Assembly: GCF_024171955.1 (NCBI RefSeq)
Contig: NZ_JAMTCS010000010.1
Coordinates: forward strand, 186,001-250,000
DNA from: Promicromonospora thailandica
GTDB taxonomy: Bacteria; Actinomycetota; Actinomycetes; Actinomycetales; Cellulomonadaceae
Direction of reading: 5' to 3'
Length of the DNA: 64,000 bases
The notes beneath the pieces were generated by a model. That model had not been told where the DNA came from. It saw only the letters and a program-made list of their open reading frames with translations, and did not search any database. The stretch's first letter is position 1. Each line of letters begins with the position of its first letter. A program made the translations under genes and the position numbers. This document shows positions 1 to 64,000 of the stretch, piece after piece.

Positions 1-752
1 GCACCCGAGCCAGCAGCACCCGAGCCGGCACCCGTATCGGCATCCCGTCGATCCAGCGCCTCCGCGATGCGGGCCGCCATGCGTGCCTCGCGGTCGAGGG
101 AGCCGTCGGCCGCGAGCACGCTCTGCTCGTAGTCCAGGCGGGCCAGGGCGGCCCAGGCGAAGACGTCGTCGAAGAGCGTCCGCCAGTCCGCCAGGGCGCT
201 GCTGGGGCGGGTCTCGAACAGGTGGTCCCACACCTCGTCGTGGTCTCGGCACCCGAGCCGCCGGGCGAGCGTCGCGACCGCCTCGGAGTGCGCGAGGTAC
301 CGCTCCGACATGAGGGTGCGCGCGAACGGGTCCTCCTGACCCGAGACGGCGCGCTCCTCGTCCGACCGCTCCCCGAAGGACCGGTCGATGAACGCCAGCC
401 CGGCGCCCACGGCCTGCCCGGCGCGCAAGGCCACCCACTCCGGGGAGAAGGACGCGAGCGGGTAGAAGCCCGCCCCGGCATCGAGGCTGAGCACCGCGAC
501 GGGCGGTCGCGTGGCCTCGTGCAGCAGGTCCGGCACCAGCCGCGTGAACTCCTCGGGCCCCTCGATGAGCACGACCGAGGGACGCAGCTCCTCGATCGCC
601 ACCCGCACCGCCACAGCGCACGCGGGGCTGTGGTGCCGGACGGGAGCGAAGTAGACGCCGCGTTCGGACCGCAGCGTCCGGACGGCCCGCGCGGCGGAAC
701 GCAGACGGCCGGGGGCGGCCTCCCACAGGGCGTCCGTGGCCCCGGCCGTCAC
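1..752 (-). CDS. DUF5682 family protein (YehM-like), 3' end outside window
   Basis: The gene reads leftward from a GTG at 752 and runs off the window, so about 250 N-terminal residues are visible. The start overlaps the stop of the MoxR ATPase gene (GTGA), so the two are translationally coupled. The protein shows the family signature VYFAPVRHHSPACA near residue 45 and a following LIEGPEEF segment, typical of DUF5682. In E. coli the equivalent gene (yehM) lies beside yehL (MoxR AAA) and near yehI (DUF4132), yehP (VWA) and yehQ (SWIM zinc finger). Biochemical function is unknown; it is inferred to be the partner or substrate adaptor of the adjacent AAA ATPase. VWA and SWIM genes would be expected just left of the window. 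Confidence 0.85.
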   Translation of the reverse strand, partial: MTAGATDALWEAAPGRLRSAARAVRTLRSERGVYFAPVRHHSPACAVAVRVAIEELRPSVVLIEGPEEFTRLVPDLLHEATRPPVAVLSLDAGAGFYPLASFSPEWVALRAGQAVGAGLAFIDRSFGERSDEERAVSGQEDPFARTLMSERYLAHSEAVATLARRLGCRDHDEVWDHLFETRPSSALADWRTLFDDVFAWAALARLDYEQSVLAADGSLDREARMAARIAEALDRRDADTGAGSGAAGSG

Positions 753-1891
753 CGCCACAGCGACTCCGCCGCGCCGAAGAACGCCTTCCAGCCCGCGTCG
801 TGGCGTGCCCGCTCCCGGACGACGTTGTCCACGTAGTGCCGCAGCCGCCGCGCGTCCTCCTCCTCGCCCTTGAGCGCCACCCCGGCGATCTGGCGGGCGA
901 CCTCGGCGGTGGTCACGGTGCCGTCGCCCAGGTACCGCGCCTCCAGCGACGCCGCGACCGCGACGTTGACGGCCTCCGCCGTGGACATGACCGTCTCGGG
1001 CCGCTTCACGGGTGCGCCCTCGCGGGTACTGCCCGTCCGCAGGTCCTGGAACACGGTGACCAGCACCTCCAGCACCTCACGGGGCACCTCCGGGCTGTCG
1101 CCGCGCGGCCCGAGCTCCGCCTCGAGCTGGCGCTGGACGAGCTCGATCTCGAAGTCCCTGTCGCGCACGGGTGCCACGGTCTCGAAGCTGAACCGCCGCT
1201 TGAGGGCGGCCGACATCTCGTGCACGCCGCGGTCCTTGAGGTTCGCGGTCGCGATGACGGTGAACCCCGGGCGGGCTGCGACCCGGGCGTCGGGGCCGAG
1301 CTCGGGCACCATGAGCTGCTTCTCGGACAGGATGGACACGAGGGTGTCCTGGATCTCCGGGGCGCAGCGCGTGATCTCCTCGAAGCGCACGACGCGGCCC
1401 TCGCGCATGCCCGTGCAGACCGGGGAGGGCACGAGCGACCGCTCGCTCGGCCCCTCGGACACCAGGAGCGCGTAGTTCCACGAGTACCGCACGTGGTCCT
1501 CGGTGGTTCCGGCCGTGCCCTGCACCGTCAGGGTCGAGCTGCCCGACACCGCGGCCGACAGCAGCTCGGAGAGCATCGACTTCGCCGTGCCCGGCTCACC
1601 CACGAGCATCAGGCCCTGCCGCCCCATCAGGGAGACGACCGCGCGGTCGACCAGCGGGTCGTCGCCGTAGAACTTGCGGCTGACGCCGAGCTCCTCGGAG
1701 CCGACGACGAACGCCCGCACCGCCCGCGGGCTGAGCCGCCAGCCCGGCGGGCGCTCGTGCCCGCGCTCGGCGTCCCAGGCGGCGAGCGTCGCGAGCTCCC
1801 CCGCGTGGCGGACCTCCGCGGGCGGGCGGATCTCTGGCCCGGCGCCGGAGCCGGCAGCGGTGCCCGCGGGGATGGTGGTGTCGGTCGTCAT
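749..1891 (-). CDS. MoxR-type AAA+ ATPase (YehL-like)
   Basis: A 380-residue AAA+ ATPase of the MoxR group. Walker A GEPGTAKS is at about residues 98-105, Walker B VVRFEEIT at 167-174, a sensor-1 like ATANLKDRG at 214-222 and the arginine pair ALKRRF at about 230. The chosen ATG (MTTDTT) has GAAGGA five bases upstream; an in-frame ATG seven codons earlier has no ribosome binding site. MoxR ATPases normally act as chaperone-like remodellers together with VWA proteins. The gene overlaps the DUF5682 gene downstream and has its own RecA-NDp-type promoter upstream, so it can be induced separately from the neighbouring cassette. Family assignment is firm; cellular role is inferred. Confidence 0.92.
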   Translation of the reverse strand: MTTDTTIPAGTAAGSGAGPEIRPPAEVRHAGELATLAAWDAERGHERPPGWRLSPRAVRAFVVGSEELGVSRKFYGDDPLVDRAVVSLMGRQGLMLVGEPGTAKSMLSELLSAAVSGSSTLTVQGTAGTTEDHVRYSWNYALLVSEGPSERSLVPSPVCTGMREGRVVRFEEITRCAPEIQDTLVSILSEKQLMVPELGPDARVAARPGFTVIATANLKDRGVHEMSAALKRRFSFETVAPVRDRDFEIELVQRQLEAELGPRGDSPEVPREVLEVLVTVFQDLRTGSTREGAPVKRPETVMSTAEAVNVAVAASLEARYLGDGTVTTAEVARQIAGVALKGEEEDARRLRHYVDNVVRERARHDAGWKAFFGAAESLWR

Positions 1892-1964
1892 GGCGTCCTT
1901 CGGTGATCGCATGCGGAGAGACCACGACAGCCCAGGTCAGGGCCACTGAGGTCAGCGTGCGATC

Positions 1965-1987
1965 AAGGTAGCGGGAGTCACTGACAC
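1965..1987 (-). promoter_or_regulatory. RecA-NDp (PafBC-type) DNA-damage promoter motif
   Basis: On the minus strand the sequence reads TGTCAGTG, eight bases, then TACCTT. This fits the mycobacterial RecA-NDp consensus tTGTCRGtg-N8-TAnnnT recognised with the WYL activator PafBC. The -10 lies about 70 bp before the MoxR start codon. An almost identical 30-bp block precedes the DUF4132 gene at 7510-7532. Confidence 0.7.
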
Positions 1988-2048
1988 GCCCGCCGGGCCG
2001 GGCGGCCGGCACCAGACGCCCCGGCAGACGCCCGCAGCCGGCGCATGC

Positions 2049-2675
2049 TCAGACGAGCTCCGCGACCCCCGCGTACGTCGCCTGCGCGGGCGCCCCGGCC
2101 CACGTGTAGACCTGGACGACCAGCCCGGCCGGCGTCGCCTCGCTGCTGACCAGACGCAGCCCGGCAGGAGCGCCGCCGTCGGGAAAGAGACGCCTGCCCT
2201 GCCCGACGACGACCGGCGCGACCACGATCCGCAGCTCGTCGACGAGGCCCGCGGCGAGGAGCGACTGCGCGAGCCGGGCGCTCCCGTGGATCTGCAGCTC
2301 CCGGCCCGGACGCCGCGTGAGCTCCGCGACCTGTGCGGCGACGTCACCGGACAGCACCGTGGTCGGTTCCCACGAGCCGGCGGCGAGGGTCTGTGACGCG
2401 ACGTACTTGGGCAGGCTGTTCATGAGCGTGGTGAACGGGTCGGCCGGGTCGGTGATCTGCGGCCAGTCGCGGGCGAAGGCGTCGTAGGTGCGCCGGCCCA
2501 GCAGCAGCCCGTCCGCCAGACGGAGCCACTCCACGGTGCGGCGCACGAACACCTCGTCCATGTGCGGCACGAGCCACCCGCCCCGGGTGAACCCGCCGCT
2601 CGTGTCCTCCTGCGGTGACCCGGGCCCCTGCGAGACACCGTCGAGGCTCACGAACTGCATCAGGACGAGCCTCAT
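2049..2675 (-). CDS. RibD C-terminal / dihydrofolate reductase-like protein
   Basis: A 208-residue protein of the dihydrofolate reductase fold (RibD_C family), with the typical start MRLVLMQFVSLDGV, the GRRTYDAF segment and the C-terminal IHGSARLAQSLLAAGLVDE stretch. Members are NADPH-dependent reductases of mostly unknown substrate. The start is the ATG overlapping the stop of the upstream SRPBCC gene (ATGA), with GGAGG seven bases upstream; a longer reading frame starting at 2723 is out of place. It is the last gene of a three-gene operon with an ArsR regulator and an SRPBCC protein, a common actinobacterial cassette. Confidence 0.87.
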   Translation of the reverse strand: MRLVLMQFVSLDGVSQGPGSPQEDTSGGFTRGGWLVPHMDEVFVRRTVEWLRLADGLLLGRRTYDAFARDWPQITDPADPFTTLMNSLPKYVASQTLAAGSWEPTTVLSGDVAAQVAELTRRPGRELQIHGSARLAQSLLAAGLVDELRIVVAPVVVGQGRRLFPDGGAPAGLRLVSSEATPAGLVVQVYTWAGAPAQATYAGVAELV

Positions 2676-3163
2676 GCCCTCACCTCCACCAGCGCGGCGA
2701 GCTGCCGGGTGACGGTGCCCCACCCGTCGTGGAACCCGAGCTCCTCGTGCCGGTCCCGGTCGGCGGCGTCACGGTGCAGCGCCGTCGCGCGGTACGCCGT
2801 ACCGTCCGGGTGGTCCTCCATGGTGATCACGGCGGTCACGAACGACGTCGGCGCGGGACGCCAGCCGGCGACGAGCGCGTCGGTGAACACGATGCGTTCC
2901 AGCTCGTCGACGGCGAGGAAGCAGCCCGTGATGTGCGGGCCGAACTCGACGCCGTCCTGGCTCAGCTCCGTGCGGAAGGACCCGCCCGGGCGCAGGTCCA
3001 GCTCCCGAACCCGGCAGACCTGGGGCGCCGGCACCCACCACTGCTCGAGGCTCGCCGGGTCGGCCCACGCGTCCCAGACCGCGGCCCGCGGGGCGCGGAT
3101 CACGCGGGAGACCGTGAGGTCGAGGTCGGGACGCCCGCCTTCGCCACGGGTCGTGGTCGTCAT
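2672..3163 (-). CDS. SRPBCC domain protein (AHSA1 type)
   Basis: A 163-residue START/AHSA1-like protein: VSRVIRAPRAAVWDAWADP near residue 20, a WW pair soon after, and FVTAVITMEDHPDGT followed by HDGWGTVTRQLAALVE at the C-terminus are typical. Such proteins bind hydrophobic ligands in a deep cavity; the ligand here is unknown. The start (MTTTT) overlaps the ArsR stop by ATGA, and its own stop overlaps the next start, so all three cassette genes are coupled and probably repressed by the ArsR protein. Confidence 0.87.
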   Translation of the reverse strand: MTTTTRGEGGRPDLDLTVSRVIRAPRAAVWDAWADPASLEQWWVPAPQVCRVRELDLRPGGSFRTELSQDGVEFGPHITGCFLAVDELERIVFTDALVAGWRPAPTSFVTAVITMEDHPDGTAYRATALHRDAADRDRHEELGFHDGWGTVTRQLAALVEVRA

Positions 3164-3543
3164 GAGCGCGCCTCTTCCTCGCGTGCGGCGGTTTCGCGTG
3201 CCGTGGTCTCGCGCGCCGTGGTCTCGCGTGCCGTGACGAACTGCTCGAGCCGGTCCGTGCGCCCCTCCCAGAGGCGCCGCTGCTCGTCGAGCCAGCCCGC
3301 GACGACGTCGAACCGCTCCCGTTCGAGCGTGCACGTCCGGACCCGGCCGACCTTGTGCGACCGGATCCAGCCCGTGCTCTCGAGGTACCGGATGTGCTTC
3401 ATGAACGACGGGAGCGCCATGTCGAACGGTGCCGCCAGCTCGCCGACGCTCGCGGGCCCCGCGCCGAGCCGACCCAGCACGGCGCGCCGGGTCGGGTCGG
3501 CGAGCGCCTGGAACGTGCCGTCGAGCGTCGAATGCTGAGCCAT
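3160..3543 (-). CDS. ArsR-family winged-helix regulator
   Basis: A 127-residue regulator with the ArsR/SmtB start DGTFQALADPTRRAVL and a winged helix containing SVGELAAPFDMALPSFMKHI. No metal-binding CxC is visible, so it belongs to the metal-independent group usually linked to SRPBCC genes. The C-terminus carries a tandem ARETTARETTARETA heptad-like tail encoded by near-identical 21-bp repeats, which is unusual. First gene of the cassette with the SRPBCC and RibD-like genes and the likely autorepressor of it. Confidence 0.88.
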   Translation of the reverse strand: MAQHSTLDGTFQALADPTRRAVLGRLGAGPASVGELAAPFDMALPSFMKHIRYLESTGWIRSHKVGRVRTCTLERERFDVVAGWLDEQRRLWEGRTDRLEQFVTARETTARETTARETAAREEEARS

Positions 3544-3549
3544 ATGGCT
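3538..3549. promoter_or_regulatory. 12-bp palindrome over the ArsR start codon
   Basis: AGCCATATGGCT is perfectly palindromic and includes the ArsR start codon. Metal-independent ArsR proteins often bind such sites over their own start; the assignment is inference from position only. Confidence 0.35.
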
Positions 3550-3609
3550 AAGTTACTGACGCCCGACGGTAAGCGCAAGGGCTCAGTGTTCCTGCACGCG
3601 CAGGAGCGG

Positions 3610-6600
3610 TCAGTACTGGCTCTTCTTCTCCCAGTCCGCGTCGAACGCCCCGCCCTCGGCCACGGTCACGTAGTCGCGGTAGGACACCGCGAGCAGCACC
3701 CGGGGCACGTCCTTGACCGCGATCCGGCCGTTGTCGTTCCAGGTTCCGGTACGACGGAACACGAGGTGCCGGACGGCGGCCGTGATGTTCTCCTCGGGCA
3801 GGAACGCACCCGTGAACTCGATGTCGACGGTGATGCCGAGCGACGGGTACTCCCTGCGGTAGGCGGAGAACCAGCCGGCGTCCTCCGCCTGCGAGCGGGT
3901 GTAGCCGAGCTTCGTGGCGCGGCCGCGGATCGTGTAGGAGTCGCTGAGCCAGCCCTCGTGCGTGTCGATCACCCGCGCGTCGGCGGGCAGGTCCGGCAGG
4001 ACGACGCTCCCCTCGGCACCGAGTCCCTGGTCGAACAGCGGCGTGATCTCGTAGTCCGCGAGGTGCGCGCGCCACGCCGGCGCACCGGTCGCGGCGTCGT
4101 CCCCGAGGGTCGCCGCGTGCACGAGGGAGACCACGGCCGTGTCCGGCACCGTCACGTCCTCGTCGTCGACACCGATCAGCGCCCCACCGTCGCCGGGCCG
4201 GAACGTCACGGTCGCGGAGGCCCCGTCCGCACCGGGCACCTCCGCCGCCCACACCAGGCGGGCCGCGAGCCGCGCCATCAGGGGGTGGCCCAGTACGAAC
4301 TCCGTCCAGTCGGAGAGGCTCCACGTGCGGCCGGTGACCATCGCCTCGGCGAACCGCTGGGTCTGGAGCGCCACCACCGCCTTCAGCTCGGCGCGCGACT
4401 CCTTGAGCTGCCGCTTGGCGTCGGTGTACGCCTCGTCGTCGTCCGACGCGCGCTTGGCCGGCAGCGCCTTGACCACCTTGCCCGCCGGGTTGCGCAGCTC
4501 GAGCGTGAACGCCTCGGTGATACGCCCGGTCACGACCCGGTCGCCGTCGGGTGCGCCCAGGTCGAGGCGCAGGATCCCGTCGTCGTCGAAGCCCGCGGTC
4601 TGCACCGTGCGGTCGGCGAGCTGGTCGGCGTCCCAGCCGTTGCGCTCGGCGATGTCCTGCGCCAGGGCGGTCGCCGTGTCCTGGACCGTCCGCTGCTTGA
4701 ACCGGCGCGAGACGGCCAGGAGCTGCTGCACAGCGGCGCGGTCCCCGTTGGCGGCGAGCGCACGCACCAGGTACTCCGCCTGCGCGCGACGGCCCTTGTG
4801 CGCGGAGAAGTAGTGCTGCGCGGTCGTCGCGAGCTGTCCGCCCGGCATCCCGACGGTCAGGGCGAGCAGGCCCTTCTCCTGCGTGGCCGACCCCAGGTAG
4901 GTGGCCTGGTGGTCCCGGTAGAGACCCTTCCAGATGTCCTCGACGGACTTGGCAGCCTCGGCGGCGTAGTACTCCGGGTACTGCTTGACCATCGACTGCA
5001 GCCGGTCCCACGTGCCCTGGGCCAGGCGGTCGGCGTGCGCGCGGGACTGCTCGGCATCGGGACCGCGGGTGTCCTGGGCCACCCAGGCGCGCAGCACGAA
5101 CGACCCGAGGGCCGCCCGCGAGGCCGGGTCCAGCAGCCCGACGTACCGGGCGATCAGGCCGTCCCCGCTGGGCGACCTGAGCTTCGTGGCCAGGACCACC
5201 CACCAGCGCACCACGTCCGCGGGCACGACCTCGCCGGGCGCTCCGTCACCGGACCTGGCGCGCGCCGCCCAGCGCACCTCGGGCAGCTGCTCGAACGGGA
5301 ACCAGGCGAGGCTCGCAGGCATCCTGCCCCGGAGCCCCTTGGCGGCCTCGGCCTGCAGGACGTCGGGCGCGAGGTCGGCGGAGATGTCGTCGCCGAGCGT
5401 CTCCAGGGCGGTCAGCAGCGCCGCCCGAACCTCCTCGCGCCGCTCCGTGCGCAGGGCCGCGCGCAGGGCCGGCACGGCGGCGGGGTCACCGATGCGCGCG
5501 AGCCACGCCGTGGCCGACGCCCGGACCTCGCCCTTGCTGTCGGAGAGTGCCTGCTCGGCCAGGGTCCGCGCCCCCTCGTGGGCCTCCAGGACCTGCTGGG
5601 CCGCGAGCCGGTGCGTCTTGCCCGTGCCGAGCGCGAGCGCCGTGAGCCGGGGCAGCAGCGTGGCCGGCAGGGCGGGGAACTCGCGCAGCACCGCGAGCGC
5701 CTTCGCGGCGCTCTCGCTGCCCTCGCCCGTGCGCAGGTGGCGTTCCAGGATCTCGGGGCGCTGCGCGAACCAGGGCCACGCGACCCGCGCCGGCACCTCC
5801 TGCGCACCCCACCAGCGGTCCAGGACCAGCTCGGCGACGATCTGCTCGGCACCGGCGATGCCCGCGCGGTCCAGGCCCTCGTGCAGCTGACGCAGGTCGG
5901 TGAGCTCGCCGAGGTTCTCGCGCAGGCTCCACATCAGCGCGTTGTTGTCGCTGCGGCCGGTGTGCACCAGGGCGTGGAGCCGGATGGCGAGCATCAGGCC
6001 CTTCCCGGCGAACCGGTCGCGACGCCTGTCCGTGAGCCAGCGGACGAGGGGTGAGCTCTTCAGCTTCCTGGCAGGTGCGGCGGCGGTCAGCACGCGCGGC
6101 AGCGCCTCGACGTCCTTGGTGGTGATCTGCTCGAGCTGCCTGAGGTTGCTCTCGGCCGACCTCAGCAGCCAGTCCGTGCCGCCGCCGCTGCGGTTCTTCC
6201 TGATCTGCTCGAGGTTCGCCCGGGCCTCGACGGTCGCCTGCTCGACGTCGGCCCGCAGCCGCTCGGCCCAGTCGTCCTCGAGCACGGGGTCGAGCAGCGG
6301 CTCCCAGGCGGGCAGGTCGACGACGACGTCCTCCTGGGGCGACTCGAGCGCCCGCGCCCGTTCCACGGTCTGCTCCAGGAGCTTGAGCCGCGCGCCGTGG
6401 CCGGCCGCCGCCCTGCCGGTCTGGTCGCGCAGTGCGGCGAGCGCGGTCTCGCACGCGACCAGGCCGCCGTCGAGCGCGGCGAGGCGGGTCGCGGCCTCGC
6501 CCAGCCGCCCGGACGGCGTCGTGGTCAGGAAGGGTGCCAGCAGGGCCACCTGCTGCGTGTCCGGGAGGGTCGCGAGGTGCTGGAGCGCGGCGGCCCGCAC

Positions 6601-7431
6601 ACCCTTGGCGGGGTCGACGGCGAGGGCGGCCGTGATGCGCGCCAGGTCCCCCAACCCGGCCGGTCCGGAGCCGCTCTCCGTGAGCCGCCGCCCGATCCGG
6701 CCGAGCAGCGCCTCCTTGCCGGGGGCGGTCAGCGTGGGCGCCAGGTCGGCGACGACGGCGACGTGCCGCGTGACGTACTCGTCGAACGCGGCCGAGGCCA
6801 CGATGCCGTCCCGCGCGTCGGCGTGCCAGGACCTGCTCCTGGTGGCGCGGTGCACGATGCCCACCAGCACGGTTCGCGGGGCGTCGCCGGACGGGACGCC
6901 GCCCTCGCTCGCGGCCGCCTCGTACTCCTGGGGGGTCCAGCGCTCCCGGACGGCGCCGTCGCCGTTGCCCGAGCCGCGCCGGCCGGACCCGACGTGGCCG
7001 GTGTCGTGCAGCAGGAGCGACAGCCACTCGGGCACGCCCGGGATCTCGACGGTGTCGCTCACCTGGGCCAGCAGCCGGGAGAGCCGGACCACCTGCTCGA
7101 CGGGGGCGGCGGCGTAGAACCGGCGGCGGGCGTGGAGACCCTTGTCGGTGGTCCAGCCCTTGTGGGCGGCGGCGACCTGCTTGACGAGCTCGGGCGAGAT
7201 CCAGCTCGACCAGTACTGCACGCGACCCGGCTGGCCGAGCAGCCGGTCGACGTCCTCGGTGCCCGCCGCGGCCAGGCGCGTCAGGACCTCCGGCGTCGTC
7301 CCGTGCAGCACGTAGCCCGTCGCGTCCTCGTGAAGACCCCCGCCGAGCAGCGCCAACGGCGCCAGCGCCTCCGCCACGCCCCGCGCCGTCTCGTCGCCGC
7401 CCCGCACCCGGTCCATCAGCTCCTGCAGCAT
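3610..7431 (-). CDS. DUF4132 protein (YehI-like) with HEAT-type repeats
   Basis: A 1273-residue cytoplasmic protein. Residues about 600-720 contain HEAT-like helical repeats (e.g. GEVRASATAWLARIGDPAAV). The C-terminal part, from about residue 980 on, is the DUF4132 domain, recognisable by LADYEITPLFDQ, GRATKLGYTRSQAEDAGWF and VDIEFTGAFLPEEN. In E. coli the homologue YehI is encoded with the MoxR ATPase YehL and DUF5682 YehM. Here the same partners are on the same strand 1.7 kb downstream, with an unrelated cassette between. The ATG at 7431 has a weak GGGGCGAG ahead of it. The gene has its own RecA-NDp-type promoter. Function unknown; a large scaffold working with the MoxR ATPase is the likely role. 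Confidence 0.88.
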   Translation of the reverse strand: MLQELMDRVRGGDETARGVAEALAPLALLGGGLHEDATGYVLHGTTPEVLTRLAAAGTEDVDRLLGQPGRVQYWSSWISPELVKQVAAAHKGWTTDKGLHARRRFYAAAPVEQVVRLSRLLAQVSDTVEIPGVPEWLSLLLHDTGHVGSGRRGSGNGDGAVRERWTPQEYEAAASEGGVPSGDAPRTVLVGIVHRATRSRSWHADARDGIVASAAFDEYVTRHVAVVADLAPTLTAPGKEALLGRIGRRLTESGSGPAGLGDLARITAALAVDPAKGVRAAALQHLATLPDTQQVALLAPFLTTTPSGRLGEAATRLAALDGGLVACETALAALRDQTGRAAAGHGARLKLLEQTVERARALESPQEDVVVDLPAWEPLLDPVLEDDWAERLRADVEQATVEARANLEQIRKNRSGGGTDWLLRSAESNLRQLEQITTKDVEALPRVLTAAAPARKLKSSPLVRWLTDRRRDRFAGKGLMLAIRLHALVHTGRSDNNALMWSLRENLGELTDLRQLHEGLDRAGIAGAEQIVAELVLDRWWGAQEVPARVAWPWFAQRPEILERHLRTGEGSESAAKALAVLREFPALPATLLPRLTALALGTGKTHRLAAQQVLEAHEGARTLAEQALSDSKGEVRASATAWLARIGDPAAVPALRAALRTERREEVRAALLTALETLGDDISADLAPDVLQAEAAKGLRGRMPASLAWFPFEQLPEVRWAARARSGDGAPGEVVPADVVRWWVVLATKLRSPSGDGLIARYVGLLDPASRAALGSFVLRAWVAQDTRGPDAEQSRAHADRLAQGTWDRLQSMVKQYPEYYAAEAAKSVEDIWKGLYRDHQATYLGSATQEKGLLALTVGMPGGQLATTAQHYFSAHKGRRAQAEYLVRALAANGDRAAVQQLLAVSRRFKQRTVQDTATALAQDIAERNGWDADQLADRTVQTAGFDDDGILRLDLGAPDGDRVVTGRITEAFTLELRNPAGKVVKALPAKRASDDDEAYTDAKRQLKESRAELKAVVALQTQRFAEAMVTGRTWSLSDWTEFVLGHPLMARLAARLVWAAEVPGADGASATVTFRPGDGGALIGVDDEDVTVPDTAVVSLVHAATLGDDAATGAPAWRAHLADYEITPLFDQGLGAEGSVVLPDLPADARVIDTHEGWLSDSYTIRGRATKLGYTRSQAEDAGWFSAYRREYPSLGITVDIEFTGAFLPEENITAAVRHLVFRRTGTWNDNGRIAVKDVPRVLLAVSYRDYVTVAEGGAFDADWEKKSQY

Positions 7432-7509
7432 CTCGCCCCATCACGTCGTCGTCGGTCACCAGGGCAGAGCTCGCCCCAGGAGTGCACTGCTCGCAGCAGC
7501 ACGCGCCAC

Positions 7510-7532
7510 AAGGTAGTGGTGACCTCTGACAC
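7510..7532 (-). promoter_or_regulatory. RecA-NDp (PafBC-type) DNA-damage promoter motif
   Basis: The minus strand reads TGTCAGAG, eight bases, then TACCTT, about 80 bp before the DUF4132 start. The flanks GCGGGCG before and G after are identical to the copy before the MoxR gene, with the same spacing. Confidence 0.7.
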
Positions 7533-7578
7533 GCCCGCGGCGAGCCGACCGGGACCGCCCGGCCGGCCCGCCCGGCCG

Positions 7579-8901
7579 TCACGGTGTGAGGCGGTGCAGG
7601 TCCCGCGGGAAGGGCGTCACCTCGCGGACGTTGGCCGCCTCCACGAGGCGTGCCACCCACCGTTCCAGCCCGATCGCGAACCCTCCGTGCGGCGGCATCC
7701 CGTGCCGGAACGCGGCCAGGTAGGAGTCGTACGACGCCGGGTCCTCACCCCGGGCCCGGATCGCCGCCACGTAGTCGCCGTGCCGGTGCAGCCGCTGCCC
7801 TCCGGTGACCAGCTCGAGGCCGCGGAACAGCAGGTCGAAGCTGTTGCTCCACCGGCCGCTGCCGGGCTCCGGGTGCGTGTAGAAGGGCCGCTTCGCCAGG
7901 GGGTACCCCTCGACCGCCACGAAGTCCGACCCGTGCTCCGCGAGCGCCCACTCCCCCAGGGCGCGCTCGTGCTCGGGCGCCAGGTCGGGCTCGTCCGCCG
8001 GCGCCCCCACCAGCTCCAGCGCCCGGGAGAAGTGCAGCACCGGGAGCTGCTCGGGCACCTCGGGCACCCGGACGCCGAGCCGTGCGGCGGCGTCCGACCC
8101 GCGGACGGCGTCGGCCATGCCTGCGAGGACGTCGCGCAGCACGGCGAGCACGTCCCGGTGGTCCCGGACGAACCCGAGCTCGACGTCGAGGGAGCGGTAC
8201 TCCGCGAGGTGCCGCACGGTGTCGTGCGGCTCGGCCCGGAAGACGGGACCCACCTCGTAGACCCGCTCGAAGACGCCGACCATCTGCTGCTTGTAGAACT
8301 GCGGCGACTGCGCCAGGTAGGCGGGCCTGCCGAAGTAGTCCACGGCGAACACGTCCGCCCCGGACTCCGTGGCCGAACCCACCAGCTTCGGCGTGCAGAC
8401 CTCGGTGAACCCGGCGGCGTCGAGCGTCGCCCGGAAGCCGCGCAGGCTCGCCGCCGCGACCTCCCAGTACGCCTTGCGGACGGGGTGCCGCCAGGCGACG
8501 GCGGCGTGGTCGAGCAGCGTGGGCAGGGACGCGGTCGGCGCCGGGCGCCAGAGCTCGACGGGCGGCGTCTCGGCCGCGTCGGTCAGGGGTTCGATCACGA
8601 GCTCCGCGGCGCCGGACGCGGTGACCTCCACCCCGCCCGGACCCTGCGGGTTCGCGGTGACCGTGCCGGTCACCGCGACCGTCGTCTCCTCGGGCGGCAC
8701 CCGCCGGTCGTCACCCCGCACCACGACCTGGGCCAGTCCGGTGCGGTCGCGCAGCACCAGGAACGTGACGGTCGCGAGCTCGCGACGCCGGTGCACCCAG
8801 CCCTGCAGGCGCACGACGGTACCCGGCGGCACGGCGGGAAGGTCGGCGGCGAGCGTCCTGGGCGGGGTGGTGCTCGGGTACGGCAAGGGTGGTCTCATCA
8901 T
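7579..8901 (-). CDS. aspS: Archaeal-type aspartate--tRNA(Asp/Asn) ligase (AspS2)
   Basis: A 440-residue class IIb aminoacyl-tRNA synthetase. The N-terminal OB fold binds the anticodon (VVRLQGWVHRRRELATVTF, about residues 28-46). Class II motif 2 is FRAEPHDTVRHLAEYRSLD and motif 3 is GGFAIGLERWVARL near the C-terminus. It lacks the large GAD insertion of bacterial AspRS (about 590 residues), so it is the short archaeal/eukaryal type found as a second copy in some bacteria, often charging tRNA(Asn) with Asp for the amidotransferase route. Two adjacent ATGs (8901, 8898) follow GGAGGA; longer frames to 9003 run into the leader. The leader looks like a T-box, so expression probably follows tRNA charging. 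Confidence 0.88.
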   Translation of the reverse strand: MMRPPLPYPSTTPPRTLAADLPAVPPGTVVRLQGWVHRRRELATVTFLVLRDRTGLAQVVVRGDDRRVPPEETTVAVTGTVTANPQGPGGVEVTASGAAELVIEPLTDAAETPPVELWRPAPTASLPTLLDHAAVAWRHPVRKAYWEVAAASLRGFRATLDAAGFTEVCTPKLVGSATESGADVFAVDYFGRPAYLAQSPQFYKQQMVGVFERVYEVGPVFRAEPHDTVRHLAEYRSLDVELGFVRDHRDVLAVLRDVLAGMADAVRGSDAAARLGVRVPEVPEQLPVLHFSRALELVGAPADEPDLAPEHERALGEWALAEHGSDFVAVEGYPLAKRPFYTHPEPGSGRWSNSFDLLFRGLELVTGGQRLHRHGDYVAAIRARGEDPASYDSYLAAFRHGMPPHGGFAIGLERWVARLVEAANVREVTPFPRDLHRLTP

Positions 8902-9056
8902 TCCTCCTGCAGAGCGAGAGCCCTGGAGGAGCGGGCGGGGGCCAGGTCGCGGTGCCACCACTCCTTTGCCGGGAGACCCCGGCCTCTCGTCGGTACGCCG
9001 CACGCGCGGGCCGGGCGTCCGCCCGGGTCACCCGGGCCGAGGGTCGTCACGCCTCA
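8902..9056 (-). promoter_or_regulatory. Candidate translational T-box leader of aspS
   Basis: On the minus strand the leader contains GGAGTGGTGGCACCGCG (complement of 8948-8964), matching the conserved T-box core, with UGGC able to pair with a tRNA ending GCCA, as in tRNA(Asp) and tRNA(Asn). Further upstream, GGCGT and ACGCC (9049-9053, 9014-9018) can close a short Stem I, with two GAC (Asp) triplets at 9043-9048 just inside it. Just before the gene, TCCTCC can pair with the ribosome binding site GGAGGA. This matches the actinobacterial design in which uncharged tRNA frees the ribosome binding site. Folding was done by eye. Confidence 0.6.
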
Positions 9057-9125
9057 CGCTCGCCGCGGCCCACGCTATGTCCGACGACGCAGCGCCCGCC
9101 ACCTCTTTGCGCCCGCGGACCCGAC

Positions 9126-9157
9126 GGCGGGGCCCGGCGGCAGGCCGGGACCCCGCC
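9126..9157 (-). terminator. GC-rich hairpin terminator
   Basis: Arms 9126-9138 and 9144-9157 pair over 13 bp with one bulged A and a five-base loop. It lies right after the stop of the YGQGG-repeat gene, and before the aspS leader, so it probably separates the two transcripts. No T-tract follows. Confidence 0.6.
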
Positions 9158-9170
9158 GGACGAGCCAGGG

Positions 9171-9443
9171 TCAGCCCCAGCCCTGGCCGGACTGCTGCTG
9201 CGCCCCGCCCTGCTCCTCGCTACCCTGCTCCTCGCTGCCGTACCCGGCCTGCTCCTGCGTGCCGGACGACTCCTCCGGCTCACCGGACTCGCCGACGGCG
9301 CCCGCGAGCCCGGAGGCCTCACCGGCCGGACCGCCCTCGCCCTGCCCGTACGAGCCGCCCTGCCCGTACGAACCGCCCTGCCCGTACGACTCACCCTGCG
9401 CGGACCGGGTGAAATTTGCCCGGTCTTCCTGCAACGTACCCAC
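9171..9443 (-). CDS. Small Gly/Gln/Glu-rich protein with SYGQGG repeats
   Basis: About 90 residues of low complexity: three SYGQGG/SYGQGE units after an N-terminal GTLQEDRANFTRSAQGE segment, then a Glu/Gln/Gly-rich tail ending QQQSGQGWG. No domain, signal peptide or membrane segment is seen. It is judged real because synonymous third positions are almost all G/C in this frame, the reading direction agrees with both neighbours, and a hairpin follows directly. The start is uncertain; a GTG at 9443 is chosen because it keeps out of the upstream hydrolase gene. Function unknown; intrinsically disordered proteins of this kind are often stress or surface related (inference). Confidence 0.5.
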   Translation of the reverse strand: MGTLQEDRANFTRSAQGESYGQGGSYGQGGSYGQGEGGPAGEASGLAGAVGESGEPEESSGTQEQAGYGSEEQGSEEQGGAQQQSGQGWG

Positions 9444-9475
9444 GCCCCACAGGGCTCGCCACCAGGACCGGCGAG

Positions 9476-10399
9476 CTACACCGGTGTGGCTCCGGAGCCG
9501 CGGAACCCCGGGGATCCGAGCCATCGGCGCAGGGCGGCGGACACGGCGTCCGCGTCCTCCAGGGGCACGAGGTGGCCGCGGTCCGGGAAGGTGACGACCT
9601 CGGGATCACCGGGCAGCTGCGCGCGGAGCCGGTCCGCCTGCTCGAACGGGATCCACGGGTCGGCGGTGCCCCAGCCCACCCGGACCGGGCAGCGCACGTC
9701 GCCGAGGCGTTCCGCGAGGGGCCGGGTGTGATCCGGCGAGAGCTGCGCGATCTGCCGGTAGAAGGCCGCCTGACCCGTCTCGTCGAGCCAGGGTTCGGCG
9801 AGCCGTTCGACGACGTCGGCCGCGAGGGCGTGGTTCGCCGCCCCTGCGACGTACTCGCGCACGAGGGCGCCGTGCAGCGGACGCGGTACGGCCGCGAACA
9901 CCTCCTCGTGGCGGGCCACGAGACGGAAGAACGGCGAGCCCCAGGGTTCCAGCGTCACGACGTCCAGGAGGAACAGGCTCGCGAGGTCGACGCCCTCGAG
10001 CAGGTGGGCGCCGAGGGCCACCGCGCCGCCGATGTCGTGCGCCACCAGGTGCGGCCGCTCCAGCGACCAGTGCCGCAGCAGGGCGGCCAGCCGTCGCCGC
10101 TGGGCGACGAGGTCGACGGGGTGCGCGGCGTCCTTCGCCGAGGCGCCGTACCCGGGCATGTCCCAGAGGAAGACCCGGTGGTCCCGGCTCAGGGCGCGCG
10201 CCACGGGCGCCCACACGCGCGCCGACCACGGGGTGCCGTGGCAGAGCACGACGTCGCCCACCGGGGGCCGGTCCGCCGGCTCGAGCACGTAGGTGGCCAC
10301 GCCGACGCCGTCCTGCCCGCCGGCACCCGGCAGGTCGACGACGACGGGCGGGGGCAGCTCTGTCAGGGCATCGGGCCCAGGATCAGTGACATCAAGCAT
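9476..10399 (-). CDS. Alpha/beta hydrolase, haloalkane dehalogenase/epoxide hydrolase-like
   Basis: A 307-residue alpha/beta hydrolase. The oxyanion segment VLCHGTPWSARVW is near residue 50, the nucleophile elbow is AHDIGGAVAL (Asp instead of Ser, as in haloalkane dehalogenases and epoxide hydrolases), an acid lies in GTADPWIPF and the catalytic His in PDRGHLVPLE. The Asp nucleophile points to cleavage of C-halogen or epoxide bonds through an ester intermediate, but substrate cannot be told from sequence. The gene is divergent from the heme oxygenase, with 127 bp between the two start codons. Confidence 0.85.
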   Translation of the reverse strand: MLDVTDPGPDALTELPPPVVVDLPGAGGQDGVGVATYVLEPADRPPVGDVVLCHGTPWSARVWAPVARALSRDHRVFLWDMPGYGASAKDAAHPVDLVAQRRRLAALLRHWSLERPHLVAHDIGGAVALGAHLLEGVDLASLFLLDVVTLEPWGSPFFRLVARHEEVFAAVPRPLHGALVREYVAGAANHALAADVVERLAEPWLDETGQAAFYRQIAQLSPDHTRPLAERLGDVRCPVRVGWGTADPWIPFEQADRLRAQLPGDPEVVTFPDRGHLVPLEDADAVSAALRRWLGSPGFRGSGATPV

Positions 10400-10449
10400 C
10401 CGTCGACGTTAGCCCGGCGCCGGGCACGACCGGGTGAGCACTGGGTAGA

Positions 10450-10468
10450 CGAGGTAAGGCCCACCTAA
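10450..10468. promoter_or_regulatory. DtxR/IdeR iron box
   Basis: CGAGGTAAGGCCCACCTAA matches the 19-bp iron-box consensus TWAGGTWAGSCTWACCTWA at 15 positions, with both AGGT and ACCT half-sites intact. It sits in the promoter area of the heme oxygenase, so iron-loaded IdeR/DtxR would repress the gene. Confidence 0.7.
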
Positions 10469-10526
10469 CTAGGATCGCGACGTGATGACACCCTGTCAGC
10501 ACGTCGCCGTCGTCAGAGGAGACCCC

Positions 10527-11219
10527 GTGAGCCTGCCCGTCGAGGAACACGCCCCCGTCCCCCTGTCCACCCTGCTGCGCGAGGGCACCCGCGCCGCCCA
10601 CGGCGAGGCCAACTCCGAGCAGTTCGTCGAGCAGCTGCTGTCGGGGGCGCTGACCCGGGCCGCCCACGCCGACCTCTCGGCCCAGCTCCTGCCCGTCTAC
10701 GCGGCGCTGGAGGAGGCGAGCACTGCGCTGCGCGACGGCCAGGGCGCCGCGCTGCGCGACGGGCGGGACGACGACCGCGGCGGCGCCGGCCTGGTCTTCA
10801 CCGAGCTCACCCGCGTCCCGGCGCTCGAACGCGACCTGGCCTACCTCTACGGTCCGTCGTGGCGCGAGGAGATCCGGATCCTGCCCGCCACGCGGGCGTA
10901 CGCCGACCACGTCCGCGAGGTCGGCGGCAGCCTGCCGCACTACGCCGCACACTCCTACACGCGCTACCTGGGTGACCTGTCGGGCGGGCAGATCGTGAAG
11001 CGCATGATGAAGCAGCACTACGGTCTGGACGAGGAGGGCGTGGCGTTCTACACGTTCCCCGACATCCCCAAGGTCAAGGTCTTCAAGGACGCCTACCGCG
11101 ACGCACTGGACCGGCTCGACCTCGACGAGGCGGAGGTGGCCACCACGCTCGACGAGGTGCACCTGGCGTTCCGGCTCAACCGCGCGGTGTTCACGGAACT
11201 GGCTGCCATCCACTGCTGA
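10527..11219 (+). CDS. hmuO: Heme oxygenase (biliverdin-producing)
   Basis: A 230-residue heme oxygenase, which opens the haem ring with O2 and electrons to give biliverdin, CO and Fe2+. The family start LSTLLREGTRAAHGEAN carries the proximal haem-ligand His, and the distal helix HSYTRYLGDLSGGQIVKRMM holds the flexible glycines. The GTG at 10527 is preferred because AGAGGAG lies six bases upstream and the protein then begins at the family N-terminus; an upstream ATG (10482) adds unconserved residues. The iron box just upstream indicates a role in getting iron from haem when iron is scarce. No haem uptake genes are adjacent. Confidence 0.93.
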   Translation: MSLPVEEHAPVPLSTLLREGTRAAHGEANSEQFVEQLLSGALTRAAHADLSAQLLPVYAALEEASTALRDGQGAALRDGRDDDRGGAGLVFTELTRVPALERDLAYLYGPSWREEIRILPATRAYADHVREVGGSLPHYAAHSYTRYLGDLSGGQIVKRMMKQHYGLDEEGVAFYTFPDIPKVKVFKDAYRDALDRLDLDEAEVATTLDEVHLAFRLNRAVFTELAAIHC

Positions 11220-11237
11220 CGACGCAGGTCGGACGTC

Positions 11238-11247
11238 TGACATGTCA
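11238..11247. promoter_or_regulatory. Palindrome TGACATGTCA ahead of the flavoprotein gene
   Basis: A perfect 10-bp palindrome about 60 bp before the flavoprotein start, followed 17 bp later by another TGTCACA. It may be an operator for an unknown regulator; position is the only evidence. Confidence 0.3.
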
Positions 11248-11309
11248 CACGTCTGTCTTGTCACAGCCCGGACCGTCACGTCCCGGCCGGCTGCGGTGTC
11301 AGATGGAGT

Positions 11310-13046
11310 ATGCACACCACCGAACGTCGCATCTCCACGACAGCGCTCGTCATCGGTACGGGCGGTTCCGGCCTGCGGGCCGCCATCGAGCTCGCCGAAC
11401 AGGGCGTGGACGTCCTCGCGCTCGGCAAGCGCCCCCGGATGGACGCCCACACCTCGCTCGCCGCGGGCGGCATCAACGCGGCCCTCGGCACCATGGACGC
11501 CGAGGACAGCTGGCAGCAGCACGCCGCCGACACCATCAAGGAGAGCTACTTCCTGGCCAACCCGCACACGGCGCAGATCGTGGCGCAGGGCGCCGCCCAG
11601 GGCATCGCCGACCTGGAGCGGTACGGCATGGCCTTCGCCCGCGAGGAGGACGGGCGCATCTCGCAGCGGTTCTTCGGCGCGCACACCTACCGCCGCACCG
11701 CGTTCGCGGGCGACTACACGGGCCTGGAGATCCAGCGCTCCCTGGTGAACCGGGCCACGCAGCTCGACATCCCGGTCCTGGACTCGGTCTACGTGACCCG
11801 GATCCTGACGCACGACGGCGCCGTGTTCGGCGCCTACGGCTTCGACCTCACCGACGGCACGCGCTACCTCATCCACGCCGACGCCGTGATCCTCGCCGCG
11901 GGCGGGCACAACCGGATCTGGCGGCGCACGTCCTCGCGCCGGGACGAGAACACCGGCGACTCGTTCCGCCTGGCCGTCGAGGCCGGCGCCCGGCTGCGCG
12001 ACCCGGAGCTGGTCCAGTTCCACCCGTCGGGCATCCTGGAGCCGGAGAACGCGGCGGGCACGCTGGTCTCCGAGGCGGCGCGCGGCGAGGGCGGCATCCT
12101 GCGCAACGCCGTGGGTGAGCGGTTCATGGCGAAGTACGACCCCGAGCGGATGGAGCTGTCCACCCGCGACCGGGTGGCCCTGGCGGCGTACACGGAGATC
12201 AAGGAGGGCCGCGGCACCGCCAACGGCGGCGTGTGGCTCGACGTCTCGCACCTGCCGCGGGAGACGATCATGACCCGCCTGCCCCGCGTCTACCAGACGA
12301 TGCTCGAGCTGCAGATGCTCGACATCACCACCGACCCGATCGAGATCGCCCCCACCGCGCACTACTCGATGGGCGGGGTGTGGGTGCGGCCGGAGGACCA
12401 CAGCACCGAGATCGACGGCCTGTACGCGATCGGCGAGGCGTCCAGCGGCCTGCACGGCGCCAACCGCCTGGGCGGCAACTCGCTCATCGAGCTGCTGGTC
12501 TTCGGCCGCATCGTCGGGCGGGCCGCCGCGGCCTATTCGGCCGGGCTGGAGGCGCAGCGCCGCTCGCACGACGCCGAGGACCGTGCCCGCGCCGAGGTCA
12601 CCGACCTGCTGGCCGCCGACGGCCACGAGAACGTGCGCGCCCTGCAGCGGGCGATCCGCGACACCATGACCGAGCACGCGGGCGTCGTGCGGGACGAGGC
12701 GGGGCTGCTCGCCGGCCTGGCGGAGCTGGCCGAGATCGAGGAGCGCGCCACGCACGTCGGCGTCCACCCCGACATCGCGGGGTTCCAGGACCTGGCCCAC
12801 GCGTTCGACCTCAGGGCTTCCCTCATCGCGGCGCGCGCCACGCTGGAGGCGGCGCTGGAGCGGCGCGAGACCCGCGGCTGCCACAACCGCAGCGACTACC
12901 CGGACGTGGACCCCAACCTGCAGGTCAATCTGGTCTGGTCGCCGAAGACCGGCGTCGTCCGCGAGGAGATCCCCGCCGTCCCCGACGAGATCGCGGCCCT
13001 GATCGCCGCCCAGGAGGTCTCGACGGCGGGCAAGCTGGTCGAGTGA
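11310..13046 (+). CDS. Fumarate reductase/succinate dehydrogenase-type flavoprotein
   Basis: A 578-residue FAD enzyme. The Rossmann motif VIGTGGSGLRAAIELAE is at residues 14-30. DAHTSLAAGGINAALG has a His where FrdA/SdhA attach FAD covalently, which argues against L-aspartate oxidase. HYSMGGVWV, GEASSGLHGANRLGGNSLIELLVFG and a C-terminal HNRSDYPD complete the family pattern. It should interconvert fumarate and succinate, but no iron-sulphur subunit or membrane anchor is encoded beside it, so it is an orphan; its electron partner is unknown. It follows the heme oxygenase by 90 bp and ends at a very strong hairpin. Confidence 0.85.
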   Translation: MHTTERRISTTALVIGTGGSGLRAAIELAEQGVDVLALGKRPRMDAHTSLAAGGINAALGTMDAEDSWQQHAADTIKESYFLANPHTAQIVAQGAAQGIADLERYGMAFAREEDGRISQRFFGAHTYRRTAFAGDYTGLEIQRSLVNRATQLDIPVLDSVYVTRILTHDGAVFGAYGFDLTDGTRYLIHADAVILAAGGHNRIWRRTSSRRDENTGDSFRLAVEAGARLRDPELVQFHPSGILEPENAAGTLVSEAARGEGGILRNAVGERFMAKYDPERMELSTRDRVALAAYTEIKEGRGTANGGVWLDVSHLPRETIMTRLPRVYQTMLELQMLDITTDPIEIAPTAHYSMGGVWVRPEDHSTEIDGLYAIGEASSGLHGANRLGGNSLIELLVFGRIVGRAAAAYSAGLEAQRRSHDAEDRARAEVTDLLAADGHENVRALQRAIRDTMTEHAGVVRDEAGLLAGLAELAEIEERATHVGVHPDIAGFQDLAHAFDLRASLIAARATLEAALERRETRGCHNRSDYPDVDPNLQVNLVWSPKTGVVREEIPAVPDEIAALIAAQEVSTAGKLVE

Positions 13047-13059
13047 CCAGCCTCCGCTG

Positions 13060-13112
13060 AGTGCGGGCTTCTCGCCCTTTCCGAGGCTCGAAGAGGGCGA
13101 GAAGCCCGCACT
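13060..13112. terminator. Perfect 19-bp stem terminator
   Basis: Arms 13060-13078 and 13094-13112 are perfect inverted repeats with a 15-base loop, 13 bp after the flavoprotein stop. One of several unusually long perfect hairpins in this window. Confidence 0.8.
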
Positions 13113-13220
13113 CGACGGGGTGACGGGGTTCGGGAGGGTCCGGACGGCGCGCCGAACCGTGGGACGGCGTCGCAGGCGCCCCGGGCGGGTGCTTATGGTG
13201 TCGCCGCCTGCACCACCTGA

Positions 13221-14579
<1,359 letters not shown>

Positions 14580-14607
14580 CGCGCGGGCCCGCGGGTAACC
14601 TGCGGTC

Positions 14608-15630
14608 ATGAGACGCGTGACCCTCCAGGACGTGGCCGACCGCGCGGGGGTCTCGATGAAGACGGTGTCCAACGTGGTGCGCGGCTACCGGCACGTCAGC
14701 CCGGCGATGCGTGAGCGCGTGCAGGCCGCGGTCGACGAGCTCGGCTACCGCCCCAACCGGACCGGGCGCAGCCTGGCCACGGGACGGTCGAGCATGCTCG
14801 GCCTCGCCTTCCCCGACCTGCGGCGGCCCTACTTCGCCGAGCTCGCCCACGTGTTCGCCCGGGTCGCGGAGGCGCGCGGCTACCGCCTGCTGCTCGCCGA
14901 GACCGGCGCGACGGCGGACGGCGAACGCTCGGTGCTGCACGACCGCGAGGCCGGGATCGTGGACGGCATGGTGCTCCAGCCCCAGGTGCTGGCCGCCCGG
15001 GAGCTGGACGTGGAACGGCACGGCATGCCCATCGTGTTCCTCGGCGAGGACCCGCAGCCCGACGACGCCGACCAGGTCGCGATCGACAACGTCGCCGCGG
15101 CCCGGGAGGCGGTGGCCCACCTGGTCCGCTCGGGACGGCGGCGCATCGGCTTCCTCGGGCACGAGACCGAGCGGGTGTCGTGGACGTCGACGCTGCGCAT
15201 CGAGGGCTACCGCACGGCGCTGGAGGAGGCCGGGCTCGTGGTGGACCCGGCGCTGCTCGTGCAGCGGCGGCAGGACGGCGACGCGCGCGACGCCGAGGAG
15301 GCCCTCGACGTGGCGCTGGCCGCCGGGCTGGAGATCGACGGGCTGCTGTGCCGCGACGACCTCGCGGCGATCGGCGCGCTCCGGGCCCTGCGCCGGCACG
15401 GCCTCGACGTGCCGGGCGACGTGGCCGTGGTCGGCTGGGACGCCATCGAGCTGGGCGCGAGCACCGCGCCGAGCCTGACCTCCGTGGCGCCCGACACCCG
15501 CGAGCTGGCCGAGCGCGCCCTCGACCTGCTGCTCGACCGCCTGGACGGCTACGCCGGCCCGGGCCGCCACGTCACGGTGGGCCACACCATCGCGTACCGC
15601 GAGAGCGCCCCGAACCTCCCCACTCCCTGA
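14608..15630 (+). CDS. LacI-family transcriptional regulator
   Basis: A 340-residue LacI-type repressor. The DNA-binding head VTLQDVADRAGVSMKTVSNVVRGYRHVS covers residues 4-31, with the hinge helix GRSLATGRSS near 54-63, followed by a periplasmic-binding-protein-like sugar sensor (LCRDDLAAIGALRAL, VVGWDAIELG). It is convergent with the GH31/ABC transporter operon. It is the obvious candidate to bind the perfect operator at 21347-21362 and repress that operon until its sugar is present. Confidence 0.92.
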   Translation: MRRVTLQDVADRAGVSMKTVSNVVRGYRHVSPAMRERVQAAVDELGYRPNRTGRSLATGRSSMLGLAFPDLRRPYFAELAHVFARVAEARGYRLLLAETGATADGERSVLHDREAGIVDGMVLQPQVLAARELDVERHGMPIVFLGEDPQPDDADQVAIDNVAAAREAVAHLVRSGRRRIGFLGHETERVSWTSTLRIEGYRTALEEAGLVVDPALLVQRRQDGDARDAEEALDVALAAGLEIDGLLCRDDLAAIGALRALRRHGLDVPGDVAVVGWDAIELGASTAPSLTSVAPDTRELAERALDLLLDRLDGYAGPGRHVTVGHTIAYRESAPNLPTP

Positions 15631-15646
15631 CCGCCCTGGCCCCGCT

Positions 15647-15720
15647 CGCCGAGGTCGGTCCGTTGCACCGAGATCGGCACAGGCCTGGACCGATCTCGAG
15701 ACAACGGACCGACCTCGGCG
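15647..15720. terminator. Bidirectional terminator, perfect 19-bp outer stem
   Basis: Outer arms 15647-15665 and 15702-15720 are perfect inverted repeats; inside them CGAGATCGG (15669) pairs with CCGATCTCG (15690). It fills the gap between the convergent LacI and GH31 genes. Confidence 0.75.
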
Positions 15721-15733
15721 CGGCGCCTCGAGG

Positions 15734-18157
15734 TCAGACAGCGCCTACCGCCGCCAGCTGCTCCAGGACCGCCGCCCGGACCGCCTCCGGCAGCGCCACG
15801 GCCGCCAGCTCGGCGATCTTCTCCGTCGCGGTCCGGTCGCTGCTGACGATCTCCCACGCCTGCAGCTTCTCCGGGTTGCCGGCCTGCGCGGACTCCAGGA
15901 TCTCGCGCGCCGCCGCGAGCCGGTCGGTGCCGACGTGCAGCGGCCCCCCGGACACCCGCACGACGATCTCGGCAGCGGCGGGCCCGGAGGCGTGCACGCT
16001 CCACCGCCCGTCGACGCCGGTGACCTCGGCCTCCGCGTCGTTGACCGTGACCGGCCCGGCGGGCAGCGCGGCCAGGAACGTCACCGTCCACTCGCGGGTC
16101 TCCGGCAGCACCGAGGTGGCCCCCTGCGCGGCGCCGATCACCAGCTCGCCGCGCTCACGGTCCCAGGAGAGGTCCGTCCGCGCGGCAGCGCCCGCCACCG
16201 CGTCGTCCACCGCGGCAGCACCCGCCACCGCGTCGTCCTCCGCGTCCTCCGCCAGCACCAGCCGCCCGGAGGCCCCCGGCGCCACGAGCAGCTCGAGCGC
16301 CGACGGGTTGCGCGTGGCGTCCAGGTCGGGCCCCGCGTCGAGCGGCAGGATGCCGCCCGCGCGCAGCAGCGCCGGGACGGACCCGAGCCCGCGGTGCATC
16401 TCGATCGTGCGGTCGCCCCGGTAGACGGCCCCGGTGAAGACGTCGGTCCAGACCCCGGCGGGCAGCCACACCCGCACCCGGCCCCGCAGCGAGGCGGGGT
16501 CGCGGGGCGTGGTGACAGGCGCGACGAGCAGCTCGCTGCCGAACGCGAACTGGTGGGGCACCTCGTAGGCCTCGTGCCGGCGCGGCTCGAGGTGGTACAT
16601 GGGCCGCACGAGCGGCACACCCGCGGCGGCGCGGTGGTTCATGGTGTGCAGGTAGGGCACCAGACGGTGCCGGAACCGCAGGGCGTCGCCCATCGCGGCG
16701 CGGTGCTCCGGCGGGAACTGCCACGGCTCCTTGCGGATGAACGGGTTGTTGGCCGAGTGCAGCCGCAGGATCGGCGAGAAGAGGCCGAGCTGCACCCAGC
16801 GCGTGGCGAGCTCGTCGTCCCGCACGCCGCGCGTGTGGCCGCCCACGTCGTGGCTCCACCAGGAGTAGCCGATGTTGGCGGCGGTGGCGGTGAACTCGGG
16901 CTGGAAGTTCAGGGACGCCCACGAGACCACGGTGTCGCCGGAGAACCCGACGGCGTACCGGTGGCTGCCCGGGCCGGCGTACCGCGAGAACGTCATGCCC
17001 GGCCGGCCGTCGCGCGCCGCGTCCAGGTGGTGGAAGTGGTTCAGCACCCACAGCGGGTCCACGCCCGCCATCCCCGAGGTGCGGCCCTGCTGCCAGTCGA
17101 TCCACCAGAAGTCGACGCCCTGCGCCTCCAGCGGGTGGTGCAGCTGGGCGAAGTAGGCCCGCAGGAACGCCGGGTCGGTCGGGTCGAAGCCGATCGGCTG
17201 CCCGCCGTCCGGGTCCACGCCCAGGGCGCGGGCCATCGCCGGGTACGCGTCCTCGAAGGCGCGGACGCCGTCGGCCGGGTGCAGGTTGAGCGTGGTGCGC
17301 AGGCCGCGCTCGTGCAGGGTGCGCAGGAACGCCTCGGGGTCCGGGAAGAGCGTGGGCTCCCAGGAGTAGCCGGTCCAGCTGCTGCCGTGCTCAGGCGGCA
17401 CAGAGCCCACGCGGTGCCAGTCCATGTCGATCACCGCGACGGAGAAGGGCACGCCCTCGGCGTCGAAGCGGTCCAGCAGCTCCAGGTAGGACGCGTCGCT
17501 GTACGCGTGGTACCGGCTCCACCAGTTGCCGAGCGCCCAGCGCGGCAGCCGCATGGGGTTGCCGGACACGCGGTAGAGGTCGGCCACGGCGTCGGTGTAG
17601 TCGCGGCCGTGCACGAACACGTACAGGTCCTGCCGCCCCGGGACCCGCGAACCGACCCAGCCGTCGTCCTCGAACAGGAACGACGCCGAGTCGTCGAGCA
17701 CGCCGATGCCGTCGCGCGCGACGACCCCGGGCTCGAGCTCGGTCCGGCCGTCGACGTCGTCGAGGGTGCGGGCCGTGCCGCCCAGGTCGCGGGTCGGTTC
17801 GCCGTACCGCCAGCGCCCCGAGTCGCGGCCCAGCACCTCGACCACCAGACCGCTCGCGGAGAACTCCCCGCCGTCGTACCGCAGCCGGGCGCGCCGCGTG
17901 GTGACCACGACGCCGTCGCCCCGCCGCTCGACGGCGAACTCGGCCGGCGGCAGGTCGCGCCGGATCGCGAACGTGGAGGCACGGTCCTCGAAGCCGCCGT
18001 CCGCCGACCGCTCGACGCGGAACACGCCGTCCGTGAGCACGGTGATCCGCCAGCCGGCACCGAGCACCTGCTGCTCGGGGCGGGCGTGCGGCGCGGCGTC
18101 CGGCAGCGGCCGGATGACGGGCAGGCTGTCGACGGCCTGGTCGACGGGCTGGGACAT
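15734..18157 (-). CDS. Glycoside hydrolase family 31 (alpha-glucosidase/alpha-xylosidase type)
   Basis: An 807-residue cytoplasmic GH31 enzyme. An N-terminal beta-sandwich (about residues 20-230) precedes the barrel; the nucleophile lies in VDFWWIDWQQGRTS, and GFSGDTVVSWASLNFQPEF with SHDVGGHTRG form the rest of the active site. A beta-rich C-terminal domain and a short helical tail end the protein. It should release alpha-linked glucose or xylose from an imported oligosaccharide. The start MSQPVD has GAGGAG upstream. It is the last gene of the binding protein - permease - permease operon, 20 bp after the second permease. The exact glycosidic bond cannot be told. Confidence 0.9.
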   Translation of the reverse strand: MSQPVDQAVDSLPVIRPLPDAAPHARPEQQVLGAGWRITVLTDGVFRVERSADGGFEDRASTFAIRRDLPPAEFAVERRGDGVVVTTRRARLRYDGGEFSASGLVVEVLGRDSGRWRYGEPTRDLGGTARTLDDVDGRTELEPGVVARDGIGVLDDSASFLFEDDGWVGSRVPGRQDLYVFVHGRDYTDAVADLYRVSGNPMRLPRWALGNWWSRYHAYSDASYLELLDRFDAEGVPFSVAVIDMDWHRVGSVPPEHGSSWTGYSWEPTLFPDPEAFLRTLHERGLRTTLNLHPADGVRAFEDAYPAMARALGVDPDGGQPIGFDPTDPAFLRAYFAQLHHPLEAQGVDFWWIDWQQGRTSGMAGVDPLWVLNHFHHLDAARDGRPGMTFSRYAGPGSHRYAVGFSGDTVVSWASLNFQPEFTATAANIGYSWWSHDVGGHTRGVRDDELATRWVQLGLFSPILRLHSANNPFIRKEPWQFPPEHRAAMGDALRFRHRLVPYLHTMNHRAAAGVPLVRPMYHLEPRRHEAYEVPHQFAFGSELLVAPVTTPRDPASLRGRVRVWLPAGVWTDVFTGAVYRGDRTIEMHRGLGSVPALLRAGGILPLDAGPDLDATRNPSALELLVAPGASGRLVLAEDAEDDAVAGAAAVDDAVAGAAARTDLSWDRERGELVIGAAQGATSVLPETREWTVTFLAALPAGPVTVNDAEAEVTGVDGRWSVHASGPAAAEIVVRVSGGPLHVGTDRLAAAREILESAQAGNPEKLQAWEIVSSDRTATEKIAELAAVALPEAVRAAVLEQLAAVGAV

Positions 18158-18177
18158 GAGGCTCCTCGGATCGGGGG

Positions 18178-19062
18178 TCAGTGCTTGACGGCGCCCTGCG
18201 TCACGCCGCTGATCACCCAGCGCTGCGCGAACAGGTAGACGACGATGGTCGGCGCCATCGCCATGAGGTACGACGCGAACGCGACGTTGTAGTCGGTGCC
18301 GAACTGGCTCTGGAAGATGTTCTGCACCACGGGCAGGGTCTGCAGCGTGGGGTCGGCCATGATGAGCGACGGCATCATGAAGTCGTTCCAGGACGCCAGG
18401 AAGGCGAAGATGCCCACCGTGGCGTTCATGGGCCCGAGCAGCGGCAGGATGATGCGCCAGAAGATCTGCCAGGTGCTCGCGCCGTCGATGCGTGCGCTCT
18501 CCTCCAGCTCGATGGGGATCGAGCGCAGGTACGCGGTGTAGAGCAGCACGCTGAACGAGAGCTGGAACATCGCGTGCAGGATGCCGACGCCGAGCGGGTT
18601 GTCCAGGCCGGTCAGGGCGGTGAGCTGGATCTGCGGCAGCGCCACCACCGGGAACGGCAGGAACAGCGCGACCAGCAGGTAGATCATCGACCAGCGGAAG
18701 AACCGGCGCGACCAGTTGCGCGCGATCGCGTAGGCGGCGAGCGAGCTGAGCAGCAGCGTGAGCACGACCGCGAGCGCCGCGACCCCCACCGAGATCCCGA
18801 ACGAGACGGGGAACCGGGTGAGCGTCCACGCCTCGGCGAAGCTGGCGGGGTTGAGCGGGGCGGGCAGCGAGAAGGCGTTGCCGTCGGCCGACTGCGCGCT
18901 GGTCTTGAACGCCATGGACAGCGTGACGTACAACGGTACGAAGACCGTGAGCGTGGCGAGCGCCAGCAGGATCGTGAGGGGCCAGCTCGTGCGGTGCACG
19001 CGGCCCGGTGCGCGCAGGCCCGCGGGCGGCTGCGTGCGGACCGGGGTCTGGGTGGTGGTCAC
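18178..19062 (-). CDS. Sugar ABC transporter permease (MalG type)
   Basis: A 294-residue inner-membrane permease with six predicted membrane segments. The EAA loop ELEESARIDGASTWQIFWRIILPLLGP, near residue 190, contacts the ATPase. The GTG start overlaps the stop of the upstream permease (GTGA). It is the second permease of the GH31-linked carbohydrate importer. No ATPase gene is present, so a shared MsiK-like ATPase elsewhere is expected, as in other actinobacteria. Confidence 0.92.
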   Translation of the reverse strand: MTTTQTPVRTQPPAGLRAPGRVHRTSWPLTILLALATLTVFVPLYVTLSMAFKTSAQSADGNAFSLPAPLNPASFAEAWTLTRFPVSFGISVGVAALAVVLTLLLSSLAAYAIARNWSRRFFRWSMIYLLVALFLPFPVVALPQIQLTALTGLDNPLGVGILHAMFQLSFSVLLYTAYLRSIPIELEESARIDGASTWQIFWRIILPLLGPMNATVGIFAFLASWNDFMMPSLIMADPTLQTLPVVQNIFQSQFGTDYNVAFASYLMAMAPTIVVYLFAQRWVISGVTQGAVKH

Positions 19063-19988
19063 AGCCGGACCGCCCTTCCGCGCGTGGCGATGATCTGGGC
19101 CACGGAGATCAGCGCCGTGACCACGAGGAACACCGTCGCGTTGGCCATCTGGTAGGCGTAGTCGCCGCCGGTGAAGCCGCCGAAGATGGTCATGGCGACG
19201 CTGCTCGTCGCGGTGCCGGGTCCGCCTCCGGTGAGGCCGACGATGACGTCGTACACGCCGAGGTATCCCTTCACGCCGAGGATCGTGTTGATCAGGATGA
19301 AGCCCGCGATGAGCGGGACGGTGACCGACCGGAACTGCCGCCACGGGGAGGCGCCGTCCAGGGCGCTGGCCTCGTAGAGGTCGGTCGGGATGGAGGTGAG
19401 CCCTGCGGTGTAGACCAGGAGCGCGCCGGGGATGGTCTGCCACGCCGACACGATGACGATGGACAGCCAGGCCAGGTCGGGGTTGCCGAGGATGCTCTCC
19501 TCCAGCGGCCCGAAGCCCACGGCCGTGGCGATCGCCGGCAGGGAGTTCGAGAACAGGAAGTTGAACACGTAGGCGACGACGATCCCGGAGACCACCATGG
19601 GGATGACGAACACGGTGCGCAGCGTGGTCGCGAACCGGATGCGCCGGGTCAGGGCGACGGCGAGCGCGAGCGCGATCACCTGCGCGACGACGACGGTGAC
19701 CACCGCGAACCCGAGCGTGAACCCGTAGGCCTCGAGGATGCGCGGGTCGCTGAACAGCGCCGCGTAGTTGCTCAGGCCCAGGAACGACCACTCCCCGAAG
19801 CCGACGTAGTCGGTGAGGCTGTAGAAGATGCCGATCAGGGCGGGGATCACGACGAACGCCGTGAACACGAGCAGGGTCGGGACCAGGAAGAGGTAGTAGA
19901 CCCGGTCGACGCGCCGCTCCCTGCGATAGGACCCCCGGCGATACGACTTCCTGCGATACAACGTTGTCGCGCTCGTACGGTGTGTCAT
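19059..19988 (-). CDS. Sugar ABC transporter permease (MalF type)
   Basis: A 309-residue membrane permease. A basic N-terminus with repeated RRxSYRR units precedes the first membrane segment (YLFLVPTLLVFTAFVVIPALI); the EAA loop DLYEASALDGASPWRQFRSVTVPLI is near residue 225. It pairs with the MalG-type permease, whose start overlaps its stop, and its own ATG overlaps the stop of the binding-protein gene, so the transporter genes are fully coupled. Confidence 0.92.
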   Translation of the reverse strand: MTHRTSATTLYRRKSYRRGSYRRERRVDRVYYLFLVPTLLVFTAFVVIPALIGIFYSLTDYVGFGEWSFLGLSNYAALFSDPRILEAYGFTLGFAVVTVVVAQVIALALAVALTRRIRFATTLRTVFVIPMVVSGIVVAYVFNFLFSNSLPAIATAVGFGPLEESILGNPDLAWLSIVIVSAWQTIPGALLVYTAGLTSIPTDLYEASALDGASPWRQFRSVTVPLIAGFILINTILGVKGYLGVYDVIVGLTGGGPGTATSSVAMTIFGGFTGGDYAYQMANATVFLVVTALISVAQIIATRGRAVRL

Positions 19989-21298
19989 ACCGTGGCTCCC
20001 CGTCCCGCCAGCCGGCGCCAGTCCGCGTCGAGCTGGCGCAGCATGCCCTCGAAGTTGCCGCTGCGGATCGCGGCCTGCAGGTAGTTGCCCAGCGGGATCG
20101 ACGTCGGCACGAACGTCCCGGCGCCCTGGTAGAAGGCCGCCCGGTCGACGTACTCCTGGAGGCCGGCCAGCCGCTCGTCCTGCTGCGGCGGGGCGTCCTG
20201 GAGCGTCGAGTACGCGAGGTTGTCGCTGTTGTAGGCGTTGATGATGTCGGGCCGCATGAGGAACTCGACGAGCTCGCGCGCCTCGTCCTGGTGCGGCGAC
20301 GCCGTCGGGATCCACAGGCCCAGGTCGATGTTCACGCGCGCCTGCCGGTCGTCCGGGTTCTCCGAGACGGGCAGCGGGAAGGTGCCGATCTCCAGGTCCG
20401 GGTCCACGAGGGCGATCTGCCCGAGCGCCCACGGGCCCTGCAGGTACATGGCGGCCTCGCCCTTGCCGAAGGCGAGGTTGCCGTCGGCGTACGCCCGCAC
20501 CGCGTGGTCCGGGTTGAAGTAGGACGAGATGGTCTTGGCGCGCTCCATCGGCACGGCGAAGTCCTTCTCGAACGACACCTCCGAGTCCGGCCCCACGTCG
20601 GTGCCCAGCTCCTTGAGCCGGCGGAAGAACTCGCCGGGCGCCACGAGGCTGCCCACGGAGTAGTCGAACAGGCCCTGCCAGAGCGTCCAGGTGTCCCGGT
20701 CGGTCGCGTAGATCGGGGTGACGCCGGCGCGGCTGAGCTCCTCGCACACGTCGACGAACTGCGACCACGTCTCCGGGACCGGCAGGTCGTGGTCCCGGAA
20801 GATCTTCTTGTTGTAGATCACGCCCGCGGCGGCCAGCGAGTAGGGCAGCACGCTGGTGCGGCCGGGGTAGGTGGCGTACTGGTCGGTCAGCTCGCCGATG
20901 TCGGTGCGGACGGTGTGCGCCGACGGCAGGTCGGACAGGTCGCCGAGCACCCCGCGCTTGATGTACCGGGCGAGCTCCAGGTTGTCGTTGAAGCAGCCGA
21001 CGTCGGCGGGCTCGTTGCGGACGAACTGCGGCGCGATGGCCACGGTGCTGTCGTGCACCACGGTCACGCCGCCGCGCTCCTTCTCGAAGCGCCGGAGCAG
21101 GTCGTCGAAGTACGCCAGCACCTCCTGCTTCTGCTCGTAGAAGCGGAGCGTCACCCCGCCGCCGGCCCGTGCGGCGGGTGCGCACCCGGCGGCGCCGAGC
21201 GCGACCATCGCGGCCGACCCCGCCAGGAACGAGCGGCGGCTGAGCGTGCCGCCCCTGTGCCGGTCCACCTGCCGGCTCTGGTTCACCTGTCGGCTCAC
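19985..21298 (-). CDS. Sugar-binding lipoprotein of ABC transporter
   Basis: A 437-residue extracellular solute-binding protein (family 1). The signal peptide has a twin arginine (LSRRSFLAGSAAMV) and a lipobox LGAAGC, so it is probably exported by Tat and lipid-anchored. FNDNLELARYIKRGVLGDLSDL and AAGVIYNKKIF are typical of the family. The GTG at 21298 is chosen: GGGAGA lies six bases upstream and the frame upstream runs through the operator. First gene of the GH31 sugar operon; a perfect LacI operator lies about 50 bp ahead of it. Confidence 0.9.
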   Translation of the reverse strand: MSRQVNQSRQVDRHRGGTLSRRSFLAGSAAMVALGAAGCAPAARAGGGVTLRFYEQKQEVLAYFDDLLRRFEKERGGVTVVHDSTVAIAPQFVRNEPADVGCFNDNLELARYIKRGVLGDLSDLPSAHTVRTDIGELTDQYATYPGRTSVLPYSLAAAGVIYNKKIFRDHDLPVPETWSQFVDVCEELSRAGVTPIYATDRDTWTLWQGLFDYSVGSLVAPGEFFRRLKELGTDVGPDSEVSFEKDFAVPMERAKTISSYFNPDHAVRAYADGNLAFGKGEAAMYLQGPWALGQIALVDPDLEIGTFPLPVSENPDDRQARVNIDLGLWIPTASPHQDEARELVEFLMRPDIINAYNSDNLAYSTLQDAPPQQDERLAGLQEYVDRAAFYQGAGTFVPTSIPLGNYLQAAIRSGNFEGMLRQLDADWRRLAGRGATV

Positions 21299-21346
21299 AC
21301 TGCATCTCCCATGCTCGAACTCCGTTGCTCGCAGCGACCGTCGGAA

Positions 21347-21362
21347 TTTACAGCGCTGTAAA
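21347..21362. promoter_or_regulatory. LacI-type operator, perfect 16-bp palindrome
   Basis: TTTACAGCGCTGTAAA is perfectly symmetric with the central CG expected for LacI-family operators. It lies 49 bp upstream of the binding-protein start and 91 bp upstream of the divergent VOC gene. Confidence 0.8.
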
Positions 21363-21453
21363 GACCTCGTCAAACAGGTCTCGCGCCCGCGCACCCCGTA
21401 CCGGTCAGGAATCGAGAAGCACTCCCCCGGCCGACCGGCCTACCGTCGACGAC

Positions 21454-22098
21454 ATGGCACACAACGACGCGCACATCCACTCGATCACCCTCGGCGTGAC
21501 CGACCTCCCGGCCGCCCGCGCCTTCTACGACGCTGCCTTCGGCCTGGGCGACCTCCTCGACCTGCGCGAGACCGACGCCCCCACGAGCGGTTTCCGCGGG
21601 TTCCACGTGTCCCTCATCTCGGCCCAGCCCGGCGACGTGCACGCGCTGTTCGACTCGGCGGTCGCCGCGGGCGCCGCCGTGCTCAAGCCCGTGGCCAAGT
21701 CGCTCTGGGGCCACGGCGGCGTGGTCCAGGCGCCCGACGGCGCCATCTGGAAGGTCGCGACCTCCGCCAAGAAGGACTCCCGCCCGGCCGAGCGCCGGTT
21801 CGACGAGGTGGTGCTGCTGGTCGGCGCCGAGGACGTCGCGGCGAGCAAGCGGTTCTACGTGGACCACGGCCTGAAGGTGGGCAAGAGCTTCGGGTCCTAC
21901 GTGGACTTCGACATGGACCTCGACATGGCCACCAGCCGGTTCGGCTTCGGCCTCTACAAGCGGCGCGCGCTGGCCAAGGACGCCGGCGTGCCGCCCGAGG
22001 GCACCGGCTCGCACCGGCTGGTGGTGCACGGCGGCCTCGGCGCCGTCACCGACCCGGACGGGTTCGCATGGGAGCCGGTGCCGGACCGGACCAGCTGA
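21454..22098 (+). CDS. VOC (glyoxalase-fold) protein, two modules
   Basis: A 214-residue vicinal oxygen chelate protein with two beta-alpha-beta modules: HSITLGVTDLPAARAFYDAAFG (about 9-30) and VVLLVGAEDVAASKRFYVDHGLKVG (about 118-142). Such proteins include glyoxalases, dioxygenases and resistance proteins; no class-defining metal triad can be fixed here. The ATG at 21454 fits the family N-terminus; the longer frame crosses the operator. It is divergent from the sugar operon and may share its LacI operator (inference). Confidence 0.85.
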   Translation: MAHNDAHIHSITLGVTDLPAARAFYDAAFGLGDLLDLRETDAPTSGFRGFHVSLISAQPGDVHALFDSAVAAGAAVLKPVAKSLWGHGGVVQAPDGAIWKVATSAKKDSRPAERRFDEVVLLVGAEDVAASKRFYVDHGLKVGKSFGSYVDFDMDLDMATSRFGFGLYKRRALAKDAGVPPEGTGSHRLVVHGGLGAVTDPDGFAWEPVPDRTS

Positions 22099-22101
22099 GA
22101 A

Positions 22102-22701
22102 TCAGGCCCGAGCGTCGGCGGCCAGCGCCTGCGCCACCCGCGACCGCAGCGCGGGCACCACCTCGTCCTCGAACCACGGGTTCCGGGCCTGCCACCGGAA
22201 GTTGAGCGGCGAGGGGTGCACCAGCGGTATCGCGTCGGGCAGGTACTCGGCCCAGGCCCGCACCGTCTCGGTCAGGGTCGGCCGGGCGCGCACGCCCAGG
22301 TAGTACTTCTGGGCGTACCCGCCCACCAGGACCATCAGACGCACGTGCGGCAGCTCGGCGAGGATGCGCCGGTGCCACAGGTCCGCGAAGTCCTTGCGGG
22401 GCGGCAGGTCCCCGGAGACCCCCTTGCCGGGGTAGTAGAAGTCCATGGGCAGGATCGCGATCCGGTCCGGGTCGTAGAAGGTCGCGTCGTCGACGCCGAG
22501 CCAGCCGCGCAGCCGCACGCCGCTCGCGTCGTTCCACGGCACGCCGCTCTCCTGCGCCTTGCGGCCCGGCGCCTGGCCGACGAGCGCGACCCGCGCGCCC
22601 GGCGCGGCGGCGTAGAGGGGTTCGTACCCGAGGTCGCGGGCCCACGCGTTGGAGGGGTGGGCGGCGATCTCGGCCCGGATCAGGTCGAGGGCGGTCTGCA
22701 C
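22102..22701 (-). CDS. Uracil-DNA glycosylase superfamily protein
   Basis: A 199-residue protein of the uracil-DNA glycosylase fold. Motif A is VALVGQAPGRKAQESGVPWNDASG near residue 43 and the second motif is HPSPLNFRW near residue 157. The aromatic base-stacking region is DFYYPGKG. Members remove damaged or mispaired bases in the first step of base excision repair; the exact lesion is not predictable. The GTG at 22701 fits the family length; no RecA-NDp motif was seen in front. It is convergent with the VOC gene, separated by three bases. Confidence 0.85.
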   Translation of the reverse strand: MQTALDLIRAEIAAHPSNAWARDLGYEPLYAAAPGARVALVGQAPGRKAQESGVPWNDASGVRLRGWLGVDDATFYDPDRIAILPMDFYYPGKGVSGDLPPRKDFADLWHRRILAELPHVRLMVLVGGYAQKYYLGVRARPTLTETVRAWAEYLPDAIPLVHPSPLNFRWQARNPWFEDEVVPALRSRVAQALAADARA

Positions 22702-22844
22702 CGGCCCAGTCTCACCCCGTCCGTGTCCCCCGTGCGAGCTACCCGCAAGTGTCCACCCTGCGGTGACTACCCGGCGACGCCCGATCCATAGCGTTCTGGG
22801 TAGATCGCGGCGCACCCGCCGCGGCATCCCCGAAGGAGTCCATC

Positions 22845-23696
22845 GTGCGTGTGGTGTGGCAGCTCGTGGCCGTGGTGGCCGTCTCGATCCTCGGTGCCCA
22901 GGGCCTCGCCCTGGTCGAGCACAACCCCTGGCTGACTCTCCTCGTCGGCGTGGCCACGGCGGTCGCGGGCCTCGCCGTCTACCGCTGGGTCGTCGGACGC
23001 ACCGAGCGCCGGCAGGTGACCGAGCTGGCCCGGCTCGGCGCCGTCCGCTCGGTGACCTGGGGCACCCTGCTCGGCATCGGGCTGTTCGGCCTGGTGATCC
23101 TCAACCTCGCCCTCCTCGGCAGCTACTCCGTGCACGGCCTGGGTTCCCCCTCGGGCGCGCTCGGGCTGCTGGGCTTCATGGCCATGGCCGCGGTGACCGA
23201 GGAGCTGCTGTGGCGCGGCGTCCTGTTCCGGGTCGTGGAGAGCTGGACCGGCACCTGGACCGCTCTGGCGATCACCGGCCTGCTGTTCGGCCTGGCGCAC
23301 CTGCTCAACCCGAACGCCACCCTGTGGGGTGCGCTCGCCATCGCGCTCGAGGCCGGCGGCATGCTGACCGCGGCGTACGTGGCCACCCGCAAGCTCTGGG
23401 TGCCGATCGGCCTGCACCTGGGCTGGAACGTCGCCGGCAGCACGATCTTCAGCACCGAGGTGTCCGGCAACGACACGCCGCAGGGTCTGCTCGACGCCGG
23501 CACGTCCGGGCCCGCCCTGGTCACGGGCGGCGCGTTCGGCCCCGAGGGCAGCCTCTACTCGGTGGCGTTCTGCACCGCGGTCGCCGTCGTCTTCCTGGTG
23601 GTGGCCCACCGGCGCGGCACCATCGTCCCGGCCCGCCGCGCCGCCCGGGCCCGAGCCGCGGTCCCCGGGCAGACGCCCGCTAGGCTCCCCCGGTGA
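22845..23696 (+). CDS. CPBP-family intramembrane metalloprotease
   Basis: A 283-residue integral membrane protein with about eight hydrophobic segments. The CAAX-protease motifs are present: EELLWRGVLFR (EExxxR, near residue 123), FGLAHLLNP and HLGWNVAG (HxxxN). Such proteases cut within or near membranes; bacterial members serve in bacteriocin immunity or stress signalling. The GTG start has GAAGGAG upstream. Its stop overlaps the start of the histidine kinase gene, so it is co-translated with the two-component system and may process or modulate it (inference). Confidence 0.9.
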   Translation: MRVVWQLVAVVAVSILGAQGLALVEHNPWLTLLVGVATAVAGLAVYRWVVGRTERRQVTELARLGAVRSVTWGTLLGIGLFGLVILNLALLGSYSVHGLGSPSGALGLLGFMAMAAVTEELLWRGVLFRVVESWTGTWTALAITGLLFGLAHLLNPNATLWGALAIALEAGGMLTAAYVATRKLWVPIGLHLGWNVAGSTIFSTEVSGNDTPQGLLDAGTSGPALVTGGAFGPEGSLYSVAFCTAVAVVFLVVAHRRGTIVPARRAARARAAVPGQTPARLPR

Positions 23697-24853
23697 CCGA
23701 TCTGACCCCGGCCCTGGACCGGTGGCGCCGGCTCGACGTCACCGTCCGGGACCTCCCGCTCGCGCTCGGGTTCGCGGCGTCGGCCTTCGTGCCGGCGCTG
23801 CGCGACTACGGGACACAGGTCGGCGGCCTGCCGGCCCACCCCCTGGACGGCTGGGCCCTGCTGGCCGTCGCGCTCCAGTGCCTGCCGCTCGTGGTGCGGC
23901 GCCGACTGCCCCTCCTGTGCCTCACCCTGGTCGTGGCCGGCTTCGTGCTCGCCCAGCACCTCGCGTTCCAGTCGTTCGCCGGCAACACCGTCGCGGTCAC
24001 GCTCGTGAGCACGGGCGTCCACCTCGCCCGGCACCGCCTCGGCGTGGCCGCGGCGCTCGCGGCCGGGTACGTGGCGCTGGCCGTGTCGCTCGACCTGCGC
24101 GGCGGCACCGAGCGCCCGGACGAGTACCTGACGTTCTTCCTCGCGCTGGCGTTCGCCTGGGGCGTCGGGGCGTGGGTGCGCTCGACGCGGACCGCCGAGG
24201 CGGACCGCCGGGCGCGGGTCGAGCAGGACACCCGGACCGCCGAGCGCACCCGGATCGCCCGCGAGCTGCACGACGTGGTGACGCACCACGTGACCGCGAT
24301 GGTGGTGCAGACGGAGGCCGCCCGGTACCTGACGGCGGCCCCGGACCGCCTGGAGCGGACGCTGGACGCCGTGGCCGACACCGGCCGCCGCGCCGTCACC
24401 GACCTGCGGCACCTGCTCGACCTGCTGGACCCCGGGCACCCCGGGCCGGCCCGCGCGCCGTCGACCGGTGACCTGCGGGAGCTGGTGGAGCAGACCCGCC
24501 GGGCCGGCCAGCCGGTGGAGCTCACCGAGTCCGGCGCACCGGCCCGGGCCGCGGGCAGCGCGGAGCTCGTGGCCTACCGCGTGGTGCAGGAGGCCCTGAC
24601 CAACGCCCTCAAGCACGCCCGCGGAAGCCGTACCGCGGTGGACGTGCGGCACACCGGGAAGGAGATCCAGGTGACGGTGACGACGGGCGCACCGGACGCA
24701 GCGGCCGCGGGCCGCCCGCCGGCCGGGAGCGGGCGGGGCCTGTCCGGGCTGCGCGAGCGGGTCGGCGCGGTGGGCGGGCGGCTCCACGCCGACCGGGCCG
24801 ACGACGGCGGCTTCGTGGTCCGGGCCGACATCCCGACCGGGAGCGCGTCGTGA
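23693..24853 (+). CDS. Two-component sensor histidine kinase (NarL-partner type)
   Basis: A 386-residue membrane kinase. The N-terminal 150 residues hold about four to five membrane segments and little extracytoplasmic sequence. The HisKA_3 phospho-acceptor is RTRIARELHDVVTHHVTAMVVQ near residue 188, and the C-terminal HATPase_c has AYRVVQEALTNALKHA and SGRGLSGLRERVGAVGG. It starts with GTG overlapping the CPBP protease stop and ends overlapping the response regulator, so the three form one operon. The signal is unknown; such intramembrane kinases often sense envelope stress. Confidence 0.92.
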   Translation: MTDLTPALDRWRRLDVTVRDLPLALGFAASAFVPALRDYGTQVGGLPAHPLDGWALLAVALQCLPLVVRRRLPLLCLTLVVAGFVLAQHLAFQSFAGNTVAVTLVSTGVHLARHRLGVAAALAAGYVALAVSLDLRGGTERPDEYLTFFLALAFAWGVGAWVRSTRTAEADRRARVEQDTRTAERTRIARELHDVVTHHVTAMVVQTEAARYLTAAPDRLERTLDAVADTGRRAVTDLRHLLDLLDPGHPGPARAPSTGDLRELVEQTRRAGQPVELTESGAPARAAGSAELVAYRVVQEALTNALKHARGSRTAVDVRHTGKEIQVTVTTGAPDAAAAGRPPAGSGRGLSGLRERVGAVGGRLHADRADDGGFVVRADIPTGSAS

Positions 24854-25515
24854 CGGGCGCCGCCCCGACCCGGGTGCTGGTGTGCGACGACCAGGTGCTC
24901 ATCCGGACCGGGTTCGCGACGATCATCGACGCGCAGCCCGACATGGAGGTCGTGGGCGAGTGCGGCGACGGGCGGGCCGCCGTCGAGCTGGCCGGCGCGC
25001 TGCGGCCCGACGTCGTGGTGATGGACGTGCGCATGCCCGTGCTCGACGGCATCGCGGCGACCCGCCTGCTCGCCGGCGCCGAGGTCGACCACCCGGTCAA
25101 GGTCCTGGTGGTGACCACCTTCAACCTCGACGAGTACGTGTACGAGGCGCTGCGCGCCGGCGCGAGCGGGTTCCTGCTCAAGGACGCCCCGGCCGCGCAG
25201 CTCCTGCAGGGCATCCGCACGGTCGCCTCGGGGGCCGCGCTGCTGGCCCCCGAGGTGACGCGCGAGCTCGTGGGCCGGTACGCCGAGCGCATCCGGCCGG
25301 TGCGCGCCGCCCCCGTGGACACCGGCCTGACGCCGCGCGAGCTGGAGGTGCTGCGGCTGATCGCCGAGGGCCTGTCGAACGGCGAGATCGCCGAGCGGCT
25401 CGTGCTCAGCCAGGAAACGGTCAAGACGTACGTGTCCCGCCTCCTGGCCAAGCTTGGGCTGCGGGACCGGGTGCAGGCGGTGGTCCACGCCTACCGCACG
25501 GGCCTCGTCACCTGA
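24850..25515 (+). CDS. LuxR/NarL-family response regulator
   Basis: A 221-residue regulator. The receiver domain has the acidic pocket VCDD near residue 12, the phospho-acceptor Asp in DVVVMDVRMPVLDG near residue 58 and a conserved Lys in GFLLKDAP. The C-terminal LuxR helix-turn-helix is LTPRELEVLRLIAEGLSNGEIAERLVLSQETVKTYVSRLL (read in two parts). It is the partner of the upstream kinase, with overlapping start. Targets are not visible; the CPBP gene may be one. Confidence 0.93.
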   Translation: MTGAAPTRVLVCDDQVLIRTGFATIIDAQPDMEVVGECGDGRAAVELAGALRPDVVVMDVRMPVLDGIAATRLLAGAEVDHPVKVLVVTTFNLDEYVYEALRAGASGFLLKDAPAAQLLQGIRTVASGAALLAPEVTRELVGRYAERIRPVRAAPVDTGLTPRELEVLRLIAEGLSNGEIAERLVLSQETVKTYVSRLLAKLGLRDRVQAVVHAYRTGLVT

Positions 25516-25544
25516 GCCCGGTCACCTGAGCCCGCATCCCTCCG

Positions 25545-27029
25545 TCACGCCCCCGTCAGCGTCCTCAGCGTCGCCTGCGCCCCGGACCGGTGCAGCGAGC
25601 CGAGCGCGTCGAGGTACGGACCGGTGAACCGCGGCTCGTCGACCAGGTCGCCGAACAGGGCCGGGTCGCGCAGGAAGGCGAGCGGGTCGCCGTCGCGCTG
25701 AGACCGGGCGCGGGCGACCAGCACGTCCGCGAGCCGGTCCACGACCGCGATCGGCTCACCCTGCTCGTCGGTGCCCTCGGCGTAGCGGGCCCAGCTCGCG
25801 ACGATCGCCGCCGACCGCGTCACGCCGCCGCCCGCGCGCAGCCGCTCGCGCACCAGCGGCACCAGCCACTTCGGGATGCGGTCCGACGTCTCGGCGCACA
25901 GGCGGGCCAGCGTGTCGGCCACCTCCGGGTTGCCGAACCGCTCCACGAGGGTCGCCTTGTACTCCCCCAGGTCGACGCCCGGCACCGGCCGCAGGGTCGG
26001 CGTCGCCTCGTCCATGTAGTCGCGCACGAACCGGGCCAGCAGCGGGTCGGCGACGGCCTCGTGCGCGTACCGGTAGCCGCTCAGCCACCCCAGGTAGGCG
26101 AGGGCCTGGTGGCTCACGTTGAGCAGGCGCAGCTTCATGAGCTCGTAGGGCTCCACGTCCGCCACGAGCTGCACCCCGGCGTGCTCGAGGGGCGGCCGGC
26201 CCTGCGGGAAGTCGTCCTCCAGCACCCACTGGAAGAACGGTTCGGCCACCACCGGCCAGCGGTCCTCGACGCCGAACCGGTCCCGGACCAGCGCCCGGTC
26301 CGCGTCGGTCGTCACGGGCGTGATCCGGTCCACCATCGAGTTGGGGAACGCGACGGCGTTGTGCACCCACGCGCCGAGCTCCGGGTCGCGCAGCGCCGCG
26401 AAGGCCGCGAACACGGCGCGCGCCTTCGCGCCGTTGCCCTGCACGTTGTCGCAGGACATCACGGTGAAGGGCGGCACCCCGCGGGCCCGCCGTCGGGCCA
26501 GGGCCTCGACCACGTACCCGAACACGGTGGTGGGTACCGCGCCCGGCCGCGCGTCGGCGACGACGGCGGGGGCTGTCACGTCGAACTCTCCCGTGACCTG
26601 GTCGAAGTTGTACCCGCCCTCCGTGATCGTCAGGGACACGATGCGGGTGTCCGGGTGGGCGAGGCGCTCCAGCACGGCCTCCGGGTCGTCGGGCGCGAAC
26701 AGGTAGTCCACGATGCTGCCGACCACGCGCGCCTCCAGGCCGCCGTCGGCGTGCTTGGTGACGAGCGTGTAGAGGCCGTCCTGCGGCCGCAGGGCGTCGC
26801 GCATCGCGGCGTCGCCGGACATGAGACCGACGCCGCAGATGCCCCACTCGCGTGCCTCGCCGCGGCGCAGGAGCTCGTCCACCGCGAGCGCCTGGTGCGC
26901 GCGGTGGAAGCCGCCGACGCCGAGGTGCACGATGCCGGTGCGGATGCCGGCCCGGTCGTAGGGGGGCAGCTCGACGGTTCCCGCCGGGGCCGCGTCGTCG
27001 GCCGGTGTGGTCGCGAGGTCGAGCGTCAC
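25545..27029 (-). CDS. Mannitol dehydrogenase family polyol/hexuronate oxidoreductase
   Basis: A 494-residue NAD-dependent long-chain dehydrogenase of the MtlK/UxuB family. The nucleotide fold begins IVHLGVGGFHRAHQALAVDELL near residue 33, and the catalytic Lys, Asn and His lie in ELMKLRLLNVSHQALAYLG as in mannitol 2-dehydrogenase. It should oxidise a polyol such as mannitol, arabinitol or sorbitol to the ketose. The GTG start overlaps the stop of the second permease gene; it is the last gene of the polyol ABC transporter operon, which supports a role in using the imported polyol. Confidence 0.92.
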   Translation of the reverse strand: MTLDLATTPADDAAPAGTVELPPYDRAGIRTGIVHLGVGGFHRAHQALAVDELLRRGEAREWGICGVGLMSGDAAMRDALRPQDGLYTLVTKHADGGLEARVVGSIVDYLFAPDDPEAVLERLAHPDTRIVSLTITEGGYNFDQVTGEFDVTAPAVVADARPGAVPTTVFGYVVEALARRRARGVPPFTVMSCDNVQGNGAKARAVFAAFAALRDPELGAWVHNAVAFPNSMVDRITPVTTDADRALVRDRFGVEDRWPVVAEPFFQWVLEDDFPQGRPPLEHAGVQLVADVEPYELMKLRLLNVSHQALAYLGWLSGYRYAHEAVADPLLARFVRDYMDEATPTLRPVPGVDLGEYKATLVERFGNPEVADTLARLCAETSDRIPKWLVPLVRERLRAGGGVTRSAAIVASWARYAEGTDEQGEPIAVVDRLADVLVARARSQRDGDPLAFLRDPALFGDLVDEPRFTGPYLDALGSLHRSGAQATLRTLTGA

Positions 27030-27844
27030 TTGATGGCTCCCATCGCGAGGCCGCGCACGAGCTGCTTCTGGGCGATCCAGCCGGCCAGCACGACGGGCAC
27101 GATCGCGACGGTGGCGGCGGCGGACAGCACGGCGAGGAACTGGCCGCGCCCGTCGACGAAGCTGGTGAGGAACGGCGGGGTGGTGCGTGCCACCTGCGCG
27201 GTGAGCAGGTTGGCGAGGAAGAACTCGTTCCAGGCGAAGATGAAGCAGATGAGCCCGGCCGCGGCGACGCCGGGGAGCACGATCGGCAGCACGACGCGGA
27301 AGATCTCGGTGCCGAGGCGGGCGCCGTCGATCTGGGCGGCCTCGATGATCTCGCGCGGCACCTCGGCGAGGAAGGACCGCATCATCCAGACGGCGATCGG
27401 CAGGTTGACACCCACGTAGAGGATGGTGAGCCAGGTGATGTTGTCGAGCCCGCCCACGGACTGCAGCAGCAGGTACACGGGGATGATGGACGCGGCGACG
27501 GGCATGAAGCGCGTCGAGATGAAGAAGAACAGGGCGTCGCGGACGTTCCCGACGGGCCGGATGCTGAGCGCGTAGGCCGCGGGGACGGCGAGCACGAGCA
27601 CCAGGAGCGTGGACCCGACGCTCGCGCTGAGCGAGTTGATCAGGTAGGGCAGCATGTCGCGGTCGAAGACGGCCTGGAACCGGTCGAGCGTGAGGTCGGG
27701 TACGAACGTCGGCGGCACGGTGGCGGCTTGGCTCTCGGGCTTGAAGGCGGTGAACACCATCCAGGCGACCGGGAAGAAGAACCCGAGCACGAGCACCCAG
27801 GTGAGCGCGGTGACGAGGCCGCCGCGCAGGCGTGAGGTGGTCAT
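27026..27844 (-). CDS. Polyol ABC transporter permease (MalG type)
   Basis: A 272-residue membrane permease with six membrane segments and the EAA loop VPREIIEAAQIDGARLGTEIFRVVLPIVLP near residue 180. Its start overlaps the first permease gene (ATGA) and its stop overlaps the dehydrogenase gene. It is the second half of the membrane channel for the substrate of the mannitol-type dehydrogenase. Confidence 0.92.
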   Translation of the reverse strand: MTTSRLRGGLVTALTWVLVLGFFFPVAWMVFTAFKPESQAATVPPTFVPDLTLDRFQAVFDRDMLPYLINSLSASVGSTLLVLVLAVPAAYALSIRPVGNVRDALFFFISTRFMPVAASIIPVYLLLQSVGGLDNITWLTILYVGVNLPIAVWMMRSFLAEVPREIIEAAQIDGARLGTEIFRVVLPIVLPGVAAAGLICFIFAWNEFFLANLLTAQVARTTPPFLTSFVDGRGQFLAVLSAAATVAIVPVVLAGWIAQKQLVRGLAMGAIK

Positions 27845-28782
27845 CGGTCGATCCCTTCCCTCGAGAAGACCTTGAAGAGCGTGCGCAGCGCGACGGAGGC
27901 GACGACGATCGTGACGAGCACGGTCATGACGCCGTAGGCGGCGGCCTCGCCGACCTCCAGGCCGACGAAGGCCCGCTCGTACAGCAGGTAGGACAGCGTC
28001 TTGGTGCCGCCGGTGCCGCGCGTCATGATCGCGATGGGGTCGAAGACCTGCAGCAGCATGATGGAGGCGAGCAGCACCGCGATCTCGACGTACTGCCGCA
28101 GGTGGGGCAGCGTGATGGCGGTGAAGGTGCGGAACGCGCCCGCGCCGTCGACGGCGGCGGCCTCGAGCACGTCCTTGTTCTGGGCCTGCAGGCCGGCGAG
28201 CAGGATGAGCATGGCGAACGGCGTGTACTGCCAGGTGAGCACGAGGATGATCGTGACGATCGGCACCTCGGTGTTCCAGGCGACGGGCGGCAGACCCACC
28301 AGGCCGAGCCCCCAGTTGGCCATGCCGGTGGCCGCGTCGAGGATGGACCACTTCCACACGAGGGCCGCGGCGGCGGGCATGACGAGGAACGGCGTGATCA
28401 TGAGGGTCCGGGCCACGCCCCGGCCCACGAAGCTCCGGTCGAGCAGCACCGCGAACAGGAGGCCGAGCAGCGTCGAGAGGACGACGGAGCTGCCCGTGAC
28501 GGCGACGGTCGAGCCGAGCGAGGACAGGAACGAGCCGTCGCGCAGCACGCTCGCGTAGTTGTCGAGCCCGGTGAATCCGCGGTCGCCCGGGCGCAGCATG
28601 TTCCAGCGCTGCAGGGAGTAGTAGATCGTCACCACGAAGGGGATCTGGGTCAGGACGATCGACGTGGCCAGCGCCGGCCAGAGCAGGGCGCGGGAGACGG
28701 CCAGCCGGCTCCGTCGTCCGGCCGGCCCGGCTGCGGGACGGCGGGGCCGTCTCACCGTCGGCGGGGACATGAGTGTGGTCAT
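27841..28782 (-). CDS. Polyol ABC transporter permease (MalF type)
   Basis: A 313-residue membrane permease. A basic, proline-rich N-terminus is followed by six membrane segments; the EAA loop KDVLEAAAVDGAGAFRTFTAITLPHLRQ is near residue 215. The ATG at 28782 has GGAG six bases upstream. It follows the solute-binding protein gene and pairs with the MalG-type permease. As in the other sugar system, no ATPase gene is present. Confidence 0.92.
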   Translation of the reverse strand: MTTLMSPPTVRRPRRPAAGPAGRRSRLAVSRALLWPALATSIVLTQIPFVVTIYYSLQRWNMLRPGDRGFTGLDNYASVLRDGSFLSSLGSTVAVTGSSVVLSTLLGLLFAVLLDRSFVGRGVARTLMITPFLVMPAAAALVWKWSILDAATGMANWGLGLVGLPPVAWNTEVPIVTIILVLTWQYTPFAMLILLAGLQAQNKDVLEAAAVDGAGAFRTFTAITLPHLRQYVEIAVLLASIMLLQVFDPIAIMTRGTGGTKTLSYLLYERAFVGLEVGEAAAYGVMTVLVTIVVASVALRTLFKVFSREGIDR

Positions 28783-28873
28783 GGGGGGCTCCTGGGGCTC
28801 GCACGACCCCGCGCGACGGCGGGGTGGGGCGCGGGGAGCCGTGCTCCCCGCGCCCTCGGTCCGGCTGGTCCGG

Positions 28874-30247
28874 CTACTTCTGGGCGTCGCCCGCCTGCTG
28901 GGCGCGGTCCTGGGCGCGGTCGAGCACGGGGTCGAGCTCGCTGCGTCCGGCGAAGACGTCGGCCAGGTCCTGCGAGACCTGGTTGCCGAGGTCCTGGAAC
29001 TCCGGGATGGTCACGTACTGGATGCCGGTCCACGGCTGGGGCGCCACGCCCGGCTGCTCCGGGTTCACGGCGAGCATGATGTCGCGGGTGATCGGCGCGA
29101 AGGCCGCGGCGGCCTCCTCGTACTCGGGGATCTCGTAGGTGGAGGTGCGGGCGCCCGGCGGCACCCGGCTCCAGCCGAGCTCGGTGCCCACGAGCTGGTG
29201 GTACTCCTTGCTCGTGGCCCACTTCACGAACTCGACGGCCGCGTCGCGGTTCTGCGTGGTCTCCGGGATCGCGAGGTTCCACGACCACAGCCAGCCGGAC
29301 TCCTCGGTCTCGACGACGGGGGCGTGCGCGTAGCCCATCTTGCCCGCGACCTGCGACGACTCGGGGTCCTCCAGGAGGCCGGCCGCGACGGTCGCGTCGA
29401 CCCACATGGCCGACCGGCCCTGGCTCACGTTGTTGAGGCACTCGGTGAACCCGGTCGAGACCGGGTCGGCCTCGCCGGCGTCCCCGACCAGGTCCACGTA
29501 GAACTGGACGGCCTCGGTGAACTCCGGCGAGTCGACCTGTGCGTTCCAGTCCTCGTCGAACCAGGTGCCGCCGAACGTCTGCACCACGGTGGTCAGCGGC
29601 GCGAACACCTCGCCCCAGCCCGGCTTGCCGCGCAGGCAGATGCCGTCGACGTCGTCGGAGTCGACCTCGCGGGCGATGTCCGCGACCTCCTGCCAGGTCG
29701 GGTGCTCCGGCATCGTGATGCCGGCCTCGTCGAGGATCTCCTTGTTGTACATGAGCATGGACGACTCGCCGTAGAACGGGACGGCGTAGAGCGAGCCGTC
29801 CACGGTGAGCGCGTCCTTGACGGGCCCGAACAGGTCGTCGACGTCGTAGCCGGCGTCCGACTCCAGGTCGCCGGTGAGGTCGGTGAGCCAGCCGTTCTCC
29901 GCCCAGATCGGCACCTCGTAGGAGCCGACCGTGACGATGTCGTACTGGCCGCCGTCGGTCGCGACGTCCTTGGTGACGGCGTCGCGCAGGTCGTTCTCCT
30001 CCATCTGGATGAAGTTGACCGTGATGTCGGGGTGGTCCTCCTCGAAGGCGGACTTCAGCTCCTCCATGTCCTTCATCTGCGGGTTGTTCACGGTGGCGAG
30101 CGTCAGCTCGACCGGTCCCCCGTCGCCCGCGGCGGAGTCGTCGTTCCCGCCGCCGCCTGCGCCGGCGCAGGCGGTCAGCGCCAGGGCCAGCACCGCGGCG
30201 GCTCCGGCGGGCGCGGCCTTCCGGCGCGCAGTCTTCGTGAGCATCAT
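28874..30247 (-). CDS. Polyol/sugar-binding lipoprotein of ABC transporter
   Basis: A 457-residue extracellular solute-binding protein with a Sec-type lipoprotein signal (basic start KTARRKAAP, hydrophobic core, lipobox LALTAC), then a Gly/Asp-rich linker. Family features include SSMLMYNKEILDEAG and ESGWLWSWNLAIPETTQN. Two adjacent ATGs at 30247/30244 follow GAAGGG. First gene of the operon with two permeases and a mannitol-type dehydrogenase, which suggests a polyol as ligand. Confidence 0.9.
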   Translation of the reverse strand: MMLTKTARRKAAPAGAAAVLALALTACAGAGGGGNDDSAAGDGGPVELTLATVNNPQMKDMEELKSAFEEDHPDITVNFIQMEENDLRDAVTKDVATDGGQYDIVTVGSYEVPIWAENGWLTDLTGDLESDAGYDVDDLFGPVKDALTVDGSLYAVPFYGESSMLMYNKEILDEAGITMPEHPTWQEVADIAREVDSDDVDGICLRGKPGWGEVFAPLTTVVQTFGGTWFDEDWNAQVDSPEFTEAVQFYVDLVGDAGEADPVSTGFTECLNNVSQGRSAMWVDATVAAGLLEDPESSQVAGKMGYAHAPVVETEESGWLWSWNLAIPETTQNRDAAVEFVKWATSKEYHQLVGTELGWSRVPPGARTSTYEIPEYEEAAAAFAPITRDIMLAVNPEQPGVAPQPWTGIQYVTIPEFQDLGNQVSQDLADVFAGRSELDPVLDRAQDRAQQAGDAQK

Positions 30248-30570
30248 TGCTTCGACCCTTCTGGTCACGTCGTCCCCGGCGCTCTTGGTCGCGTCGGTCC
30301 TGGTCACGTCGTCGTGAGGCGTCGTCGTGCCGCACATCGTGGGCCGGGTCGCCACCGGGGTCAACGGGGGTGAAACCCAAACGGTCACCGGGACTGTGGT
30401 ATCGCACAGGAACGCCGCCGGCGGGCGCACGACGGCGAGGCCGCGCACCGCGCACCGTCTGCCGCCAGGCGGGCCACGGGGCCCGTTCTGCCCGGTTCTG
30501 TGCCGCGCCGGCCGACCGGAAAACGTATCCCGGACCGGGCACCAACTGCTCCGCCCGGTGGGGCGACCGG
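30248..30570. other. Intergenic control region of the polyol operon
   Basis: No gene is seen in these 323 bp. CTGGTCACGTCGTC occurs twice (30261-30274 and 30300-30313), with a degenerate third copy at 30285, close to the binding-protein start; these direct repeats are candidate sites for the DeoR regulator encoded next door. A TTGACC hexamer (complement of 30359-30364) could be a -35 box. Confidence 0.4.
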
Positions 30571-31413
30571 TCAGACCTGGACGATCTCCGCGCCGGCCGC
30601 GTGGAACGCCCGCGCCCGCGCCGCGCCGAGCTGGGTGCCGGTGATCATCGCCTCGAAGTCGTCCAGGCCGGCGAACCGCACGAAGCTGGTGACGCCGAAC
30701 TTGTGGTGCGCGCCGATGAAGATGCGCCGCCGGCTCACCTCGATCGCCGCGGCCTTGACGCTCGCGACGGCCGGGTCGGGCGTGGTGAGGCCGTCGTCCA
30801 CCGTGACGCCGTTCGCCCCGATCAGCCCCAGGTCGAGGCGGAACGAGCGCAGCATGTCGACGGCGGAACCGTCCACCACCCCGAGGGTCTTGCCGCGTAC
30901 CCGCCCGCCGATGATGATGACCTGCACGTTCGACCGCGCCGACAGCTCCGTGGCGACCGGCAGGGACGAGGTGACGACCGTCAGCGCCCGGTCCTGCGGC
31001 AGAGCCCGCGCGACGAGCAGCGGCTGGAAGCCCTCGTCCACGAAGATCGTCTGCGCCTCACCCAGCCGCCGCGCCGCCTCGGCCGCGATGCGGGCCTTCT
31101 CCTCGGGGAAGCTCTGCTGCCGCTGGGAGAGCGCCGTCTCGAACGAGCTCGTCTCGACCGGGAAGGCGAGCCCGTAGCTGCGCCGCACCAGCCCTTGGGC
31201 CTCCAGCTTGCGCAGCTCCCGGCGCACCGTCTCCTGCGAGACCGACAGCGTCCGGGCGGCCTCGCTGACCTCGATCCGGCCGCCGCGTCGCACCAGCGCC
31301 AGCAGCTCCATGGCGCGCGGCACCGGCGAGGCGCCGGCGGGCAGCCCGGGCTCGTCCGGCGTGCCGCGCCCGGGCAGCGCCGACACCGTGCCGGCGGACG
31401 CGTCGCGCGCCAT
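30571..31413 (-). CDS. DeoR/GlpR-family sugar regulator
   Basis: A 280-residue DeoR-type repressor. The N-terminal helix-turn-helix is RGGRIEVSEAARTLSVSQETVRRELRKLEAQGLVRRSYG, near residues 38-75 (read in parts), and the C-terminal sensor domain has TIFVDEGFQ, LGLIGANGV and VKAAAIEVSRRRIFIGAHHKFG, typical of regulators that sense a phosphorylated sugar. The start MARDAS has GGGAGG upstream. It lies immediately ahead of the polyol transporter operon on the same strand and very likely controls it. Confidence 0.92.
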   Translation of the reverse strand: MARDASAGTVSALPGRGTPDEPGLPAGASPVPRAMELLALVRRGGRIEVSEAARTLSVSQETVRRELRKLEAQGLVRRSYGLAFPVETSSFETALSQRQQSFPEEKARIAAEAARRLGEAQTIFVDEGFQPLLVARALPQDRALTVVTSSLPVATELSARSNVQVIIIGGRVRGKTLGVVDGSAVDMLRSFRLDLGLIGANGVTVDDGLTTPDPAVASVKAAAIEVSRRRIFIGAHHKFGVTSFVRFAGLDDFEAMITGTQLGAARARAFHAAGAEIVQV

Positions 31414-31490
31414 CGTCGAGCCTCCCGTCGTCGGGCCCTGATCCTGGGTCAGAGTCTGCCGCGTCCCGGACCGCGAGGGAAGCCTCGGGC

Positions 31491-32060
31491 TCAGGGCCGG
31501 GCGAGGGCCCCGGCGAGCGCCTCGCCGATCGCACGGACGGTGTCCCAGTCGCGCGCGGTCCCGACGCCGTCGAGATACCGCAGCACCGTGCCGTGCTGGG
31601 CGAGGCTCCCCTCGACGGTGCCGGCGTAGCGCAGGTACACCTCGCGACCGCGGACCACCACCTGGTCGCCGCCCCAGTCGCGCCCGACCAGCGCACGCCG
31701 GAGCCGGGGCTCGGGCGCGTCCCGCAGGAAGAGCACCTGCCGCACACCCGCGGCGCCAGGGGCGAACGGTCCGGCCCGCATCACCTCGCGCCACTGGGCC
31801 GCGGTCCGCACCAGGGCGGGGTGCGCGGCCGCCTCGGCGCCGAGCTCGCGCAGCACGACGGCGTCGACGAGGCGCACGACGGCGTCCGGGCCGGGTTCGT
31901 CCTCCCCCGGGTCCCCCACCACATCTCCCACCACGTCGCCCTCGGGGAGCACGGTCCACGCCCCGGCCGGACCCGCGACCGCGAGCTCCTCGCGCAGCGC
32001 CGTCACCAGGGCTTCCCGCTGGTCACCGACAGCACCCGGCAGCACGACCCATCTCGACAT
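31491..32060 (-). CDS. Divergent DUF1697-like protein
   Basis: A 189-residue protein. Only the C-terminal part is recognisable: VVVRGREVYLRYAGTVEGS and GTARDWDTVRAIGEAL match the end of DUF1697 proteins, small cytoplasmic proteins of unknown role. The N-terminal half is not family-like and has a VVGDVVGDPGEDEPGP stretch. The start (MSRWVV) is chosen because it begins a beta-strand typical of the fold; the frame is open seven codons further. Confidence 0.6.
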   Translation of the reverse strand: MSRWVVLPGAVGDQREALVTALREELAVAGPAGAWTVLPEGDVVGDVVGDPGEDEPGPDAVVRLVDAVVLRELGAEAAAHPALVRTAAQWREVMRAGPFAPGAAGVRQVLFLRDAPEPRLRRALVGRDWGGDQVVVRGREVYLRYAGTVEGSLAQHGTVLRYLDGVGTARDWDTVRAIGEALAGALARP

Positions 32061-32099
32061 GCGGGCGACGCTACCGCGCACCTCCCCGATTCCCGCGCC

Positions 32100-32741
32100 T
32101 CACACCCCGCGCGGCACCATCACCACGAACATGCAGTCGGCCTCGGCGGACGCCGCCCCCAGGTGGTACGCCGAGCGGTCGGTGATCCGCGTCGTCCCCG
32201 GCTCCTGGACCTCCACGACCGGGACGCCCTCGGTGACGGGACGCACCCGCAGGCGCCCGCGCAGCACGTGCACCATGGTGTCGGGCGTCCCGGCGTCGGG
32301 CGACGTCCGGTAGCTGTCGCCCGCGACGAAGTGCCACCGCCACATCTCGACCGCGTGCCGGTCGGTCTCGACGGCCGTCAGCAGGCGGCCCCAGCTGCCG
32401 GCGGGCGTCGACCACACGAGCACGCCGTCGGGCGAGCCCTCGGGTGAGCCCTCGGGTGAGCCCTCGGGTGGGTGGGGCGACCCGACCGGCCCGACCGAGC
32501 CGGCCGTTCCGTCGCCGGTCAGGCCGACGAGGGCCGCGAACGTGGTGCCGAGCGCCGACGCGATCCGGTCGACGGTGCCGAGGCTGGGGTTCGCCTGGCC
32601 GAGCTCGATCTGGGTGAGCATGCGCCTGCTGACGTCGCTCGCCTCGCCGAGCTGCGCGACGCTCAGTCCCGCCTCGGACCGCAGGGCGCGGATGCGCCGT
32701 CCGACGGCGACCGCCACCTCCGGTCGGATCCGTTCCGTCAT
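32100..32741 (-). CDS. XRE-family regulator with C-terminal cupin
   Basis: A 213-residue regulator. The helix-turn-helix RIRALRSEAGLSVAQLGEASDVSRRMLTQIE (about residues 12-42, read in parts) is followed by a linker with three PEGS/SPEGS repeats and a cupin sensor domain (about 95-205) with HVLRGRLRVRP. The ATG has GGAGGG upstream. It is divergent from an MFS transporter gene, with a symmetric site between, so it probably represses itself and the MFS/kinase pair. Confidence 0.88.
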   Translation of the reverse strand: MTERIRPEVAVAVGRRIRALRSEAGLSVAQLGEASDVSRRMLTQIELGQANPSLGTVDRIASALGTTFAALVGLTGDGTAGSVGPVGSPHPPEGSPEGSPEGSPDGVLVWSTPAGSWGRLLTAVETDRHAVEMWRWHFVAGDSYRTSPDAGTPDTMVHVLRGRLRVRPVTEGVPVVEVQEPGTTRITDRSAYHLGAASAEADCMFVVMVPRGV

Positions 32742-32776
32742 GCGCCCTCCGATCACGCGTCGACACCGCCCCGCCA

Positions 32777-32794
32777 TGAGCAATATAGTGCTCA
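32777..32794. promoter_or_regulatory. Operator-like inverted repeat between XRE and MFS genes
   Basis: TGAGCA and TGCTCA flank ATATAG, and TATAGT (32784-32789) in the middle resembles a -10 box for the MFS gene, so a bound regulator would block the promoter. Confidence 0.5.
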
Positions 32795-32857
32795 CCGAGG
32801 ACGCCGGCCGAGGAGCCGGCCGTCCGGGCATCCTACGGAGACAGGGGCGCGACGCTC

Positions 32858-34078
32858 ATGGCAGTGACTCCGGCGAGCACGCCGGCTTCGACCACCCCTA
32901 CCCCACCCCCGGCGGCACACGGCCGGTGGCCCGTGCTCCGCTGGCAGGCGGGCTACGCCACGATGGGCGTGCCGCCGGCCGCCGCGCCCATCGCGTTCAC
33001 CCTCCTCACGCTGCCGGTGACGGGTTCGGCCCAGTCCGGGGCCGGCCTCGTGACCGCGATGACCGCGGCCCAGATCATCGCGGCCGTCCCCGTGGCCCGG
33101 CTGGGCCGCCGGTTCGACGGCGTGCACTACCTGCGGGTCCTGGTCGCCGTCCGGGCGCTCGCGCTCGCCGGCTTCACCGCCCTGGCCGGCACGGGGGCTC
33201 CCTACCCGCTGCTGGTCGCCGCCGTCGTGGCGGCCGGGGCCGTCAACGGCGCCGCGTACGGCGTCCAGCGCACGCTGCTCAACCACCTCGTCGACCCGCG
33301 CGGGCTCCCCCGCGCGCTCGGCGTCGCGGCCACGCTCAACGAGGCGACGTTCGCCCTGACGCCCGTGCTCGCGTCCGTGCTCGGCGCCGCGTCGCCGGTC
33401 GGCGCGATGGTGCTGGTCACCGCGCTCGGCGCCGCCCCGCTGCTGCTCGTGCCCACCGTGCCGGGGGCGCGGCGCGGCCCGGGCACCAGCACCGACACCG
33501 ATGCTCCCCGCCCCACCCGGCGCACCTACCCCCGCGCCGCCTACGTCTGGCTGCTGGGCGCGCTGGCCGGCGCCGGGGTGGTCGCGTCGGTCGAGATCGG
33601 CGCCGTCTCCTTCGCCCTCCGGTTCGACCTCGGCGCGCAGTGGGCCTTCCTCTTCGCGCTCGTGCTCTGCCTCGGCTCGGTCACCGGCGGCGTCGTCGTG
33701 AGCGTGCGCAACCGCGTACCCCGCCCCTGGGCGGTGGTGGCCTACCTCGCCGCGACGGCCGCCGGATCCAGCCTGGTCCTGCTGGGCGGGCACCTGGCCG
33801 TCGCGCTGGCCGGTGCCGCCGTCATCGGCTTCTTCCTGCCCGCGCTCGGCACCTTCTACTCGCTGGCGCTCGACCGGCTCGCGCCGCCCGAGCGCCGCGC
33901 CGAGCTGTTCGCGCTGCTCCGCACGGCGACGTCGCTCGGCGTCGTCGTCGCGAGCGGCCTCCTGGCCCTGCTCGGCCTGCGGGCCGCGCTGGTCGGGACG
34001 CTGGCCCTGCTCCTGACGGCGCTCGCTGTGACGGCGCTGCGGGCGGCACGCCCCGCCGGGCGTACCGTGACCCCGTGA
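32858..34078 (+). CDS. MFS transporter
   Basis: A 406-residue major facilitator with about 12 membrane segments. A Pro/Thr-rich N-terminus precedes the first segment (PPAAAPIAFTLLTLP); VARLGRRFDGVHYLRVLVAV is the cytoplasmic loop 2-3. It resembles drug/metabolite exporters. It is divergent from the XRE-cupin regulator, and its stop overlaps the start of an aminoglycoside kinase-like gene, so export and phosphorylation may serve the same compound (inference). Confidence 0.88.
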   Translation: MAVTPASTPASTTPTPPPAAHGRWPVLRWQAGYATMGVPPAAAPIAFTLLTLPVTGSAQSGAGLVTAMTAAQIIAAVPVARLGRRFDGVHYLRVLVAVRALALAGFTALAGTGAPYPLLVAAVVAAGAVNGAAYGVQRTLLNHLVDPRGLPRALGVAATLNEATFALTPVLASVLGAASPVGAMVLVTALGAAPLLLVPTVPGARRGPGTSTDTDAPRPTRRTYPRAAYVWLLGALAGAGVVASVEIGAVSFALRFDLGAQWAFLFALVLCLGSVTGGVVVSVRNRVPRPWAVVAYLAATAAGSSLVLLGGHLAVALAGAAVIGFFLPALGTFYSLALDRLAPPERRAELFALLRTATSLGVVVASGLLALLGLRAALVGTLALLLTALAVTALRAARPAGRTVTP

Positions 34079-34980
34079 TCGAGGTCCCGGCGACGTTCCG
34101 CGCGATGCCGCGCTGGTGGACGGCCACAGCCGCCGAGCAGGCCTGGCTCGACACCCTGCCCCGGCAGGTCGGGGCCTGGTGCGCACGCTGGGGCCTGACG
34201 GTCGACGGCCCGCCCCGGCACGGCTCGAACGCGCTGGTCGTGCCCGTGCGTCGGGACGGCGTGCCCGCGGCCCTGCGCCTGGCGCCCCCGGGCGACGACG
34301 TCGCGTCCCTCTCCGCGGCCCTGCGGTTCTGGGGCGGGCACGGCGTGGTGGCGGAGCTCGACGCGGACACCGGGGACGGCGCCCTCCTGCTGGAGCGGCT
34401 CGACGCCGACCGTTCCCTGCTCCGCGAGCCGCTGGACGTCGCGTTCCACGAGATCGGACAGGTGGCGCGGCGGCTGTCCGTCCCCGCGGGCGACGACGTC
34501 GCCCCCGGCGTGCGGCACACGTCCGACGACGTGGCCGAGCTGACGCCGCACCTGCGCTCGGCGTGGGAACGCCTGGGCCGCCCCTTCGACGGCGCGGTGC
34601 TCGACGCCGCCGAGGACGCCGCGACCACGATCCTCGCCACCCGGCGCGACCCGGTGGCCGTGAACGCCGACCTGCACTTCGACCAGGTGCTGCGCGACAC
34701 CGGCGGGCGCTGGGTCGTCGTCGACCCGGTGCTGCGGCGCGGCGACGCCGAGCGGACGGCGGTCGAGGTGCTCTGGCACCGGGTGGACGAGATGGCCGAC
34801 CGCGAGATCCCGTACTGGTTCGACGTGCTCGTCGAGTCGGCCGCCCTGGACGCGGACCTGGCGCGCGCCTGGGCGCTGTGGCGGGTCACGGACTACCTGG
34901 TCTGGGGCCTGGAGCACGGCCTGACCCTGGACCCGCCGCGCTGCGCCCGCGTCCTGGCCGCCCTGGCCGCCCCGGGCTGA
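34075..34980 (+). CDS. APH(6)-like antibiotic phosphotransferase
   Basis: A 301-residue protein of the streptomycin 6-kinase-like group (PF04655): opening IEVPATFRAMPRWW, WCARWGLTVDGPPRHGSNALVVPVRRDGVPAALRLA around residues 36-70 (read in parts) and GALLLERLDADRSL. The usual Brenner loop HGDxHxxN is changed to NADLHFDQ: the catalytic Asp remains, but the His and Asn are Asn and Gln; the second Asp (VVVDPVLRRGD) is kept. The GTG start overlaps the MFS stop. It may phosphorylate an antibiotic or a natural product; activity is uncertain. Confidence 0.82.
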   Translation: MIEVPATFRAMPRWWTATAAEQAWLDTLPRQVGAWCARWGLTVDGPPRHGSNALVVPVRRDGVPAALRLAPPGDDVASLSAALRFWGGHGVVAELDADTGDGALLLERLDADRSLLREPLDVAFHEIGQVARRLSVPAGDDVAPGVRHTSDDVAELTPHLRSAWERLGRPFDGAVLDAAEDAATTILATRRDPVAVNADLHFDQVLRDTGGRWVVVDPVLRRGDAERTAVEVLWHRVDEMADREIPYWFDVLVESAALDADLARAWALWRVTDYLVWGLEHGLTLDPPRCARVLAALAAPG

Positions 34981-34991
34981 GCCGCCCCGGG

Positions 34992-35492
34992 CTATGCCAC
35001 CTCGCCCGGCAGGGTCATGATCCGCGACCGGTACCAGACCAGGGCGTCCTGGCCGGCGTCGGTCTCGACGCCGCGCACGCGGAGCACGACGATGTCGTGG
35101 TCGCCCGCGGGGTAGACGTCCTGCGTGGTGCACTCCAGGGCGACCGGCGCGCCCTCGAGGAACAGGGCGCCGCTGCGCTCGACCCGGGTGCGGACGCCGT
35201 CGAACCGCCGGGTCTTGTCGCGGCAGGCGAGCTGGCGCACCTTCTCGGCGTGCTGCTCGCCGAGCACGGAGACCCCGATGGACGGAGCCGTCGCGAGCGC
35301 CGGCCACGTGGTCGAGCTGCGCTGGACGGCGAAGAGCACGAGCGGCGGGTCCTGGGAGACGCCCACGGTGAACGACGAGGCGACCAGGATGGTCGGGTCG
35401 CCGTCGACGACGGCGGCGAGCGCCGCGACGCCGCTGGGGAAGCGGGCGAACGTGTCGCGGATCGCGCGCGGGTCCTGGGTCCCGGTCAGCAC
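34992..35492 (-). CDS. Flavin reductase-like FMN-binding protein
   Basis: A 166-residue protein of the flavin reductase domain family (HpaC/DIM6-like): FARFPSGVAALAAVVDGDPTILVASSF at the start, VSQDPPLVLFAVQRSSTTWPAL in the middle and AGDHDIVVLRVRGVE near the end. It should supply reduced FMN to a partner monooxygenase. It is encoded 10 bp after the ArsR gene and opposite an LLM-class flavin oxidoreductase, the likely partner. The GTG at 35492 is the start consistent with the family. Confidence 0.88.
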   Translation of the reverse strand: MLTGTQDPRAIRDTFARFPSGVAALAAVVDGDPTILVASSFTVGVSQDPPLVLFAVQRSSTTWPALATAPSIGVSVLGEQHAEKVRQLACRDKTRRFDGVRTRVERSGALFLEGAPVALECTTQDVYPAGDHDIVVLRVRGVETDAGQDALVWYRSRIMTLPGEVA

Positions 35493-35502
35493 GACGGGCG
35501 CC

Positions 35503-35856
35503 TCACCGGGTCGCGGACGCGTCCACCGGCTGCCGGTGGGTGCGCTCGTGCTCGGCGGCGAGCAGGTCGAGGAGGCCGGGGAACCGGGCGTCGACGGCGT
35601 CCCGGCGCAGGCTGATCCCCTTGCGGTTGCCGTAGTTGATCTCCTCGATCAGGCCGGCGTCACGCAGCGTCCGGAAGTGGTGGGTCTGCGTCTGCTTGCT
35701 GATCGGCAGGTCGAACGAGTTGCAGGTGCGTTCGGGGTCGGAGCGGTCCGCCGCCAGCTCGGTCATGACCGCGCGCCGGTGCTCGTCGGACAGCGCGCGG
35801 AGCACGGCGCCGAGGTCGAGCCGGGGGTCCTGCGCCGGCGATTCGTTCGTGGTCAC
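35503..35856 (-). CDS. ArsR-type winged-helix regulator
   Basis: A 117-residue regulator: LGAVLRALSDEHRRAVMTEL at the start and the recognition region PISKQTQTHHFRTLRDAGLIEEINYGNRKGISLRRDAVDARFPGLLDLL (read in parts). No metal-binding cysteine pair. The GTG start has AGGAGG five bases upstream. It is upstream of the flavin reductase in the same operon and divergent from the LLM gene, with matching half-sites between, so it probably represses both. Confidence 0.88.
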   Translation of the reverse strand: MTTNESPAQDPRLDLGAVLRALSDEHRRAVMTELAADRSDPERTCNSFDLPISKQTQTHHFRTLRDAGLIEEINYGNRKGISLRRDAVDARFPGLLDLLAAEHERTHRQPVDASATR

Positions 35857-35872
35857 ATCAGCCTCCTGCCTC

Positions 35873-35935
35873 AGGTACGAGTTGCATCGTACCTCAGCGG
35901 TCTGCTACTCGTTAGGTCCCATCATTTTCGTACCT
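35873..35935. promoter_or_regulatory. ArsR operators: inverted repeat plus third half-site
   Basis: AGGTACGA (35873) and TCGTACCT (35887) form an 8-bp inverted repeat, and a third identical TCGTACCT is at 35928, just before the LLM gene. The sites cover both divergent promoters. Confidence 0.65.
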
Positions 35936-35948
35936 GAGGAGGCACGCG

Positions 35949-36977
35949 ATGTCAGACGGTGACGCCGGACCCCGGCACTGGGGCTACCTGTCCTTCGGCC
36001 ACCACCAGCCCGTCCAGGGGTCACGGACCCGGACCGCCCGCGAGGCGCTCGTGCAGCACGTCGAGATCGCCGTGGGCGCGGAGGAACTCGGCCTCGACGG
36101 CGCCTGGAGCCGCGTGCACCACTTCCAGGACCAGTTCGCCGGCCCGTGGGCGCTGCTCGGCGCGCTGGCCGCGCGGACCACGCGCCTCGAGCTCGGCACC
36201 GCGGTGATCGACATGCGTTACGAGAACCCGCTCCAGGCGGCGGAGCTCGCCGCCGCGGCCGACCTCATCAGCGGCGGACGGCTCCAGCTCGGGCTGAGCC
36301 GGGGTTCGCAGGAGCCCGCCCTGCGCGGGTACGAGGCGTTCGGCCACCGGCCCGCCGAGGGGCAGTCCGCCGGCGACCTGGCGCGGGAGCACACGCGCCT
36401 GTTCCGTGCCGCCGTCTCGGGCGAGCCTGTCGCGGTGAGCGACCCGGAGGAGACCGGCGTCCGGGCACCACTCCCCCTCGCACCGCTCTCCGAGGGTCTG
36501 GCGCGGCGCCTGTGGTGGGGGTCGGCCACGCGCGACAGCGCCCGGTGGGCGGGCGAGCAGGGCTACCACCTGCTCAGCAGCACGCTGCTGTCCGAGGACA
36601 CGGGCGTGCCGTTCACACAGCTCCAGGCCGAGCAGATCCGGCTGTTCCGCGAGGCCTGGGACCAGGCGGGGCACCCCGGAACCCCACGCGTCGCCGTCGT
36701 CCGCACGGTGCTGCCGATCGTGTCCGACCAGGACGAGGCCCTGTTCGGCCGGTCCCGCCACGGGTCGTTCGAGCAGGTGGGCGTGCTCGGCGGGGCGGTC
36801 TCGCGGTTCGGCAGGAGCTACGTCGGGGAGCCGGACCGGATCGTCGCGGACCTGCGGGCCGACGACGCCGTCCGCGCCGCGGACACCCTGCTGCTCACGA
36901 TCCCCAACCTGCTGGGCGTCGACGCCAACCTCCGCCTGCTGGACACGGTCGTGCGGCACGTCGCGCCGGCCGTGTGA
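35949..36977 (+). CDS. LLM-class flavin-dependent oxidoreductase
   Basis: A 342-residue luciferase-like monooxygenase with a TIM barrel: WGYLSFGHHQPV at the start, GAWSRVHHFQDQFAGPWALLGALAARTTRLELGTAVIDMRYENPL (about residues 55-100, read in parts) and SGGRLQLGLSRGSQ. Such enzymes use FMNH2 supplied by a separate flavin reductase, here the opposite gene. Substrate unknown. Expression is likely set by the ArsR protein whose half-sites lie directly upstream. Confidence 0.9.
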   Translation: MSDGDAGPRHWGYLSFGHHQPVQGSRTRTAREALVQHVEIAVGAEELGLDGAWSRVHHFQDQFAGPWALLGALAARTTRLELGTAVIDMRYENPLQAAELAAAADLISGGRLQLGLSRGSQEPALRGYEAFGHRPAEGQSAGDLAREHTRLFRAAVSGEPVAVSDPEETGVRAPLPLAPLSEGLARRLWWGSATRDSARWAGEQGYHLLSSTLLSEDTGVPFTQLQAEQIRLFREAWDQAGHPGTPRVAVVRTVLPIVSDQDEALFGRSRHGSFEQVGVLGGAVSRFGRSYVGEPDRIVADLRADDAVRAADTLLLTIPNLLGVDANLRLLDTVVRHVAPAV

Positions 36978-37013
36978 CCGCCGCCTCACGCGCGGGGGTT
37001 GCATCCGCGAACC

Positions 37014-37033
37014 AGTGAGTGTACGTTCACTCA
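37014..37033. promoter_or_regulatory. TetR operator 1 (autoregulation)
   Basis: AGTGAGTGTACGTTCACTCA, ending one base before the TetR start codon. The same pattern recurs at 37657-37675 before the downstream genes. Confidence 0.75.
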
Positions 37034-37034
37034 T

Positions 37035-37589
37035 ATGGCACGCAGCACGCTCTCCACCGCGGAGCTCCGCCGGCCCACCGTGGCCGCGGCAGCCGTCCGG
37101 GCCTTCGCCCGCGGCGGCTACCACGGCACGACGATCGCCGACGTGGCCCGGGAGGCCAAGATCTCCCCCGCGTACGTGATCAAGCTCTTCCCCACCAAGG
37201 AGAAGCTGTTCACGGCCGCGCTGGAGGCGTGCTTCGACCAGATCCTCGCCGCCCTCGAGGCGGGCGCCGACACGGCGTCGAGCATCTCTCCCGACGAGGT
37301 GCTCGACGCGATGGCCGACGCCTACGCGGCACTGATCACCGACCGCACGCTGCTGCTGCTGCAGGTGCACGCCCAGTCGGTGGCCGAGATCCCCGAGATC
37401 GGCGCGGCCTTCCGCGCGGGCCTCGAGCGCATCGTCACGTACGCCAAGGATCGATCGCGCGGCACGGACGAGGCGGTGCAGCGATTCATCGCCTTCGGCC
37501 AGCTGTGCCACCTGCTGGTCGCCGCGAACGTGCAGGAGGTGCCCGGGCCCTGGGCCCGGCTCCTCACCGCGGGCATGCGTCACCTGTAG
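37035..37589 (+). CDS. TetR-family regulator
   Basis: A 184-residue TetR repressor. The helix-turn-helix AFARGGYHGTTIADVAREAKISPAYVIKLFPTKEKLFTAAL spans about residues 20-60 (read in parts); the C-terminal ligand domain includes a LLLLQVHAQSVAEIPEIG helix. The ATG at 37035 sits directly after its operator, so the transcript may be leaderless or have a very short leader. It very likely represses itself and the micro-protein/MFS/Dabb genes through the twin operators. Confidence 0.92.
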   Translation: MARSTLSTAELRRPTVAAAAVRAFARGGYHGTTIADVAREAKISPAYVIKLFPTKEKLFTAALEACFDQILAALEAGADTASSISPDEVLDAMADAYAALITDRTLLLLQVHAQSVAEIPEIGAAFRAGLERIVTYAKDRSRGTDEAVQRFIAFGQLCHLLVAANVQEVPGPWARLLTAGMRHL

Positions 37590-37656
37590 CCCGCACGGCC
37601 GCCCCACCGGGGCGGCCCTCGACGGGACCCGATCTTGAGCCCCGTCTGCCATGCAG

Positions 37657-37675
37657 AGTGAGTGACTGTTCACTC
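37657..37675. promoter_or_regulatory. TetR operator 2 (controls micro-protein/MFS operon)
   Basis: AGTGAGTGACTGTTCACTC shares 16 of 19 positions with operator 1 and lies 20 bp before the first micro-protein gene. Confidence 0.75.
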
Positions 37676-37694
37676 CATACGAGAGGAGAAACCC

Positions 37695-37778
37695 GTGAAG
37701 AACGACCGCGTCATGCGCTGGACCGCCCTCGTACCCCTCGTGCTCGTCGCCGTGGCGATGTTCACGCAGTGGTCCTGA
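37695..37778 (+). CDS. 27-residue single-span membrane micro-protein
   Basis: A GTG-started ORF of 27 residues with GAGAGGAG seven bases upstream. A basic start (KNDRVMRW) is followed by one hydrophobic span TALVPLVLVAVAMFTQW. It is the first gene behind TetR operator 2, ahead of a second micro-protein and an MFS transporter. The ribosome binding site, membrane-peptide pattern and operon position support a real gene. It may be an accessory piece of the transporter (inference). Confidence 0.6.
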   Translation: MKNDRVMRWTALVPLVLVAVAMFTQWS

Positions 37779-37788
37779 CCCCTGCTCC

Positions 37789-37837
37789 CCCGACGACCCC
37801 GACGACCCCGACGACCCCGACGACCCCGACGACCCCG
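37789..37837 (+). repeat. Tandem 9-bp repeat (CCCGACGAC)
   Basis: About five perfect copies of the 9-mer lie between the two micro-protein genes and end just before the second ribosome binding site. They may act as a spacer or as a slipping site; variable copy number between strains is likely. Confidence 0.8.
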
Positions 37838-37849
37838 GAAGGAAACCTC

Positions 37850-37963
37850 ATGAACACGCAGATCCCCGACACCGACCGCTGGACCACCGAGAAGCGCGTC
37901 TGGTGGCTCGTGCTCGGCGCCGTCTCCCTGGCCATCCTCACGATGCTCGGCCTCTGGGACTGA
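37850..37963 (+). CDS. 37-residue single-span membrane micro-protein
   Basis: ATG start with GGAAGGAAA upstream. The soluble start NTQIPDTDRWTTEKRVWW is followed by one membrane span (LVLGAVSLAILTMLGLW). The stop lies two bases before the MFS start, so the two are tightly coupled. Small partner proteins are known beside some MFS transporters; a similar role is inferred here. Confidence 0.65.
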   Translation: MNTQIPDTDRWTTEKRVWWLVLGAVSLAILTMLGLWD

Positions 37964-37965
37964 CC

Positions 37966-39219
37966 ATGCCCCCCACCACGGCGCACCTGCGCGCACCCGG
38001 CACGGACGGGCCCGGCCTGCCCGCCCGGGCCGGGGTCCTGGGCGCGGCGAGCCTGACCCTCATGGCCGGCGCCCTCATCGCACCGGCCCTGCCCGCCATG
38101 TCGGCGTCGTTCGGCGCGGACAGCGAGACGACGGTCCGGCTCGCGCTGACCATCACGTCGCTGACCATCGCCGTCGGCGCACCGCTGGCCGGCCTGGTCG
38201 TCGACCGGGCCGGGGCCCGGTCGGTGCTGGTCACCGCGCTGGCGCTGTACGCGGCGTCCGGCACGGCCGGGCTGTACGTCACCGGGCTGCCGCAGCTCCT
38301 GGCCACCCGGGCCGTGCTCGGGCTGGCGGTCGGCGCCGTCACCACCGCGGTGACCGCGCTGCTCACGACCTGGTTCACGGGCGGTCGCCGGGCGGCATAC
38401 CTCGGCTACCAGCAGGCGTTCGCGAGCCTCGGCGGCGTCGTCCTGCTACCCCTGGCCGGCATCCTGGCGGGCGCGGGCTGGCGCACACCGTTCTGGCTCT
38501 ACGCCGCCGCGGCACCCCTCGCGCTGCTCGTGCTCGGGTTCACCCGGGCCCGCCCGGTCGCGGCCCGGTCCGACGACGACGCCCCCGTCGCCGCCCCGGC
38601 ACCGCGCGCGGCCCTGCGGACCGCGGGCGTCTACCTCGTCGCGCTGACCGCCACGACCGTGTTCTACATGGCACCGACCCAGGTGCCGTTCCTGCTCGAC
38701 GACTACGCGGCCCCGCCGGCCGTCGTCGGCGTCGCGGTCGCCGCGAGCACCCTGACCGGGCTGCTGGGGGCGCTGGCCTTCCGCCGGGTGCGGGCGCACG
38801 TCCCGTCGAGCCTGCTCACCGCGTCGAGCATCGGCGTGCTGGGCGCGGGCTGGCTGCTCGTCGGCCTGGCCGGGTCGACGGCGGGCGTCATCGCCGGGCT
38901 GCTGGTCGGCGGCGTCGGCGTGGGCCTCGTCGTCCCCAACCTCAACCTCCGGCTCGGCGAGCTCGCCCGGCCGGACCAGCGGGGCCGCGTGCTCGCCGGC
39001 CTCGTCAGCGCGATCTTCCTGGGGCAGTTCGTCTCCCCTGTCGTCGCAGGCCCGCTCATCGGCGCCGTCGGCATCGCCGGCGCGTTCGTGTGGGCAGGAC
39101 TCGGCACCGTCGCGGCAGCCCTCCTGGGCGCCGCCGTCACCCGCCCCCGCCACGCGGCGGGACGCACCGCAGGACCCGTCGGCCACCTGGCCGGCACCAA
39201 CGAGAGGACAGCACGATGA
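37966..39219 (+). CDS. MFS transporter
   Basis: A 417-residue major facilitator with 12 predicted membrane segments. Loop 2-3 is LVVDRAGARSVLVTAL, and RAVLGLAVGAVTTAVTALL lies in the fourth to fifth segments, as in CynX/drug exporter types. The ATG at 37966 follows the micro-protein stop directly; the longer frame to 37903 overlaps it. The stop overlaps the start of the Dabb gene. Part of the TetR-controlled operon; substrate unknown. Confidence 0.9.
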   Translation: MPPTTAHLRAPGTDGPGLPARAGVLGAASLTLMAGALIAPALPAMSASFGADSETTVRLALTITSLTIAVGAPLAGLVVDRAGARSVLVTALALYAASGTAGLYVTGLPQLLATRAVLGLAVGAVTTAVTALLTTWFTGGRRAAYLGYQQAFASLGGVVLLPLAGILAGAGWRTPFWLYAAAAPLALLVLGFTRARPVAARSDDDAPVAAPAPRAALRTAGVYLVALTATTVFYMAPTQVPFLLDDYAAPPAVVGVAVAASTLTGLLGALAFRRVRAHVPSSLLTASSIGVLGAGWLLVGLAGSTAGVIAGLLVGGVGVGLVVPNLNLRLGELARPDQRGRVLAGLVSAIFLGQFVSPVVAGPLIGAVGIAGAFVWAGLGTVAAALLGAAVTRPRHAAGRTAGPVGHLAGTNERTAR

Positions 39220-39632
39220 TCGTCCACGGCAACCGTTTCACCTTCAAGCCCGGCACCACCCCCGAGGCCCTCGACGAGGCGCTGGAGAGCCTGCGCAACC
39301 AGGGCCGCAGCATCCCGTCGGTCCGGTCGTTCGTCGTCGGCCGCGACTTCGGCGGCGAGTACGAGTGGGGCGCCACCTTCGTGATCGACGACCTCGACGG
39401 CTACTGGGAGTACCTGATCCACCCGTCGCACCGGCACACCGACCGGGTGGGCCTGCCGCTCGTCGACACGTTCGCCTCGTTCGACATCACGGACGACGAC
39501 GACCCCGAGATGGAGCAGAAGATCGCCGCCCTGCACCAGCGTCGCTACGACGCCGACGCCGAGCTCACCCAGCTCGTCTCGGACCTCGGTGAGTACACGG
39601 GCAGCGCGGCCCCGGGTCGCCACGGCAAGTAG
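39216..39632 (+). CDS. Dabb-family (stress-responsive A/B barrel) protein
   Basis: A 138-residue protein with the dimeric alpha-beta barrel pattern: MIVHGNRFTFKPGTTPEALDEALESLRNQ, SVRSFVVGRDFGGEYEWGATFVIDDLDGYWEYLIHPSHRHTDR (read in parts). Dabb proteins bind or transform small hydrophobic molecules. The start overlaps the MFS stop by four bases (ATGA). As the last gene of the TetR operon, it may act on the transported compound. Confidence 0.88.
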   Translation: MIVHGNRFTFKPGTTPEALDEALESLRNQGRSIPSVRSFVVGRDFGGEYEWGATFVIDDLDGYWEYLIHPSHRHTDRVGLPLVDTFASFDITDDDDPEMEQKIAALHQRRYDADAELTQLVSDLGEYTGSAAPGRHGK

Positions 39633-39669
39633 GCCGGCCCGCCCCGCCCGTCCCCCACTCACCCCTGTA

Positions 39670-39733
39670 CCTTCGAGACCGAGGTTGCTTCGCTTTGAGC
39701 CCCCTCAAAGCGAAGCAACCTCGGTCTCGAAGG
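39670..39733. terminator. Bidirectional terminator, perfect 30-bp stem
   Basis: Arms 39670-39699 and 39704-39733 are perfect 30-bp inverted repeats around a four-base CCCC loop. It lies between the convergent Dabb and GNAT genes. The longest perfect hairpin in the window. Confidence 0.85.
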
Positions 39734-39758
39734 CGATCTCCGTCAGGTGCCGCGGCGG

Positions 39759-40169
39759 TCAGGCGTCCGGGAGGTGGATCAGGCCCGCCGCCGTCGGGCG
39801 GAAGCCGCAGGCCTCGAGGTAGAACGCCTCCAGGTGCGGCTCGAAGTCGACGAACAGCCACTCACAGCCCGCGGCCCTCGCCCCCTCGACCGCACGCCGC
39901 ACGACGGCGGCACCGATGCCCCGGCGCTGGTGGCTCGGGCGCGTCTTGGTGTCGATGAGGAACGCGTGGCCGCCGCCGTCCCAGGCCACGTTCACGAACC
40001 CGACCAGCAGGTCGTCCGCCGCGCGGGCCGTGACCCAGCCCAGCGAGTGCGGCCGCACCCGGTCCCACCAGCCCGGTTCGGGGTTCCCGCCGTGCGACGC
40101 GGTGAGCTCGACGAGCTCCGCGTCGGTCACGGGTCGGCGCCAGGTCAGGGTCACGTCGTCGACAGGCAT
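39759..40169 (-). CDS. GNAT-family N-acetyltransferase
   Basis: A 136-residue acetyltransferase. The acetyl-CoA site is KTRPSHQRRGIGAAVVRRAVEGARAAGCEWLFVDFEPHLEAFYLEACGF (read in parts), with the Q/RxxGxG/A loop near residue 80. An N-terminal strand DDVTLTWRRPVTDAELVEL fits the family. Substrate unknown. The start MPVDDV is chosen from the family length; the frame is open 13 codons further. Monocistronic. Confidence 0.88.
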   Translation of the reverse strand: MPVDDVTLTWRRPVTDAELVELTASHGGNPEPGWWDRVRPHSLGWVTARAADDLLVGFVNVAWDGGGHAFLIDTKTRPSHQRRGIGAAVVRRAVEGARAAGCEWLFVDFEPHLEAFYLEACGFRPTAAGLIHLPDA

Positions 40170-40220
40170 CGGCCCAGCGTGCCGGGCTCCCGACGGTAGG
40201 ACAAGCACCCGGGCCGTCGC

Positions 40221-42050
40221 TCAGGCCAGGACCACCACACCCGGGCCGCGGAGGGTGACCATCGCCCCGGACACCGTCCGGTCCAGGCGGGCGGGGTCAC
40301 CGCCCAGGACCACACCCGAGTCCAGGACGACCCGGGATGCCGACGCCGGGACCGGCACCGACACGGTGCCCTCCCCCGGCACCAGCACCACGTCGACGCG
40401 CCCACCACCGTCCACCGCCCCACCAGCGTCCACGGCCCCGCGCGTCATGACCAGCGCACCGTCCGCGACGCGCACCGTCGTCGCCGTCCGGTCGCCCGAG
40501 GCCACGGCCGCCGAGCTGCGCCGCAGCCCCACCAGCGCCCGATACAGCTCGAGCATGCGCCGGCCGCCCTCGGACTCCACCTCCGACCAGTCCAGCCGCG
40601 ACGCCTCGACGGTGGAGGGCGCCTGCGGGTCGGGCACCTCGACGTCCGCCCCGTACAGGTCGGCCCAGCCGTGCCCGCCGAACTCCGCCGCGCGCCCGCG
40701 CGAGACCGCCTGCGCCAGCTCCGGCTCCTCGTGGTCGGAGAAGTACAGGAACGGCGTGGTCGCGCCCCACTCCTCGCCCATGAACAGCATCGGCGTGCAG
40801 GGCCCCAGCAGCACCACGGCGGCGCTCACCGCGAGCGCCCCGGGCGCCAGCACCCGGGAGGGCCGGTCGCCGAGCGCCCGGTTGCCCACCTGGTCGTGGT
40901 TCTGGGAGCAGACGACGAAGCGCCGCCCGTCGGTCTCCGGCGGCACCGGCGCGCCCCAGGGGCGCTCGCGGAAGGTGGACCACCCGCCGTCGTGCACGAA
41001 GACGCCGGTCAGCGCTGTGGCGAGGGTCTCCGGGGCGCCGAAGTCGACGTAGTAGCCCTGGCGCTCGCCGGTGACGAGGGCGTGCAGGGCGTGGTGCACG
41101 TCGTCGGCCCACTGCGCGGTCATGCCGAGACCGGGGCGCCCGTCGACCGACGACGCGGTGGGCGTGACGGTGCGCGGGTCGTTGGCGTCGGACTCGGCGA
41201 CGAGCGACAGCGGCCGGCCGAGCTCGGCGGCCAGGGCGGCGACGGCGTCGGACAGCTCGGCGAGCAGGTGCCGGGGCGAGTCGTCGACGAGGGCGTGCAC
41301 GGCGTCGAGGCGCAGCGCGTCGACGTGGAAGTCGCGGAACCAGCGCAGCGCCTTCTCGACGACGAACGCCCGCACCTCGGCCGACCCCTCGCCGTCGAGG
41401 TTCACGGCGGCGCCCCAGGGGGTCTGGTGCCGGTCGGTGAAGTACGGGCCGAACTCGCCCAGGTAGTTGCCGGACGGGCCGAGGTGGTTGTCGACGACGT
41501 CGAGGCAGACGGCGATGCCGTGCGCGTGGGCGGCGTCGACGAAGCGCTGGAGCGCCGCCGGGCCGCCGTACGGGTCGTGCACGGCCCACAGCGCCACGCC
41601 GTCGTACCCCCAGCCGTGCCGCCCGCCGAACGCGGCGAGCGGCATGAGCTCGACCATGTCGACGCCGAGAGCCTGGAGGTGGCCGAGCCGTCCGACGGCG
41701 GCGTCGAGCGTGCCCTCGGGCGTGAAGGTGCCGACGTGCAGCTCGTAGACGACGGCGCCGCGCACGTCGCGCCCGGCCCACGCGCCGTCGGCCCAGGCAT
41801 GGGCGAGAACGTCGAACGTGCGCGAGGGGCCGTGCACCCCGGCGGGCTGCCAGGGGCTGCGCGGGTCGGGGCGGGGCGGGCCGCCGTCGAGCGCGAACGC
41901 GTAGTCGGTGCCGGGCGCCACGGAGCCGGCCGAGCGCCACCAGCCGCCGCCATCCGCCACCATGAGCTCCCTGCCGGGTGCAGAAGGCCCCGGCAGGACG
42001 AGGTCGACGCGCGCGGCGCGCGGCGCCCAGACGCGCAGCGGCGCGGTCAC
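40221..42050 (-). CDS. treZ: Malto-oligosyltrehalose trehalohydrolase
   Basis: A 609-residue GH13 enzyme that cuts free trehalose from the end of maltooligosyl trehalose made by TreY. An N-terminal CBM48-like domain (LRVWAPRAARVDLVL) precedes the barrel: VVYELHVGTFTPEGTLDAA, CLDVVDNHLGPSGNYL, the nucleophile in HVDALRLDAVHAL, the acid in LVAESDANDPRTV and the third carboxylate in CSQNHDQVGNRA. The GTG start overlaps the TreY stop (GTGA). The trehalose serves as stress protectant or reserve. Confidence 0.95.
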   Translation of the reverse strand: MTAPLRVWAPRAARVDLVLPGPSAPGRELMVADGGGWWRSAGSVAPGTDYAFALDGGPPRPDPRSPWQPAGVHGPSRTFDVLAHAWADGAWAGRDVRGAVVYELHVGTFTPEGTLDAAVGRLGHLQALGVDMVELMPLAAFGGRHGWGYDGVALWAVHDPYGGPAALQRFVDAAHAHGIAVCLDVVDNHLGPSGNYLGEFGPYFTDRHQTPWGAAVNLDGEGSAEVRAFVVEKALRWFRDFHVDALRLDAVHALVDDSPRHLLAELSDAVAALAAELGRPLSLVAESDANDPRTVTPTASSVDGRPGLGMTAQWADDVHHALHALVTGERQGYYVDFGAPETLATALTGVFVHDGGWSTFRERPWGAPVPPETDGRRFVVCSQNHDQVGNRALGDRPSRVLAPGALAVSAAVVLLGPCTPMLFMGEEWGATTPFLYFSDHEEPELAQAVSRGRAAEFGGHGWADLYGADVEVPDPQAPSTVEASRLDWSEVESEGGRRMLELYRALVGLRRSSAAVASGDRTATTVRVADGALVMTRGAVDAGGAVDGGGRVDVVLVPGEGTVSVPVPASASRVVLDSGVVLGGDPARLDRTVSGAMVTLRGPGVVVLA

Positions 42051-44566
42051 GCGTCCGCCCCGTCCGCGGGTCCGGCGCCGGACGGCTCCGCGACGAGCAG
42101 CGCCACCGGCCACGCGCCGAGCAGGCCGCCGAGGGTCACGGGCCCGCTCGCGACGGCGGCGCCCGTGAGCGCGGACCGCCACGTCTCGCCGGCGGGGAGG
42201 TCGGGCAGCACCACCGACGCCTCGGCCGTGCCGGGGTGGTCCGCGAGCCGTGTCGCGACCACGGCCACCCGGGCCCCCGAGGGTCCGCCTCTCACGAAGC
42301 CCACCGCACGTCCCGTGGTCACGGGCAGCGGCTCGTACCCCGCCTGTTCGCCGACGAACGCCGCCGGGTGCGTCCTTCGCACGCGCAGCGCGGCCGCGGT
42401 GAGCGCGAGCTTCTCCTCCGCCAGGCCGGACGGCGTGCGCCCCGCGTCGAGCGCCTCGAGCGTCGCGGCGATGCCGTCCAGGTCGACGGGGCGCCGGTTG
42501 TCCGGGTCCACGAGCGACGTGCCCGTGACCTCCGTGCCCTGGTAGACGTCGGCGACGCCGGGCACCGTGAGCTGGAGCAGCGTGGTGCCGAGCACCGACC
42601 GCCGCACCGTGGGCGTCACCCGCTCCACCCAGGAGCCGAACGCGGCGACGACGTCGGGGTGGCTCAGCAGGCCGGTCGCGTACCGCACCAGGTCGTCCTC
42701 GCGGGCGGCGTCGGGCGCCGTCCAGGTGGTCCAGGCCTTCTGCTCGCGCGACGCCTTGACCAGGTAGGCGGTGAGGCGGTCGGCCTCGATCGGGCCGGCG
42801 GCGGTCCAGGTGCCCGCGAGGGTCTGCCAGAGCAGGTTCTCGGTGCGTCCGTCGAGGTCGGCGGGGCGCAGGTCCGCCGTGGCCGCCCGCACGTGCCGCA
42901 CCAGGTCGGCCCAGTCGTCGGCGTGCGCGCTGATCGCCCCGATGCGGGCGCGCACGTCCTCGCCGCGCTTGCTGTCGTGCGTCGAGCCCGCGGTCATCGT
43001 GGCGGGCCAGGACTCGGTGGTGCGCCGCGCGTGCTCGTGCAGCTCGTCCGGGCCGACGCCGAACCGCGCCGGCGCCGCGCCCACCTCGCACAGGCTGACC
43101 AGGTGGGTCCACCGGTAGTACGCCGTGTCCTCGACGCCCTTGGCCATGACCGCGCCGCACACCTGCGGGAACCGGACGACGAGCTCGGCCCGCCGCTCCT
43201 CGTCGCGGCGGCCCGCGGAGCCGGCCTCCCGGCCGAGCACGAGGTCGACCACCAGGTCGAGCGTGTCGTGCCGGTCCGGGTCCAGCCGCGACCGGGCGAC
43301 GTCGGCCGCCTCGCGCACGACCCGTTCGGCCTCGGCCGGCGCGGGCTCTCCCGGCACCACGTAGGCGCGGTACCGGCCGAACGCGACCACGAGCTCGACG
43401 ACGCAGTCGTGCAGGGACCGGAAGGTGTGGTCGCGCAGCCGCACGTCGGCCCGGCAGATGTCGGTGAGCATGGTCGCCAGCAGGTGCGTCTCCGCGTACA
43501 GCGACGTCTCGACGACCTGCCGCTTGGCCTGCTCGACGACGTCGTCCAGGCTCGTGCGCTCGCCCGTCACCTCGTGCTGGACGGCGGCGAGCGGGGCCGC
43601 GCCGTCCGGGTCCACCTGCAGGGCGTGCAGGCGCCAGGCCGTGTCGTAGCCCGTGGTTCCGGCGACCGGCCAGTCGTCGGGCAGGGGCTCGTCCTCCTCC
43701 AGGATCTTCTCGGCCACCACCCACGCGCCGCCGGTCGCCTCGTGCAGGCGCCGCAGGTAGCCGCGCGGGTCGGCCAGGCCGTCGGGGTGGTCGATGCGGA
43801 ACGCGTCGACCACGCCCGCGTGGAAGAGGTCGAGCAGCAGCGCGTGCGTGGCGTCGAACACGCCGGCGTCCTCCACGCGGATGCCGGCGAGCGTGCCGAC
43901 GTCGAAGAAGCGGCGGTAGTTGAGCTCCTCGTCGGCCACCCGCCAGTACGCGAGCCGGTAGTGCTGCCGGCCCACGAGCTCGGCCAGCGGCAGGTCCTCG
44001 GTCTCGGGCCGTACCGGGAAGACGTGCTCGTGGTAGCGCAGCACGGGCTGCTCGGCGTCGCCGTCACCCGGCACGACGGCGCGGTCCAGCACGAGCTCGC
44101 CCGCGGCGAGCACCGTGCCGATGCGCGCGCCCAGCACCGGCATGAGCAGGCCCTCGCCCTCGGCCAGGTCGACGTCGAACCAGGTCGCGTACGGCGACTC
44201 CGGCCCGTGCCGGAGCACCGACCACAGCGCGTGGTTGTGCCAGGCGGGCGTCGGCACCGCCATGTGGTTCGGTACGACGTCGACCACGACGCCCATCCCG
44301 CGCCCGTGCGCCGCCGCCGCGAGCCGTTCGAGGCCGTCCCGCCCGCCCAGCACGTCGCTGACCCGGGTGTGGTCCACGACGTCGTACCCGTGCGTGGAGC
44401 CGGGGGCCGCCTGCAGCACGGGCGACAGGTAGACGTCCGTGACGCCGAGGGTGTCGAGGTACGGCAGCGCCTTCTCGGCGTCCGCGAACGTCAGGTCGGG
44501 TCCGAGCTGCAGCCGGTAGGTGCTCACCGGGGTGCGGCGACCGGGTCCAGGAAGATGGGTGTGCAC
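42047..44566 (-). CDS. treY: Maltooligosyl trehalose synthase
   Basis: An 839-residue GH13 intramolecular transglucosylase that turns the reducing-end alpha-1,4 bond of maltodextrins into the alpha-1,1 bond of trehalose. STYRLQLGPDLTFADAEKALPYL at the start is family-specific; VVDVVPNHMAV, the nucleophile in DAFRIDHPDGLADP, the acid in WVVAEKILEEDEPLP and TAGSTHDSKRGEDVRAR are the GH13 sites. The GTG at 44566 has GGAGG four bases upstream. It forms an operon with treZ; the debranching gene treX often found with them is not in this window. Confidence 0.95.
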   Translation of the reverse strand: MHTHLPGPGRRTPVSTYRLQLGPDLTFADAEKALPYLDTLGVTDVYLSPVLQAAPGSTHGYDVVDHTRVSDVLGGRDGLERLAAAAHGRGMGVVVDVVPNHMAVPTPAWHNHALWSVLRHGPESPYATWFDVDLAEGEGLLMPVLGARIGTVLAAGELVLDRAVVPGDGDAEQPVLRYHEHVFPVRPETEDLPLAELVGRQHYRLAYWRVADEELNYRRFFDVGTLAGIRVEDAGVFDATHALLLDLFHAGVVDAFRIDHPDGLADPRGYLRRLHEATGGAWVVAEKILEEDEPLPDDWPVAGTTGYDTAWRLHALQVDPDGAAPLAAVQHEVTGERTSLDDVVEQAKRQVVETSLYAETHLLATMLTDICRADVRLRDHTFRSLHDCVVELVVAFGRYRAYVVPGEPAPAEAERVVREAADVARSRLDPDRHDTLDLVVDLVLGREAGSAGRRDEERRAELVVRFPQVCGAVMAKGVEDTAYYRWTHLVSLCEVGAAPARFGVGPDELHEHARRTTESWPATMTAGSTHDSKRGEDVRARIGAISAHADDWADLVRHVRAATADLRPADLDGRTENLLWQTLAGTWTAAGPIEADRLTAYLVKASREQKAWTTWTAPDAAREDDLVRYATGLLSHPDVVAAFGSWVERVTPTVRRSVLGTTLLQLTVPGVADVYQGTEVTGTSLVDPDNRRPVDLDGIAATLEALDAGRTPSGLAEEKLALTAAALRVRRTHPAAFVGEQAGYEPLPVTTGRAVGFVRGGPSGARVAVVATRLADHPGTAEASVVLPDLPAGETWRSALTGAAVASGPVTLGGLLGAWPVALLVAEPSGAGPADGADA

Positions 44567-44642
44567 TGTGCCTCCGTCGCTCCGCGGGTCTCGGCCCTCA
44601 CGGTAGGCGGGGTGGGCGTCATTCGCCCGGGCGTGCGTGCGG

Positions 44643-45131
44643 CTACCCCTGCGCCGCGCCCACCCGCCGGAGCACGAGGAACTCCGTCACCCCGAAGAGG
44701 CGGACGAACGGGCGCTGACCGGCCGGGAGGTACGGCATCGCCTCCGGGCGCCCGACCACCCGGTCGGCGGCGACCCGGTGGGTGCGCCCGTCGGTCACCA
44801 GGTCCGCGGACCCGGCGGCCTCGATGTTGCGCAGCCAGTCCGTGCCGGTCCCGTAGGAGAGGATCGCGAGGAAGTCGTCGCCCATGGGCAGCACGCCGAT
44901 GGGGGTCGAGTACGACGCGCCCGAACGCCGTCCGACGTGGCGCACCGCGGCGAGCGGCGATCCCTCCTTGCCGGCCTGGCGCAGCATCCGCGGGTTGTTG
45001 AACCGGCGGTTGAAACCGCGGACGACGGCGAGCCCGCGCGGGCTCTTGGTCCGCATCACGACCGTCACGGCGACCAGGACCAGGAGCGCGAGCGCCACCA
45101 CGACGCCGACCGCCCACAGCACGGCGGTCAT
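44643..45131 (-). CDS. Deazaflavin (F420)-dependent nitroreductase-family protein
   Basis: A 162-residue protein with one N-terminal membrane span (LWAVGVVVALALLVLVAVTVV) followed by a DDN-type domain: VRHVGRRSGASYSTPIGVLPMGDDFLAILSYGTGTDWLRNIEA (read in parts), the split beta-barrel that binds F420 or FMN. Related mycobacterial enzymes reduce quinones and nitro drugs at the membrane. Its start overlaps the stop of the upstream hydrolase, so the two are co-translated. Confidence 0.88.
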   Translation of the reverse strand: MTAVLWAVGVVVALALLVLVAVTVVMRTKSPRGLAVVRGFNRRFNNPRMLRQAGKEGSPLAAVRHVGRRSGASYSTPIGVLPMGDDFLAILSYGTGTDWLRNIEAAGSADLVTDGRTHRVAADRVVGRPEAMPYLPAGQRPFVRLFGVTEFLVLRRVGAAQG

Positions 45132-46012
45132 GCGTGGGCCCCGCGCGTCCGCGCGGCGAGGGCATCGAGCTTCTCCCCGAGGCTGCCGATCGCCACGGAG
45201 ATGTGTCCGTGCCCGGGCTCCACGTGCACCACCGCGGCGGGCAGGTGCTCACCCAGCCACTGCCCGTGGGCCACCGGCACCATCTGGTCGGCCGTGCCGT
45301 GCCAGAGCTCGACGGGCGCCGTGACCGCGTCGAGGTCGAATCCCCAGGGGCTGGTCAGCGCGTTCAGATCCTCGAACCACCCCTCGTCGTCACGGGACAG
45401 GGCGTAGCCCATGTGGGCCGCGTTCTGCGCGCCGTACTCGCCGGCCAGGGCGGCGAGGTCGGGAGGCGGCAGCAGGGAGGCCAGCTCGGCCGACTCGCCC
45501 ACGGGCTGGTCGCCGGTCACCGCGGCCGCCATCTGGCCCACGAGCGCACGCATGGCGGCCTCGCCCTGCTCGACCGTGCCGAACTGGACCACGTTCTGCG
45601 CGCCCATGCCGGCGACGTAGTCGAGACCCGCCGCGTCGAAGGGGGCGAAGGGCGCCACCAGCAGCACACCGTCGACGTCGTCCGGGGCGGCCGCCGCGCT
45701 CCCCAGGGCGTGCGGCCCGCCGGCCGACCACCCGACGACGAGGTGCCGCGCCACGCCGAGGTGCCGGAGCAGCTCGACGCCGTCGGCCCCTGTGTCCGCG
45801 ACGGTGCGCCCGGGTGCCGGGCTCGACGCGCCGTACCCCGCACGCGAGTACGTGACCACCCGGTAACCGCGCTCGGTCATGGACCCGGAGACCGTCTCCA
45901 TCGGGACCGCCGAACCGGGCATGCCGTGATGGAACAGGACCACGGGACCGGCGTCCGGCCCCTCCACCTCGTACTCGAGGTCGCGGCCGTCGGACAGTTG
46001 CACGAGCTGCAC
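45128..46012 (-). CDS. Alpha/beta hydrolase
   Basis: A 294-residue alpha/beta hydrolase. The oxyanion loop FHHGMPGSAVPME is near residue 28, the Ser nucleophile in VVGWSAGGPHALG near residue 95, the acid in WHGTADQMVPVAHG and the His in VEPGHGHISV. Probably an esterase or C-C hydrolase; substrate unknown. The GTG start has GAAGGAG five bases upstream. First gene of a pair with the F420-type protein. The GACTATCTAGTC palindrome 30-45 bp upstream (about 46041-46060) may be its operator. Confidence 0.88.
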   Translation of the reverse strand: MQLVQLSDGRDLEYEVEGPDAGPVVLFHHGMPGSAVPMETVSGSMTERGYRVVTYSRAGYGASSPAPGRTVADTGADGVELLRHLGVARHLVVGWSAGGPHALGSAAAAPDDVDGVLLVAPFAPFDAAGLDYVAGMGAQNVVQFGTVEQGEAAMRALVGQMAAAVTGDQPVGESAELASLLPPPDLAALAGEYGAQNAAHMGYALSRDDEGWFEDLNALTSPWGFDLDAVTAPVELWHGTADQMVPVAHGQWLGEHLPAAVVHVEPGHGHISVAIGSLGEKLDALAARTRGAHA

Positions 46013-46103
46013 GGATACTCCTTCGTCGAGACGCGGTTGCCTCAGTAGACTATCTAGTCACTCTACACGTCGACATGGTTTTCGACAGACATATCGGGCG
46101 CCG

Positions 46104-46152
46104 CTTGACCGACCCGCCCGAGCGGGCTAACTTTATGGACTGTTCGGTCAAG
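46104..46152 (+). promoter_or_regulatory. Sigma-70-like promoter framed by a 9-bp inverted repeat
   Basis: TTGACC (46105-46110) and TAACTT (46128-46133) are spaced by 17 bp. CTTGACCGA (46104-46112) and TCGGTCAAG (46144-46152) are perfect inverted repeats flanking the -10, so a repressor bridging them would cover the start site. Confidence 0.55.
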
Positions 46153-46176
46153 AATCCTGCCACCTCCGGAGGACCC

Positions 46177-46635
46177 ATGAACACCACCAGCGACATCCAG
46201 GCACGCCGCGAGCAGATCGCCGTCGACTACTTCCGGAGGGTGGACGCGGGCGACCCCGCCGTGACCGACCTCTTCACGCAGGACGCGGTGATGTTCTACC
46301 CGAAGTTCGGCTTCGCCCGCGGGAAGGCGCAGATCGCGGCGTTCGCACAGGGCCTCGCCCGGGGCATCGCGGAGCTCGAGCACGAGATCGAGGGATTCAC
46401 CGTGATCTCGTCCGGCGACCACGTGGTGGTCGAGGGCGTGGAGCACGGGACCACGACGTCCGGGGTCACCTTTCCCGACGGCGCCTTCACCTACGGCCTG
46501 TTCTGCAACGTGTTCGAGTTCGAGGGCGACCTCATCCGGCGTGTCCACGTCTACGTGGACCCGGACTTCGCCGCCACGCACGAGGACGGCGTGGCCTGGG
46601 GACGGTCGGTGCAGGAGAGCATCGCGAACGGGTAG
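46177..46635 (+). CDS. NTF2/SnoaL-like protein
   Basis: A 152-residue NTF2-fold protein: QIAVDYFRRVDAGDPAVTDLFTQDAVMFYPKFGFARGKAQIAAF (about residues 15-55, read in parts) and DLIRRVHVYVDPDF near the end. Members are small isomerases, cyclases or ligand carriers; the ligand is unknown. The ATG has CGGAGG upstream and follows a clear promoter by about 40 bp. Convergent with another NTF2-like gene, which ends nine bases away. Confidence 0.87.
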   Translation: MNTTSDIQARREQIAVDYFRRVDAGDPAVTDLFTQDAVMFYPKFGFARGKAQIAAFAQGLARGIAELEHEIEGFTVISSGDHVVVEGVEHGTTTSGVTFPDGAFTYGLFCNVFEFEGDLIRRVHVYVDPDFAATHEDGVAWGRSVQESIANG

Positions 46636-46644
46636 CACGTCCGC

Positions 46645-47073
46645 TCACCCGCGCCCGGCCTGTTCCACCTGTTCCGCGACGGCGGCCCGGTCGATCAGCG
46701 ACCGCACCTCCGCGATGCGCCCGTCGTGGTAGCGGTAGAACACGTGCTCGGCGAACCGCAGGCGCGTCCCGCGTGGCGCGAACCCGAGGAAATCGCCCTG
46801 CGGCGCGGTGTCGAAGACGAGCCGGCAGGCCACCTGGTCGCCTGCCACGACGAGCAGGCGCGGGTCGTAGAACAGGTCGGGCGCGGCGGCGACGTCGGCA
46901 GCGATCAGGTCCCGGTACTGCTGCCGCGTGAGGCGTTCGTCGTTGTACGTCAGCTCGTCGTGCACGTGCCGCGCCAGGTCGTCGAACCTGCGCTCGTTCA
47001 GCACCGCGAGGTAGGCCAGATAGCGCGGCTCGAGGTCGTCGGTGTCGGCGGTCTCGCCGGAGTCCTCGGTCAT
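46645..47073 (-). CDS. NTF2/SnoaL-like ester cyclase family protein
   Basis: A 142-residue NTF2-fold protein: RYLAYLAVLNERRFDDLARHVHDELTYND near residue 17, RQQYRDLIAADVAAAPDLFYD and VACRLVFDTAPQGDFLGFAPRG, as in SnoaL-type cyclases acting in polyketide pathways, although no such pathway is near. The ATG at 47073 has GGAGGG upstream; the 16 codons before it lie over the promoter. A clean RecA-NDp-type promoter is directly upstream, suggesting induction by DNA damage. Confidence 0.85.
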   Translation of the reverse strand: MTEDSGETADTDDLEPRYLAYLAVLNERRFDDLARHVHDELTYNDERLTRQQYRDLIAADVAAAPDLFYDPRLLVVAGDQVACRLVFDTAPQGDFLGFAPRGTRLRFAEHVFYRYHDGRIAEVRSLIDRAAVAEQVEQAGRG

Positions 47074-47098
47074 GTCACCCTCCGCATCGTCGGACGCC

Positions 47099-47120
47099 AC
47101 TGTAGGACCCGACACCGACA
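47099..47120 (-). promoter_or_regulatory. RecA-NDp (PafBC-type) promoter motif
   Basis: The minus strand reads TGTCGGTG, eight bases, then TACAGT, an exact fit to TGTCRGTG-N8-TAnnnT, 25 bp before the chosen start of the NTF2-like gene. Confidence 0.65.
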
Positions 47121-47152
47121 CTCCCGCCGGGCCAGCCGATGTGCCGCCCTGG

Positions 47153-48781
47153 TCAGGCGCTGCGCGACGTGTCCGGCGAGAGCAGGCCGAGCTGCCCCGC
47201 GCGGGCGAGGGCGCTCGTCCGGCTGGACGCGTCGAGCTTGCGGTAGACCTTGCGCACCTGGGTGCGCACCGTGTTGACCGAGACGCCGTGCTCCGCGGCG
47301 ATCCGGACGGGGCTGGCGCCGGCCGCCAGACCGGCGAGCACGGCCCGCTCCCGCCGGGTGAGCACGACGATCGGCCCGGAGACGGGGTGGCTGGTGTCGT
47401 CGAGGGTGTGCCGCATCCCCAGGTCCCGCGGGTCGGTGCCCGTCTCGTGGCACAGCTCGAGTACCTCCTCCCGCGGGAAGAGCGCGAACGGCGCGAGCAG
47501 CCCCTGCCGCCCGAGCTCGGCCGCCTGCGCGAATCGCGCCCGCGCGTCGTCGAGCCGGCTGGCCCGCAGCTGTGCGAGGGCGAGGACGAGCTGGAGCTCG
47601 ACCGTGTCGCGCGGCGTCACCGCGGCGTCGCGCAGTGCACGCCCGGCGAGGGCCGACGCGCCCTCGTCGTCGCCGGCCAGGAGCCGCACCCGGGCCACGG
47701 GCGGCCAGAGCACCTCGCTGCCCGCCGCGGCCTCGCCCAGGGCGACCACCCGGTTGCCCTCCCCGGTCGCGGCGAGCAGCTCGGCGTGGGCGCGCAGCAG
47801 CACCGGGTGGGCACCCGGGCCGGGGCGCGCGGCCATACCGTGGGCGAAGCAGGCCGCGTCGAGGCCCAGCAGGCCTCTCGCCGACTCGCCGAAGGCCACG
47901 GCGTACGCCGCCCGGGCCGCCGCCAGGTACGGCCACAGGTCCCCCTGCTCCTCGGTCGTGCCCGCCTCGGCCAGGGCCTGCGCTGCCGCCCGGACGTCCC
48001 GCCGGTCGATCGCGAGCACCGCGCGCGCGACGACGGCGCCCAGCAGCAGGTGGTGCTCCAGCCAGGCCGGGACGGGTCCGCACTCCCGGATCCGCTCCAG
48101 CCAGGTCTCGGCCAGCGCGTGGTGGCCGCGCACGGCGGCGAGCAGGGCGAGGTTCGCGCACGCGGACGCCCCGGCGAAGTGCTGGAACGGCGGCGGGCCG
48201 GCCTGCTCGTAGGCCCGGCGGAGATGGCGCACCGCGGTGGCCGGTTCCCCCGCCAGCATGGCGGTCACGCCCCGGTTCAGGGCGATCACGCCCGGCCGGC
48301 CCACCCGGCGGTCGACGCCCCACGGCAGCGCGCCCGTGTCGTCGGTCTGGAGCAGGTGCTCCTCGACCCAGGCGCCGATCCCCTCCGCAGTGCGGTAGAG
48401 GCCGCGCGCGCGTGCCGCGTGCATGGCGAGCACGCCGGCCGCGACCGCGTCGCCGGGCCTCGTGAACGAGCGCAGCCGCTTCGACAACCGCGCGCCGTGG
48501 AGCTCGAACAGGCGCATCGCGGACCGGAGCTGGGCGTCACCGCGAGGGTCGGCGAGCTGGTAGGCGAGCACGCCCGCCATCAGCAGCCGCGGACGCCGTC
48601 CGACGACCGTGGCGGGCAGCCGTTCGAGCAGGTCCAGCAGCTCTCGGCCGAACCGGGCGGGCAGCTCGAACCACCAGTGGTCCGCGAGATCCTCGAGGGC
48701 GTCCAGATCACCGGCGGACAGAGCATTCAGCACAGCGGGAACAGCCAGATCAACGTCGTCAGACAATTCGGTGCATCCCAT
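47153..48781 (-). CDS. LuxR-family regulator with helical sensor domain
   Basis: A 542-residue protein. The C-terminal helix-turn-helix is VVLTRRERAVLAGLAAGASPVRIAAEHGVSVNTVRTQVRKVYRKL (read in parts), like MalT/LAL regulators. The rest is alpha-helical and Ala/Arg-rich, probably TPR-like, and lacks the P-loop ATPase of large LAL regulators. The ATG at 48781 is chosen: the frame continues to 48928 but that part is AT-richer, unlike the coding sequence, and must hold the promoter since the next gene's terminator ends at 48996. It is beside cell-wall genes and may control them (inference). Confidence 0.8.
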   Translation of the reverse strand: MGCTELSDDVDLAVPAVLNALSAGDLDALEDLADHWWFELPARFGRELLDLLERLPATVVGRRPRLLMAGVLAYQLADPRGDAQLRSAMRLFELHGARLSKRLRSFTRPGDAVAAGVLAMHAARARGLYRTAEGIGAWVEEHLLQTDDTGALPWGVDRRVGRPGVIALNRGVTAMLAGEPATAVRHLRRAYEQAGPPPFQHFAGASACANLALLAAVRGHHALAETWLERIRECGPVPAWLEHHLLLGAVVARAVLAIDRRDVRAAAQALAEAGTTEEQGDLWPYLAAARAAYAVAFGESARGLLGLDAACFAHGMAARPGPGAHPVLLRAHAELLAATGEGNRVVALGEAAAGSEVLWPPVARVRLLAGDDEGASALAGRALRDAAVTPRDTVELQLVLALAQLRASRLDDARARFAQAAELGRQGLLAPFALFPREEVLELCHETGTDPRDLGMRHTLDDTSHPVSGPIVVLTRRERAVLAGLAAGASPVRIAAEHGVSVNTVRTQVRKVYRKLDASSRTSALARAGQLGLLSPDTSRSA

Positions 48782-48951
48782 TTCTACCCTGGCGTCGAGA
48801 CGCTTATCGGAAGGAACCAGACGCCGGACAATCCCGACATCCATCCCGTTCAAAAGCGTTTTCTGCGCGCTTTCGGCGGGAATGGATACGTGCTTTCCGA
48901 TGAGTCGCCAGAACCGACTGTAAGGCATTCTGTAAACCGCTACACGAACCG

Positions 48952-48996
48952 CCGGTTCCTCGCCTCGTCGGTTCGTCCGACGAGGCGAGGAACCGG
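48952..48996 (-). terminator. Perfect 20-bp stem terminator
   Basis: Arms 48952-48971 and 48977-48996 pair perfectly around a TTCGT loop, directly after the stop of the surface protein gene. Confidence 0.8.
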
Positions 48997-49001
48997 GTGG
49001 C

Positions 49002-51824
49002 TCAGCCCGCCGTCCGGCGGCGGACGACGACCAGCGTCACCACACCTGCCAGCACGAGCAGCACCGCGAGGCCCGCGGCCCAGCCGATGTCGGCGCCGGT
49101 CGAGGCCAGCGCACCACCCGGTCGGTGGTCAGGGGCTGACGGCGCCGGGGGGACCGGACCGGGGTCGACCGTGACCTCGGCCGTCGACGGCGTCGAGGTG
49201 GGCGGCGGGGTGTCCCCCGGCGGGGTGCCGGTGGCCGTCGCGGTGTTGGTCAGCTCGCCCGAGTCCAGGTCCGCCTCCGTCACCCGGTAGGTCGCCGTGC
49301 AGGTCACCGACGCACCGGGCGCCAGGTCGGCAGCCTCCTGCGGGCAGTCGACCGGGGACAGCTCACCCGTACCGGAGAAGTCCGTGTCGTCCACCGTGAC
49401 GTCGGCGAGCGCCACGTTCCCGGTGTTGGTCACCTGGAAGCTGTACGTGACCTTCTGCCCCACGGTGGTGATCGTGTCGGTGTCCGAGGTCTTGACCACC
49501 TCGATGCCTGGTTCGGGCGTGGAGGGGATGTTTTCGGTCGACGGGGGCGACTCGGGCGGCGGGGTGTCGTCGCCCGGCGGCGTCCCCGTGGCCGTCGCGG
49601 TGTTGGACAGCTGACCCGACGCGAAGTCGGCCTCGGTCACCACGTAGGTCGCCGTGCAGGTGACCGACGCACCCGGCAGGAGGCTCGCCGCCCCCGCGGG
49701 GCACTCGATCGCCGACAGCTCACCCGTGCCCGAGAAGTCCGTGTCGTTGATCTCGATGTCCGTCAGGGTGACATTGCCGGTGTTGGTCACCGCGAAGCTG
49801 TAGGTGACCTCCTGGCCCGCCGCGCTGATCTCCTCGGTGTCGGAGGTCTTGACGACCTCGATGCCCGGCTCCGGGAGGCTGGGGATCTCCACGGTCGACG
49901 GGTCCGACGTCGGCGGCGGCGTGTCCCCCGGCGGGGTGCCGGTGGCCGTCGCGGTGTTGGTCAGCTCTCCGGAGTCGACGTCGTCCTGCGTGAGCACGTA
50001 GGAGGCCGTGCAGGTCAGGGAGTCCCCGGGCGCCAGAACCACGTCGGCGGGACAGGCCGGGACCGGAGCCTCGCCCGTGCCCGAGAACTCCGTCTCGTCG
50101 ACGGTGACGTCGCTCAGCGGCACGTTGCCCGTGTTGGTCACCTCGAAGCTGTAGGCGATCTCCTGGCCCACCGTGTAGGAAGCCGGGTCGGACGGCGAGG
50201 CGGACTTCACCACGGACAGGTCGGGGTCGGGCGCCTCGGTCGGCGTGCTCGTCTCCGACGGCGGCGAGCCGATGGGCGTGTCCGTGCCGGGCGGCGTGCC
50301 GGTGGCGGTCGCCGAGTTCTCGACCGCGCCCGCCTCGACGTCCTCGTCCGTGACCACGTAGGGCTCGTCCGTGGCACAGGTGACCGTGTCGCCCGGCTCG
50401 ATCGACGTCGCCTCGCAGGTGATTGCACCGACCTTCGGGTCGTCGATCGCCAGGTCGTCGATCGCCACGTCGCCGGTGTTCGTCACCTCGAAGGTGTAGC
50501 CGATGGTGTCACCGGTGTCCGTGACGCCGTTCTCGTTGACGTCCACGGGCTCGCCGGCCGTCTTGACGAGCTCCAGGCTCGGGTCGCCGAACGTGACGGT
50601 CGACGTGTCCGGGTAGTCCAGGCCGATCGCGGAGATGTTGTCGGGGCCGTTGGTGTACGTACCGGCCTCGTCGGAGGTCACGTCCACCGTGACGGTGCAG
50701 GAGGCCATCCCGGCGTCCAGGTTGCCCGTACCGCTCACCGACGTGGCGCCGGCCTCGGCGGTGACCACACCCGCCGGGCAGGTGGTGGCAGCCGCGGACG
50801 GGTCAGCGACGACCAGCCCCTCGGGCAGGGTGTCGGTGAACGACCAGCCCTCCTTCGCGGCCAGGTCGGTGGTGTTGGTGATCGTCAGCGTCAGCGTGGA
50901 GACGCCGCCCGTGGCCACCGACGTGGGGCTCAGCTCCTTGTCAAGCTGCGGCGTCACGTCCAGGACGCGGATGTTGTCGTAGGCACCGTCGTTGCCGGTA
51001 CCGTCCCCGTTCTCGTTGCGGAGCACGATGCCGAACGAGCCGCCTGTGACGAGGCTCGAGCCGTCGGCCGGGAACCGGCCTCCGGTGACGAGGCGCGTCG
51101 TCCCGTCCTGGGTCGGGGAGGTGTACTGCGTTCCCCGGGGGTCCGTGCACGGGTCGATGGCCGTGTCGGACACCGCGATCTCGTCCCCTTCGCCGTCGAC
51201 GAGGTAGAAGCGCAGCTGCGGGTGCGTGGCCTGACAGTTCTGCGCGACGGCGTCCACGGAGAAGGTCACGTACCGGCCCTCGGTCGTGAGCGTCAGCGGC
51301 TCGGCCGTACGGAACTGGACCTGGTTCGGCGTACCGCTGCCGGAGGTGTACGACGACGCGGCCGCGTTGCTCACCGGGTCGGACCCGTTGATGGTGCCGA
51401 GCGTGTAGGGCAGGGCTGTCAGCGACGTGAAGATCGCGGCGCCGAAGGAGTCCGGCTGCGACCCGCTGCAGTCTCCCGGCACGCGCGTGCTGGTCTGGTT
51501 GATGATGAAGCCGTTGCAGCCGTTGCGATCCACCCAGAACGGGTCGGCGGTGTAGGTGGTGCCGCTCGCTCCCGTGTAGTCGGTCAGGAGCACGTTCGAC
51601 CCCGGCGTCCGGTTCTCGAAGTCCTCGACGAAGAGCACCTGCGGCTCGCCCGGCACGCCTGGGTTGCCCGGCGCGGCCACGGCGCTCGGCGGCGGCGTCG
51701 CGAGCGACGTGGCGACCAGGCCCGCGCCGATCAGGCTCAGCACCATCAGGGCCGCCGGAGCACGGCCACGCCGGTTCCGAACCGACCACCCTCCGGTCGT
51801 CCGCGTTGACCTTCGTACGCGCAT
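49002..51824 (-). CDS. DUF11-repeat cell-wall-anchored surface protein
   Basis: A 940-residue exported protein. A signal peptide (VLSLIGAGLVATSLATPPPSAVAA) is followed by an about 280-residue N-terminal domain with paired cysteines, then five DUF11-like beta-sandwich repeats with the pattern YSFEVTNTGNV..DVTVD..FSGTGE...C (repeats about 120 residues apart). The C-terminus has LASTGAD, a membrane span and RRR, i.e. a LAxTG sorting signal for a class E-type sortase. It should be a stalk-like adhesin or S-layer type protein. The ATG at 51824 has GAGGGG upstream. Followed by a strong terminator. Confidence 0.9.
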   Translation of the reverse strand: MRVRRSTRTTGGWSVRNRRGRAPAALMVLSLIGAGLVATSLATPPPSAVAAPGNPGVPGEPQVLFVEDFENRTPGSNVLLTDYTGASGTTYTADPFWVDRNGCNGFIINQTSTRVPGDCSGSQPDSFGAAIFTSLTALPYTLGTINGSDPVSNAAASSYTSGSGTPNQVQFRTAEPLTLTTEGRYVTFSVDAVAQNCQATHPQLRFYLVDGEGDEIAVSDTAIDPCTDPRGTQYTSPTQDGTTRLVTGGRFPADGSSLVTGGSFGIVLRNENGDGTGNDGAYDNIRVLDVTPQLDKELSPTSVATGGVSTLTLTITNTTDLAAKEGWSFTDTLPEGLVVADPSAAATTCPAGVVTAEAGATSVSGTGNLDAGMASCTVTVDVTSDEAGTYTNGPDNISAIGLDYPDTSTVTFGDPSLELVKTAGEPVDVNENGVTDTGDTIGYTFEVTNTGDVAIDDLAIDDPKVGAITCEATSIEPGDTVTCATDEPYVVTDEDVEAGAVENSATATGTPPGTDTPIGSPPSETSTPTEAPDPDLSVVKSASPSDPASYTVGQEIAYSFEVTNTGNVPLSDVTVDETEFSGTGEAPVPACPADVVLAPGDSLTCTASYVLTQDDVDSGELTNTATATGTPPGDTPPPTSDPSTVEIPSLPEPGIEVVKTSDTEEISAAGQEVTYSFAVTNTGNVTLTDIEINDTDFSGTGELSAIECPAGAASLLPGASVTCTATYVVTEADFASGQLSNTATATGTPPGDDTPPPESPPSTENIPSTPEPGIEVVKTSDTDTITTVGQKVTYSFQVTNTGNVALADVTVDDTDFSGTGELSPVDCPQEAADLAPGASVTCTATYRVTEADLDSGELTNTATATGTPPGDTPPPTSTPSTAEVTVDPGPVPPAPSAPDHRPGGALASTGADIGWAAGLAVLLVLAGVVTLVVVRRRTAG
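49196..50310 (-). repeat. Near-identical DUF11 repeat DNA
   Basis: Segments encoding the NTATATGTPPGDTPPP linkers (around 49205, 49565, 49915 and 50285) recur every 350-370 bp with long identical stretches, e.g. GGGGTGCCGGTGGCCGTCGC at 49217 and 49935. Such repeats allow recombination that changes stalk length. Confidence 0.75.
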
Positions 51825-52186
51825 CTGCAGTTCCCCTCGCTCACGGGCCACCCGGCCCGTATCCAGTAACGGCGAGTTCAATGCCATCCTGTCGGCGCCG
51901 GATCACCAGCGGGGAACCAAAAAATCACCAACCGTGTCATCAACTCGCTGCACTTTTTCACCCCCGCACAGCCCTGCGAACATACGGCGAGGTGACGCGC
52001 CCCCTCCGGCATGGCGGCACCTTCCCCCAGACCCGCGCCGCAGCGCGACCGGCCGGCGCTGTCGGGCGTCGGCGGTGGACTCGTCGCGTGCGACCCGTCG
52101 ACTCGTGATAGTTCTTTGTCTGTCGCGAAGATCTTCTTTACCCGGTGCGCGCCGTGCGGGACACGACCGACAGCAAGGAGCGATAC
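51825..52186. other. Divergent promoter region of two cell-wall genes
   Basis: No gene is seen. The centre (about 51900-51970 and 52095-52140) is AT-richer than anything nearby, with AAAAAATC and TTCTTTGTC/TTCTTTA stretches, and should contain the divergent promoters of the surface protein and the carboxypeptidase. No clear consensus box was found. Confidence 0.5.
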
Positions 52187-53929
52187 GTGCTGGAGCAGGG
52201 GAACGGGCTCGTCACGACCACTTCTCGTCCGGACTCGCGCAGAGTGCTGCGCACGGTGTGGACCGGCGCTGTCGCGGCGGTGACCGCGACCGGCCTGTTG
52301 TTGGCAGCCGTCCCGGGCACGCCTGGCCGCCTCGTCGCCGAGGCGGGAGAGTCGGCCACCGGACCCTCTGGCCCGTCACCCGCCGTCACGACACCCACCG
52401 TCACGACACCCCAGGACGTCACCCCGGCCCAGATCGTCGCCGTGCTGGTGCGGGCCAACCGCGAGGCGCGGGAGCAGGGGCCGGACCTGGATCCCGCCAT
52501 GGCACAGGCCGCGGCCGAGCTCGGCATGCTCTACACGACCTACCAGATGCAGCAGCTCGGGACGGCCCGCCGGACCGAGGCGCTGCGCGTCCAGGACGCG
52601 CCGGTCGCGAGAGCGGCCGCCCCGCGCCCCGTGGACGACGGCAGACCCAGCAGCCCCGACGAACCGCTCACCGCCATCCCGGTGTCGCACACGCCCGGGA
52701 GGTCCGGCGAGCCGGCGGCCGACGCGCGGGCGGCCGACGAACCGGACGCGCCCGAGGCCGCCGCACCGACCGTGCCCGAGCGCCTGCCCGGCGGCACCCT
52801 GGGCGCAGTGAGCCGACGGGTCAGCTATCACGAGGTGGTGCTGGCGGCGGTTCGGCTGGCCACGCTGCTCGACGCGCCCCCGGCCACAGGCCTGGTCGAG
52901 GTAGAGCCGAGGTCGCCGTTCACGTGGACGCCGGACGCCCGCGACCAGGGCGACAGCACGCTGCGGGAGAGCCTGCTCGACACGGTCTCCGCGTTCGGGG
53001 GCTCGACCAGCGGGTATGCCAACGGTCGCATCCCTGCCGACGTGCTGTGCCCGCTGGACTTCGCCCCGGGACACCGGCTGCGCTGTGACGCCGCGGAGCG
53101 GCTGACCGTGCTGAGCGAGAAGTTCGAGCGGGAGTTCGGGCGTCCGATCCCGATCACCGACTCGTACCGCTCCTACGCGGAGCAGGTCGCCGTGGCGGGC
53201 GCCAAGCCCCACCTCGCCGCGGTCCCGGGCACGTCGAACCACGGCTGGGGACTGGCGGTGGACCTGGGCGCGCCGATCTCGAGCGGCCGGTCGGCCGAGT
53301 ACACGTGGCTCCGCGTGCACGGCCCGGACCATGGCTGGGACAACCCCACCTGGGCGCGGCTCGGCGGCACGAAGCCCGAGCCGTGGCACTTCGAGTTCTT
53401 CGCGGCGGGGCCGGTACCGAACCGCGCCGTCGCCCCGTCGGACCTGCCCGCCGACGAGGCGGCCGTGGGCGCGTCGGGACCGGAGGAAGGGCCGTCAGCC
53501 CCCGACGAGGGCGCGGGCGGACAGCCCGCGACGACGCCCGCGGACCGGCCGCGCACGGAGCCGCCCGCCCAGAAGCCGACCACGCCGGGCCCGAAGCCCG
53601 CGCCGAGCCCGAAGCCGTCGCCGAGCGATCCGAAGCCGGCGGACCCGAAGCCGACCCCCAAGCCGACGCCGAAGCCGACACCGAAGCCCGTTCCGAGCCC
53701 GACGCCGACCCCGACACCGACTCCCACGCCCGCCCCGACGGAACCCGCTCCGCCGACGCCCGCACCGACGCCGACCCCCTCTCCGTCGACGTCGGCGCCG
53801 AGCGAGCCGTCGCCGGAACCGTCGGCATCCGCCCCGAGCGCACCGGCCCAGTCGCCCGCTCCGTCGACCCCGGCCTCCGCCCCTGGATCCACCTCAGCGC
53901 CGGAGCCGAGCCCGACGGCGGAGCCGTGA
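52187..53929 (+). CDS. VanY-type D-Ala-D-Ala carboxypeptidase with Pro-rich tail
   Basis: A 580-residue exported peptidase. A long basic signal or membrane anchor (RRVLRTVWTGAVAAVTATGLLLAA) precedes a low-complexity region; the VanY domain lies at about residues 280-410 with the zinc sites SNHGWGLAVDLG and EPWHFEFF and the SYRSYAEQV strand. The last 150 residues are PKPTPKP/PTPTP/SAPS repeats typical of wall-spanning tails. It should trim peptidoglycan stem peptides. The GTG at 52187 has AAGGAG six bases upstream. Divergent from the DUF11 surface protein. Confidence 0.88.
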   Translation: MLEQGNGLVTTTSRPDSRRVLRTVWTGAVAAVTATGLLLAAVPGTPGRLVAEAGESATGPSGPSPAVTTPTVTTPQDVTPAQIVAVLVRANREAREQGPDLDPAMAQAAAELGMLYTTYQMQQLGTARRTEALRVQDAPVARAAAPRPVDDGRPSSPDEPLTAIPVSHTPGRSGEPAADARAADEPDAPEAAAPTVPERLPGGTLGAVSRRVSYHEVVLAAVRLATLLDAPPATGLVEVEPRSPFTWTPDARDQGDSTLRESLLDTVSAFGGSTSGYANGRIPADVLCPLDFAPGHRLRCDAAERLTVLSEKFEREFGRPIPITDSYRSYAEQVAVAGAKPHLAAVPGTSNHGWGLAVDLGAPISSGRSAEYTWLRVHGPDHGWDNPTWARLGGTKPEPWHFEFFAAGPVPNRAVAPSDLPADEAAVGASGPEEGPSAPDEGAGGQPATTPADRPRTEPPAQKPTTPGPKPAPSPKPSPSDPKPADPKPTPKPTPKPTPKPVPSPTPTPTPTPTPAPTEPAPPTPAPTPTPSPSTSAPSEPSPEPSASAPSAPAQSPAPSTPASAPGSTSAPEPSPTAEP

Positions 53930-53939
53930 CCGCTCGAGC

Positions 53940-54531
53940 TCAGCCGCGCTCGGCGCGGCGCCGCAGCACGAGCAGCACGGCGCCCGCGGCGACCAGCAGG
54001 CCCGCGAAGCCCGCCGGCTGCCTCCACCGTGATCACGTCCGGCATCGCCAGAGCGGCCCAGCGCTCCAGGTCAGGACCGGCCCCGGTGAGCTCGGCGGCG
54101 AGCAGCGTCCAGGCGGTGCCGTGGCCCACCAGGACGACGTCCCGCCCGGGGTGCTCGGCGAGGATCCGCCGCACCGCGCGGACCACTCGCGTCCGTGTCC
54201 GGTCCAGCGGCTCCCAGCCCGGGTGGGCCGACGCCCAGGGGTCCGCGAACGCCGCGCGCACCACCGACGCGAGATCCGGAACCCTGCCGGCGAGGGCGCG
54301 CGCCTGTTCCCTGAGGTCGTCCACGACCGGCACGTCCCGGCCCACCAGCAGCCGCGCCGTCCGCGCCGCCTTCGGCTCGGGCGACGTGAACCACACGGCG
54401 CCAGCCGGCCAGGGCGCCCGCGCCGCGAGCTCCGCCACGAGGTGCTCGTGCTCCGGGTCAAGAGCCCAGGTCGCGGCGGGCGCTGTCACGTCGACGACAG
54501 GGCGTCCGTGCCGCACCAAGTGGAGAACCAT
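53940..54531 (-). CDS. Histidine phosphatase family protein with rearranged 3' end
   Basis: The first about 170 residues are a phosphoglycerate-mutase-like phosphatase: catalytic LVRHGRPVVDV at residues 5-15, FTSPEPKAARTA, and the second His in VLVGHGTAWTLL. Homologues end soon after MPDVITVE. Here the frame stays open for another 280 codons, through the antisense of the VanY tail, to a stop at 53173, which is unlikely to be meaningful. In the +1 frame, from about 54020, the sequence instead encodes PAGFAGLLVAAGAVLLVLRR and stops at 53940: a membrane span plus RRR like the end of a sorting signal. The boundaries given cover both parts; a deletion junction or frameshift is likely. Confidence 0.6.
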
Positions 54532-54540
54532 CGCGCGAGC

Positions 54541-55368
54541 CTATGCGGCGTCCCGCACAGGTCGCCCGCCGGACCCGCCCGACCCGAGCTCGTCCAGCAG
54601 CGCGGCCAGCCGCTCGGGAGCCTCCAGGTGGGCCAGGTGGCCCTGCCCGGGCAGCACGTGCACCCTCGCTCCCGGCACGCGGCGGGCCACGTCGTCGAAC
54701 GTCGTGCCGTACGGCGCCTGGCCACGGTTCCGCTCGCCGACCACCAGGTCGACCCGCTCAGCGGCCCCGGCGAACGACTCCGGCCGCCCGGCCTCGTTGA
54801 TCGCGTGCGTCTCCGCGTAGGCCGGGGCGCTGAGCCGCAGCAGCTGAGCCCACACCTCGTCCTGCGAGCGCAGTGACTCGATCCGGTCGGCGCCCATGCC
54901 GGTGACCCTGCCGAGCACCGTCTCGACGATCGCCTCCGCGTCTCCGGCGTCCTGCGCGCGCCGGAGGTCGGGCAGTGCCGGCGCCCCGAACGGCGCCATG
55001 ACCGGCTCGTAGGCGATCAGGTGCGGCACGCGGAGGGTGGCGGCCAGCTGGAGCGCGATCAGGCCGCCGTAGCTCCATCCGAAGAGCGTGCGGACGTCGC
55101 TGAACCCGCGCAGCACGGTCGCGGCGTCCTCGATCTCCGCCCCGAGCGAGTACTGGTCCGTCAGCGGACCCGAGGGCTGGCGGCCCCGCCGGTTGACGAC
55201 CACGACGGTCGGCCAGCCGCGGAGGTCGCGCGCCACCCCTCCCCATTCTGCGGCGTCCGCCATCGCGCCCGGGATGACGACGAGCGCGGGCGCGTCCGGT
55301 TCCCCGTAGACGTCGATGCTCACGCTGCTGCCCTCGACCGGGACCAGTTTCTGAATCGTTCGCTCCAT
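54541..55368 (-). CDS. Alpha/beta hydrolase
   Basis: A 275-residue hydrolase. The oxyanion loop is LVVIPGAMADAAEW, the Ser nucleophile is in LFGWSYGGLIALQ near residue 95, and the His in PGQGHLAHLEAPE. Similar proteins are often called esterases or lactonases; the substrate is unknown. The ATG at 55368 lies inside the operator palindrome; the frame upstream to 55602 overlaps the divergent TetR gene and is rejected. Divergent TetR control is likely. Confidence 0.88.
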   Translation of the reverse strand: MERTIQKLVPVEGSSVSIDVYGEPDAPALVVIPGAMADAAEWGGVARDLRGWPTVVVVNRRGRQPSGPLTDQYSLGAEIEDAATVLRGFSDVRTLFGWSYGGLIALQLAATLRVPHLIAYEPVMAPFGAPALPDLRRAQDAGDAEAIVETVLGRVTGMGADRIESLRSQDEVWAQLLRLSAPAYAETHAINEAGRPESFAGAAERVDLVVGERNRGQAPYGTTFDDVARRVPGARVHVLPGQGHLAHLEAPERLAALLDELGSGGSGGRPVRDAA

Positions 55369-55385
55369 AATCGGATTATGGAGCG
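55361..55385. promoter_or_regulatory. TetR operator, perfect 25-bp palindrome
   Basis: CGCTCCATAATC (55361) and GATTATGGAGCG (55374) are perfect 12-bp inverted repeats around one central base. The site covers the hydrolase start codon and lies 21 bp before the TetR start. Confidence 0.8.
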
Positions 55386-55405
55386 GACGCTCTACAATCG
55401 TCAAC

Positions 55406-56059
55406 ATGACCGAGACCGCCGCAGGCAGGCCGCGTTCGTTCGACCGGGACGCCGCCCTGCGTGACGCCGCGCACCTGTTCTGGCGCCACGGGTTCTCCGG
55501 CACGTCGACTAGGATGCTCGCCACCACGCTGGGAATCTCGACATCGAGCCTGTACAACGCGTTCGGCAGCAAGGCCGAGCTGTTCGACGAAGCCGTGCGC
55601 ACCTACGCGCGGCGGTACAGCGCGATCTACGAACGGGCCGTGGCCGAGACGTCGATCGCGCGCGTGCTCGAGCGGGTGCTGCTCGACTCGGTCGACGAGT
55701 TCAGCCGCACCGACCAGGGCCACCCGGGCTGCCTCACGAGCAGCGCGGTCATGGCCGACACCTCCACGACCCTCGACGTGCGCACCTATGTCATGGAGCT
55801 GCAGCGCTCCGACGAGTCGCGGCTTCGCGCACGGATCGAGCAGGCCGTCCGCGAGGGAGACATGGCGCCGACCACCGACGCCGCGGCAGTCTCGGAGCTC
55901 GTCCAGACGCTGTGGCACGGCCTGTCGGAACGCGCCGAGCTGGGGGCCGGCCGGGAGGAGCTGCGCGACACCGCGCGCTTCGCGCTGGAGCTCCTCCGTC
56001 GCGGCGCCACCGGGGACCGTCCTGCCGACCCAGGCCGCACCCGGCTCAGCCCCCGGTGA
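55406..56059 (+). CDS. TetR-family regulator
   Basis: A 217-residue TetR repressor of the AcrR/YxaF type. The helix-turn-helix is AAHLFWRHGFSGTSTRMLATTLGISTSSLYNAFGSKAELFDEAV (residues 21-64, read in parts); GHPGCLTSSAVMAD is a conserved stretch of the ligand domain. It is divergent from the hydrolase and should repress both through the 25-bp palindrome. Its 3' end overlaps the convergent SpoIIM-like gene by 14 bp. Confidence 0.92.
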   Translation: MTETAAGRPRSFDRDAALRDAAHLFWRHGFSGTSTRMLATTLGISTSSLYNAFGSKAELFDEAVRTYARRYSAIYERAVAETSIARVLERVLLDSVDEFSRTDQGHPGCLTSSAVMADTSTTLDVRTYVMELQRSDESRLRARIEQAVREGDMAPTTDAAAVSELVQTLWHGLSERAELGAGREELRDTARFALELLRRGATGDRPADPGRTRLSPR

Positions 56060-56684
56060 GCAAGGGCACCAGGTAGACGACCGAGAACGCCTCGTAGAGC
56101 GCGAAGACCACGAGCAGCGCGAGCGCCGGCAGGCTCAGCACGCCGAGCTGACGCAGCCCGGTCACGTAGGCCCGCCGACGACTCCCGGCGCCGACCACCC
56201 GGGGCCGGATCCACGCCCTGCCCAGGAGATACACACCGAGCGCGAGCAGTACGTAGGCCTGGACCTCCATGACCACGGTGAGCGAGTGCGGTACGAGCAC
56301 CAGCCACCCGTCGCGGTCGACCGGAGCGAGCACCAGGCCGACCGTGAACAGGGTGTAGACGTACCAGACGATGCCCGCGAACGGCACGATCATCGACGGC
56401 AGGACGAGGTTGAGCAGGCCGGCCCGGAGCGCGTTGTTGGCCAGGATGACGAGGGCGAACAGCCACGGGTTCTGGAGCAGGGACCGCACCTGGTCGGCCG
56501 TGCCGCCGCTCTCGAGGGACTCGGTCTGCGCGGCCGTCAGGCCCGGGAAGAGCAGGCCGACTCCGAAGCCGACGAGGAGCGAGCCGTACAGGACCGCGTT
56601 CAGGGCGAGATACGCGCGACGGTTCGCCTGGATGGTGTCGAGCGCGCGCCGGAAGAGCCGCCTGTCGTTTCGTAGCATGACCAT
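56046..56684 (-). CDS. SpoIIM/DUF95-like membrane protein
   Basis: A 212-residue integral membrane protein with about five spans: LNAVLYGSLLVGFGVGLLFPG, ALVILANNALRAGLLNLVLP, FAGIVWYVYTLFTVGLVLAP, VMEVQAYVLLALGVYLLG and LPALALLVVFALYEAFSVVYLV. The LxNNxR pattern and the VPHSLTVVMEVQAYVL stretch resemble the stage II sporulation protein M family, found also in non-sporulating actinobacteria, role unknown. The ATG at 56684 matches the family start; the longer frame enters the duplicated regulatory region. Confidence 0.75.
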   Translation of the reverse strand: MVMLRNDRRLFRRALDTIQANRRAYLALNAVLYGSLLVGFGVGLLFPGLTAAQTESLESGGTADQVRSLLQNPWLFALVILANNALRAGLLNLVLPSMIVPFAGIVWYVYTLFTVGLVLAPVDRDGWLVLVPHSLTVVMEVQAYVLLALGVYLLGRAWIRPRVVGAGSRRRAYVTGLRQLGVLSLPALALLVVFALYEAFSVVYLVPLLTGG

Positions 56685-56736
56685 GCCAACAAAAGTAGCA
56701 CGGTGATGCCACGAAGGAACGCGGCGTCGCACGTCG

Positions 56737-56861
56737 CTGGACGATGCGTAAAGAATCCTGGACCTTGGGCTATGGATCTCCCCGGTGGTGTCCCGCAAGA
56801 TCGATGGCGCAGGGGACGAATACGAACGCGGCCCGGATCCCGGGCGAGGAAGGCAGTGATG
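56737..56861 (+). repeat. Duplicated upstream region, copy 1 (before SDR)
   Basis: This stretch aligns with 58919-59050: CTGGACGAT, CGTAAAG, ATCC, GGAC, GCTATGGAT, GATCGATGG/TATCGATGG, GCAGGGGA and the GTGATGTCCGA at the start codon are shared, with similar spacing. It probably holds the promoter and AraC site for the SDR gene. Confidence 0.7.
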
Positions 56862-57623
56862 TCCGACGTCATCGAGCGCGAGCTGTACGGCAAGACCGCC
56901 TTGGTCACTGGTTCCACCTCCGGCATCGGCCGGGCGACGGCGTACGCACTCGCCGCGCGGGGTGCCGTGGTCGTGGTGACCGGCCGCGACGCCCAGCGGG
57001 GTGCACAGGTGGTCAAGCAGATCGAGGCCGACGGCGGAACCGCCCGCTTCGTCGCGGCCGACCTGACCGACCAGGCAGACGTGACCCGGCTGATCCGCGA
57101 GGCCGGAGAGGTGGACATCCTGGTGAACAGCGCCGCGGCGGCGAGCTTCGGGCCCAGCGCGAGCATCACCCCGGAGCAGTACGACGCGATGCTCGACGGC
57201 AACGTGCGGGCCATCTACCTGCTGACGGCGGCGCTGGCCTCGAAGATGGCCGCGCGGGGTGGCGGGAGCGTGATCAACATCAGCAGCGGGGCTGCCGTCG
57301 TCGGCGACTTCAACAACGCGGTCTACGCTGCCACCAAGGGGGCGGTGAACTCCCTGACCCGCGCCTGGGCCGCCGAGTACGGCCCTGCCGGCGTGCGCGT
57401 CAACGTGGTCGCACCCGGCCCCGTCTACACCAGCGCGCCTGCCGAGTATCTCGACCGGTACATCTCCCTCATCCCGCTGCGTCGCGTCGCCCGGCCCGAG
57501 GACATCAGCGAGGTGATCGCCTTCCTCGCCGGGCCCGGAGCCTCGTACATGAACGGGGCGATCATCCCGGTGGACGGCGGCCTCACGGCCGTCGAGCCGC
57601 CCAAGCCGCCACTCGCCGTCTGA
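56859..57623 (+). CDS. SDR-family NAD(P)-dependent oxidoreductase
   Basis: A 254-residue classical short-chain dehydrogenase. The cofactor motif is VTGSTSGIGRATAYAL near residue 17, NSAAA replaces the usual NNAG, the catalytic Ser is in VINISSGAA and Tyr/Lys in YAATKGAVNSLTRAWA; GPVYTSAP and MNGAIIPVDGGLT end the pattern. FabG-like; substrate unknown. The start MSDVIE follows the duplicated upstream region shared with the peptide gene at 59048, so both are probably targets of the AraC regulator between them. Confidence 0.9.
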   Translation: MSDVIERELYGKTALVTGSTSGIGRATAYALAARGAVVVVTGRDAQRGAQVVKQIEADGGTARFVAADLTDQADVTRLIREAGEVDILVNSAAAASFGPSASITPEQYDAMLDGNVRAIYLLTAALASKMAARGGGSVINISSGAAVVGDFNNAVYAATKGAVNSLTRAWAAEYGPAGVRVNVVAPGPVYTSAPAEYLDRYISLIPLRRVARPEDISEVIAFLAGPGASYMNGAIIPVDGGLTAVEPPKPPLAV

Positions 57624-57673
57624 CGGACCTCGCTGAGGTAGTCACCACACGACTGCCTCAGCAAGGTGTCCGT
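57623..57673 (+). terminator. Imperfect hairpin after SDR gene
   Basis: ACGGAC (57623) pairs with GTCCGT (57668) and GCTGAGG (57632) with CCTCAGC (57656), with small internal bulges. It begins at the SDR stop codon. Confidence 0.5.
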
Positions 57674-57774
57674 GCCGCCGGATTGCAGACCATGCCGATA
57701 TCGCGACAGCGGCGGAGCAAGATCTATAGTCTCGTGCCGCTAGATTCTTATCTATCGTCCAGGAGGCGTTGCCC

Positions 57775-58737
57775 ATGCTCGGCTTTCGGGACCCAGTGGC
57801 GGATGCGATCAGCCTGCTCGAGCCCCGCACGGTGATCGGGCCCAACCTGCGGGCCGTGGGTGAGTGGGCGCTGCGCTTCGACACGTTCCTGCACGTGCGG
57901 ATCGGTGGTCTTGTGCGCGGCACGTGCTGGCTGATCCTCGAGGGGCACGAGCCGGTGCTGCTGCATGCGGGTGACACCTTCATGCTGGGCAACCCGCCGC
58001 CCTACGTGCTGGCCAGCACGCTCGACGCGACCCCGCGCCCTGCGGAGCCGGTGTGGGCGGGAGCCGACGACGGGCTCGTGCGGATCGGCCAGGAGTCCGA
58101 GGACGACCTCTACCTCTGCGTCGGGCACATCGGGTTCGACGAGCAGAACGCGGCGCTCCTGACCGACCTTCTGCCGCCGCTGGTGGTCGTGCGTGCGGCT
58201 GACCCTCGGGGCCTGGAGCTCGGGCAGCTGATCGCGCTCCTGGCGGCCGAGGTCAGGGTGGCCGCCGCGGGTGGCCCGCTGGTGCAGAACCACCTCGCAC
58301 AGGTCCTGCTCGTGCACATGCTGCGTGCGCACGCCGGCCAGACCGACCGCCCCACCGGCTGGCTGGGCGCCCTGAACGACGACGGGATCGGCACCGCCCT
58401 ACGCGCCGTGCACGCGGACGTGGCACACTCCTGGACGCTCAACGAGCTCGCCGAGATGAGCCACATGTCGCGTTCCGCGTTCGCCCAGTCCTTCAAGAAG
58501 CACGTCGGGGTACCACCCCTGGAGTACCTGATCCAGTGGCGCATGAGCCTCGCGCGGGACGCCCTGGCCCGCGACACGATGTCGATCTCGGAGCTCGCAC
58601 GGGCCACGGGCTACCAGTCCGAGAGCGCGTTCAGCACCGCATTCCGCCGCGTGGTCGGCTCATCGCCCAGGCAGTTCCGCAACCTGGCACGGAAACCGGA
58701 GCCGGCGTCGGCAGGCTCTGCGGTGAGCCCGCCCTGA
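57775..58737 (+). CDS. AraC-family regulator with N-terminal cupin
   Basis: A 320-residue regulator. The N-terminal cupin_6-type sensor (about residues 1-195) has EGHEPVLLHAGDTFMLGNPPPYVL; the C-terminal AraC domain has WTLNELAEMSHMSRSAFAQSFKKHVGVPPLEYLIQWRM and SISELARATGYQSESAFSTAFRRVVGSSPRQFR (read in parts). The ATG at 57775 has AGGAGG eight bases upstream; a TTG two codons earlier is too close. It lies between the SDR and the peptide/DsbA genes, whose upstream regions are duplicates, so it is the likely regulator of both. Confidence 0.9.
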   Translation: MLGFRDPVADAISLLEPRTVIGPNLRAVGEWALRFDTFLHVRIGGLVRGTCWLILEGHEPVLLHAGDTFMLGNPPPYVLASTLDATPRPAEPVWAGADDGLVRIGQESEDDLYLCVGHIGFDEQNAALLTDLLPPLVVVRAADPRGLELGQLIALLAAEVRVAAAGGPLVQNHLAQVLLVHMLRAHAGQTDRPTGWLGALNDDGIGTALRAVHADVAHSWTLNELAEMSHMSRSAFAQSFKKHVGVPPLEYLIQWRMSLARDALARDTMSISELARATGYQSESAFSTAFRRVVGSSPRQFRNLARKPEPASAGSAVSPP

Positions 58738-58832
58738 CCGACGCCATCCGCCGGGCATCGGATCGACTTCTACCGGGTCCGGACCGCCGCACATGGCCGC
58801 AGCCCGTTGCGCCGGCCGCCCAAGGAGGGAGG

Positions 58833-58852
58833 CCCCGACCGTGAGGTCGGGG
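58833..58852 (+). terminator. Hairpin after AraC gene
   Basis: CCCCGACC and GGTCGGGG form a perfect 8-bp stem with a GTGA loop, about 95 bp after the AraC stop. Confidence 0.55.
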
Positions 58853-58918
58853 GTGGCGTCCGTGATGCTCGCGAAGTTCGCGATCCCCTGTTTGCGCCGG
58901 ACGCGCGCGGGCCGTCAT

Positions 58919-59050
58919 CTGGACGATACGTAAAGTATCCCGGACTGTTCGCTATGGATATCACCACGCTGGTCCCCCAGTATCGATGGAGCAGGGGAAG
59001 TTCTCAGCACACGGGTACAGCCCGGATGCCCAGCAAGAGAGGTAGTGATG
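58919..59050 (+). repeat. Duplicated upstream region, copy 2 (before peptide gene)
   Basis: Counterpart of 56737-56861. It includes GATACGTAAAGTATC, an inverted repeat that is less perfect in copy 1 (GATGC/GAATC), and TATGGA, a possible -10. It ends at the shared GTGATGTCCGA start. Between 58738 and this point no gene is seen, only the AraC terminator and the palindrome CGCGAAGTTCGCG at 58870. Confidence 0.7.
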
Positions 59051-59206
59051 TCCGAGTTCAACACGCGTGATCTCATCCGTGCGCACGGTCAGCCAGGCGT
59101 TCACGAGGATGCCGCCGACGACGACCCTGTTGTGTCGTCTCGGTTCGAGGTCTTCCCCACGGCCCAGACGTTTGGTGTCTGCAGCCTGGATGGAGTGTGC
59201 TCCTGA
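59048..59206 (+). CDS. 52-residue peptide with Cys-containing C-terminus
   Basis: The ORF starts at the ATG that ends the duplicated regulatory region (same GTGATGTCCGA context as the SDR start) and stops overlapping the DsbA-like start (TGATG). The peptide is acidic in the middle (HEDAADDDPVV), has no signal peptide or membrane span, and ends TFGVCSLDGVCS with two Cys and several Ser/Thr. The layout resembles a leader plus core of a ribosomally made modified or disulfide peptide, but no known maturation enzyme (LanB, LanC, YcaO, radical SAM) is in the window. Alternatively it is only a leader peptide for coupled translation. No family recognised. Confidence 0.5.
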   Translation: MSEFNTRDLIRAHGQPGVHEDAADDDPVVSSRFEVFPTAQTFGVCSLDGVCS

Positions 59207-59898
59207 TGGCGGGCGAGTCGTTCGGCTCGGCCGCCCGCAAGCTGGTCGTGGACGTGTGGAGCGATGTCGTGTGCCCGTTCTGCTACATGGGCGAGACCCT
59301 CCTTGACCAGGCGCTGGAGAAGTTTCCGCACTCCTCGCACGTCACGGTGCGATACCACAGCTTCCTGCTGGCGCCGGAGATGGCCGAGGGCGATGCCCCG
59401 ATCAGCCCGGCCGACCACATCGCGACCAAGCACGGCATGTCGCGGGCGCAGGCACTGAAGGTGCTCGAGGGCGTCACGGAGCGCGCGGCACGGCTCGGCC
59501 TGGAATACCGGCTCGACCGTGCCCAGGGCGTGAGCACGCGCACGGCGCACCAGCTCAGCCACTTCGCCGCTGCGCAGGGCAAGCAGCGCGAGATGATCCG
59601 GCGCCTGTTCCGGGCGTACTTCACCGAGGGCGCCCTCCTGTCCGACCACCAGGTGCTGGCGGACCTCGCCGCAGAGGTGGGCCTGGACCGCGCGTCCGCG
59701 CTCGCCGCCCTGGACAGCGGCGAGTTTGTCGACGCCGTCCAGGCCGACCTACGCCAGGCCCGGGAGTACGGGATCAACGGCGTGCCGTTCTTCGTGTTCG
59801 CCGGCAAGTACGCCGTCTCCGGAGCGCAGCCGGTGGAGCAGTTGTTGCGGGTGCTGGACACGAGCTGGAACGAGACGCAGGCGGTAGCCACGCGGTGA
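59206..59898 (+). CDS. DsbA/FrnE-type thioredoxin-fold oxidoreductase
   Basis: A 230-residue cytoplasmic DsbA-superfamily protein. The thioredoxin strand and redox site are LVVDVWSDVVCPFCYMGE near residue 13 (CPFC); the helical insertion has VSTRTAHQLSHFAAAQGK and the cis-Pro loop is INGVPFFVFAGKYAVSGAQP near residue 192. No signal peptide, so it acts inside the cell, like FrnE or 2-hydroxychromene-carboxylate isomerase-like proteins. It is coupled to the Cys-containing peptide (TGATG); the ATG at 59206 has GGAG ten bases upstream, and an in-frame GTG at 59197 is possible. Confidence 0.9.
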   Translation: MAGESFGSAARKLVVDVWSDVVCPFCYMGETLLDQALEKFPHSSHVTVRYHSFLLAPEMAEGDAPISPADHIATKHGMSRAQALKVLEGVTERAARLGLEYRLDRAQGVSTRTAHQLSHFAAAQGKQREMIRRLFRAYFTEGALLSDHQVLADLAAEVGLDRASALAALDSGEFVDAVQADLRQAREYGINGVPFFVFAGKYAVSGAQPVEQLLRVLDTSWNETQAVATR

Positions 59899-59913
59899 GT
59901 TCGAAGCGGCCGT

Positions 59914-59987
59914 CGCGCGGAGTACGTCGAGGGCATCCGCAGGGCTGCCCTCGACACACTCCGCGCGGGCGGGCTGAGCAGCCCGCC
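59914..59987 (+). terminator. Tandem hairpin terminators
   Basis: CGCGCGGAGT...GTCGAGGGCA (59914-59935) pairs with TGCCCTCGAC...ACTCCGCGCG (59946-59967) apart from a two-base mismatch; GGCGGGCT (59968-59975) pairs with AGCCCGCC (59980-59987). Placed between the convergent DsbA-like and MoaF/NTF2 genes. Confidence 0.65.
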
Positions 59988-60032
59988 GCCTCGCAGACAG
60001 GGTCCGCAGAGGCGCGGTGTTGCTGATTCTGG

Positions 60033-60797
60033 TCATTCGCCGCTGTGCTCCGCGCGGGGCGGCGGGCTCTGCCTCGAGGTGACGTCGTGGCGCGGGCCCC
60101 TGGCCGTCGACCCGGTCGCGGCGAGGTCCTGCACGACGTCCCAGTGCTCGACGATGCGACCGCTCTCCAGACGGAAGATGTCGACGATCACCACCGGGTC
60201 GGACGCCCAGCCGTAGACGATGCTGTGGGTGAAGACAAGATCATCCTGGGCCGCGATGCGCTGTAGATCCCAGGAGGATCCGCGCAGGCCGAGCGCAGCG
60301 GGGCGGAGCATCCCGAGGCCATCGGGCGCCTGAGCGCCGCGGTCTGCATGGAGCTGGGCCCCAGAGCGGTCCACGGCGACACGGTCTCTCTCGGCGAAGA
60401 GCTCTCGCATCGCGGTGAGCACGATCTCGGTGTTGCGCTCTGACTGGTCACTCCCGATCGCCCTGTGGTCGGTGCCGGCGAGGTCGGTCACCTCGGTGAT
60501 GGTCCCGGTGAAGTTGTACAGGGTGCCGTCAACGGTCACGTTGGCGTACACCGTCGCGTTCAGGAGATCCACCACGTGGGTCACCGTCGTGCCGCACGCC
60601 TCGGTCCACGAGTTCAGGTAGACGCCGTCGCGGATCTCCTTCAGATCGAGCGTCACGGTCTCGGCATGGCCGTTCGGCGTCAGCCCGCCGCCTTCCTCCA
60701 CGACGAAGCTGCCGTGCGACGATGACCTGAAGCTGAACCGTACCCTCAGCCATCCCATGTCGAACCTGTAGGTCCTGCCGACCATCGGCACGGTCAT
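60033..60797 (-). CDS. MoaF-like / NTF2-like two-domain protein
   Basis: A 254-residue protein. The first about 120 residues are a MoaF-like calycin barrel (GRTYRFDMGWLRVRFSF, DGVYLNSWTEACGTTVTHVVDLLNATVYANV, read in parts); the second half is an NTF2/SnoaL fold ending DPVVIVDIFRLESGRIVEHWDVVQ. Such fusions occur in actinobacteria, role unknown. The segment DRSGAQLHADRGAQAPDGL is poorly conserved and GC content is lower than in neighbours, so some decay is possible. The ATG at 60797 is chosen from domain borders; the longer frame to 61007 is not family-like. Confidence 0.68.
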   Translation of the reverse strand: MTVPMVGRTYRFDMGWLRVRFSFRSSSHGSFVVEEGGGLTPNGHAETVTLDLKEIRDGVYLNSWTEACGTTVTHVVDLLNATVYANVTVDGTLYNFTGTITEVTDLAGTDHRAIGSDQSERNTEIVLTAMRELFAERDRVAVDRSGAQLHADRGAQAPDGLGMLRPAALGLRGSSWDLQRIAAQDDLVFTHSIVYGWASDPVVIVDIFRLESGRIVEHWDVVQDLAATGSTARGPRHDVTSRQSPPPRAEHSGE

Positions 60798-61161
60798 GGC
60801 GGTCCATCCTCTCGATGCCAGCAGCTCCGGAACTGAGGTGATGCACGCTGCAGAGCGGACGCCCGCGCTGCCCGGTGCAGATCGGCTCCGCGCTGAGCCG
60901 GACGACGTCGGCCCAGAGGCTCTCGAGCCGACGGTTCGGCCAGCGGCCTGGACCGGTACGCGGTAGTGCCGCGGGCGCTCGTTCAGCTCGCCGACACCGC
61001 CGGCCATGACCAGAGTACGAATTACCAGATGTTGATGTATGAGTCGGTAGAACCGTGAACCGCGGTGGAGATGATGCTGGAGACGAGCATCCGGCCACGA
61101 GCCCGGTTCGGCTGCTGCACGCCCAGCCGCCGATCACACGGAAGATCATGCCTCGCACGCC

Positions 61162-61293
61162 CTACTCCTCCCCTGCGGCTTGCCGGCGTGTGAGCAGGAG
61201 TGTGGCGACGAGCGAGCCGATCAGGTCCAGCCGGGACCAGTGCGCTTCACCGGCCGGAGCGGAGATCCCGATGATGTTCACCAAGAGCCCCAC
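61162..61293 (-). pseudogene. 43-residue hydrophobic ORF, likely remnant of a membrane protein
   Basis: From a GTG at 61293 preceded by GGAGAG, the frame encodes MGLLVNIIGISAPAGEAHWS and a second span LIGSLVATLLLTRR. The hydrophobic pattern continues upstream of the GTG in frame, so it is probably the C-terminal part of a larger membrane protein that lost its start. Confidence 0.35.
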
Positions 61294-61392
61294 CGCGACT
61301 CTCCAGGTCTGACCAACCAGCCGTACATGAGGTATTGCACCATGGACCGTCTCCTATTCGGCCGATAAGCCGCCCAGGACGGTGTCGGAGCC

Positions 61393-61435
61393 ACTAGCAC
61401 GGCGTGATAGCCGGACACTAGCACGCCGTGTTAGT
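61393..61435. promoter_or_regulatory. Two tandem TetR-type operators
   Basis: ACTAGCACGGCGTGATAG (61393) and ACTAGCACGCCGTGTTAGT (61417) are both near-perfect palindromes around TAGCACGNCGTGNTA, 24 bp apart, upstream of a truncated TetR gene. Confidence 0.65.
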
Positions 61436-61472
61436 CGGCTGAGGCCGGTGCATCCAACAGACTGGAGCGGCG

Positions 61473-61600
61473 TTGACCAGTTCTCGGGAGAGGGCGCTGA
61501 AGGCGGCCGTCGGCATGATCGCAGAAGACATGGCGGCGACCCTCAGCGTCCGGGCGGTAGCCGCGCGCGCTCGTGTGAGCACAGGATTGGTCGCCGATGC
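61473..61600 (+). pseudogene. Truncated TetR-family regulator (N-terminal fragment)
   Basis: From a TTG at 61473 the frame encodes a TetR head, RERALKAAVGMIAEDMAA followed by SVRAVAARARVSTGLV, and then loses all similarity where the recognition helix should continue. The remaining frame to 61955 is unrelated. Only the first about 42 residues are recognisable. Confidence 0.6.
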
Positions 61601-61684
61601 ACGTGCCGGTCCAGTTGAGCGGATCTACCAGTGCACAGAGGTTCTCGGAGAGTGCGTCAACCAGACCGGGCAGACCACTGGACG

Positions 61685-61927
61685 TTACCAACCCTGTGAC
61701 GAGGGCATCCGCAGGACAGGCCCTAGCACCCGCGCTGGACCCGGACGAGTGCGGGAGAACCGGAGGAGGTGCCGGACAGCGCAGTCGTCCCACCCGCTAT
61801 CCGCGCTGACCTCGATGACGAGCGGCTCCACCAGCGTCAGGTCGAGATCATCGTGCGCGGTGCTGAACCGTCCGAGCGCTGACGCAGGCGGCCGGGTCGG
61901 CCCGGGACGCCCCCACCGGCCCTGCAC
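61685..61927 (-). pseudogene. Fragment of an ATP-dependent DNA ligase C-terminus
   Basis: The minus-strand frame contains DLTLVEPLVIEVSADSGWDD, then VRHLLRFSRTRPGPA, resembling the ending of ATP-dependent DNA ligases (VEPxLVVEVSAD...RHPLRFxRxRPD). No adenylation domain is present, so this is a remnant. It ends near the point where the TetR fragment breaks off. Confidence 0.5.
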
Positions 61928-62048
61928 ACGACGTCGACCGCCGTGCGCCGCTTGAGCTTCATCCTGATCTGCACCAACTTGTAGCGCGACCGCCGACAGA
62001 CCTGATGTGCATCGGCTCGAGCGGTTGCTGGGACCCGGGTGGAGAGCG

Positions 62049-62351
62049 CTACTGGACGTGCCGTAGCACCGTCGTCAGCTGCCAGTCGACGGTGCTGTGA
62101 TCGATCGTCGAGTGGACGGGAGAGTTCCCCATCTCTCTCATGATCCCCGAGGCGCCCCGCTCGGCATGGGGGCGGCTGTCGTAGGCGACGATGTCGACGA
62201 CGGTGCCGTCGTCGCGTTGCACGATCCGCCGCCACAGGAAACCTGGCTGCCGCCTCAGGTAGTCGTCTATGTCGGCGTTGGCCGCCACGAAGTCAGCGGC
62301 GGTCAGACCCGGTGCCGGTCGAAGAGTGGTGATCTCGAGTGCTTCCGTCAT
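62049..62351 (-). CDS. Antibiotic biosynthesis monooxygenase-like (dimeric barrel) protein
   Basis: A 100-residue protein with the ferredoxin-like barrel pattern: LEITTLRPAPGLTAADFVAANADIDDYLRRQPGFLWRRIVQRDDGTVVDIVAYDS (residues 5-60, read in parts), as in ABM/YdhR-type proteins, where PGF and a trailing W are typical. Such proteins are small cofactor-free oxygenases or binding proteins. The ATG has GAAGGG upstream. It follows the XRE gene on the same strand by 82 bp and may be co-transcribed. Confidence 0.75.
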   Translation of the reverse strand: MTEALEITTLRPAPGLTAADFVAANADIDDYLRRQPGFLWRRIVQRDDGTVVDIVAYDSRPHAERGASGIMREMGNSPVHSTIDHSTVDWQLTTVLRHVQ

Positions 62352-62433
62352 GTCGCCCTTCCAGTGGTGCCGTCTCGGCGGACGGCAGCTCCAGCGTGGG
62401 CCGAGGCGCGAGGCCGAGGAAGGCCGTGCGAGC

Positions 62434-63291
62434 CTAGGTGTGCGGCACCCTGGCAGGTTCGGCGCCGGGATTTGCGGTCATGGAGGCGAGGTACGCGACG
62501 GCCTCCTCACTACGGCTTCGGCGAGCAGGCGTGCCGACCAGCAGCTGCTGGCCCGGGGCGTCGTGCGCGTCGAACGTCTGGTAGGTCAGCTCGATCCGGC
62601 CCACGTCGGGATGCACGAACACCTTGTACGCGCGCTTGAGGCCACCGACTCTGTGGTCGTCCCACAGCGTCCGGAACTCGGCGGAGCGTGCCCCGAGCTC
62701 GTCGACGACAGCGGCGATGTCCTGGTCGCCTGGATAAAGACCCGCGTTGAGCCGCAGCGCGTGCACCGTCGCCGAGGTCACCACAGGCCACTCGGCGAAG
62801 ACGGTCCTCGCGGCCGGGTGTGTGAACAGGACGCGTGGCATGTTCCGCTCGGGAGCGAACGGTGAGAGCAGCATGTCCGCGACCGCGTTGGTCGCGAGCA
62901 CGTCGAACGCCGGACCGAGCACGTACGCCGCCGCGTGTGGAAACGCGTGCAGCAGGTCGAGCAGGTCCGGATGCACGAGGCCGTCCGCCATCGCGCGCGC
63001 AGCGCCGGGGCCAAGGCCGGCCAGGCGATGGAGATGACCTTGAGCGTCCGGGCCGAGGCGCAGCGCCCGGCCGATCGCGTCGATCACCTGCGGTGAGGGG
63101 TTGCGCTCACGCCCTTGCTCGAGCCGGGTGTAGTAGTCGGCGCTCACCCCGGCGAGCACCGCGACCTCCTCACGTCGCAGTCCTGTGACCCGACGCCCGG
63201 GGCCCCCATGAGGAAGCCCGACGTCCTCCGGACTCAGACGTGCCCGATGCGCGCGCAGGAACGCGGCGAGCTCGTTGTCAGGGGTGGGCAT
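62434..63291 (-). CDS. XRE-family regulator with MmyB-type ligand domain
   Basis: A 285-residue regulator. The helix-turn-helix is GLRREEVAVLAGVSADYYTRLEQGRERNPSPQVIDAIGRAL (about residues 34-75, read in parts), and the C-terminal MmyB-like PAS domain has AYVLGPAFDVLATNAVADML and VGRIELTYQTFDAHDAPGQQLLVGTP. These regulators typically control a divergent short-chain dehydrogenase, as here. The ATG at 63291 begins the family-typical NELAAFLRAHRARLSPEDVG. Confidence 0.92.
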   Translation of the reverse strand: MPTPDNELAAFLRAHRARLSPEDVGLPHGGPGRRVTGLRREEVAVLAGVSADYYTRLEQGRERNPSPQVIDAIGRALRLGPDAQGHLHRLAGLGPGAARAMADGLVHPDLLDLLHAFPHAAAYVLGPAFDVLATNAVADMLLSPFAPERNMPRVLFTHPAARTVFAEWPVVTSATVHALRLNAGLYPGDQDIAAVVDELGARSAEFRTLWDDHRVGGLKRAYKVFVHPDVGRIELTYQTFDAHDAPGQQLLVGTPARRSRSEEAVAYLASMTANPGAEPARVPHT

Positions 63292-63322
63292 GACCACGAG
63301 GTTACCTGGGCGCGCGAGGCTC

Positions 63323-63335
63323 GGTGTGGCACACC
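63323..63335. promoter_or_regulatory. Candidate XRE operator
   Basis: GGTGTGGCACACC is symmetric (GGTGT, three bases, ACACC) and lies in the 94-bp gap between the XRE and SDR start codons. Confidence 0.4.
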
Positions 63336-63385
63336 CTGGATGGCACGGCCTTCCTCGCCGGCCCGCCGACCGCTGAGGTAGCACC

Positions 63386-64000
63386 ATGAACAGCACCACC
63401 GGCACCAAGACTGTCCTGATCACCGGAGCCAGCAGCGGCATCGGCGAGGCCACCGCTCGGCGAATGGCCGCACTCGGCCACAACCTCGTCATCGGTGCCC
63501 GGCGCACCGATCGGCTCGCGGCGTTGGCTGTCGACCTTCGCGCGGAAGGAGCAGCCGTGACACCGGTCGAGCTCGACGTGACCCGACGTGAGTCGGTCCG
63601 AGCCTTCGCCGAAACCGCCTACACCGAGCACGGCCGCATCGACGTCCTGATCAACAACGCCGGCGTCATGCCCCTCTCCCCTCTCGCCGACCTCCGTGTC
63701 GCGGACTGGGAGCAGATGATCGACGTCAACCTGCGCGGGGTGCTCTACGGCATCGCGGCCGTGCTGCCCCAGTTGCGGGAGCAGGGCGGCGGGCACATCG
63801 TCAACGTGTCCTCGGTGTCGGGCCACCGCGTCGATCCGACGTCCGCGGTCTACAGCGCCACGAAGTTCGCCGTCGCCGCACTCTCCGAGGGGCTGCGGCA
63901 GGAAAGCGAGAACATCCGCGTCACCGTCGTCAGCCCGGGCTTCACGCGCACCGAGCTGACCGCACGCGGGGGCGCCGCAGAGGCGCGAGAGGCGGCACGG
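63386..64000 (+). CDS. SDR-family oxidoreductase, 3' end outside window
   Basis: About 205 residues of a classical short-chain dehydrogenase are visible before the window ends. The cofactor motif is [18 protein letters not shown] at residues 10-27, then [11 protein letters not shown], the catalytic Ser in [10 protein letters not shown], Tyr/Lys in [15 protein letters not shown] and SPGFTRTEL. FabG/YdfG-like; substrate unknown. GAGG lies seven bases before the ATG. Divergent from the XRE regulator, which probably controls it. Confidence 0.93.

Follow-up and report, generated by a model that had tools for sequence, protein, structure and literature searches.

PafBC-type promoters before a conserved DUF4132–MoxR–DUF5682–VWA–SWIM gene module suggest a link to DNA damage in Promicromonospora thailandica

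PafBC activates DNA-damage promoters by a mechanism that has been demonstrated in Mycobacterium and is extrapolated here to Promicromonospora thailandica: single-stranded DNA arising from damage would activate PafBC, and active PafBC would direct σA RNA polymerase to promoters that combine a TGTCRGTG element around −26 with a −10 element of the form TAnnnT (the RecA-NDp motif). The locus described below resembles the mycobacterial PafBC regulon in the promoter motif and its spacing, in the presence of a PafC-type HTH in the genome and in the repair genes that lie downstream of such sites. The likeness has its limits, as the regulon in Promicromonospora and Streptomyces is a predicted one, whereas the mechanism in Mycobacterium is known from experiment. 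Moreover, the available part of the Mycobacterium smegmatis PafBC paper names MoxR1 and MoxR2, at −1.6 and −1.7, and does not name VWA or SWIM proteins.

With regard to gene content, a close counterpart is the Escherichia coli yeh cluster (yehF/yehH, yehI, yehL, yehM, yehP, yehQ; molR). The initial annotation of our locus had placed MoxR, DUF5682 and DUF4132 together in this cluster, and in fact five families (DUF4132, MoxR, DUF5682, VWA and SWIM) occur there in the same order. It differs from our locus in being preceded by a WGR-family gene of its own, yehF, and a LexA-like box, beginning 27 nt upstream of yehF, takes the place of the RecA-NDp site; published work includes E. coli molR in the LexA regulon. 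A third system is DRA0165-DRA0166 of Deinococcus. According to the accessible part of that study, the DUF4132 gene DRA0166 is upregulated by mitomycin C in the wild type and not in an irrE mutant, and a DdrO site precedes the putative DRA0166 operon, which puts the DUF4132 gene in the DdrO regulon. Here the regulator differs (DdrO/IrrE), and the likeness rests on the DUF4132 gene. We found no literature on DUF5682 and hardly any on DUF4132 in our searches; molR and the Deinococcus DUF4132 gene had already been published as DNA-damage genes.

We analysed a 64-kb stretch of P. thailandica DNA (the window), whose left end carries the following features.

1..758, minus strand: DUF5682 protein, N-terminal part, YehM type (Pfam DUF5682, 1.4e-32); it continues past the window edge to 937 aa in total, the remainder lying in L009
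749..1912, minus strand: MoxR-family AAA+ ATPase, YehL type (Pfam AAA_5, 1.7e-37; GEPGTAKS, FEE and TAN motifs; 291 bits to E. coli YehL)
1965..1986, minus strand: RecA-NDp / PafBC-type promoter 1, TGTCAGTG-N8-TACCTT, 0 mismatches to TGTCRGTG-N8-TAnnnT
2049..2723, minus strand: RibD_C-domain gene between DUF4132 and MoxR, outside the module (Pfam, 7.9e-26)
2672..3334, minus strand: AHSA1-domain gene between DUF4132 and MoxR, outside the module (Pfam, 1.2e-24)
3610..7431, minus strand: DUF4132 protein, YehI/MolR type, 1273 aa (Pfam DUF4132, 1.6e-30; HEAT_2, 8.7e-8)
7510..7531, minus strand: RecA-NDp / PafBC-type promoter 2, TGTCAGAG-N8-TACCTT, 1 mismatch

Pfam bore out the identities first proposed for the MoxR, DUF5682 and DUF4132 genes. 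Beyond the left edge of the window, the rest of DUF5682 is followed by a VWA gene and then by a SWIM-like gene, the latter called by a CxC...CxH sequence pattern and gene position only, with no Pfam match. DUF4132, MoxR, DUF5682, VWA and SWIM-like genes are thus in order on one strand, and the run is interrupted here by the two unrelated genes; the DUF4132-MoxR gap is 1698 nt, as compared with < 500 nt at 19 of the 21 related named loci.

A 30-bp block, GCGGGCGTGTCAG-N10-TACCTTG, had been noticed on the minus strand ahead of both the MoxR and the DUF4132 genes. It occurs exactly twice in the 64-kb window, at reverse-complement positions 56463 and 62008, i.e. at these two places. Both copies had been read as fitting the RecA-NDp consensus, which is true without reservation of the MoxR site, while the DUF4132 site is one mismatch off. 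Neither promoter is leaderless: the spacer to the start codon measures 73 nt for promoter 1 (MoxR, likely start at 1891, preceded by GAAGGA) and 78 nt for promoter 2 (DUF4132, start at 7431). The actinobacterial SOS box, searched with ≤ 2 mismatches, gave 79 matches in the window as against 44 by chance, none of them in either promoter region (1892-2048 or 7432-7578).

Could the matches be commonplace sequence that happens to resemble a promoter, with the pair of blocks duplicated by chance? At ≤ 2 mismatches the window is indeed unremarkable and near chance level, with 13 matches where 8.2 are expected and 9 of 100 shuffles reaching 13. The window has two perfect matches, at 1965 and 47099, while 300 dinucleotide-preserving shuffles of it gave a mean of 0.013 and a maximum of 1. 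Across the genome, 61 perfect sites contrast with 0 for the reversed pattern, and this excess, the placement of sites before repair genes and the conservation at the module head described below make a chance origin extremely improbable. For 52 of the 59 perfect sites outside the window a called gene lies ≤ 400 nt away, and 32 of these 52 have a leaderless layout with the start codon 7–9 nt past TAnnnT, as counted with a gene caller that picks the nearest start. Among the 46 of these 52 genes that were scanned for identity are recA, uvrA, uvrB, uvrC, recR, dnaX, dnaE, mfd, Mpa, radA, ung and nth, in agreement with the expectation that the repair genes of this genome would carry the motif. A profile for the PafC-type HTH found HTH_PafC at G000:C8:60998-61360 (E 4e-34); this domain is not discriminating, since it was found in 50 of 51 genomes, motif-free ones included, and also in 5 of 14 control genomes, E. 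coli among them. Taken by its sites, the genome carries a live, sequence-predicted RecA-NDp (PafBC) regulon.

To place the two window promoters, we compared them with those of related loci. In relatives, DUF4132-MoxR-DUF5682-VWA forms a single gene run with the promoter ahead of DUF4132. The head site was perfect in 14 of the 21 related named loci that have both genes and had one mismatch in a further five (19 of 21 at ≤ 1 mismatch), while a separate site before MoxR was present at 4 of 33 loci. Promoter 2, before DUF4132, is accordingly the putative ancestral promoter at the head of the gene run, and the separate MoxR site a local extra. A motif before MoxR orthologues as a general rule was rejected, being absent in 15 of 16 loci from the family search, where the head turned out to be before DUF4132. 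With a MoxR site at so few loci, an expectation of the motif before MoxR orthologues would fail as a test, while one framed for the module as a whole holds within the family. Nor could the second MoxR site be tied to inserted genes: at L125 and L128 the two genes are ∼1.5 kb apart with no second site, and L113, L114 and L115 carry one despite a short gap.

The mismatch in the window head site TGTCAGAG might suggest that the DUF4132 site has decayed and that, in this lineage, PafBC acts at the inner MoxR promoter only. However, the TGTCRGAG variant of promoter 2 has 11 matches in the genome versus 0 for its reverse, the same one-mismatch head variant is common to two Promicromonospora loci (L115 and L140), and two-thirds of the related named loci have a perfect head site; we therefore regard decay as very unlikely.

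Head promoters were also sought beyond the family. Among 40 loci from the order and class, 16 had a perfect site, in every case at the module head and in the orientation of the operon, with none on the opposite strand; of the 24 without a perfect head site, 7 were one mismatch off and 17 had none. Outside the Promicromonospora-type group, a perfect head site was absent from all 22 named actinobacterial loci, 4 of which had one with a single mismatch. As controls, 102 loci with a head zone gave 0 matches to the reversed pattern and 5 on the opposite strand at ≤ 1 mismatch. A perfect module site was found in 21 of 29 genomes with ≥ 20 sites (the window genome being entered by its MoxR site) versus 5 of 22 with fewer, so that 8 of the 29 regulon-rich genomes were without one. 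All of these loci are related to each other, and the counts are not independent events. The putative PafBC-type promoter link hence reaches beyond the family, though patchily, and the initial placement of the module in a PafBC-type damage response is supported by the repair-gene sites, the PafC-type HTH and the head sites in relatives. We consider it likely that the DUF4132, MoxR, DUF5682, VWA and SWIM genes form a single module that belongs to the PafBC regulon and is inducible by DNA damage. In this genome, where two other genes interrupt the run, each half would have its own PafBC-type promoter, and the module is very probably induced by damage.

Published data on DdrO and the DUF4132 gene, and on LexA and molR, stand beside these PafBC sites, and on this basis the module seems to be coupled to DNA damage via three unrelated regulators, PafBC, DdrO and LexA. 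LexA control is not a general rule. We scanned 27 proteobacterial loci (L165, L167-L192) for boxes of the gamma, alpha and Gram-positive types; 24 of the 26 DUF4132 heads with a closed frame had no box in the preceding 400 nt. The two exceptions were one strict gamma-type box (L181, −194, Novosphingobium) and one loose box (L184, −367). To our knowledge, a gamma-type LexA box is not expected in Novosphingobium. Given so few LexA-type boxes at proteobacterial heads, damage control of the module is not universal. Ahead of the Deinococcus taeanensis module, the nearest approach to a DdrO site agreed at 11 of 19 letters (position 5049, with the first gene at 5086) and was rejected as too weak.

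What the module might do is suggested by its domains. MoxR Walker motifs and the DxSxS motif of the VWA protein can be read in the sequence, as in the MoxR/MIDAS machines of the NorQ/NorD and Midasin type, to which our module adds DUF4132, DUF5682 and SWIM-like subunits; all five solved-structure sequences matched at E 1e-5 were Midasin. The DUF4132 protein is laid out as a HEAT-repeat solenoid with the DUF4132 domain at its C-terminus, and in some relatives it is fused to a WGR domain. An AlphaFold2 model of its last 1194 residues (pLDDT 88.5) matched general HEAT solenoids, with TM-scores < 0.3 among the matches listed. The DUF5682 protein, taken from the relative L125, gave a model with pLDDT 88.6 and had no PDB fold match at E < 0.001 and no sequence match. 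Conceivably, the MoxR ring and its VWA (MIDAS) adaptor would unfold or disassemble a protein or nucleoprotein target, and the HEAT-repeat DUF4132 arm (WGR-fused in some relatives) together with the SWIM-like zinc finger would aim this machine at damaged DNA; such a remodelling role is tentative. More speculative still is the view that a widespread AAA+ machine forms an unrecognised DNA-damage-response complex, recruited independently to PafBC, DdrO and LexA, which would remove or rearrange protein where DNA is broken or nicked. What was observed directly is the motif and its genome-wide set of sites, a head site conserved within the family and partly across the class, the order of the genes and their domains.

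Two other functions would also fit a damage-tied promoter. MoxR and VWA proteins are paired in vWA-MoxR-VMAP ternary conflict systems too, some of which, in the accessible part of that work, lie beside CRISPR loci; the module could be such an anti-phage system, tied to damage since phage attack damages DNA. Its patchy distribution, the existence of plasmid copies and a bpMoxR score of the MoxR protein just short of the cut-off (25.2 bits against 27) would agree with this. Among the Pfam matches of the module proteins, none bears a VMAP name. Against a conflict system, PADLOC models gave 0 matches for the DUF4132, MoxR, VWA and SWIM-like proteins of the genome and the DUF5682 protein of L125; over all 9 proteins scanned, the single match was to a WGR domain, that of L212. 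YehL, YehM, SWIM, WGR, MolR and bpMoxR are all missing from the main text of the conflict-system paper, and the module gene order is common to Actinobacteria through E. coli. We think a conflict system unlikely. Equally unlikely, in our estimate, is a metal-insertion or protein-maturation chaperone for an enzyme needed at times of damage, with DUF4132/MolR serving molybdate or another cofactor. NorQ/NorD, as far as the consulted part of the literature goes, is a MoxR/VWA pair that puts iron into an enzyme, and a similarly partial source derives the name molR from molybdate use; on the other hand, the available part of the Deinococcus study reports moeA and moeB unchanged on DdrO depletion, and no metalloenzyme family was present among the scanned neighbours in the window genome.

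The promoter evidence points to a likely time of use and to a regulator, and a conserved, nearly unstudied gene set thereby gains a testable role: with PafBC-type promoters in this genome and in many relatives, the module is probably part of the bacterial response to broken DNA. This genome also encodes a paralogue related to DUF4132 that has its own leaderless site with one mismatch; this site was not found at two of two related paralogue loci (L108 and L109). In a study of Streptomyces venezuelae, an initial search suggested that the PafBC motif was not conserved; in the same genus, a named Streptomyces has a perfect RecA-NDp site 85 nt before its DUF4132 gene.

The initial annotation had proposed that the MoxR/DUF5682 and DUF4132 genes share PafBC-type (RecA-NDp) promoters. 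The window sequence bore out the presence and positions of the two 30-bp blocks on which this rested; the fit to TGTCRGTG-N8-TAnnnT is exact for site 1, before MoxR, but breaks at one position in site 2, before DUF4132.

Features of the locus
1–758, minus strand: DUF5682 gene, cut by the window edge
749–1912, minus strand: MoxR AAA+ gene, likely start 1891
1965–1986, minus strand: site 1, TGTCRGTG-N8-TAnnnT with 0 mismatches
between MoxR and DUF4132, minus strand: RibD_C gene
between MoxR and DUF4132, minus strand: AHSA1 gene
3610–7431, minus strand: DUF4132 gene
7510–7531, minus strand: site 2, 1 mismatch to TGTCRGTG-N8-TAnnnT, TGTCAGAG
7579–9003, minus strand: class II tRNA-synthetase-type gene

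Left of the window lie the remainder of DUF5682, a CoxE-type VWA gene and the gene for a protein of 776 aa that shows a SWIM-like CxC...CxH pattern but no Pfam match. The window holds two perfect motif matches, versus a mean of 0.013 in 300 dinucleotide shuffles; at ≤ 2 mismatches its 13 matches are unremarkable (8.2 expected). The other perfect site (47099–47120, minus strand) lies where a short open frame begins (46645–47121, minus strand). Elsewhere in the window, a 1426-aa open frame (10392–14672, minus strand) with no match in Pfam could be a genuine protein of no known family, or could have stayed open owing to the high G+C.

The motif defines a regulon in the window genome, with 61 perfect matches genome-wide versus none for the reversed pattern (11 versus 0 for the variant TGTCRGAG). 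Using a simple caller that chooses the start codon nearest the site, 52 of the 59 sites outside the window were assigned a gene within 400 nt, and seven none; in 32 of these 52 genes the start codon follows TAnnnT by 7–9 nt. Among the 46 site-bearing genes scanned for families, DNA repair genes carry the motif, which answers the check proposed in the initial annotation: it precedes recA, uvrA, uvrB, uvrC, recR, dnaX, dnaE, mfd (partial), radA, ung and nth, and genes for Mpa, dTMP kinase, ClpB, HSP90-type, ClgR-like and RarA-like proteins, PcrA-like and YoaA-like helicases, a DEDD exonuclease, a PD-(D/E)XK nuclease, an AlkZ-like protein and a RecQ-like helicase. No repair role is evident behind some sites (transporters, an aminopeptidase, a CoA-ligase-type gene), and judging from such sites the regulon may reach beyond repair genes. 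Perfect sites before transporters, a sigma-70-type factor, the CoA-ligase-type gene and the aminopeptidase were seen at L010, L015, L028, L034, L036, L043 and L047. At L054 (G000:C14:25400-35300), RecA-NDp sites stand before a proteasome ATPase gene and a 65-aa Pup-like gene, recognized as Pup by eye and free of family matches; the pupylation genes may be damage-induced in this genome. The genome also encodes a PafC-type HTH protein (E 4e-34), of a family that matches 5 of 14 control genomes too. A TGTCAGAG-type site stands 7 nt ahead of the start codon of a DUF4132-related HEAT/DUF1963 paralogue (L235, G000:C8:285500-294441; gene 2693–5239, minus strand), and neither of two related paralogue loci (L108, L109) has such a site.

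The closest named loci belong to Promicromonospora (MoxR 89–95% identical to that of the window, making this the probable genus of the window genome), Antribacter, Myceligenerans, Oerskovia and Cellulosimicrobium, plus one record titled Sphaerisporangium. Among the 21 with both genes present (L113–L129, L131, L133, L137, L140; L132, L136 and L166, cut or lacking DUF4132, were not counted), DUF4132 ends ≤ 220 nt from MoxR in 18. The motif upstream of DUF4132, the module head, recurred at ≤ 1 mismatch in 19 of these 21 relatives: 14 perfect and five one-mismatch (L115, L125, L128, L133, L140). The L137 head has two mismatches; that of L114 is cut by the locus end and has no site there, though the second DUF4132 copy of this locus is preceded by a perfect one. 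Further family loci (L093–L106, species partly overlapping) gave 10/14 perfect and 3/14 one-mismatch heads, the latter including the window genome; the cut L105 has no head site. In eight promoters aligned on the site, and picked by its presence so that its conservation is overstated, identity was 91% over TGTCRGTG, 85% over TAnnnT and 67% in the spacer; flanking sequence reached 50–57%, and the three bases just ahead of the site 62%. In 4 of 33 loci, 11 of which partly repeat named species already in the set, MoxR is preceded by a second site of its own: perfect in the window and in L113, one mismatch off in L114 and in L115.

Counts outside the family were less even. Of 31 further named loci within L113–L164, many from Actinomyces, Micropruina, Propionibacteriaceae and Bifidobacteriaceae, three lack DUF4132 and six have a cut head; the remaining 22 heads include no perfect and four one-mismatch sites (L135, L143, L145, L152). 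A close MoxR (E 1e-100) was found in 18/297 order and 34/394 class genomes, and 40 of the 51 matches lying beyond the family were sampled, four being contigs also among the named loci (L134, L145, L149, L155). Sixteen of these 40 loci (L204, L205, L208, L212, L214, L215, L218–L221, L227–L229, L231–L233) carry a perfect motif on the operon strand, every one before the head DUF4132 gene, and none of the 40 carries one on the opposite strand. The head-zone scan found 15 of the 16 (L221 was overlooked, the start of its BLAST hit lying too far upstream) and added seven one-mismatch heads; 17 loci have neither, two of them without a DUF4132 match. Across all 102 head zones at ≤ 1 mismatch, the reversed pattern gave 0 and the opposite strand 5 matches. 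L207, without a DUF4132 match, has a one-mismatch TGTCGGAG site at 8269, 47 nt upstream of its MoxR match. The loci show two layouts. In the first, MoxR follows a long DUF4132 gene (a WGR–DUF4132 fusion in L212, 4879–8604); in the second, a short DUF4132-domain gene is followed by the gene for a long protein (in L208, 3175–8208, of 1677 aa and with no clear Pfam match) and then by MoxR. A short stand-alone DUF4132 gene also lies at L228:2524-3378. Among named plasmid records, that of Streptomyces sp. NBC_00984 follows the second layout, with a perfect site 85 nt before DUF4132; in Embleya the single perfect site lies 3.7 kb past the DUF4132 match, S. cadmiisoli carries a one-mismatch site before a VWA-AAA run, and the Nonomuraea and Rhodococcus records have no site. 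A perfect module site was present in 21/29 genomes with ≥ 20 motif sites (for the window genome, the site before MoxR was scored) versus 5/22 with fewer (51 genomes, hand-entered table; Fisher p 6e-4, uncorrected for relatedness).

From these promoter sequences, the DUF4132-MoxR-DUF5682-VWA-SWIM genes probably form one DNA-damage-inducible module of the PafBC regulon, our confidence being slightly tempered by the uneven counts outside the family. In the literature searched, which covers few subscription journals, DUF5682 was not mentioned, and DUF4132, the combined yeh gene names and PafBC with MoxR returned few papers. A study of S. venezuelae reported an initial search that suggested a lack of conservation of the PafBC motif in that organism (PMC9380542).

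MoxR has Walker-type motifs and VWA a DxSxS motif, and among solved sequences Midasin comes closest to MoxR. In predicted models, DUF4132 forms an extended HEAT solenoid followed by a C-terminal domain, and DUF5682 adopts a confidently modelled fold for which the PDB gave no match. WGR domains in PARP1 bind DNA ends. Together, these features suggest that the module proteins could act as an ATP-driven remodelling complex directed at damaged DNA. PafBC itself is activated by ssDNA and acts with a −26 promoter element, according to PMC11804915.

The comparison with the E. coli yeh cluster also held, E. coli K-12 having the same five families in the same order; there a LexA-like box (13/20 letters) starts 27 nt before yehF. 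Published work lists molR among LexA-regulated E. coli genes (PMC11039860; PMC4576408), and the D. radiodurans DUF4132 protein DRA0166, whose putative operon has a DdrO site, increases on mitomycin C treatment of the wild type, a response that an irrE mutant does not show (PMC8533742). A LexA-type box was absent from the 400 nt before DUF4132 in 24/26 other proteobacterial heads. The damage link of the module is therefore recurrent, yet not universal. A plasmid of Deinococcus taeanensis (L245:5086-13132) carries the variant order SWIM-DUF5691-MoxR-DUF5682-VWA.
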